Shown: in pieces, positions 1 through 22,961 of the stretch
Numbering within the stretch: the stretch's first letter is position 1
How the letters are laid out: each line of letters opens with the position of its first letter
Source: a virus
IMG/VR virus record: IMGVR_UViG_3300009076_000052
Span: 1 to 22,961 of that record
DNA: 22,961 nt
Strand: one strand, 5' to 3'
Program-made: the position numbers and the translations under genes
Notes under the pieces: generated by a model
What the model was told of the DNA's origin: nothing
Seen by the model: the letters and a program-made list of their open reading frames with translations, nothing else
Database searches by the model: none

Positions 1-1
1 T

Positions 2-484
2 AACCTGTACCAGTACTGTTGGGATACTAACTGTGTTCAGTCTGATAACTGTGAGGCAGATGATGTGGTATCTATCTGGGCTACTGAAGCTGAGCAGATG
101 GGTACTTCCTTTGTCATAGCTCATGTGGATAAGGACATTGACATGGTACCGGGGTGGCACTATAACTTCAACAAGAAGACTCTGTATCATACCGATGCAG
201 ACCAAGGCCACTACCTCCTATGTAAACAACTACTGACCGGAGATGCCTCAGATAATATCAAAGGTATTAAAGGTGTAGGTCCTAAGACAGCAGAGAAGTT
301 GCTGAAGGATGTACCAACGGAAGGTATGCTTGATGTGGTTCGTAAGGCATGGCGTGATAAACATCCACGAGAGTGGAAGGAAAAGCTACAGTTATGCTTC
401 AACCTAATCTATATGCGTAGGAAGTGGGATGACTTTCGTGAAATGACTATTGAAGAAGTTTATGGAGAGGGTAACTTACGATGA
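2..484 (+). CDS. 5'-3' exonuclease (FEN/T7 gp6-like), 5' partial
   Basis: The reading frame is open from base 2, so the gene begins upstream of the window; 160 residues are visible. Just before the first possible start codon it encodes an E-A-D-D motif, the metal-binding signature of the 5'-3' exonuclease/flap endonuclease family, so the GTG at 65 is internal and not a start. Next come V-D-K-D-I-D (the second acidic cluster, as in DKDF of the family) and T-G-D-A-S-D-N-I followed by G-I-K-G-V-G-P-K-T-A, the helix-hairpin-helix (H3TH) DNA-binding motif. In T7 the homologous gp6 removes RNA primers and degrades host DNA for nucleotide reuse. The stop codon overlaps the next ATG (ATGA), so translation is probably coupled. 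No DNA polymerase lies in the window; it is presumably upstream. Family is confident; the N-terminal part is unseen. Confidence 0.9.
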   Translation, partial: NLYQYCWDTNCVQSDNCEADDVVSIWATEAEQMGTSFVIAHVDKDIDMVPGWHYNFNKKTLYHTDADQGHYLLCKQLLTGDASDNIKGIKGVGPKTAEKLLKDVPTEGMLDVVRKAWRDKHPREWKEKLQLCFNLIYMRRKWDDFREMTIEEVYGEGNLR

Positions 485-735
485 TAGATTTTGATGATGT
501 TGGTGAAACTACTAAGAGTGAAAGCGAATACACTATTGGCCTTAATAGGCTAAGTGATTTTGAAAAGTATGCATTTAAAGAGTACACTAATCACCACGGT
601 AGAGAGCCAGATGCTTTAGACCTTACAGCTTGGATTAAAGATGTGGGTATTGAGTGTGTGATCTTCTGGTTAGATGACAGACATTATGAAATGACTGAGA
701 CACTGAGGCATTTAATAGATGAAGACAGAATCTAA
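481..735 (+). CDS. small acidic hypothetical protein (84 aa)
   Basis: This 84-residue protein starts at an ATG that overlaps the exonuclease stop by 4 nt and ends 17 nt inside the following gene, the packing typical of a phage early/middle operon. It is acidic, contains no cysteine-pair or nucleotide-binding motif, and has no obvious membrane segment. The C-terminal half (Trp-Ile-Lys-Asp to the end) looks helical. I do not recognise a family. Coding status rests on the overlaps with confident neighbours and on the absence of any competing frame. Confidence 0.7.
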   Translation: MIDFDDVGETTKSESEYTIGLNRLSDFEKYAFKEYTNHHGREPDALDLTAWIKDVGIECVIFWLDDRHYEMTETLRHLIDEDRI

Positions 736-931
736 ACTAGTAGTTGATCCCTCTGAAGGATGGCGTTATGGATTCCCTAAGGCTGCACCGAAAGGCTACA
801 TGAAGATGTCATGGGAAGATAAAAAGAAGTGGTACATAGAGCAGGGTTACCCAGCAGAAAAGATTGAAGAGCTAGGTAACTTCTTCTATGTAAGTATGTG
901 GCACAAAGGAGATGACCAGCATGACTATTAA
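719..931 (+). CDS. small hypothetical protein (70 aa)
   Basis: A 70-residue protein rich in Lys, Trp and Tyr, with no recognised domain. It begins inside the end of the preceding gene (17-nt overlap) and its end overlaps the ribosome-binding site and first codons of the endonuclease gene. The middle reads as an amphipathic helix (S-W-E-D-K-K-K-W-Y-I-E-Q-G-Y). It could be a small regulator or inhibitor of a host protein, as many phage early proteins are, but nothing in the sequence shows that. The short length and overlap leave some doubt about the exact start. Confidence 0.6.
   Translation: MKTESKLVVDPSEGWRYGFPKAAPKGYMKMSWEDKKKWYIEQGYPAEKIEELGNFFYVSMWHKGDDQHDY
905..911 (+). promoter_or_regulatory. 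Shine-Dalgarno sequence deciding the endonuclease start
   Basis: AAAGGAG at 905-911 lies 9 nt before the ATG at 921 but directly abuts the in-frame ATG at 912. Normal spacing favours 921 as the true start of the GIY-YIG gene, giving an N-terminus M-T-I-K-Q. Confidence 0.7.
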
Positions 932-1463
932 ACAAGACTTGGGCCACTGGAGTTACAGTGGTCCGCCCTTTAATCCTGATGATTACTTTGGATTTATATA
1001 CTTGATTACATGTAGCTGCCCTGATGATCCAAAGAGATACATCGGACGTAAGCAATTCCATATGTACCGCAAAGGTAAGGATAGAGTTATCTCTAACTGG
1101 AAGAAGTACACTAGCTCCTCTAAGCATATCAATAAAATGATAACAGACTTGGACAGTGACCTCTTTACATTCGAGATACTACAACTGTTTGAAACTAGAG
1201 GTGGGTTATCTGCAGGGGAAGTCAAGGTCCAATGGGACTTAGATGTACTGACGGAGAAGTACCCCGATGGTACACCTGTGTTTCTTAACAGACAGATAGG
1301 TGCAATTAAATTCATACCTAAGGAAGAAGTAAATCATGATACAAGACAACGACTCGAAAGAATCTCCTCTGGAATTAGAGAAGAGTGGGAAGACAAGAAA
1401 GCTATCGAGGATGGAGAGAAAGAAGAAGTCACAACAGAAGAGAAGGTCGATAAAGAATCTTAA
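921..1463 (+). CDS. GIY-YIG endonuclease, SegE-like
   Basis: A 180-residue protein taken from the ATG at 921, which has the better-spaced Shine-Dalgarno. Residues 24-27 are G-F-I-Y and residues 40-43 are Y-I-G-R, the two signature strands of the GIY-YIG nuclease fold plus its conserved arginine. A downstream L-S-A-G-E-V-K-V-Q block places the catalytic glutamate at E100, matching the SegE-type layout of phage T4 and relatives. The C-terminus (about 150-180) is a highly charged tail. T7 uses an unrelated endonuclease I (gp3) near this point of its map, so this enzyme could do the junction or host-DNA cutting. It could instead be a free-standing homing-type nuclease. The catalytic fold is well supported; the biological role is not. 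Confidence 0.85.
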   Translation: MTIKQDLGHWSYSGPPFNPDDYFGFIYLITCSCPDDPKRYIGRKQFHMYRKGKDRVISNWKKYTSSSKHINKMITDLDSDLFTFEILQLFETRGGLSAGEVKVQWDLDVLTEKYPDGTPVFLNRQIGAIKFIPKEEVNHDTRQRLERISSGIREEWEDKKAIEDGEKEEVTTEEKVDKES

Positions 1464-1481
1464 AGAAGAGCGGTGGTCCTA

Positions 1482-3092
1482 ATGAGTAAAGATAGATTTG
1501 TTGGGCACGTAGCCTGTAAACATTGTGGTTCATCCGATGGTGTCGGTATGTATTCCAATGGTGTAGGTAAGTGTTTCGTCTGTGATAAAATTACATTTGA
1601 GAAAGAAAGAGAATATACTATGCAAGAATCCCATACCCCTAAGAAAGAAGACATCAGAACAATTGATTCCTATGACACCCGTGGTGTACAGGAACGTGGT
1701 ATCACTAAGCAAGTATCAGCACACTACAACATGCGTGTATCCTACAATGCTGACGGTACCATTGAGTCTCACTACTACCCGTACACTAAGAAGGGGAAGA
1801 CCTCAGCTTACAAGGTACGTAACTTACCTAAGGACTTCCGGGCCAAGGGTGATATGGATGGCATAGAACTATTCGGACAGTCAACGTTCCCTCAGGGTGG
1901 ACGTAGCCTTGTAATCACAGAAGGTGAGTTGGATGCTATGGCAGTAGCTCAAGCATTCCTACTTCAGAATAAAACTATCTACCCTGTAGTATCACTACCT
2001 TCATCAAGTAACCTTAAGCCCCTCGTAGCTAACCGTGAGTGGGTACGGTCCTTTGATACAGTGGTACTTATGTTTGACCAAGACGAGGCAGGTGAGAAAG
2101 CTGTAGAGCAAGCAGCTAAGATCATTGGTTGGGATAAGGTTAAGGTAGCACACCTAGCAGAGAACGATCCATGTGATACATTGATTAAGCATGGGCACCG
2201 TGGGCTAGTCACTGCCTTCTGGAATGCTCAACCCTACTCACCTGCTAGTGTTGTACGTGGTGAGTCTATCTGGGAAGAGTTTACTAAACGTAAGCAAGTC
2301 AAGTCAGTACCCTACCCTCCGTGCCTATCAGGTCTCAACGATAAGCTTGAGGGTATGCGTCAAGGTGAGATTACTTTGTTCACCTCAGGCACAGGTAGCG
2401 GTAAGTCAACGATGATTAAAGAGATCATCATGCAACTCAAGGATGAGACAACAGATAACATAGGTGTAATATCACTGGAAGAATCTATTGGTGATAGTGC
2501 ACAGAAATTCATACAGATGTTTACCGGAGAGGAACCCGATGAAGAAGAAGAGAGAAGAGCGTTTGATAAAGTCTTTGGGGATGGCCGTATTGTTATGCTT
2601 GATCACAACGGCTCTGTATCTGATAGCTCTCTTATAGACCAGATAGAGAACCTTTGCTTGTTGGGATGCAAGTACTTGGTACTAGACCACATCACCATTG
2701 CTGTGTCAGAAGGTGCTGATGGTAAGACAGGTAACGAAGCCATTGACTCAGTGATGTCAGGGCTACTTAAGATTGTAAAGAAGCATGACGTATGGTTGGG
2801 TATCATCTCACACCTACGTAAGTCTATGGGTAAATCATTTGAGGAAGGACACCTAGCATCTATTGATGACATTAAGGGTTCAGGTTCTATCAAACAGATT
2901 AGCTTTGACATCATCACCTTTGCTCGTAACCTAGTTGCACAGAATGAAGATGAACGTAACACCATACAACTGCGGGTACTCAAGTCCAGATTCACGGGGC
3001 TTACGGGTGACTGTGGTTCAGCTTACTATGACCAGAAGACTAAACGTTTGAAGGGTCAAATGGATTTCTTAGACTACAAGCCTGGAGCGTAG
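1482..3092 (+). CDS. DNA primase-helicase (T7 gp4-like)
   Basis: A 536-residue bifunctional replication protein. The ATG at 1482 is preferred over the in-frame GTG at 1473, because the purine-rich AAGAAGAG at 1463-1470 is too close to the GTG. The N-terminus has a zinc ribbon with C12-x2-C15 and C31-x2-C34, which in T7 gp4 reads the primase recognition site. A TOPRIM primase domain follows, with the catalytic E147 (T-E-G-E-L-D-A-M) and D199/D201 (F-D-Q-D-E-A-G). The C-terminal RecA-like DnaB-type helicase has Walker A G-T-G-S-G-K-S-T with K308, the G-V-I-S-L-E-E-S segment, a Walker B-like L-V-L-D-H, I-S-H-L-R-K, and a late K-S-R-F-T-G element. It should form a ring at the fork and both unwind and prime. 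The stop is immediately followed by the RNA polymerase ATG. Confidence 0.96.
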   Translation: MSKDRFVGHVACKHCGSSDGVGMYSNGVGKCFVCDKITFEKEREYTMQESHTPKKEDIRTIDSYDTRGVQERGITKQVSAHYNMRVSYNADGTIESHYYPYTKKGKTSAYKVRNLPKDFRAKGDMDGIELFGQSTFPQGGRSLVITEGELDAMAVAQAFLLQNKTIYPVVSLPSSSNLKPLVANREWVRSFDTVVLMFDQDEAGEKAVEQAAKIIGWDKVKVAHLAENDPCDTLIKHGHRGLVTAFWNAQPYSPASVVRGESIWEEFTKRKQVKSVPYPPCLSGLNDKLEGMRQGEITLFTSGTGSGKSTMIKEIIMQLKDETTDNIGVISLEESIGDSAQKFIQMFTGEEPDEEEERRAFDKVFGDGRIVMLDHNGSVSDSSLIDQIENLCLLGCKYLVLDHITIAVSEGADGKTGNEAIDSVMSGLLKIVKKHDVWLGIISHLRKSMGKSFEEGHLASIDDIKGSGSIKQISFDIITFARNLVAQNEDERNTIQLRVLKSRFTGLTGDCGSAYYDQKTKRLKGQMDFLDYKPGA

Positions 3093-5189
3093 ATGACTAA
3101 TGCTATACACCAAGTAGCTGAGTACATAAGAAGTAACAGGTACGGTTCCAAAGGAAGGAACCATGCCGGTATCTCCTTGTTGAACAGACACCTTGAGTAT
3201 GGGGTAGACCACGAGGAACTAGTTGTGGCTGCAGTACAAGCAGCTCAATCAGTATTCCTTAGGTCCCGTAGGGCTAGCAACAAAGCATTCAAGCTTACTG
3301 CTACGTCTACCTCAATCGGGTTGGCTGTTGTGTCAAGGATTGGTATCGTGAATAGCACATACACTGAGTTGTTTTCTGTCGGTGATCTATTCATTGAAGC
3401 TTTCTTACAGCTCAAGTACATAGAGATAGAGCGTGAGTACGAGGGGTATCGTGCCCCATACGTAATATACTTAACAGAAAGATGGGAGGACTTAGGAGAT
3501 ATACCACCATGCTACGAAGGTTCTACCCTACTTGGTACTAGCTTCCGTAGATTCCCTAACATAGAGAAGCTAAGGAACCCTATAACCAAGAGGCCGTACA
3601 TCAAACGTATGACCTCTGACAGGGACTTTAGCCAATGCCTTGACCAACCCTTTGTCAAAGCGTTAGAGAAGCTACAGCAGGTACCATGGAGGCTTAACGT
3701 AGGGTTAGTGAAAGCCTTAAGGGATAACGTAACAAAGTTCATAGATATGGAAGACAAGTCTGACAAGGGCAGGTCTAAGCGTATCGAGATGAAGTTCATA
3801 CTCAACAAAGCTAGGGCTATAGGTGACAAGGATTTCTATCAGGCAGTTGAATGTGACTACCGTGGTAGGGTGTACTACACCGAACCTTTCCTTAACTTCC
3901 AAGGGTCTGACTTATCCAAGGGACTCTTTGAGTTCGCTAATGCTAAGCCAATGGATGACCGTGGGTACTATTGGCTATGTATCCACACCGCTTGTTCATA
4001 CAATCAATCGTACACAATACAGGAGCTTGACCAATTAAACTGGCTAACCGAAGACTACAAAATGAACTTGCAAGAAGAAAGTCTGGATACTATTTCAGTA
4101 GACAAAATGACCTTAAGGGACAGAGCACAGTGGACGATACAGAATCTACCAGCACTGATAGCGGATGCAAAGGACCTGAGGTTCAAGACGGAGGCAGAAA
4201 AACCAGTAACTCTGCTGGCCTGTTGCCTAGAGCTGCAAGGGTACTCCGAGGCGGAGGGTGAGTACTTATCAAGGTTACCTATACCAGTAGACGGGAGTAA
4301 CAATGGATGGCAACACCTAGCTGCTATGTCTAAGGACAGTCAAGCAGGGGAGTTAGTGTCTATCGTACCCCAGAAGATCCAGAAGGACTTCTATGTACAG
4401 GTAGCTAAGAGGTTGATTGATCGTATGCCTGAGTGGTTTGCTAAGCGAGACATACCCATGAAAGCTATCCGTAAAGGAATTGCTAAACGTGGGGCTATGA
4501 CTAGAGCATACTCTGCAGGTCAACGTAAGATAGCAGAGAACATGTACTACGATTGTAAGACTGAAGGGTACACTAAGAAGTATAAGATAAGCAAAGAAGA
4601 CTGCGACTTGCTCGCTAAGAATCTAATCCTTGCTATCAATGATACTTGTGTAGGCCCCCTAAAGACCATGAAGTTCCTACAGAAAGTAACGGACTTCATC
4701 ATAGGTAGTGGTGAGACTTGCCTCCAATGGACTACACCCTCAGGGTTCCCTGTGATGTATGAAGTATGGAAGCAGAAGAACATGACTATCCGTGGTACAA
4801 TACGTGGGCTAGGTCAGGTAGGGCACAGCATAAAGATACCTGTAACCACTAGCAGTGGTGACTTGATACCTTGCAGGAGATCTTTTGCTTCTGGGTGTTC
4901 ACCTAACTTCGTACACTCTATGGATGCTGCACACATGGCTAAGGTAATCGAGACATTCTCAGGGAACTTCGGGGCTATACACGACTCCTTCTCTACCCAT
5001 GCATGTGACGTAGATAAACTAGTAGAGCATACTAAGTGGCAGTTCGCTATGCTATACAACTGTGACAACTTCTTTAACAGGATAGAGTCGATGTTGATAG
5101 AGAACTTCAAAGGTTACAACGTAGCACAACCAGAGCTGGGAGACCTCAAGATAGAAGAGGTTGTTAGCTCAGACTATTTCTTTTCTTAA
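3093..5189 (+). CDS. T7-type single-subunit DNA-directed RNA polymerase (compact)
   Basis: A 698-residue phage RNA polymerase. The D-x-x-G-R motif is D255-Y-R-G-R259; motif A has D400 in V-D-G-S-N-N-G-W-Q-H; motif B has K465-R-G-A-M-T-R-A-Y473; motif C has D631 in A-I-H-D-S-F. D400 and D631 should bind the two catalytic metals. Upstream, L-Q-Q-V-P-W-R-L-N matches the family's conserved segment before the palm. The C-terminus S-D-Y-F-F-S resembles the aromatic foot (S-D-F-A-F-A) of T7 RNAP. At 883 aa, T7 RNAP has about 420 residues before D-x-x-G-R, whereas this one has 254, so the N-terminal promoter-binding region is much reduced. The ATG starts directly after the primase-helicase stop, with GGAG at 3084-3087. 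It probably transcribes the late virion operon; its promoters were not identified in the window. Confidence 0.96.
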   Translation: MTNAIHQVAEYIRSNRYGSKGRNHAGISLLNRHLEYGVDHEELVVAAVQAAQSVFLRSRRASNKAFKLTATSTSIGLAVVSRIGIVNSTYTELFSVGDLFIEAFLQLKYIEIEREYEGYRAPYVIYLTERWEDLGDIPPCYEGSTLLGTSFRRFPNIEKLRNPITKRPYIKRMTSDRDFSQCLDQPFVKALEKLQQVPWRLNVGLVKALRDNVTKFIDMEDKSDKGRSKRIEMKFILNKARAIGDKDFYQAVECDYRGRVYYTEPFLNFQGSDLSKGLFEFANAKPMDDRGYYWLCIHTACSYNQSYTIQELDQLNWLTEDYKMNLQEESLDTISVDKMTLRDRAQWTIQNLPALIADAKDLRFKTEAEKPVTLLACCLELQGYSEAEGEYLSRLPIPVDGSNNGWQHLAAMSKDSQAGELVSIVPQKIQKDFYVQVAKRLIDRMPEWFAKRDIPMKAIRKGIAKRGAMTRAYSAGQRKIAENMYYDCKTEGYTKKYKISKEDCDLLAKNLILAINDTCVGPLKTMKFLQKVTDFIIGSGETCLQWTTPSGFPVMYEVWKQKNMTIRGTIRGLGQVGHSIKIPVTTSSGDLIPCRRSFASGCSPNFVHSMDAAHMAKVIETFSGNFGAIHDSFSTHACDVDKLVEHTKWQFAMLYNCDNFFNRIESMLIENFKGYNVAQPELGDLKIEEVVSSDYFFS

Positions 5190-5203
5190 TCTAAGGATTC
5201 AAA

Positions 5204-5428
5204 ATGAGTAACGATAAAGTAGTAACAATGCCCGGTGTAGTAAACACTAGTGCCCGAGTAATAACAAGTAATGAGCTGAAGGCTGAGTCTAATTTACTAG
5301 ATGACCTTCAGGCGTTGCTGGAAAAATACAACGGTAAAGTAACTAACCTATCAATGGTTGGTGCCCTTACCATCTATGCAAACCAAGTAATGCTTGGATC
5401 ACTATTAGGAGAAGACGATGAGCTTTGA
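5204..5428 (+). CDS. small hypothetical protein (74 aa)
   Basis: A 74-residue protein 14 nt after the RNA polymerase, with AAGGA at 5193-5197 spaced 6 nt from its ATG. Residues from about 25 to 70 read as two helices (L-L-D-D-L-Q-A-L-L-E-K-Y, then a more hydrophobic second one). No motif or family is recognised. It overlaps the MazG-like gene by 11 nt. Its place right after the RNA polymerase makes a transcription-related or nucleotide-pool role possible but unproven. Confidence 0.75.
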   Translation: MSNDKVVTMPGVVNTSARVITSNELKAESNLLDDLQALLEKYNGKVTNLSMVGALTIYANQVMLGSLLGEDDEL

Positions 5429-5744
5429 GATTATGGAAGACTTAGAAAATAAAGTAGTAGACTGGGGATATGATAAAGGTATCCTAACAGGGGGAGAAGC
5501 TACTAAACAGCGTAAGCTCAAGCAGTTCTCTAAGACAGAAGAAGAAGTGGCTGAGTTGCTTGATGCAATCCTAGCTGAAGATAAGGTGGAGGCTGTAGAT
5601 GCTATCGGTGACATACTTGTTACACTTATTATGCAAGCAAGGCTTTGGAATACTAATCTATATGAGTGCCTCGATGAAGCTTACGAGGTTATCAGTAAAC
5701 GAACTGGACGAATGGTTGATGGCATATTCGTTAAGGATAAATAA
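5418..5744 (+). CDS. MazG-like nucleoside triphosphate pyrophosphohydrolase
   Basis: A 108-residue all-helical protein with the MazG signature: E42-E43-x-x-E46 and then E58-x-x-D61 on the next helix, followed by D65 in I-G-D-I-L-V-T-L. These acidic residues hold the magnesium ions used to split NTPs or dNTPs to the monophosphate and pyrophosphate. Single-domain MazG proteins are common in marine phages, where roles in nucleotide-pool remodelling or host alarmone control have been proposed; the substrate cannot be told from sequence. AGGAG at 5406-5411 precedes the ATG, which lies inside the end of the upstream gene. Confidence 0.88.
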   Translation: MSFEIMEDLENKVVDWGYDKGILTGGEATKQRKLKQFSKTEEEVAELLDAILAEDKVEAVDAIGDILVTLIMQARLWNTNLYECLDEAYEVISKRTGRMVDGIFVKDK

Positions 5745-5948
5745 ATGAACTTTAGTATTGGTACTTATATTATAAGCATAGATTTCCGTATGGGTGTAGG
5801 TCTTGACCTTGAGTTTGTAGACTCACGGCCCGTATGGACAATGAACAATAACACAGGAAACGTTAAGGCTATGTGCATGGAGGGTATGATTATCCTTGTG
5901 CCATTCGTTCTTATTTCAATTGGTAAAGTATACGACGAGGTAGGGTAA
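5745..5948 (+). CDS. small hypothetical protein with a hydrophobic C-terminal segment (67 aa)
   Basis: The ATG follows the MazG stop with no gap and has AAGGA at 5733-5737. The 67-residue product has a hydrophobic stretch at about residues 48-60 (M-I-I-L-V-P-F-V-L-I-S-I-G), either a short membrane segment or a buried strand. The N-terminus reads as beta strands. Its stop overlaps the next ATG by one base (TAATG). No family is recognised. Confidence 0.65.
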   Translation: MNFSIGTYIISIDFRMGVGLDLEFVDSRPVWTMNNNTGNVKAMCMEGMIILVPFVLISIGKVYDEVG

Positions 5949-6214
5949 TGAGTAAGAAATCATATAATATTATGAGACATGAGGGGATTGATGATATGGA
6001 TTACGTGGAGGAGTTGGGCTTAGACCCTGCTCTTGCATACACCCCAGAGATCAATGAGGCTATCATCAAGAACATCGAAGCTAATAACTTCGTAGAGTTC
6101 ATGGCTCAAGGTATGTCTGAAGCACAAGCAACACAACAGTCTGAAGAGCTAGCCAAACGTGGCAGAGCTAACGTAGCTAAAGGTACTGAGGTACTTGAAG
6201 GCAAAGGTTACTAA
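5948..6214 (+). CDS. small hypothetical protein (88 aa), last gene of the + operon
   Basis: An 88-residue, mostly helical, Glu/Ala-rich protein coupled to the preceding gene by TAATG, with GAGG at 5937-5940. It has a Leu-Asp-Pro-Ala-Leu-Ala-Tyr-Thr-Pro-Glu segment and an Ala/Gln/Glu-rich C-terminal helix. I recognise no family. It ends exactly where the terminator cluster begins, so it is the last gene of the rightward transcript. Confidence 0.75.
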   Translation: MSKKSYNIMRHEGIDDMDYVEELGLDPALAYTPEINEAIIKNIEANNFVEFMAQGMSEAQATQQSEELAKRGRANVAKGTEVLEGKGY

Positions 6215-6240
6215 AAAAAAGAACCCCAATTAAGGGGTTC
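6213..6240 (-). terminator. intrinsic terminator for the leftward virion operon
   Basis: Read on the - strand, a perfect 7-bp stem (GAACCCC at 6221-6227 pairing with GGGGTTC at 6234-6240) with a 6-nt loop is followed by eight T residues (the A run at 6213-6220 on the + strand). It lies 45 nt beyond the stop of the 1342-aa gene, the last gene of the leftward operon. Confidence 0.85.
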
Positions 6241-6252
6241 AATGGTACTACT

Positions 6253-6280
6253 GAGGGGCCCTTACGGGTCCCTCTTTTTT
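6253..6280 (+). terminator. intrinsic terminator for the rightward replication operon
   Basis: A 9-bp GC-rich stem (GAGGGGCCC at 6253-6261 with GGGTCCCTC at 6266-6274, one G-T wobble) with loop TTAC is followed by TTTTTT at 6275-6280. It ends transcription from the + operon 4 nt before the stop codon of the converging gene. Confidence 0.88.
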
Positions 6281-6284
6281 ATTG

Positions 6285-9200
6285 TTATTGTTGTATTGGG
6301 GGTAAGAAGTCTAGCATGTCTACGTTAGCAGCATCATCCATCTGATACTGTAGTATCCTACTGTTAGTCCGTTTAACTTCAGCTTCAATACCCTTACGTC
6401 TACGGTTAGAATCTACAACAGCCTTGCTAATCTGACCTTGAATGTTATTGTAAAGCTCATCTTGTATAAACTGTTGAGCATCAAACAAAGTCTTGTACGT
6501 CCTGTACTGATTCAACTCTACACCGTCACGGCTAGGCTTACTCTGAAGGTCTTTAATGAACGACTCAGCTGCAGCCTTGCTTTTGTGTTCACCACTAAAG
6601 TTCTTACGTAAGGTGTCAACAACAAGGTCAGCAATGTCACCGTAGTCTTGCTCATCAATCATAGAGCTGCCAAACTTAGCAGACATATCACTGAAGTGCT
6701 TATACCCATCCTTGAGGTTCTCCTTTAGGCTAAGCTCTAGCCCTTCAAGCATCTTAGTATTTGTAACATTCTTGTAGAAGATCTGATTAATCTTACGCTC
6801 AACTGCTTCAAAAGAACCAAGGTCTGTTATGACAGCATCGAAGATCGGTAGGATATAAGGGTCACCACCTACTTCTCTACGTAGGGCATTCATACTTTGA
6901 TCAGAGAATAACTCAGCCATAGTAGTCCCGTCCATGCTTTGAGCAAGGCTTGGTAGTATCTGTCCAGCTGCAACAGCTCCCATTCTACCACCCCTTTCAG
7001 CAGTAACATCAAATACCTTTTGCTTTTCCTTAACACTTACCTGTGTTTTAAGTGTACCTCTCTTGGCTTCTAAGGCAGCAACTCTATCCATGTTACCTGA
7101 TTGCTTAGCCTTTTCTATAAGAACGTTAAGGTCTTTATCTTTAAACTCTCGACCACCTTTCTTTGTTCTAGCCTTAGCGGTTGTAGCTTTAGACTGCTTA
7201 CCTGTGTACTGATAGGTAGTGCCACCGAATGTAACAGTGCCACCCAAAGGGTTAGTTGTTTCTAAAGCAAGGCCATACAGTGCAGAAGCACCTACCATTC
7301 GTTTAGCTAGAGTAGAGAAGTTTACAAGATCAGAGCCAAGGGTTTCCCGAAGGGCTGCTTCACGTACATCATTCAATAATACAGCTGCTTTAGTTACACC
7401 ACCGAATCGAACAGAGGCTGCCCTTAGGTCACTGTCAGATACAACAGTATCATAGACAGACTCAACTAGGTTATGCATCTCCTGACCGTACGGGAAGGTC
7501 ATCAAAGGGCCTTTAAGGAATGTCTTCTCGTTGTCTTTTGCAAGAGCAAGAGTAATCAGTTCCATTACCATAGGTATCTCATCTTCAGTATACCCGTGTT
7601 CTTTCATAAAGGTTTTGTCAGATAACGTAAGACCTGTGTAGTTTCCTTCAAGCAAAGAAACCATACGTTCTCTTAGTGCATCACGTAACTTACCACCAAA
7701 CGCAGTACGGTTAGGTACATCATCGTAGATACCAAGAACTCTTTCTTCACCTTCAGCTCGAAGTACACCACCACGGTACATAGCTCCAACGTTACCAAGC
7801 ATAGCCTGCATAGTAATCAAACCATTAGAGTTACCGTCCACCTCAATCGCATTGACTGAACTGTGGAAAGACTTACCACTACGGACTGCTTGATCGTAAT
7901 CAGCAAGAGCCATCATGTAATCTAAGGTTTGTAAGGTATGCTTATGAGAATCCTTAGCATCAGATAGACTTTCAAACAAAGCTTTTAAGTCTGGGTCTGC
8001 ATTAACTAGTTGGATAATAGAAGTGTTGTTGATACCTTCGATACCTCGGATACCTTGGGCAGTTAAAGTAACTTTACTAAACCCAGATACACTTTCTTGA
8101 GGGTTAAGGTCACCAACTAGTTTAAGTAATTTATTACCTAAGCTAACTACAGCTCCGTATCTTGCAGACCTACGTACCATATTATCACGAGCTATCTTTA
8201 TCTGAGTTTCAGGTACAAAGTCACCACCGTTAAAGAACATAGCTGAGAAACCTCTTAGCAATGCACGTTCTTGAGTAGAGTTACTTCCCGGTTTAATCTG
8301 GTACTTAACCCCTGAACCTATAATACCACGCATAAGATGGTTGTTCATGTAGCTGTTGTTCTGTATGACGTTGAATCGTGTAGTACCTGATTGGATATTA
8401 AAGGTATGATAGAAAGGTTTACCTGTGTACTTAGAGGCCATCATGCCTACTTCTAAGTTCTTATTAGCGTTGCTATAAAACTCAGGCTTAAGTCTAGAGC
8501 CAACAACCTGAGGGTTGCGTGAGCTAGCATCAGCTACAAGATCAGGGTTAGCCCCAACCTCATTAAGAAAGTCCTTAGGTCTCGTAAAAGTAATCCTAAC
8601 TTCTTCTACCTTTTCCCTCTGCATTTTTAAATCAAAGATACGTTTAGTATTTTTATCCTTACTAGCAGGGTTTGTTACAATCATATCCTCTAGCTCTTCG
8701 ATCATAATATCTATACGTTCAATCTTAGCAGCTTGTTTAGAAGCAATAGAAAGTATCTTATCAATCCTTTGACTACCCATGTCTACTATGTTATGAGTAA
8801 AGTTGTTACCGCCTCTAACTGGGTCAGTGGCAAGAGCAGCGGATAGCAAGGACATTCCAAGCGTACCCCTTCTGCTGTCGATAACATTAGCTACTTGAGC
8901 AGAGTTAACCTTAGCTTCATTGACAGTCTTTACATCTTTGTTAGGGTTAGAGCCAGACCTACTGCGCACCAGCTGACCTTCATTAGTATACTCACCTGAT
9001 TCAGGCTTAATAAATAAGAAGTTTTTCTTTGGGTCTGGTAGGGTGTACCTTTGAACTTCGTCCTGAAGAATCTTACGGCCCATAGGAGTCAAGTGATACT
9101 GAGCTTCACCTCCAGCGCCTGTGGCTAAATCCTTAAACACCATACCGTTAGAGATAGCAGCATACTGTGCCATCATAACCTTACCAATCATCTCAAAGGT

Positions 9201-10313
9201 TTCAGGGGTAGTGTTACGGAAGTCTTCTACATACGAGTCAGTGTCTTCCCCCTTACGCTGAGATAAAGATCGTCTTAAGTTTTGGAACATATCTCTACCA
9301 AGACGAGCCATACTTACTTCACTCTTACCTTCAGCTGTTGGATCAAACGCCACTTCAGCTATACCTGCAACCTGTGTATCTCCTTGAGACCTTACAGCAT
9401 CCTGCTCAAGCAAGAAGTTCTCTGTAATCATAGACATCAAAGGGACCATAGTAGGTTCAACTATGTATGGTTGTTGGTTGGTCAGGGTGTCAGGGTTGTT
9501 AAGGTAACCCTCGGGGGTAAGGCTTACTTCCTCTGATACAAACATTGGGTTAGGTACAGAAAGCCCGCCTAATAGTTTACTGGATGTAAAGATAGAAGCT
9601 GGTGATAAGACTAAGCTTTCACCCTTCTTACCAGTCATCATTGGTTTATCTTCTGAAGCTTCCACTTTTCTTTTACTAAGAGACTCTAGCTCTGTTTCAA
9701 ACTCAGGAGTTCCTATGGCAGAGGGGACACTAGGTGTGTCTCTGACTGGAAAGTTAATCATATCCCTGCCAGCAGCAGCTTGAGTATAGCCATCAAGTCG
9801 GCTGTAAGTTACTTCGCCTACAGCTTCACGAAGGCCAGACAAGTCAGACGCAACCCCTAAGTGCTCCTGCATACTAGGTGTTCTCTCTGACTCTCTTTGT
9901 AATCGCTCTAAGTTATCTACTGGTTGAGCATTAGGATCAGTAAAAGCTTCAGGGCCTGTGGCCGCTTGTACAGTCGCATAAGCAGACTCAAGGCTTCCCG
10001 GGATAATACTACCAGCTTCTTCTTCTAATGCGTAGGAAGCAGCTAATGCTGTCTCCATTTGATCTAATGCACTCAAAGTTTCTACTGGCGTATCTACAGA
10101 TGCACCCTCAAGTACAGGGCCATCAATGTAACCTCCCTCTATGAGTAAACGTTCTTGCTCTTCAGGGCTTAAGGTTGGGGCTTCCTGCCCCTGTGCTTCA
10201 TCCTGTGATACTTGAGTGTCCCTAGCCAACTGCTCTGCTAGGTCTAATCGTTTAGCTTTAGCCTCAGCTTCAGACTCAAACCCCTGTCCTACTAGTGTTG
10301 GGTTAATAGCCAT
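6285..10313 (-). CDS. giant virion protein with a single-subunit RNA polymerase core (N4 vRNAP-like)
   Basis: A 1342-residue protein, the last gene of the virion operon. Its C-terminal half carries the single-subunit RNA polymerase motifs in order. A degenerate D/T-x-x-G-R element has R646 (S-G-T-T-R, with Thr in the Gly place). Motif A is V-D-G-N-S-N-G with D826; motif B is K-T-F-L-K-G-P-L-M-T-F-P-Y-G with K934 and Y942. Motif C is Q-S-M-D-G-T-T-M followed by P-I-F-D-A-V-I-T-D with D1159. A-to-B spacing (108) is close to that of the phage N4 virion polymerase; B-to-C (225) lies between T7 and N4. The first 600 or so residues are not recognised and may serve packaging or ejection. The ATG overlaps the upstream stop (TAATG), with AGGAG 10 nt before it. 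Packaging is inferred from the operon position. A decayed polymerase serving only as an ejection protein is an alternative, but the two metal aspartates, Lys and Tyr are intact. Confidence 0.82.
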   Translation of the reverse strand: MAINPTLVGQGFESEAEAKAKRLDLAEQLARDTQVSQDEAQGQEAPTLSPEEQERLLIEGGYIDGPVLEGASVDTPVETLSALDQMETALAASYALEEEAGSIIPGSLESAYATVQAATGPEAFTDPNAQPVDNLERLQRESERTPSMQEHLGVASDLSGLREAVGEVTYSRLDGYTQAAAGRDMINFPVRDTPSVPSAIGTPEFETELESLSKRKVEASEDKPMMTGKKGESLVLSPASIFTSSKLLGGLSVPNPMFVSEEVSLTPEGYLNNPDTLTNQQPYIVEPTMVPLMSMITENFLLEQDAVRSQGDTQVAGIAEVAFDPTAEGKSEVSMARLGRDMFQNLRRSLSQRKGEDTDSYVEDFRNTTPETFEMIGKVMMAQYAAISNGMVFKDLATGAGGEAQYHLTPMGRKILQDEVQRYTLPDPKKNFLFIKPESGEYTNEGQLVRSRSGSNPNKDVKTVNEAKVNSAQVANVIDSRRGTLGMSLLSAALATDPVRGGNNFTHNIVDMGSQRIDKILSIASKQAAKIERIDIMIEELEDMIVTNPASKDKNTKRIFDLKMQREKVEEVRITFTRPKDFLNEVGANPDLVADASSRNPQVVGSRLKPEFYSNANKNLEVGMMASKYTGKPFYHTFNIQSGTTRFNVIQNNSYMNNHLMRGIIGSGVKYQIKPGSNSTQERALLRGFSAMFFNGGDFVPETQIKIARDNMVRRSARYGAVVSLGNKLLKLVGDLNPQESVSGFSKVTLTAQGIRGIEGINNTSIIQLVNADPDLKALFESLSDAKDSHKHTLQTLDYMMALADYDQAVRSGKSFHSSVNAIEVDGNSNGLITMQAMLGNVGAMYRGGVLRAEGEERVLGIYDDVPNRTAFGGKLRDALRERMVSLLEGNYTGLTLSDKTFMKEHGYTEDEIPMVMELITLALAKDNEKTFLKGPLMTFPYGQEMHNLVESVYDTVVSDSDLRAASVRFGGVTKAAVLLNDVREAALRETLGSDLVNFSTLAKRMVGASALYGLALETTNPLGGTVTFGGTTYQYTGKQSKATTAKARTKKGGREFKDKDLNVLIEKAKQSGNMDRVAALEAKRGTLKTQVSVKEKQKVFDVTAERGGRMGAVAAGQILPSLAQSMDGTTMAELFSDQSMNALRREVGGDPYILPIFDAVITDLGSFEAVERKINQIFYKNVTNTKMLEGLELSLKENLKDGYKHFSDMSAKFGSSMIDEQDYGDIADLVVDTLRKNFSGEHKSKAAAESFIKDLQSKPSRDGVELNQYRTYKTLFDAQQFIQDELYNNIQGQISKAVVDSNRRRKGIEAEVKRTNSRILQYQMDDAANVDMLDFLPPIQQ

Positions 10314-13300
10314 TAATAATCATCTCCTGTTATCCATTGTGCTTCTACCATATTATTGTAGACGTGATGTTTAAAGGGAGCAAAGACTGGTACCAGACCT
10401 ACGCCTGACTTTACCGTAGCCCTTGAGTCTCCTTCAATTACACCATGCACGAGTTTATATACGTTCTCGAAGATACCGGAAGCCGGAGCTTCACCTGTAC
10501 CGAAGTTCCATACAGCTTCACCGATGGTCCTACTTCTGTCTTCGTATAGTGGGAATAGTAAGTTGTTACTTAGTACTCTTTCAGTTGTTCCTAAGATACC
10601 TGAAGAGTATAAAGCTCTTAAGTACTTTTCATTATCCTCTAAATACGGAGATGACTCACCGAACTTTATAAGGTCTTTAAGGTGTTGAGCTGCATAGCCA
10701 AGCATTAGCATAGACATGAGCGTTGCAAAGGTAGAGTATCTAAACCCTGGAGTAGAGTTCTTGATTGAATCCCACATCCTTGGTATATGATGTGCAGTAA
10801 ACTTAGATGTAAAGCCTTGGAACTGTGTGAACATAGCTAGGTGTGGGTCACTGTAGAACAGAGGTCTACCCATAGCATCTGGCAAAGGCACAGCTTCATT
10901 GATAAAGTTAAACAAACCATTATCAAACTGTCTTTCCCAAGCTGCCATAGTCTCTGGGCTAGTGTCCCCATTAGTAATCCTTAGTGATAAGTCTAACATT
11001 TTATCAACAGGGATACCCATCTTCTCTAGGTGTCTACGGGACTCTCTGACTTCATTAGTATCCACAGTACCCTGATTAATTATGTCAAGGTTTCTGATTA
11101 AGAAGTCATTAAAAAAAGAAGCTCTGACTGTACGTGTAGCATTAGTAATAGCATTCAAACCAATAACCTTAAAGAACGAGTCCATAAGAGATCGAGTCAT
11201 CTTGTTAGTTTCAGATACACCTACTAGCTGAGCCTGACCAGTCCTTGCAGGACCAAAGCCTACTCTTCTATTCAAACCACTAGGGTCGTCATACTGTACA
11301 TAACGTGGGTCTCTAGCTGCTTCCTGTTCACGAGACTTAATCTTAGTTTCAAAGTTACTACGTTGAGGGACTACTCTTGTAAGTCTACCAACTTCAGCAA
11401 AGTACTCAAACATCTCACGACCAAGGATAAGACCTAACGAACCTACGTTCTTATTAAGAGTCTTTATGTCAACACCTAGTGGTGTTAATGCAAACTCAAC
11501 AAGAGACATTGGAGCTGCTAGCCCTAGCATAGTTAAGGTAGCTGTTAAGGTTATAGCTTTCTGTGTACCTCTAAGTGCATCACTTTCGATACGCTTATAG
11601 TTACCAGAGTCAGCGTTAATAAGATCTCTAACACCCTTGGCAAGATCAGAAGCAGTTGCATTAGCCTCAGCTTCCCTTTCTGAACCTGCTTCAGCACCCT
11701 TGCTAAGTTCTGCATAAACCTTTTCCATCATAGATGTAAGAAGTTTACTATCAGAACCTACGAACTTAGTCATAGTCATGTAACGAGATGCAGACTTCAT
11801 GGCATTCTCAGTGTTCTCAAAGAGATTCTGCTCAAAGAACTCATCAAACTTAACGTTATCTGATATGTCTAGGGTTCTACGCTTGTGAGTCTTAGGGACT
11901 AGTCCACCTTTAGTTAAGTCAAAAGCTTCGTCTAAGGTATGTATCTCAGCATTATCTAACAAAGAGTTAGTTATCTCAGATGCAAACTCAATAGACAACC
12001 CTTTCTCTGAAACAAGAAGTTGTATAAACTTATCTTTGTTCTTAGAGATAGCACTCTTAAGGAACCCTTTACTTCTAAAGATGTGATCCTGAAGATCACC
12101 AATAGTGTACGGCTCCCCTGCTTGACGTTGCCTAGCAGTCACACCTTCGTACATAGATCTATCTACAGAGTAAAACTCTTGTAGTAGTTCTTTAATCTGA
12201 CTTGAGTTCTCTTGGAACTTAGGGTTAGCTAAGTTATCCCAATCAATAGCAGCAACTATTTGATCAGCTGTCATCCAAGTTGCATTAGTATCTTCGTTAG
12301 CTGTTATAGGTTTAACATGTGTGTTAAAGAAGCTATACATTAAGGTAGATAGTTCCTTGCGCATAGCACCAGAACCTTTTGCTTCTAACTTAAACTTAGA
12401 ATATAGATTTTCAACAGGTGTAAGCAAAGATTCAAAAGTTCTAAAGTTACCTACCTTATCACTATGGAAATCAACACCACCATGTACCTTCTTATCCCTA
12501 CCGCCCATCATGTCATACAGTTTTCTAAGAGTAGGGCTACGATCTAAGATGTCTTTGGTAAACAAAGTATCTCTTGCATCCCTTAGTAGAAAGCCTGCAT
12601 CTTTAAGGCCATCACCAAGGTTCTCGGTAACAGTTTTCCCGTCACTTTGTACTTGCCCTGCGTCAGCTCTCTCTGTAAAAGAAAGACCTTCACCCTCTGG
12701 TTTAATCTTACCCTCTGGTGCTTCAGTTTCAGTAGCCTCAGGGGCCTTAGAGGCCTTAGAGTCTTCCCATTCTTGTCGAATAACTTCGTCTAAGTCTGCA
12801 ACTCTACCATTAGCATCTCTGGCTTCTGCCTTGTAGCCTTCAGTGGCATCATCAAACATGCCATCATACTTAGCCATAGCAACAGATGCATCTTTCCATT
12901 GACCTGCTTCCCATACACCACCGGGTGTAGCAAAAGCAGAACCCATCATGCCTCCAGCAATAAGGGCATTAGTCATTCTATGCTGTAGCTCATCAAAGTC
13001 CCAAGTCTTTTCAGACCCAAGGACTGCTGCAGTGTACTGTGTAAGTTCCTGAAACATCTCAGTGCTGCCCTCAAAGGCTGCACCAGTAGTCAGTCTACCA
13101 GCAAGTCGTTTAACTAAGGCACCCTTCTGTAACTGTGTGTTAGCAAACTTAGCTGCATCGTCTGCATAGCTAGATATCTGCCTCTTAGTCATAGAAGCTA
13201 GTGCAACAGTAGCCTGTTCTTTACTAAGACCTCTGGCAGTAGCCGCAGCTTGTTGTTCTACAGGCAGTAAGGCAGCAGCTCTGGCTCTTTGAGGCCCTTG

Positions 13301-15016
13301 GGCTCTCATAACCATACGAACAGCTTCCTCTTTACCCTCTTTAGTGATAAACTGTGAAGGTCTAATGATACCCATAGCACCTTTGATACCAAATACGTCC
13401 AGTGCAGCAGCAATAGCGCCACCAGCGATAGCAATACCATAGCTTTTGTCGTCTTGCTCACCTTCCATCTCGTCTAGTATCATACCTGAGTACATAGCTA
13501 CGGGTATAGTAAGACTACCACCCATAGTTACCCCAGCAGATGCAATAGATGCAACAGTAACACCCATAAACGGCAGAGAAGTTGCTAAGTTGTTACCAAG
13601 AAACTCTCCAACCTGTCCAATATCAGTAAAGTCTACGTCTCTGTAGTCTAAACGGACCCCAGGGGACTCTGCTAGCTGACTCTTAGAGTATGCAATGCCA
13701 CCTAACAGGTAAGCTTCAGCATCATCGTAGCCTAGTATATCAGAACCCATGACAGCTACCTGTTTAAAGGAGTTACCTACCATAGTTACTGCAGAATCCC
13801 ATGACTGGGACATAGGGTGTATAGCTCTACCTTCCATATCGGATGCGTAGTTACGAAGAACTACACCAGAGAACAGTTCAGGGGCTCTAGCATACTCTCT
13901 TTCGTTGAGAGCTAGCTTCTTAGCTACATACTCACCACCTGAGTTCTCAAGACCTGAAGCTCTGATGATAGCAGCTGCTCTCTCTACCGTAGACAGTTTA
14001 GTGTCGGGGTCTTTACCTGCTCTAGCCGCTAGGCCATACAGGTAACGAGAGTAATCTTCATCACTCATCATCATGTCAGTCTTGCCAATAAACTTAGGCT
14101 TAGCTATACCAGATGATACTAAGAAGTTTTGAAAAGAGTTACCATCTTTGTCAACTAAGTCACCGATCTTTCGGCCATACCCAGCTTTCTTGTCGGTAGT
14201 CTTAGCGTTAGTGAATCCATACTCGTTTGCAAGACTAGCTACGTATTGTTTAGTAACTTGACCAGAGGCTTCACCCATCTGATACCCGCTTTGTCTAAGG
14301 AACTTCTCAACTTCCGCTAAGTCTATCCCTTCGAATCGGTAGCTTTGACCAGTCTCTTTATCACGGAAAGTATCACCATCAACCAGCTTGTACCCTGAGT
14401 CACCGATGTCATAGTCGGCTTTGGAAAAGGCAGCCTCAGGTGCTGCTCTCCTCTTTTCTGAATGAGCAGCTACAGCGTCTGATACTTTCTTCATTCGTCT
14501 GTGTACGCCACTATCAGTTTCTAATGAGTTGCGGTAATCTTTGTTATCAAGAAACTCTAAGGATGCTTGATTGTAGTTACCTTCATTAAGTAGTTTTATA
14601 AAATTGGGAGAATGTCCTAAGTCACCTCGGTACTCAGCTTGTATAAGCTCAGCCTGAAGTTCCTTTGGGTATGTCCCAAGATTAGGTATTCTTGATTGTG
14701 CTCTATCTACGTGGTGCTGGTATGCGGCTTCAAAGCCCTTCTCAATCCACTCACCTGTCTGACCTACACCTTGGGTAGTGATACCTTTAGTGTCGGTGTA
14801 AGGGGTAGCAACGTACCCCTCCTCTTCCACAACTCTCTGCTCAGCATACGTAAGAGGACGACCAATGTTCGCCTCTACTTGTGCTATAGCGTCTGATCCG
14901 TGGTAGACTTCCTTGTCCACCTTCATATCAACTGTAGGATTTAAGTCAGAACTTACATCGTCTATGTAGCCTTGCTCTATTAATTGCTCTTGTGTTAACT
15001 TAGTGTCGTCGTTCAT
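10313..15016 (-). CDS. giant internal virion/ejection protein with GH24 lysozyme and SNase-like domains (gp16-like)
   Basis: A 1567-residue protein in the place of the T7 gp16 ejection protein. Residues about 55-185 form a T4-lysozyme-type GH24 domain with E66, D75 and T81 at exactly the T4 lysozyme spacing (E11/D20/T26) plus the G-x-G after the Thr. Residues about 205-308 form a staphylococcal-nuclease-like domain: V-D-G-D215-T, R227, D232 and E235 in R-F-E-G-I-D-L-A-E, then G-Y-G-R282 and a D-G-N-S-F-Q-N-F-L-V end. Hydrophobic segments lie near 485-511, 525-551, 1155-1176 and 1425-1442. The C-terminus has R-P-L-F-Y-S-D-P-H and T-Q-F-Q-G-F-T, typical of large podovirus ejection proteins. The lysozyme should open peptidoglycan during DNA entry; the nuclease role is unknown. 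AGGAG at 15026-15030 is 9 nt from the ATG. Confidence 0.88.
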   Translation of the reverse strand: MNDDTKLTQEQLIEQGYIDDVSSDLNPTVDMKVDKEVYHGSDAIAQVEANIGRPLTYAEQRVVEEEGYVATPYTDTKGITTQGVGQTGEWIEKGFEAAYQHHVDRAQSRIPNLGTYPKELQAELIQAEYRGDLGHSPNFIKLLNEGNYNQASLEFLDNKDYRNSLETDSGVHRRMKKVSDAVAAHSEKRRAAPEAAFSKADYDIGDSGYKLVDGDTFRDKETGQSYRFEGIDLAEVEKFLRQSGYQMGEASGQVTKQYVASLANEYGFTNAKTTDKKAGYGRKIGDLVDKDGNSFQNFLVSSGIAKPKFIGKTDMMMSDEDYSRYLYGLAARAGKDPDTKLSTVERAAAIIRASGLENSGGEYVAKKLALNEREYARAPELFSGVVLRNYASDMEGRAIHPMSQSWDSAVTMVGNSFKQVAVMGSDILGYDDAEAYLLGGIAYSKSQLAESPGVRLDYRDVDFTDIGQVGEFLGNNLATSLPFMGVTVASIASAGVTMGGSLTIPVAMYSGMILDEMEGEQDDKSYGIAIAGGAIAAALDVFGIKGAMGIIRPSQFITKEGKEEAVRMVMRAQGPQRARAAALLPVEQQAAATARGLSKEQATVALASMTKRQISSYADDAAKFANTQLQKGALVKRLAGRLTTGAAFEGSTEMFQELTQYTAAVLGSEKTWDFDELQHRMTNALIAGGMMGSAFATPGGVWEAGQWKDASVAMAKYDGMFDDATEGYKAEARDANGRVADLDEVIRQEWEDSKASKAPEATETEAPEGKIKPEGEGLSFTERADAGQVQSDGKTVTENLGDGLKDAGFLLRDARDTLFTKDILDRSPTLRKLYDMMGGRDKKVHGGVDFHSDKVGNFRTFESLLTPVENLYSKFKLEAKGSGAMRKELSTLMYSFFNTHVKPITANEDTNATWMTADQIVAAIDWDNLANPKFQENSSQIKELLQEFYSVDRSMYEGVTARQRQAGEPYTIGDLQDHIFRSKGFLKSAISKNKDKFIQLLVSEKGLSIEFASEITNSLLDNAEIHTLDEAFDLTKGGLVPKTHKRRTLDISDNVKFDEFFEQNLFENTENAMKSASRYMTMTKFVGSDSKLLTSMMEKVYAELSKGAEAGSEREAEANATASDLAKGVRDLINADSGNYKRIESDALRGTQKAITLTATLTMLGLAAPMSLVEFALTPLGVDIKTLNKNVGSLGLILGREMFEYFAEVGRLTRVVPQRSNFETKIKSREQEAARDPRYVQYDDPSGLNRRVGFGPARTGQAQLVGVSETNKMTRSLMDSFFKVIGLNAITNATRTVRASFFNDFLIRNLDIINQGTVDTNEVRESRRHLEKMGIPVDKMLDLSLRITNGDTSPETMAAWERQFDNGLFNFINEAVPLPDAMGRPLFYSDPHLAMFTQFQGFTSKFTAHHIPRMWDSIKNSTPGFRYSTFATLMSMLMLGYAAQHLKDLIKFGESSPYLEDNEKYLRALYSSGILGTTERVLSNNLLFPLYEDRSRTIGEAVWNFGTGEAPASGIFENVYKLVHGVIEGDSRATVKSGVGLVPVFAPFKHHVYNNMVEAQWITGDDY

Positions 15017-15032
15017 TCCGACTATCTCCTAT

Positions 15033-15051
15033 GTTTAATAATTTATTTAAC
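15033..15051. other. AT-rich imperfect inverted repeat in the only sizeable gap of the virion operon
   Basis: The 35-bp gap between the 853-aa and 1567-aa genes contains GTTTAATAA and TATTTAAC arms that pair with one mismatch across a short centre. It has no GC-rich stem or T run, so it is not a normal terminator. It may be a weak operator, an RNA-processing site or chance AT-rich sequence just upstream of the ribosome-binding site. Confidence 0.25.
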
Positions 15052-17613
15052 TTACAGTTTTGGAACTATATCTTTTAATGAACCAGCATTAAACTTGCTA
15101 GATGTATTGCCTAGTGACATTACCCAAAGAAGTTGAGGTGATGCTGCTTCCTCATTACCTTTCTTAACAGAAGCGTCTGAGGCACCTAACCAGTGCTTTG
15201 TAAACGCAGTACCTTGAGCTGCTTCCTGTTCATTATAAAGTCTTTCTAAGTTAGACCACATAGCCGTTTTATTAATACGATTAGGGTCCATCTTATTATA
15301 ATCAGCAAAAGCTGACTTTAAGTTTTTAACTTTATTAGAAGCTTTACTAAAGACATTAATTCCAGTTTTATCTGTAGCGCCTTTAAGCTTAGGTATTGCT
15401 AAGAAACCATCAGATATTCTGTTTCGAGAATCTGATTTAATCTGTTGCATCTCTAAGAAACCTGCAAGTTGTTTAGAGCCTGCACTGCTTCTTCCATCAG
15501 CAATAGCAATAGCGTACTGCTCTATACCATTGTTCAACGCTAGTCTCATTTCAGGGGTATCGTAGTTAGTGTTAGCCGGTAACATGCTTGTAAACAAAGT
15601 AACACCGCCTTCAAGCTGTGAGGTAGTTAAGCTACCCTTTATACGAGCGTCAAGGGCCTTTTCGTCTTTACTTTCAAGACCTCTTCTTTGAGCAACGTTG
15701 CTGACTACGCTATCAATAGTGTTACTAAGGTTATCGGACACATACGAAGTTAATTCTTTTTGTATGTCTTGAGAAGTGTCACCCTTACCTAAAATATACT
15801 GACCATCAGTCATCTGCCTTAAAGCCGCAACAGATACTACACGGTTCTCTGGGGTTAACCCAAAGACTTCTGGGTTGTCAAGTGAAATAAGCTGACCGTT
15901 CTTAGAGAAAGAACCCGTAAGGTTTCTTTGATTTACGGTGTCGTATATCTCAGCAGTCTTAGAGAAATCAATTGACTGATCATCCATTAGTTTCTTCCGT
16001 GCAGCTATAACTTCCTTACCGTATATCTTTTCTAATTCAAAGTCTTGTTTCTTCTGAGCAGCTTCTTGCTTCCACTCATTCTCAAGGACTTGACCAGCAA
16101 AGGTTACACCATCGTAGCCTACAGCTCTTGAAGCTATGTAAGCAAAGAGAGTCCTACGGACCTTAGGGTCATCAAGCTGTTCTTTAAAGAAACCAGAGAC
16201 ACCGTTCCACACACGCTTAAGGAATGACTCCTCAGGTTCATCATCTTCCTTTTCACCAAGGTTTTCGATAACCTTATCAGCATCCTTCTTAAGAGTAGGT
16301 TCAATTGTTTTAACAACTGTTTCAGCTTCTTTAACTGTAATCTCTTTCTCAGCCTCAGCGTTAGCAGCCTCTTGCTCTACTAAATCCTCTTCACCGTCTT
16401 GATAGAAAGGGGAAAGGTTATTAGCAATCCTTTTCTCAGCATGTGCTTTAGCTTTGTCTATAATAGACTGAGGTGGCAACGAGCCTTCAGGTAAGTTCCT
16501 AAGAACCTCTATCTCTTCTGCAGTTAACCCCGGGATCATAGATGGTACAAGTACTTCACCATTCCCAAAGTTTACACCTATGCTTAACTCAGTTCTTAAA
16601 GAGTTATCATTGCCCTTAATAGGGCCAAGGAATCCTTTCGTTGACTTTGTAGTACCGTCAGGTCGAAGGAGGGAAGGGTCTACTACAGGTTCAACCACGG
16701 GGATATTAGATCCTTCTGGTTTAGGTACATTTGGCTCAAGGGTGAAAGGTTGTTCTTCAGTATACTCATCTACAGTATCATTAGTGAGAGATTGATAGTA
16801 ACCAATAGGGTCTCTCTCTAGAAGAGCTAAAGCCTTAGGGTCCGCCTCAATACGCTTTCTAACATCATCTCTATCAAAGTAGTCTCTAACTTCTACAGTA
16901 AGCTCTCTTTGACTTTCTTGATCTGGAGTGTCTGTAAAGTAGCCTGATGCTCTGTTAAATAAACCTCCGCCTAAAATAGCTTTAGACTTCATACCACCTT
17001 TAGTTGGAAGGCCTCCGCTAGCTAAGGGTTGAATAGCTCGATCGTAAAGGGCTCTTGTATTAACGACTCTAGTAGAGCCTTCTACGTCTGCGTCAAACTG
17101 AGACTGATCTTCCCCACGTACAGTAGGGGGTGCGTTTAACTCAACTTGATACTTCGGTACATCTGGGAGCCGATAAGGGCCGGAAGACTCAGGTACTACT
17201 GGTTCAGGTGCTTCAGGTAAACCTTGAGCAGATTCTCCTAACACTACCTGTTCAGGTGGACGTAGGACAAAGTTATCAGAGTTTGGAAGAGGAGCAGCTG
17301 TAGGTATTGTAGGCTGAGGTATGTTCATTTGCACAGGGGGTACAACACCGATGTTATCAAAAGACTCTGGTGTATACTGTTGGTTAAATGCTGTGTCTAC
17401 TGGCATTAGCTTAGATGGGTCCATATTTTGCTGGAATGCTAATTCCTGAGAGGTCTCTTGTAGCGGAATAGACTGCTGAGGTGCCATAGGTATCTGAACC
17501 TGAGGGATCTGCTGTTGTGTCATTTGAGGAACTTGGAATCTATTTACATCCTCCGCATCCATATCATCCACTAGGCCCCTAAGGAGCTTTGATAAATCTG
17601 TTATATTAGACAT
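15052..17613 (-). CDS. large internal virion protein (853 aa, gp15-like position)
   Basis: An 853-residue protein between the gp14-like and gp16-like genes, hence probably a component of the internal core or ejection apparatus. Residues 1-180 are Pro/Gln-rich low-complexity sequence. At about 334-410 is a module recognisable from many phage virion proteins: L-S-I-G-V-N-F, then V-P-S-M-I-P-G-L-T, then I-I-D-K-A-K-A-H-A-E-K-R-I and S-P-F. It recurs in podovirus structural proteins with no known function. A Glu/Lys-rich charged linker follows, then a long, mainly helical C-terminal region. No enzymatic motif is seen. AAAGGAG lies just before the ATG. The structural role is inferred from position and the module. 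Confidence 0.8.
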   Translation of the reverse strand: MSNITDLSKLLRGLVDDMDAEDVNRFQVPQMTQQQIPQVQIPMAPQQSIPLQETSQELAFQQNMDPSKLMPVDTAFNQQYTPESFDNIGVVPPVQMNIPQPTIPTAAPLPNSDNFVLRPPEQVVLGESAQGLPEAPEPVVPESSGPYRLPDVPKYQVELNAPPTVRGEDQSQFDADVEGSTRVVNTRALYDRAIQPLASGGLPTKGGMKSKAILGGGLFNRASGYFTDTPDQESQRELTVEVRDYFDRDDVRKRIEADPKALALLERDPIGYYQSLTNDTVDEYTEEQPFTLEPNVPKPEGSNIPVVEPVVDPSLLRPDGTTKSTKGFLGPIKGNDNSLRTELSIGVNFGNGEVLVPSMIPGLTAEEIEVLRNLPEGSLPPQSIIDKAKAHAEKRIANNLSPFYQDGEEDLVEQEAANAEAEKEITVKEAETVVKTIEPTLKKDADKVIENLGEKEDDEPEESFLKRVWNGVSGFFKEQLDDPKVRRTLFAYIASRAVGYDGVTFAGQVLENEWKQEAAQKKQDFELEKIYGKEVIAARKKLMDDQSIDFSKTAEIYDTVNQRNLTGSFSKNGQLISLDNPEVFGLTPENRVVSVAALRQMTDGQYILGKGDTSQDIQKELTSYVSDNLSNTIDSVVSNVAQRRGLESKDEKALDARIKGSLTTSQLEGGVTLFTSMLPANTNYDTPEMRLALNNGIEQYAIAIADGRSSAGSKQLAGFLEMQQIKSDSRNRISDGFLAIPKLKGATDKTGINVFSKASNKVKNLKSAFADYNKMDPNRINKTAMWSNLERLYNEQEAAQGTAFTKHWLGASDASVKKGNEEAASPQLLWVMSLGNTSSKFNAGSLKDIVPKL

Positions 17614-17624
17614 ATTAGTCTCCT

Positions 17625-18314
17625 TTAAATAAACCTACGAGGACCACCGCCACCAGATTGCTTCATTCGTTGTTGACGATTCAAAGCTGCTCTTTGGTAC
17701 GGACTAACTTGTTCTTGTCCTGAACCTTTAAGTGCAAGGCTTGGGCCTTGTTGTATTTGTGCTTGCGGCTGTGGTTTCATCAAGCCAATTGCACCTTGAG
17801 CTGCTATGGTTTTAGCAGTGTCACTTGTCAAAGCTTCTTTGCCTTTAGCCATAGCAGCATTAGTCATAGCACCTACCTTACTAGCACCTATTTTACTACC
17901 CATAGTACCTGTGTGTGCAATACCAGTGGAAGTGTTTATAGCTGCTCCGGGTAGTACTGATTGAATACCTACTGGTGCTGCCATAGAAGATGCTGCTGGC
18001 GCTGCCAGTGCTGTAGGTGCTGCCAGTGCTGTAGGTGCAGCCCCCATGCCTGCTACGCCTGCGCCTGATATACCTGTTGTCATTACGGGAGCTACTGCTC
18101 CTGTTGCTGCTCCTGCTGTACCAGCTCCTACTGCTCCTGCTGTACCAGCTCCAGCTCCTGCTGCACCACCTATACCCATCATCGGTGCTGCTATTGGCGC
18201 TAGTAGTCCAGCACCTAGGCCCATAAGAGCTCCTTTCTTTCTATCTTCTGGGTTAGCCAAAGCACCTAATGCTGCCCCACCTAACGCTAATGTTGCCATA
18301 GTTGCAAAACTCAT
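17625..18314 (-). CDS. Ala/Gly-rich hydrophobic virion protein (gp14-like position)
   Basis: A 229-residue protein whose first two thirds are Ala/Gly/Met-rich with glycine-zipper-like spacing (A-L-G-G-A-A-L-G-A-L near the N-terminus; G-L-G-A-G-L-L at about 32-38). A tandem P-T-A-L-A-A duplication is seen. The C-terminus is Gln/Arg-rich and hydrophilic. T7 gp14 (196 aa) is a similarly placed ejection protein that inserts into the outer membrane, and this composition fits that role. There is no detailed motif to prove homology. The ATG overlaps the cupin gene stop by 4 nt (ATGA), with AGGAG upstream. Confidence 0.75.
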   Translation of the reverse strand: MSFATMATLALGGAALGALANPEDRKKGALMGLGAGLLAPIAAPMMGIGGAAGAGAGTAGAVGAGTAGAATGAVAPVMTTGISGAGVAGMGAAPTALAAPTALAAPAASSMAAPVGIQSVLPGAAINTSTGIAHTGTMGSKIGASKVGAMTNAAMAKGKEALTSDTAKTIAAQGAIGLMKPQPQAQIQQGPSLALKGSGQEQVSPYQRAALNRQQRMKQSGGGGPRRFI

Positions 18315-18796
18315 ACGTCTACTCCTAGTAATTTGTAGTTTGGCTCTTCGAGGCCAATAGAAGAATACGAGGGAGCTGTTACTTCCTCTTCTAGTTTGTC
18401 TAGGTTTTCTTCACTTTTAATTGTTGTTATGTGTACGTTAAGAATAACCGAATCTTCTAACGCATAAAATGCTCTTTTAGAACCTGCAGGTGCAGCCCAA
18501 GTACTAGGGGCTGTTATTATCTTGCGACCTTTTTCAGAAACAACAGACATACTTCCTTTAATTAATGTTATAATATGGGGGTGCCTATGTAATGCACCTG
18601 TAATAACCATACCCTTAGGTACACTTAACTCTCTTCCATATAAACATAAATCGTTAAAGTCTTTTATAGGGTCTGTAAAGTAATGATTAAGACCTGTTTG
18701 ATCCATGTTATCTTCAACTTCTCCAGACTCTATTGAATCTTTAATAGCTTCTTCTAAATAAGATACACTTGCTTTTAGTTTTAAATCTGTTGTCAT
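18311..18796 (-). CDS. cupin-fold protein of the virion operon
   Basis: A 161-residue protein with a cupin (RmlC-like) beta-barrel pattern. V-P-K-G-M-V-I-T-G-A-L-H-R-H-P-H resembles cupin motif 1 with H70, H72 and H74, followed by L-I-K-G-S-M-S-V. The second motif has A-P-A-G-S-K-R and later V-H-I-T with H122. The usual motif-1 glutamate and the motif-2 histidine after P-x-G are not in their standard places, so metal-dependent catalysis is doubtful. Similar proteins occur among structural genes of many phages, where a structural role is possible. It is coupled to the next gene by ATGA. Its own Shine-Dalgarno (AAGGA at 18810-18814) has a rather long 13-nt spacing. Confidence 0.78.
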   Translation of the reverse strand: MTTDLKLKASVSYLEEAIKDSIESGEVEDNMDQTGLNHYFTDPIKDFNDLCLYGRELSVPKGMVITGALHRHPHIITLIKGSMSVVSEKGRKIITAPSTWAAPAGSKRAFYALEDSVILNVHITTIKSEENLDKLEEEVTAPSYSSIGLEEPNYKLLGVDV

Positions 18797-18821
18797 AGGA
18801 TTACTTAGGTCCTTAGGAGGT

Positions 18822-19625
18822 TTACTTACCCCCTCCTGATTGTTTAGTTATACTACCGAAGTCAATACCACTAAGCATGCTAGATGCATCTCGTAGGTTT
18901 TGTCTCGGTGCATCCTGCTCAAATTCAAATCGTTCTCTATCAGCATCAATATCTGCTTGACCGTAACCTTCATAACCAGCACCAACATCACGTAGGATTT
19001 GACTACCTTTAAGAGATGCGTCTTGCAAGCTACCTAGCTGTCTAAACATATCACCCTGATAGGCCCTGTTAGAGTCTACCATTCCTTGAAGAGCCTTAGT
19101 TCTTGTATCACCTACAGAAGATGCTAGCTCGCCTGCAGCTGAAGACTTAAGTAAAGCAGCACGGTCACCACCAAAGGCACCTGCATTAACCGCAGCAGTA
19201 TTAAGTCCAGGGATTGTCTCTTCGTTAAATTGTTTCATCAGAGGGTTAGTCAAGGCATCCAAGTACTCTCCGGTTCGTGGATCATTCATCGGATCGTAAG
19301 CCATTGCATCTTGGAACCTGTCAGCAGCTGTGCCAGCTAAGGCACCAGCAGAACCCGCAGCCCCACGTTGAGCCTCTAGTCCTTGGACAGAAGCAGCGTC
19401 ACGTTCAGCTAGTGTACTACCTCCATAGAAGTCTTGGGGCCCAAAGCCTTCCATCTGATTTGCATAGCCTAGTTGTTTTTCAAGTATTCGTCTTTGTTCT
19501 GGAGAAGGTCCAGTAGTAGAAGTACCACCACCACCCTTATAGTTAATCATATAGTTATCAGTAATCGCCCCAACTTCTGCGTCATACTCATTAAACTGTT
19601 TAGATCTTTTTCCTTTAAGTTTCAT
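18822..19625 (-). CDS. putative virion structural/ejection-associated protein (267 aa)
   Basis: A 267-residue Ala/Gly/Asp-rich protein. A basic N-terminus and a short Gly/Thr/Ser linker (residues 32-40) lead into helices. The N-A-G-A-F-G-G-D-R segment, preceded by a D-P-R-T-G-E-Y-L-D-A-L-T-N-P block, is seen in a class of phage structural proteins located between tail and internal-core genes; the exact role of that class is not known to me. The C-terminal third is a predicted helix rich in Asp, Glu, Arg and Gln. It overlaps the preceding gene by 11 nt, with AAAGGA 7 nt from the ATG. The virion role is inferred from pattern and position. Confidence 0.7.
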   Translation of the reverse strand: MKLKGKRSKQFNEYDAEVGAITDNYMINYKGGGGTSTTGPSPEQRRILEKQLGYANQMEGFGPQDFYGGSTLAERDAASVQGLEAQRGAAGSAGALAGTAADRFQDAMAYDPMNDPRTGEYLDALTNPLMKQFNEETIPGLNTAAVNAGAFGGDRAALLKSSAAGELASSVGDTRTKALQGMVDSNRAYQGDMFRQLGSLQDASLKGSQILRDVGAGYEGYGQADIDADRERFEFEQDAPRQNLRDASSMLSGIDFGSITKQSGGGK

Positions 19626-20067
19626 TAGTTGATCCTTTATCTATTGTTGGTTCCCTCAGAGACTTACCTAATACGGTGTATCTATCTGAGTACCCATGTT
19701 TCTTTAAGGCTCTTAGCCAACCCTTTCGACCTATCACTTGCATGTCGTCACAGTCATTAAAGATTGCCCATCGTTCTATGTATTCGACTTCACCTAAAGC
19801 TTCCGCTACGCCTTCTCCTGATTCACCACCAAGGTAGGTTATTTCACAAGTACGTTTTAGCGGGTAGTCTATGACTTGGGTGACAACAGTAGCAACAAAC
19901 TTCTCGCCTATAGTCCCTAGCCATATTTGCTTACTACCCGATACAAGCTCTTCGATTACGTGTTCTACTTTACGCTCTCCATATCCGAATCTTAAGGCAG
20001 ACTCGATGTGCTTTAGGGTTAGTGCAGGCATATCTTTAAAGTGTTCTTGTGTCCACATGCAAAGCAT
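19615..20067 (-). CDS. GNAT-like virion protein (T7 gp13-type)
   Basis: A 150-residue protein with an acyltransferase-like layout: I-W-L-G-T-I-G-E-K-F-V-A-T-V-V-T, a central beta region C-E-I-T-Y-L-G-G, and a C-terminal G-R-K-G-W-L-R-A-L-K-K-H-G-Y block. This block marks the short GNAT-like proteins found among phage structural genes, including T7 gp13, which is needed for virion assembly but is not a proven acetyltransferase. The acetyl-CoA-binding Q/R-x-x-G-x-G/A loop is not clear here, so a structural role is more likely than catalysis. GGAGG at 20073-20077 lies 5 nt from the chosen ATG; a second in-frame ATG at 20058 is 14 nt away and less likely. Confidence 0.75.
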   Translation of the reverse strand: MLCMWTQEHFKDMPALTLKHIESALRFGYGERKVEHVIEELVSGSKQIWLGTIGEKFVATVVTQVIDYPLKRTCEITYLGGESGEGVAEALGEVEYIERWAIFNDCDDMQVIGRKGWLRALKKHGYSDRYTVLGKSLREPTIDKGSTNET

Positions 20068-20082
20068 ATAGTCCTCCAGTTG

Positions 20083-20472
20083 TTACGGTTTAGTTGGAAA
20101 CGAGACCTGAGACAATGCAGTTGCATCTACTGAGTTAGCAGGTAGATCCCTTAAGGCTTGTCTATATACAGCCCACTCTGTTTTCTTCTCATCAGACAAA
20201 GGGCTATCAGGCATCTGAGTCCAATCGCTCATCATAAGGTAGGACTCTCTCATCCCTCGTACAGCTCTGTCTAAGGTAGCTTTAGCTTCTGAGGGACTAG
20301 TGGTACCCTCAAGGAAGACACCGCCTATAAAGTACTTATGAGAGGCCTCAGGGGTACCTACGGTATAGCTCTCAGTACCTGAGTGATTATACTCAATGTT
20401 TTCTTCGTTACAAATTAAAGTCTTTTTAATAAGACCTGTATCCGTATCATATACAACGTAGTTAGTACTCAT
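20083..20472 (-). CDS. tail fibre assembly protein, Phage_tail_APC-like
   Basis: A 129-residue protein. The C-terminal half has R-G-M-R-E-S-Y-L-M-M-S-D-W-T, P-D-S-P-L, E-W-A-V-Y-R-Q-A-L-R-D-L-P, the strongly conserved pattern of the phage tail assembly chaperone family (Phage_tail_APC). The N-terminal half is a small beta domain ending in the Y-F-I-G-G-V-F segment. Such proteins usually sit directly after a tail fibre gene, as here: its ATG overlaps the fibre stop by 4 nt (ATGA). The likely role is to help fold, trim or attach the fibre. Confidence 0.85.
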   Translation of the reverse strand: MSTNYVVYDTDTGLIKKTLICNEENIEYNHSGTESYTVGTPEASHKYFIGGVFLEGTTSPSEAKATLDRAVRGMRESYLMMSDWTQMPDSPLSDEKKTEWAVYRQALRDLPANSVDATALSQVSFPTKP

Positions 20473-22961
20473 TTCTTAGTCTCCAGTATATCTAACGTAG
20501 CATCAATAGCGTTAACACCCCAAGCAGTTCCGCTTTCTAATACTTTAAAAATTAAAGAAGTTTCTATTCGAGTAGTCCCTGAAGGAGGGGTAGACAAGAA
20601 ATCAATAATGTGAGCATTAGTGTTACGATGAGTCGCTGTTACATTAAAGTTAACTTCTTGGTTAGTCGATAGTAATGTGGTTACATTGTAGTACTTAACC
20701 TGAACTGTCACATCAAGCTTACAAAAGATATTAAACATAGAAACCGAGTTGTTATTATAGGCAGGTTGAAACCAAAGTTTACCTCTAATCCTAGTAGGTG
20801 CCCCGGAGTTATTTACATTCAACGTTACAGGCATAATTTCAGTGTTATCATCCTCTTCATAGTAAGTATTAATAGCCGTCTTAGCAGAAGAAGGTACAGT
20901 AACAGCTTGACCTGCAATAGTTAAAGTATCTACAGATCCATTCTTAATGTAAGCGGTATCCATGTACACACCTGCAGGAACTGACTCACCCCCTACAGTA
21001 GTTGGGGTAGTAGTAACAACAAAAGGATTAGGTGTTGCTAGCTCATTCCAAATGTAACCACCTTGAGAAGCACCTGAAGACCTAAAATACTTTTTGGTTA
21101 TAGTCGCCCAGTATATCTGACCTAAAGACCCTACTGTGCTGCTAGTGGGGCTGTACGGCCCTGTAAGATCAGGGCTAGGTGCTAGGTAAAACCTATCAGC
21201 TGCTATGGCAAACTCAGAGCCAGTAGTAGCATCATTGTATAAACCAAAGCCAGCTACCTTACCAGCCACATCAGTCTTAACTGTAAACTGAGATGTGAGT
21301 CCATTTATAGTAGAAGCTTGAGTTTGTATGCTAGCTGTGTTGTCCCCAACGGTAGTGTTTAAAGTAGATATTTTAGTAGCTGAAGCAGCGACTCCATCAT
21401 CAGAGTCATTAACTAATGTTTCTACCACATCCAAAGCACTGGAAACAGCACTAAACCCTGTAGTAGGGTTATTAATAGTGGATTCTAAAGCACTAACTTT
21501 TGTAGCTGTAGCGTTAACTCCGTCATCTGTATCATTAACTAAAGTCTCTACAACATCTAAAGCATTAGCTGTAGCAGCAACTCCTGTAGTAGCATTATTA
21601 ACTGTAGATTCTAAAGCACTGATCTTACTAGCTGAAGCAGCTACTCCGTCATCTGAATCATTAACTAAAGTCTCTACAACATCTAAAGCATTAGATGTAG
21701 CTGCAACTCCTGTAGTAGCATTATTGACTGTAGCCTCTAAAGAATTAAGTCTATTTGCAGAAACAGTAAGACCTGTGGTTGAGTCGTCAATTGCATTTTC
21801 AACAGCACTTAAATTGGTTACTGTAGCTGCAAGCCCGGTAGTAGGGTTATTTACAGTAGACTCTAATACACTAATCTTACTTGCAGAAGCTGAAACACCT
21901 GTAGAGGTGTTATTAACTAAAGTTTCTACAGAGTCTAATGCACTTGAAGTAGCTGTAACACCTGTGGTAGCATTGTTAACTGTAGATTCTAAAGCACTAA
22001 TTTTATTAGCTGAAGCAGTAACTCCAGTGCCTGTAGCATTAACTAAAGTTTCTACTGTATCTAAAGCATTAGATGTAGCAGCAACACCAGTAGTAGCATT
22101 ATTAACCGTAGACTCTAGTGTGCTTACTTTATTATTCAAGGCGGTAACACCAGTACTTGAGTTATTAACTAAGGTTTCTACAGAGTCTAATGCATTTGAA
22201 GTAGCTGTAACACCTGTGGTAGGGTCGTCAACTGTAGATTCTAAAGCACTAATTTTATTAGCTGAAGCAGTAACTCCAGTGCCTGTAGCATTAACTAAAG
22301 TTTCTACTGTATCTAATGCTTGCGAAGTAGCTGCAACACCAGTAGTAGCATCGTTAACTGTAGATTCTAAAGCGCTAATCTTACTTGCAGAAGCTGAAAC
22401 ACCAGTGTTTGAGTTGTTGACTAAAGTCTCCACAACATCTAAAGCATTTGATGTAGCTGTAACTCCTGTAGTAGCATTGTTAACTGTAGATTCTAAAGCA
22501 CTAATCTTAGCAGCTGAAGCAGTAACGCCAGTGCCTGAAGCATTAACTAGTGTTTCTACTGTATCTAATGCTTGTGAGGTAGCAGTAACACCCGTAGCAG
22601 CATCATTGACTGTAGATTCTAAAGCACTAATTTTATTAGCTGAAGCAGTAACACCAGTAGAAGCGTTATTAACTAAAGTTTCTACAGAGTCTAATGCTTG
22701 CGAAGTAGCAACAACACCTGTAGTAGCATCATTGACTGTAGAGTTAAGGGCTGTAATAGCCTGAGCTGCAGCAGAAGAACTACCTGCAGTTACTGTATTA
22801 ATTGCAGTAATATCTGCAGAGTTATCTGCTACCAAAGCACCTAAGCTAGAGTAGTCACCTAACACATCCCAAAAAGAAGTGTTCGTAGGTAAATTACCCG
22901 TAGTAGCTGCAGTCGCAATGTAAAGTTTATCAAGGTAAACAACTTGATCGTTAATAGCGTA
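20469..22961 (-). CDS. tail fibre / host-recognition protein with tandem repeats, 5' partial
   Basis: The frame is open to the window edge, so the gene extends beyond 22961; at least 830 residues are visible. The GTG at 22865 is an internal valine. The first visible residues (A-I-N-D-Q-V-V-Y, L-Y-I-A, T-G-N-L-P-T, F-W-D-V) resemble a small carbohydrate-binding (CBM5/12-like) fold. Eleven 42-residue repeats follow (21366-22751), each two 21-residue halves of pattern L-E-x-x-V-N-x-x-x-T-G-V, then Q-F-T-V-K-T-D, V-A-G-F-G-L-Y and S-E-F-A-I-A-A-D-R-F. That last block is the DUF1983 signature of lambda gpJ-type host-specificity proteins. After it come A-Y-I-K-N-G-S and a beta-rich C-terminus probably contacting the host. 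A trimeric fibre is likely. Confidence 0.87.
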   Translation of the reverse strand, partial: YAINDQVVYLDKLYIATAATTGNLPTNTSFWDVLGDYSSLGALVADNSADITAINTVTAGSSSAAAQAITALNSTVNDATTGVVATSQALDSVETLVNNASTGVTASANKISALESTVNDAATGVTATSQALDTVETLVNASGTGVTASAAKISALESTVNNATTGVTATSNALDVVETLVNNSNTGVSASASKISALESTVNDATTGVAATSQALDTVETLVNATGTGVTASANKISALESTVDDPTTGVTATSNALDSVETLVNNSSTGVTALNNKVSTLESTVNNATTGVAATSNALDTVETLVNATGTGVTASANKISALESTVNNATTGVTATSSALDSVETLVNNTSTGVSASASKISVLESTVNNPTTGLAATVTNLSAVENAIDDSTTGLTVSANRLNSLEATVNNATTGVAATSNALDVVETLVNDSDDGVAASASKISALESTVNNATTGVAATANALDVVETLVNDTDDGVNATATKVSALESTINNPTTGFSAVSSALDVVETLVNDSDDGVAASATKISTLNTTVGDNTASIQTQASTINGLTSQFTVKTDVAGKVAGFGLYNDATTGSEFAIAADRFYLAPSPDLTGPYSPTSSTVGSLGQIYWATITKKYFRSSGASQGGYIWNELATPNPFVVTTTPTTVGGESVPAGVYMDTAYIKNGSVDTLTIAGQAVTVPSSAKTAINTYYEEDDNTEIMPVTLNVNNSGAPTRIRGKLWFQPAYNNNSVSMFNIFCKLDVTVQVKYYNVTTLLSTNQEVNFNVTATHRNTNAHIIDFLSTPPSGTTRIETSLIFKVLESGTAWGVNAIDATLDILETKK
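21366..22751 (-). repeat. eleven tandem 126-bp (42-aa) repeats in the tail fibre gene
   Basis: Eleven units of exactly 42 residues are in register with no indels. Each unit is itself a pair of related 21-residue halves: A-L-E-S-T-V-N-N-A-T-T-G-V with its tail, then V-E-T-L-V-N with N-x-S-T-G-V and its tail. Units near the middle (about 21724-21850) are the most diverged, with N-L-S-A-V-E-N-A-I-D-D. Twenty-one residues equal three heptads, so a triple-stranded coiled-coil or beta-helical shaft is plausible. Confidence 0.93.
21978..22316. repeat. 87-bp exact direct repeat (21978-22064 and 22230-22316)
   Basis: Two 87-bp stretches are identical base for base and lie 252 bp apart, exactly two 126-bp repeat units. 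Neighbouring units differ at many synonymous positions, so this pair probably reflects recent duplication or gene conversion within the fibre shaft. It is a ready substrate for deletion or expansion in steps of whole units. Confidence 0.9.

Follow-up and report, generated by a model that had tools for sequence, protein, structure and literature searches.

A second single-chain RNA polymerase encoded beside the injection-protein genes in a marine bacterial virus and its uncultured relatives

Introduction

Packaged single-subunit RNA polymerases (ssRNAPs) of the N4 kind have been regarded as confined to the Schitoviridae, where they are giants of ~3500 residues (PMC12633501, PMC7650795). In a survey of IMG/VR the reference virion RNA polymerases (vRNAPs) measured 2,842-3,820 aa and ExDGxxxG was the diagnostic motif; because of its 2,500-aa length filter, that survey would discard the family described here (PMC10654107). 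Candidates have also been proposed in podophages with genomes smaller than those of N4-like phages, namely ORF30 of vB_PunP_Y3 (PMC11654794) and the large cysteine-free proteins of StenR_269 and the Zobellviridae, the latter proposal being based only on size, helices and the absence of cysteine (PMC10747016). Outside this group, crAss-like phages and Thermus phage P23-45 package a polymerase for early transcription, and P23-45 also has a second, non-virion RNAP.

Here we analyze a window of 22,961 nt (positions 1 to 22,961 of IMG/VR record IMGVR_UViG_3300009076_000052). The marine bacterial virus it comes from and dozens of uncultured relatives carry a second single-chain RNAP beside the injection-protein genes; in the window this is a 1342-aa protein that, judged from its sequence and predicted structure, contains an ssRNAP core. 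We consider it very likely that this protein is a compact virion-type ssRNAP that is packaged, is ejected and transcribes early genes, including that of a T7-like RNAP; its packaging, ejection, activity, early role and hairpin promoters are what we infer from the comparisons below.

Results

The gene for the 1342-aa protein lies on the minus strand at 6285..10313, starts with ATG and closes the late/virion operon, exactly where the preliminary description of this DNA had placed it. Its 3′ end, at which the virion operon ends, converges with the replication module, and a hairpin with a T-run that resembles an intrinsic terminator (6253..6274, plus strand) lies between the two converging operons. 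The start codon overlaps by 1 nt the stop codon of the gene for a 1567-aa ejection-type internal virion protein (10313..15016, minus strand), and two further genes on the same strand encode putative ejection proteins of 853 aa (15052..17613) and 229 aa (17625..18314), the smaller assigned by position only, in the place of N4 gp52 and T7 gp14. Residues ~37-193 of the 1567-aa protein (14438..14908, minus strand) are by sequence homology a lysozyme-type domain, with counterparts at the N-terminal end of giant Vibrio Schitoviridae vRNAPs (e.g. Vibrio VBP32) and in the internal virion protein/endolysin of Alteromonas phage H4/4. Compared over its full length with N4-type N-terminal domains, the 1567-aa protein gave no significant match, sharing only the lysozyme domain with some Vibrio phages, and its candidacy as a full-length homologue of those domains was dropped.

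The window also encodes a T7-like ssRNAP of 698 aa (3093..5189, plus strand; PF00940, E = 2e-56; phrog_414, E = 6e-108), which was absent from the preliminary description and whose gene is oriented in the early/replication direction. This enzyme contains 15 cysteines, compared to none in the 1342-, 1567-, 853- and 229-aa proteins; across the polymerase set 34 of 35 aligned proteins are cysteine-free, as is the N4 vRNAP. The phage had been called T7-like, which is a loose label: the 58-kb roseophage CRP-7 is its nearest syntenic isolate, and related contigs reach 59.8 kb.

Alternatively, the protein could be a genuine ssRNAP that is synthesized after infection, serves middle or late transcription and never enters the virion; that its gene closes the late operon would then be incidental. 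The phage has a second RNAP, and a division of labor after infection is possible. We judge this unlikely, since the gene sits among those of late ejection-type proteins and overlaps the 1567-aa gene, the lack of cysteine is common to its ejection-type neighbors and not to the 698-aa RNAP, and the gene position equals that of the N4 vRNAP. An early role would be impossible from a late gene unless the product were packaged, which also counts against an unpackaged enzyme.

Profile comparison places the putative virion polymerase close to the N4 enzymes. With hhalign, the family profile matched 12 N4-type vRNAPs with E = 2e-15 (probability 98.5, score 149) and the catalytic residues aligned one to one, which defines an ssRNAP core at residues 629-1201 (6711..8429, minus strand) opposite residues 408-992 of N4 mini. 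The polymerase region had originally been drawn at residues 550-1342, of which 629-1201 have detectable N4 homology, and the motifs had been said to fit an ssRNAP in order and spacing, in agreement with the alignment, which sets the motif residues of both families in register. Against T7-like RNAPs from the same phages the score was 47, and control families scored 21-24. Comparisons with single N4 or own-RNAP sequences were weak, and it was the 12-member N4 profile that gave the strong match. PHROG 2206, "virion RNA polymerase", was matched by the window protein as a single sequence (E = 2.2e-7) and by 7 of 28 family members, and in the reverse HMM search three giant vRNAPs of Schitoviridae were the only significant matches among the phage regions tested. 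Single-protein searches of phages, PDB, Pfam and NCBIfam returned no match, and therefore the ordinary annotation route overlooks the 1342-aa polymerase. PF21894, PF21769, PF21867 and PF21624 (plug), all of which match N4 as a control, match neither the window protein nor any of 30 family members. PF00940, the T7-like RNAP family, does not match the window protein, and the best relative among the matches listed reaches 16.4 bits against a cut-off of 22.

The block tree resolves three separate clades, with support of 96 for the family and 89 for the N4 vRNAPs, and the family is not nested inside the N4 vRNAP clade; sister relations are unsettled because the tree is unrooted and short. Mean block identities are 0.18 to N4 vRNAP and 0.18 to T7-like RNAP, with no separation between them. 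Both results would suit a T7-like RNAP that was recruited into the virion independently and is not a relative of the N4 vRNAP, as would the structure search below, in which T7 RNAP and N4 mini-vRNAP rank nearly alike. Such an origin appears improbable to us given the profile scores, the presence of ExDGxxxG in 30 of the 35 aligned proteins (the window protein among them), the shared operon position and the absence of cysteine. "N4-type", the term first applied to this core, is apt in that its profile lies nearer to N4 vRNAP than to T7 RNAP, but it does not extend to clade membership or to the N4-specific Pfam domains.

Conservation was scored over 34 aligned family members (20-50% identity) plus the syntenic CRP-7 protein, 35 sequences in all. 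Invariant in the 34 family members are R646, D826, K934, Y942, D1128 and D1159; with CRP-7 included, R646, D826, Y942 and D1159 are each present in 35/35 and K934 in 34/35, the CRP-7 protein having Arg. Motif A (E824-V-D826-G-N-S-N-G; 7821..7844, minus strand) takes the ExDGxxxG form and aligns D826 with D559 of N4 mini, motif B (KTFL-K934-GPLMTFP-Y942-G-Q; 7482..7526, minus strand) aligns K934 and Y942 with K670 and Y678, and the motif C region (QSM-D1128 ... PIF-D1159-AVITDLGS; 6813..6950, minus strand), whose QSMD supplies the invariant D1128, aligns D1159 with D951. The preliminary description had located all three motifs at these residues and had counted K930 in motif B; that position varies across the family (D/K/S/A and others), and K930 was therefore dropped. 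It had also described the A-to-B spacing as close to that of N4 (108 residues here, 111 in N4) and offered R646 as a candidate for the D/T-x-x-G-R element. R646 in fact belongs to an invariant T/DxxGR-equivalent element (Q641 x4 R646 ... R662 ... G666-S667; 8313..8393, minus strand) and aligns with N4 mini R424 and T7 R425, the N4 counterpart reading R..M..GK-NPQSxKLxR. The N-terminal ~229 residues (9627..10313, minus strand) are weakly conserved, and 183 residues lie C-terminal to D1159.

It is most unlikely that the protein is a catalytically dead polymerase fold kept as a structural ejection protein. Catalytic residues would be expected to be lost from a dead enzyme, and here, as the proposed check on homologues revealed, they are kept across the whole family: both metal-binding aspartates, K934, Y942 and R646 persist in all 34 proteins at identities down to 20%. 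What speaks for a dead fold is that ejection proteins can be large and helical, that a fold alone is no proof of catalysis and that position 930 (N4 666, the equivalent of T7 R627) has drifted.

The AF2 model of the window protein, which leaves out the N-terminal ~229 residues, has pLDDT 78 and pTM 0.74. Foldseek against the PDB retrieved T7 RNAP (E = 3e-12), N4 mini-vRNAP (9e-12) and also mtRNAP, and the top match in BFVD was the vRNAP of Vibrio phage phi50-12 (6e-13); TM-scores of the structure matches were moderate (0.4-0.54) and global rmsd was high. A separate core model of a distant relative (22% identity) likewise retrieved single-subunit RNAPs, so that the suggested structural check came out the same way for both proteins. 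The idea of an ordinary ejection protein whose motifs arose by chance has in its favor that the protein is unannotated and that sequence searches of Pfam, NCBIfam and PDB are empty; it is refuted by the predicted fold, the profile match and the conservation, and the same three results uphold the original reading of this ORF as a polymerase-bearing protein of the virion operon.

One profile scan of IMG/VR found 77 loci with the family, overlapping and near-identical records included. No prophage copies were found in a search of 84,980 genomes, no plasmid copies were found, and the distant relatives L059 and L084 had no match when searched against phages. Roseobacter phage CRP-7 shows the same gene order, with primase, T7-like RNAP, two small genes, a converging large cysteine-free gene (gp33, MK613349) and, last, the gene for a 1368-aa protein homologous to the 1567-aa one. 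Although gp33 has motif-like R, D, R, Y, D and D at family-like spacing, it is annotated only as hypothetical, and its divergence is too great for profile comparisons with the family to reach significance. ORF30 of Poorviridae phage vB_PunP_Y3 was rejected as a described relative, having neither ExDGxxxG nor an HMM match.

N4-type hairpin promoters have a 5-7 bp stem and a 3-nt loop and precede early genes. The early region lies outside the window, and our hairpin scan covers the relatives. In eight relative contigs from five lineages, hairpins whose loop is either that of N4 P1 (GAA in the template) or AAA precede the next early ORF by 41-189 nt, with elements such as CCAGCC-GAA-GGCTGG and GGAGCC-AAA-GGCTCC; none were found in G004, G005, G010 and G011, contigs with the early junction. 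N4-P1-like hairpins ahead of early genes in some relatives are suggestive only. Some could be intrinsic terminators, as the hairpin at G005 43151 has a T-run and is terminator-like, whereas the listed early-region hairpins are not followed by a T-run.

Discussion

We suggest that the 1342-aa polymerase, as the product of the last ejection-protein gene, would be packaged in the head and ejected together with the 1567-aa lysozyme-bearing, 853-aa and 229-aa proteins. D826 and D1159 would then perform two-metal catalysis, with R646, K934 and Y942 handling the nucleotide, and the enzyme would transcribe the incoming genome's early region, probably from template-strand DNA hairpins. Early transcripts would include that of the 698-aa T7-like RNAP, which would turn to later genes. 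The polymerase and the 1567-aa gene would represent the N-terminal domain and RNAP part of N4 gp50 distributed over two genes, without the autoinhibitory C-terminal domain. Since the polymerase resembles a compact, separate-gene form of the N4 giant, these viruses may begin transcription with a carried-in enzyme.

More broadly, the family may represent a third, previously unrecognized ssRNAP clade, for and against which we find the case evenly balanced: a minimal virion polymerase, separate in gene from its membrane/lysozyme partner and without the N4 C-terminal domain, widespread in uncultured marine podophages of ~40-60 kb, which have a T7-like RNAP as well and may therefore rely on phage enzymes, without host RNAP, for both early and later transcription. 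If true, a 1342-residue version without the autoinhibitory domain would reveal the minimal ejectable polymerase and allow its relation to the ejection proteins to be tested one gene at a time. Such an enzyme would also account for how phages with a T7-like RNAP could express it without host RNAP, and might stand as an intermediate between the transcription programs of the T7-like and N4-like kinds.

Among known systems, an ordinary T7-type ejection protein lacks an enzyme core and does not match the window protein with its predicted polymerase fold, and the virion RNAPs of crAss-like phages and P23-45 are two-barrel (DPBB) enzymes of unrelated fold (PMC10770324). T7-like RNAPs of the Autographiviridae have the same palm/fingers fold and motifs A, B and C, but the window protein falls below the PF00940 cut-off, is encoded in the virion operon and has no cysteine. 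With N4 gp50 of the Schitoviridae it has in common an ssRNAP core in register, the ExDGxxxG motif A, the absence of cysteine, a gene that is last in the late operon and converges on the replication genes, and a second, non-virion ssRNAP in the same phage. It differs from gp50 in size (1342 aa compared to ~3500 aa), in missing the ~1400-residue C-terminal domain, in having its lysozyme partner as a gene of its own, and in its companion RNAP, which is a one-chain T7-like enzyme of 698 aa here and the heterodimeric RNAPII in N4.

A single-subunit RNA polymerase core in the 1342-aa protein

The preliminary description read the 1342-aa ORF (6285-10313, minus strand) as an N4-type single-subunit RNA polymerase core, an interpretation that our analysis supports with corrections. 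As a single sequence, the protein matched PHROG 2206 (virion RNA polymerase; E 2.2e-7) and, weakly, phrog_414; tblastn against annotated phages gave no match, and viral contigs scanned directly yielded near-identical copies only. Scans with the neighbouring RNA polymerase and the 1567-aa protein found ~95 loci, most of which carry a 1342-aa homologue at 20-50% identity. Alignment of 34 family members with the syntenic protein of roseophage CRP-7 (n = 35) confirmed the polymerase motif residues, with R646, D826, Y942 and D1159 each present in 35/35 proteins and K934 in 34/35, CRP-7 having arginine. The near-invariant columns also include D1128, G943 and Q944. K930, which had been assigned to motif B, is variable across the alignment and is no part of the motif.

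Comparison with T7 RNAP and N4 mini-vRNAP through structure prediction had been proposed as a check, and Foldseek retrieved both. An AlphaFold2 model of residues 230-1342 (pLDDT 78, pTM 0.74) matched T7 RNAP (E 3e-12, TM 0.54 by target), N4 mini-vRNAP (9e-12) and mitochondrial RNAPs in the PDB, and its top match among viral models was the virion RNA polymerase (vRNAP) of Vibrio phage phi50-12 (6e-13). The best matches of an independent core model, from a 22%-identical relative, were all single-subunit RNAPs.

We next compared the family with a profile of 12 Schitoviridae vRNAP cores from public records. Using hhalign, family residues 629-1201 aligned to this profile with a probability of 98.5 (E 2e-15), pairing R646, D826, K934, Y942 and D1159 with R424, D559, K670, Y678 and D951 of N4 mini-vRNAP. 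The profile score was 149 against N4-type vRNAPs, compared with 47 against the T7-like RNAPs encoded by the family's own phages and 21-24 for control families (the 1567-aa and 853-aa proteins). In the reverse search, the family HMM found three giant vRNAPs, those of Pseudoalteromonas phage pYD6-A and Vibrio phages VBP32 and D517, and no other significant match over the tested phage regions. A tree built on five motif blocks gave three clades, the 1342-aa family (96), N4-type vRNAPs (89) and T7-like RNAPs (100); because it is unrooted and short, it shows that the clades are distinct and gives no sister order. Judged by the profile comparisons, the family is nearer to N4 vRNAP than to T7 RNAP.

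Genomic context and possible ejection

The window corresponds to one record, 22,961 bases long, from an uncultured virus. The left part carries a replication module that reads rightward (exonuclease, homing-endonuclease-like gene, primase/helicase, T7-like RNA polymerase, MazG), in which the 698-aa polymerase (3093-5189, plus strand) matches PF00940 (E 2e-56) and phrog_414 (E 6e-108). A leftward late operon occupies the right part and converges with the replication module at ~6.25 kb, the site of a terminator-like hairpin with a T-run after it. The 1342-aa ORF is the final gene of the late operon and overlaps the 1567-aa gene (10313-15016, minus strand) by one base. The 1567-aa protein has an N-terminal lysozyme domain in common with an Alteromonas phage H4/4 internal virion protein; in Vibrio Schitoviridae such as VBP32, this domain sits at the very N-terminal end of the giant vRNAPs. 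Cysteine is absent from the 1342-, 1567-, 853- and 229-aa proteins (the last at 17625-18314, minus strand), and the 698-aa RNAP has 15; 34/35 aligned proteins and N4 gp50 are likewise cysteine-free.

The gene overlap, lysozyme partner, absence of cysteine and operon position are circumstantial evidence that the 1342-aa protein is packaged and ejected. Beyond a polymerase core in an ejection operon, we infer each step by analogy with N4: the polymerase would be packaged in the head, ejected together with the lysozyme protein, and would transcribe the first genes of the entering DNA. The T7-like RNAP would be one of these genes or result from their expression, and would then take over transcription.

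Other features of the late operon were also observed. Residues ~195-310 of the 1567-aa protein, after the lysozyme domain, resemble by eye a staphylococcal-nuclease-type domain (KLVDGDTFRDKETGQSYRFEGID...). In the 853-aa putative ejection protein (15052-17613, minus strand), the first 137 residues are 98.5% identical in relatives L087-L090 and the rest only 40%, a step in sequence identity that marks a mosaic boundary. The 798-aa tail protein (20469-22865) consists mostly of short repeats (TGVTASANKISALESTVNNATTGV...), and a 478-aa antisense ORF overlying its gene (21328-22764) is probably a by-product of them.

Candidate promoters and noncoding repeats

N4 vRNAP reads template-strand hairpins with a 3-nt loop (PMC4496689). 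Our search for hairpins with a 3-nt loop and a GC-rich stem of 6 bp or more (5 bp for N4), which recovers N4 P1, P2 and P3 (P1 sequence confirmed in PMC12633501), covered the window, 31 family contigs and the stretch from CRP-7. Exactly one intergenic hairpin was found in each of 8 contigs (five lineages), with no further one in the DNA scanned. All 8 have a template loop of GAA, the loop of N4 P1, or AAA, and lie in the early region, oriented with early transcription, 41-189 nt upstream of the next early ORF; their stems vary between lineages with pairing kept. In 17.9 kb of intergenic DNA from nine contigs there were 5 hairpins against 1.15 expected (at least 5 in 3/1000 shuffles), counts that are not independent because the contigs are related. 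Four contigs that do have the early junction lack the hairpin, one relative has a similar hairpin resembling a terminator, and the window is without an early region. We regard the hairpins as suggestive of promoters for the 1342-aa polymerase.

A second noncoding element, TATAAGGTAC, also written CTATAAGGTAC(T/C), is repeated in tandem before early genes and occurs once reversed near a conserved 155-aa ORF. Among relatives, it lies at 12338 and 12364 (plus) and 20847 (minus) in contig G003 (locus L191), at 5285 and 5366 (plus) and 12907 (minus) in G011 (L214), and also in G001, G002, G005, G006, G012 and G032. This element is a candidate promoter of the T7-like RNAP, and its reverse copy perhaps an origin primer. 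Separately, G001 (contig of L053) has five tandem copies at 73 nt spacing (oriented 10054-10350) of a unit with the palindrome AGACATGTCT, in a long noncoding stretch upstream of early genes.

Comparison with known virion RNA polymerases

In the open-licence literature, N4 vRNAP is called unique to its family (PMC12633501, PMC7650795), and an earlier account of a compact form may exist. A large IMG/VR survey kept proteins of at least 2,500 aa with ExDGxxxG and dropped the rest (PMC10654107); this motif is present in 30/35 aligned proteins, and the family, being below the size cut, would have been dropped despite it. For podophages, vRNAPs were proposed in the StenR_269 paper solely from size, helices and a lack of cysteine (PMC10747016). 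ORF30 of Pseudoalteromonas phage vB_PunP_Y3 (OR779980, 24147-34412; our locus L257), published as an N4-like vRNAP (PMC11654794), lacks ExDGxxxG and is matched by neither vRNAP profile HMM, though it has no cysteine. CRP-7 (MK613349), the closest isolate, was described with a T7-like RNAP only (PMC6918029). Its gp33 has no significant homology to the 1342-aa family; it is syntenic with the 1342-aa ORF and carries the motif residues at family-like spacing.

N4 has three ejection proteins, among them the vRNAP, which comprises an NTD, an RNAP domain and an autoinhibiting CTD (PMC12633501). Unlike in N4 gp50, the NTD and RNAP parts appear to be split over two genes here and the CTD is absent, only 183 residues following D1159. 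In N4-like phages, too, the vRNAP gene is the last of the late operon and faces the replication genes.

Follow-up and report, generated by a model that had tools for sequence, protein, structure and literature searches.

The window analysed in this work is a stretch of viral DNA of 22,961 nucleotides (IMG/VR record IMGVR_UViG_3300009076_000052, positions 1 to 22,961). The genes and features considered, all on the minus strand, are given below.

15052..17613, minus strand: neighbouring gene of 853 amino acids, in the position of the tunnel (gp15-like) protein by gene order only
15016-10313, minus strand: open reading frame of 1567 amino acids, with a GH24 domain, a staphylococcal-nuclease-like (SNase) domain and a long ejection-protein-like remainder
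14438..14908, minus strand: GH24 (T4-lysozyme-like) domain, residues 37-193
14819-14821, 14792-14794 and 14774-14776, minus strand: codons of the GH24 triad E66, D75 and T81
14057..14398, minus strand: SNase domain, residues ~207-320
14378-14380, 14372-14374 and 14336-14338, minus strand: SNase codons D213, D215 and R227
14321-14323, 14312-14314 and 14171-14173, minus strand: SNase codons D232, E235 and R282
13361..13585, minus strand: hydrophobic segments at residues 478-504 and 525-552, a candidate membrane region (Kyte-Doolittle scan)
11471..11557, minus strand: hydrophobic segment at residues 1154-1182 (Kyte-Doolittle scan)
6285..10313, minus strand: next gene, 1342 amino acids, virion-RNA-polymerase-like (phrog_2206, E 2e-7; hhalign)

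The interval 14062-14851 (minus strand), where a first-pass annotation had placed a GH24 lysozyme fused to an SNase-like domain at the N-terminus of an ejection protein, corresponded to residues 56-318 of the 1567-residue frame. The two domains were separated by a short linker, and the first ~35 residues of the protein were variable among relatives. All three hydrophobic segments were located C-terminal to the SNase domain; the scan that located them was crude and detected one segment only in T7 gp16. The last base of the GH24-SNase gene was shared with the frame of the 1342-residue protein.

The residues E66, D75 and T81 were spaced 9 and 6 positions apart, as in the active-site triad of T4 lysozyme, Glu-(8)-Asp-(5)-Thr, with which they were equated by the T4 numbering. 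The triad was invariant in the window and in 8/8 IMG/VR loci, and the proposed N-terminal GH24 lysozyme with its triad at the T4 spacing was thus borne out. The Pfam model PF00959 scored 21.1 bits on the GH24 domain, below its cut-off of 22.3; this cut-off was exceeded in 6 of the 18 records searched, and the window was not one of them. A two-domain AlphaFold model (mean pLDDT 67.7) was superposed on T4 lysozyme (1t8g) by VIA with a Z of 10.2 over 121 residues and an rmsd of 3.7, which indicates that the modelled GH24 domain has the T4-lysozyme fold. The same model gave zero Foldseek matches at E<=0.001; hence, the SNase domain was modelled alone. When the window protein was searched against INPHARED, 43 records matched, and 39 of the 40 listed were confined to the N-terminal part, within residues 27-221. 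These N-terminal matches included the N-termini of annotated virion RNA polymerases of Vibrio schitoviruses, and the match in the C-terminal part, among those listed, was Roseobacter phage CRP-7. The GH24 domain is predicted to cut peptidoglycan.

In a profile alignment to solved nucleases, D213, D215, T216, R227, D232, E235 and R282 were paired with D19, D21, T22, R35, D40, E43 and R87 of SNase, in what is presumably the numbering of the staphylococcal enzyme. The correspondence that had been proposed for five of them (D215, R227, D232, E235 and R282) was confirmed by this alignment. The scores of the single sequence were low. Neither GH24 nor SNase was found at E<=0.1 in a hmmscan of the full-length window protein against Pfam, and domain-sized queries were needed to detect both domains. 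PF00565 (cut-off 21) scored 15.4 bits for the window in the genome search and 14.8 bits on the SNase domain alone, just under a PASTA match at 15.0. A single-sequence phmmer search of the PDB reached thermonuclease at E 0.016 only, and the domain matched the endonuclease family phrog_452 among the PHROGs at E 0.011. Since these scores were weak, the identification of both domains rests on profiles, models and relatives.

The seven-sequence SNase profile matched 95 PDB sequences at E<=1 (best E 1.5e-5), and all 60 of the 95 that were listed were named thermonuclease, staphylococcal nuclease or Nuclease A. The SNase-only AlphaFold model, made from nine sequences, had a middling mean pLDDT of 68 and a pTM of 0.61. 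Its strands and helices followed the SNase order, and the pLDDT fell below 50 from E235 to residue 250 of the window protein. Foldseek found 240 PDB matches to this model at E<=0.001 (best E 2.8e-5), and the 50 listed among them were all SNase. The best VIA row was SNase, with a middling Z of 8.4 over 98 residues and an rmsd of 3.8; a tudor domain was tied with it in the second row (Z 8.1), and the remaining listed rows were SNase. Moreover, the structure search of viral models placed at rank 1 a protein of 1368 residues, the length of CRP-7 gp34, and at rank 3 an uncultured phage protein of 1342 residues already named SNase-like. The AlphaFold, Foldseek and VIA results thus gave the anticipated OB-fold SNase, and the window domain combines this predicted fold with the five aligned signature residues. 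That the window protein opens with GH24 and then an SNase domain is confirmed as real. The domain is like staphylococcal nuclease in its modelled fold and signature residues, but it forms part of a phage protein of structural type, whereas staphylococcal nuclease (thermonuclease) is a secreted single-domain enzyme.

The domain pair was retained in 7/8 environmental relatives from IMG/VR, and the eighth (locus L008) carried the lysozyme only. A search for other phage proteins with the pair had been suggested, and beyond these relatives it was found split over two frames in the Alteromonas phages vB_AspP-H4/4 and vB_AmeP_R8W (Foturvirus), the relevant genes of which are gp39/gp40 and gp43/gp44, respectively. 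As in the window, GH24 was directly followed by an SNase domain opening a large internal virion protein, and the H4/4 and R8W sequences were 49% identical to window residues 37-221, in two pieces. They differed from the window in that the lysozyme and SNase lay in different frames and that D40 was replaced by N. The GH24 domain formed a frame of 160-161 residues annotated as endolysin, the SNase stood at the start of the internal virion protein, which is read in the -1 frame relative to the lysozyme, and the same -1 slippery site, GTAAAAAAGTAG, was present at the junction in both phages. PF00565 scored 23.7 bits in H4/4 and 26.9 bits in R8W, both above the cut-off. The slippery sequence was reported in the H4/4 paper, in which no nuclease was named on this protein (PMC5658483); the R8W paper contained no words starting with nuclease, frameshift or lysozyme (PMC8228385). 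Window residues 37-260 matched positions 2-221 of phrog_37474, and H4/4 gp40 filled positions 162-2087; the window protein and H4/4 are therefore collinear across the lysozyme and the first part of the SNase. The loss of D40 in two Alteromonas isolates suggests that the SNase of that lineage may be altered or inactive.

CRP-7 gp34 was like the window protein in its N-terminal SNase (near residues 33-150), its large size and the gene order, and its C-terminal part was related to that of the window protein (28%, E 3e-16). Unlike the window protein, gp34 and its counterparts on five CRP-7-like contigs (L012-L016) had an SNase without GH24 on the same protein; in CRP-7, a Pesticin-type lysozyme domain opened the upstream gp35 (27.5 bits, cut-off 25.8). 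The gene list of CRP-7, in which most genes are hypothetical, contained no gene named as a DNA-modification gene that could protect its DNA. In a further record (L043), a frame of 1838 codons opened with the SNase, without a preceding lysozyme, and D40 was retained. A tblastn search with the L043 domain matched 45 records, and the 40 listed included sequences annotated as nucleases from SPbeta-type phages of Bacillus and from Staphylococcus phages, at E 3e-4 to 6e-3. Large proteins encoded at this place in the gene order hence begin with an SNase in at least three phage groups, and the wall-cutting domain is on the same chain in some phages and on a neighbouring protein in others. SNase matches in two faecal phage records that lack annotation fell in frames of 244 and 628 codons and were set aside as probable stand-alone nucleases.

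The cut-off of PF00565 was exceeded in 2/17 records of one search, namely, H4/4 and G003, the latter only with its neighbours in frame. PF00565 gave no match in CRP-7, the five CRP-7-like contigs, L005 or L007, and all of these were recovered by the SNase alignment; the records found by this alignment but absent from its rows were only L002, L009, L010, L011, L015 and L016. Absence judged by PF00565 alone is consequently weak, as this model misses real carriers. This applies to the lysozyme-only relatives 1.264.O, VPMCC5, PS32B.1, T4S1, pVa5, VBP32 and N4, in which PF00565 had no match. In the genome contigs searched with the SNase alignment, 50 stretches were matched by pattern and none was confirmed, a weak negative that depended on one short pattern. 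The seven-row SNase alignment found 10 loci in the viral contigs, all on contigs already in the set.

Conservation was evaluated with a nine-sequence SNase alignment that spanned the window group and the CRP-7 group and included proteins 28-29% identical to the window protein. Left out of its rows were L008 (without SNase), L002 (99% like the window), CRP-7 itself, L009 (with the same domain as L003) and L015-L016 (with the same domain as L014). In this alignment, 23/149 window positions were invariant, and all seven signature positions were among them. The chance that the five residues proposed at first would all lie among 23 invariant of 149 columns was 6e-5, and that for all seven was 9e-7, both with relatedness ignored and the latter with D19 and T22 added post hoc. 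A wider count covered 17 records with 14 distinct domains (the window, L002-L007, L009, L011-L016, H4/4, R8W and L043), leaving aside L042, which repeats the H4/4 genome, L017-L018, which are fragments lacking the N-terminus, and the repeat contigs L019-L028. D19, D21, T22, R35, E43 and R87 were present in 17/17 records, and D40 was present in 15/17. Loss of the five residues in close homologues had been named as evidence against a nuclease; all five were kept there, but D40 is N in the more distant H4/4 and R8W. The positions that we take to be T41, P42 and the 113/115 tyrosines of SNase were not conserved in the phage domains. The dN/dS of the SNase was 0.03-0.23 in 7/7 pairs tested, with three of the pairs rough because their synonymous distance exceeded 1.6, and the domain is under purifying selection. 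It evolves faster than GH24, with a higher dN/dS in 4/4 pairs for which both domains were measured.

The remainder of the protein and the surrounding genes were examined with respect to an ejection function. Residues 1262-1457 matched the virion structural protein family phrog_6958 (E 6e-23), and a gene at 18822-19625 had a weak match to a DNA ejection protein family (E 2.7e-4). T7 gp16 matched phrog_342 end to end, and this family was also matched by H4/4 gp40 (E 2.7e-74) and the L043 protein (E 2.3e-70). The window protein itself did not match phrog_342, and its family gave a probability of 0.1% and no alignment against T7 gp16 in hhalign. The earlier description as an ejection protein therefore stands with respect to the block of ejection-protein genes and the domain relatives in phrog_342, but not as homology to T7 gp16. 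By gene order, position and domain relatives, the window protein is probably of the ejection type. T7 gp16, the largest ejection protein of its phage, is like it in having an N-terminal wall-cutting domain, according to the accessible part of PMC8954989, and unlike it in having a transglycosylase in place of GH24. In agreement with the first-pass annotation, no nuclease-named family occurred among the 11 PHROG matches of T7 gp16. After ejection, gp16 has its transglycosylase-bearing N-terminal part in the periplasm and its C-terminal part in the cytoplasm, and wall-cutting domains swap between gp15-like and gp16-like proteins (PMC8954989, same part). The CRP-7 arrangement fits such swapping. 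As the window protein matched neither T7 gp16 nor phrog_342, its periplasmic placement would follow by analogy.

The 853-residue neighbour had no Pfam match at E<=0.1 and no PHROG match at E<=0.01. The family of the 1342-residue protein was aligned by hhalign with the virion RNA polymerases of Vibrio phage VBP32 and N4 taken together at E 1.7e-7 and with VBP32 alone at E 1.2e-5, and 10 shuffled copies of the VBP32 protein gave E 0.37 or worse. The alignment covered stretches with what we take to be the polymerase motifs, and among the proteins in its query were two CRP-7-like ones with only 17% identity to that of the window. A profile search of the PDB found no RNA polymerase, and tblastn against INPHARED gave no match. 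This neighbour thus resembles the virion RNA polymerases of schitoviruses at the level of sequence profiles. Furthermore, the VBP32 polymerase has an N-terminal GH24 domain homologous to that of the window protein (hhalign 99.6%, E 9e-24; 79.8% against VBP32 and N4 aligned). VBP32 carries lysozyme and polymerase on one protein and, like N4 and pVa5, is among the relatives without a PF00565 match. If the 1342-residue gene encodes a virion RNA polymerase, the lysozyme and polymerase of that single protein are split here over two adjacent genes.

We propose, at about even chances, that the product of the window gene is a large, ejection-type protein located inside the virion, and that its GH24 muramidase and calcium-dependent SNase-family nuclease act beside the DNA tunnel in the periplasm. 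Carried in the virion, the protein would have its N-terminus delivered to the periplasm after adsorption, by analogy with the N-terminal part of T7 gp16. The muramidase would open the peptidoglycan, and the nuclease would sit in the periplasm outside the DNA tunnel. SNase enzymes require millimolar calcium, which would be plentiful in the periplasm if this phage, like the isolated relatives, has a marine host; from these relatives, the source phage is presumed to be related to marine phages. The nuclease would then cut free periplasmic nucleic acid, whereas the tunnel would protect the phage DNA that passes through it. In the cell that produces the phage, the enzyme would be idle in a cytoplasm poor in calcium. 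Calcium that is available in a marine periplasm and not in the cytoplasm, together with the enclosure of the DNA, would reconcile a nuclease with DNA delivery. Candidate targets are nucleic acid at the entry site and DNA from other phages; a domain that binds and does not cut would have none.

Such binding without cleavage, in which the SNase has stopped cutting and its OB-fold serves within the ejection complex to hold DNA, RNA or a partner protein, is rather unlikely. It would be in line with the N at D40 in H4/4 and R8W, with the nucleotide-contact tyrosines that are not kept and with the dN/dS of the SNase above that of GH24; it is opposed by the retention of R35, E43 and R87 in every record, even in domains 19-29% identical to that of the window. 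These three residues are important for catalysis rather than folding. A resemblance to SNase by coincidence, in a region that is not an SNase at all, is highly improbable and already largely refuted. The PF00565 score below the cut-off for the single sequence, the silent full-length hmmscan and the carriers that PF00565 missed could be read in this way, but the PDB profile, Foldseek and VIA all pointed to SNase, H4/4 and R8W exceeded the Pfam cut-off, and the L043 domain found annotated Bacillus and Staphylococcus phage nucleases among the matches listed.

It is also quite doubtful that an active nuclease is carried into the cytoplasm along with the proteins that enter first and degrades the DNA or RNA of the host at an early stage of infection. 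The incoming phage DNA would be unprotected there, and free calcium is low in the cytoplasm. Moreover, the SNase precedes the first hydrophobic segment found and adjoins a wall-cutting domain that must act in the periplasm. The virion-RNA-polymerase-like neighbour favours cytoplasmic entry, since the phage may, like N4 (PMC12633501, in the part accessible), bring enzymes into the host cytoplasm. Within the proposed periplasmic action, it would be a long shot that, in several phage groups, a nuclease borne by the injection apparatus is deployed together with the wall-cutting enzyme to destroy free nucleic acid in the calcium-rich periplasm, including the DNA of competing phages, and so achieves exclusion without gene expression.

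Full-text term searches of open-licence papers, judged mostly by title, found no description of a nuclease with an intact signature on an ejection protein. Wall-cutting domains that can be swapped are a known feature of ejection proteins, as described in the accessible part of PMC8954989. A nuclease domain alongside raises the question of how a phage brings a nuclease beside its own incoming DNA and what is cut. Isolated phages with the SNase exist (CRP-7, H4/4 and R8W), and the domain is hence open to experiment.

The same -1 slippery site was present at the lysozyme/SNase (staphylococcal nuclease) junction of two Alteromonas phages, H4/4 (L010) and R8W (L035).

L010 12472-12483: -1 slippery site GTAAAAAAGTAG, H4/4
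L035 7469-7480: -1 slippery site GTAAAAAAGTAG, R8W

The lysozyme of R8W was interpreted as the lysis endolysin of the phage in the paper that describes it (PMC8228385). In the PHROG comparison, the SNase domain of H4/4 matched the middle part of phrog_8809 (positions 1101-1211, E 1e-6), which is a phage family of 2317 positions and unknown function. The SNase domain was also found in a large protein of contig L043, where it was the very first domain and occurred without a lysozyme. The gene immediately upstream of the SNase protein in Roseobacter phage CRP-7 (L011), which was annotated only as hypothetical, encoded a wall-cutting domain.

L043 5977-11493: 1838-codon frame, PHROG family of T7 gp16
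L011 5379-9050: CRP-7 gp35, N-terminal Pesticin-type lysozyme domain

In the window itself, the other genes included the following.

912-1460, + strand: GIY-YIG endonuclease, SegE type (PF19835, E 1e-27)
3093-5189, + strand: T7-type RNA polymerase (PF00940, E 1.6e-56)
6285-10313, - strand: putative schitovirus virion RNA polymerase-like protein, 1342 aa
20469-22865, - strand: tail-fibre-like protein with many similar repeats

The T7-type polymerase was distinct from the 1342-aa protein, in which the motif-like stretches IEVDGNSNG, KGPLMTFPYG and FDAVIT were observed. A 478-codon open frame on the strand opposite the tail-fibre-like gene was probably a by-product. The exonuclease, primase-helicase and RNA polymerase all lay on one strand (2-5189, +), and the arrangement of CRP-7 was that of the window, with the strand of these three genes opposed to the strand carrying the large structural genes.
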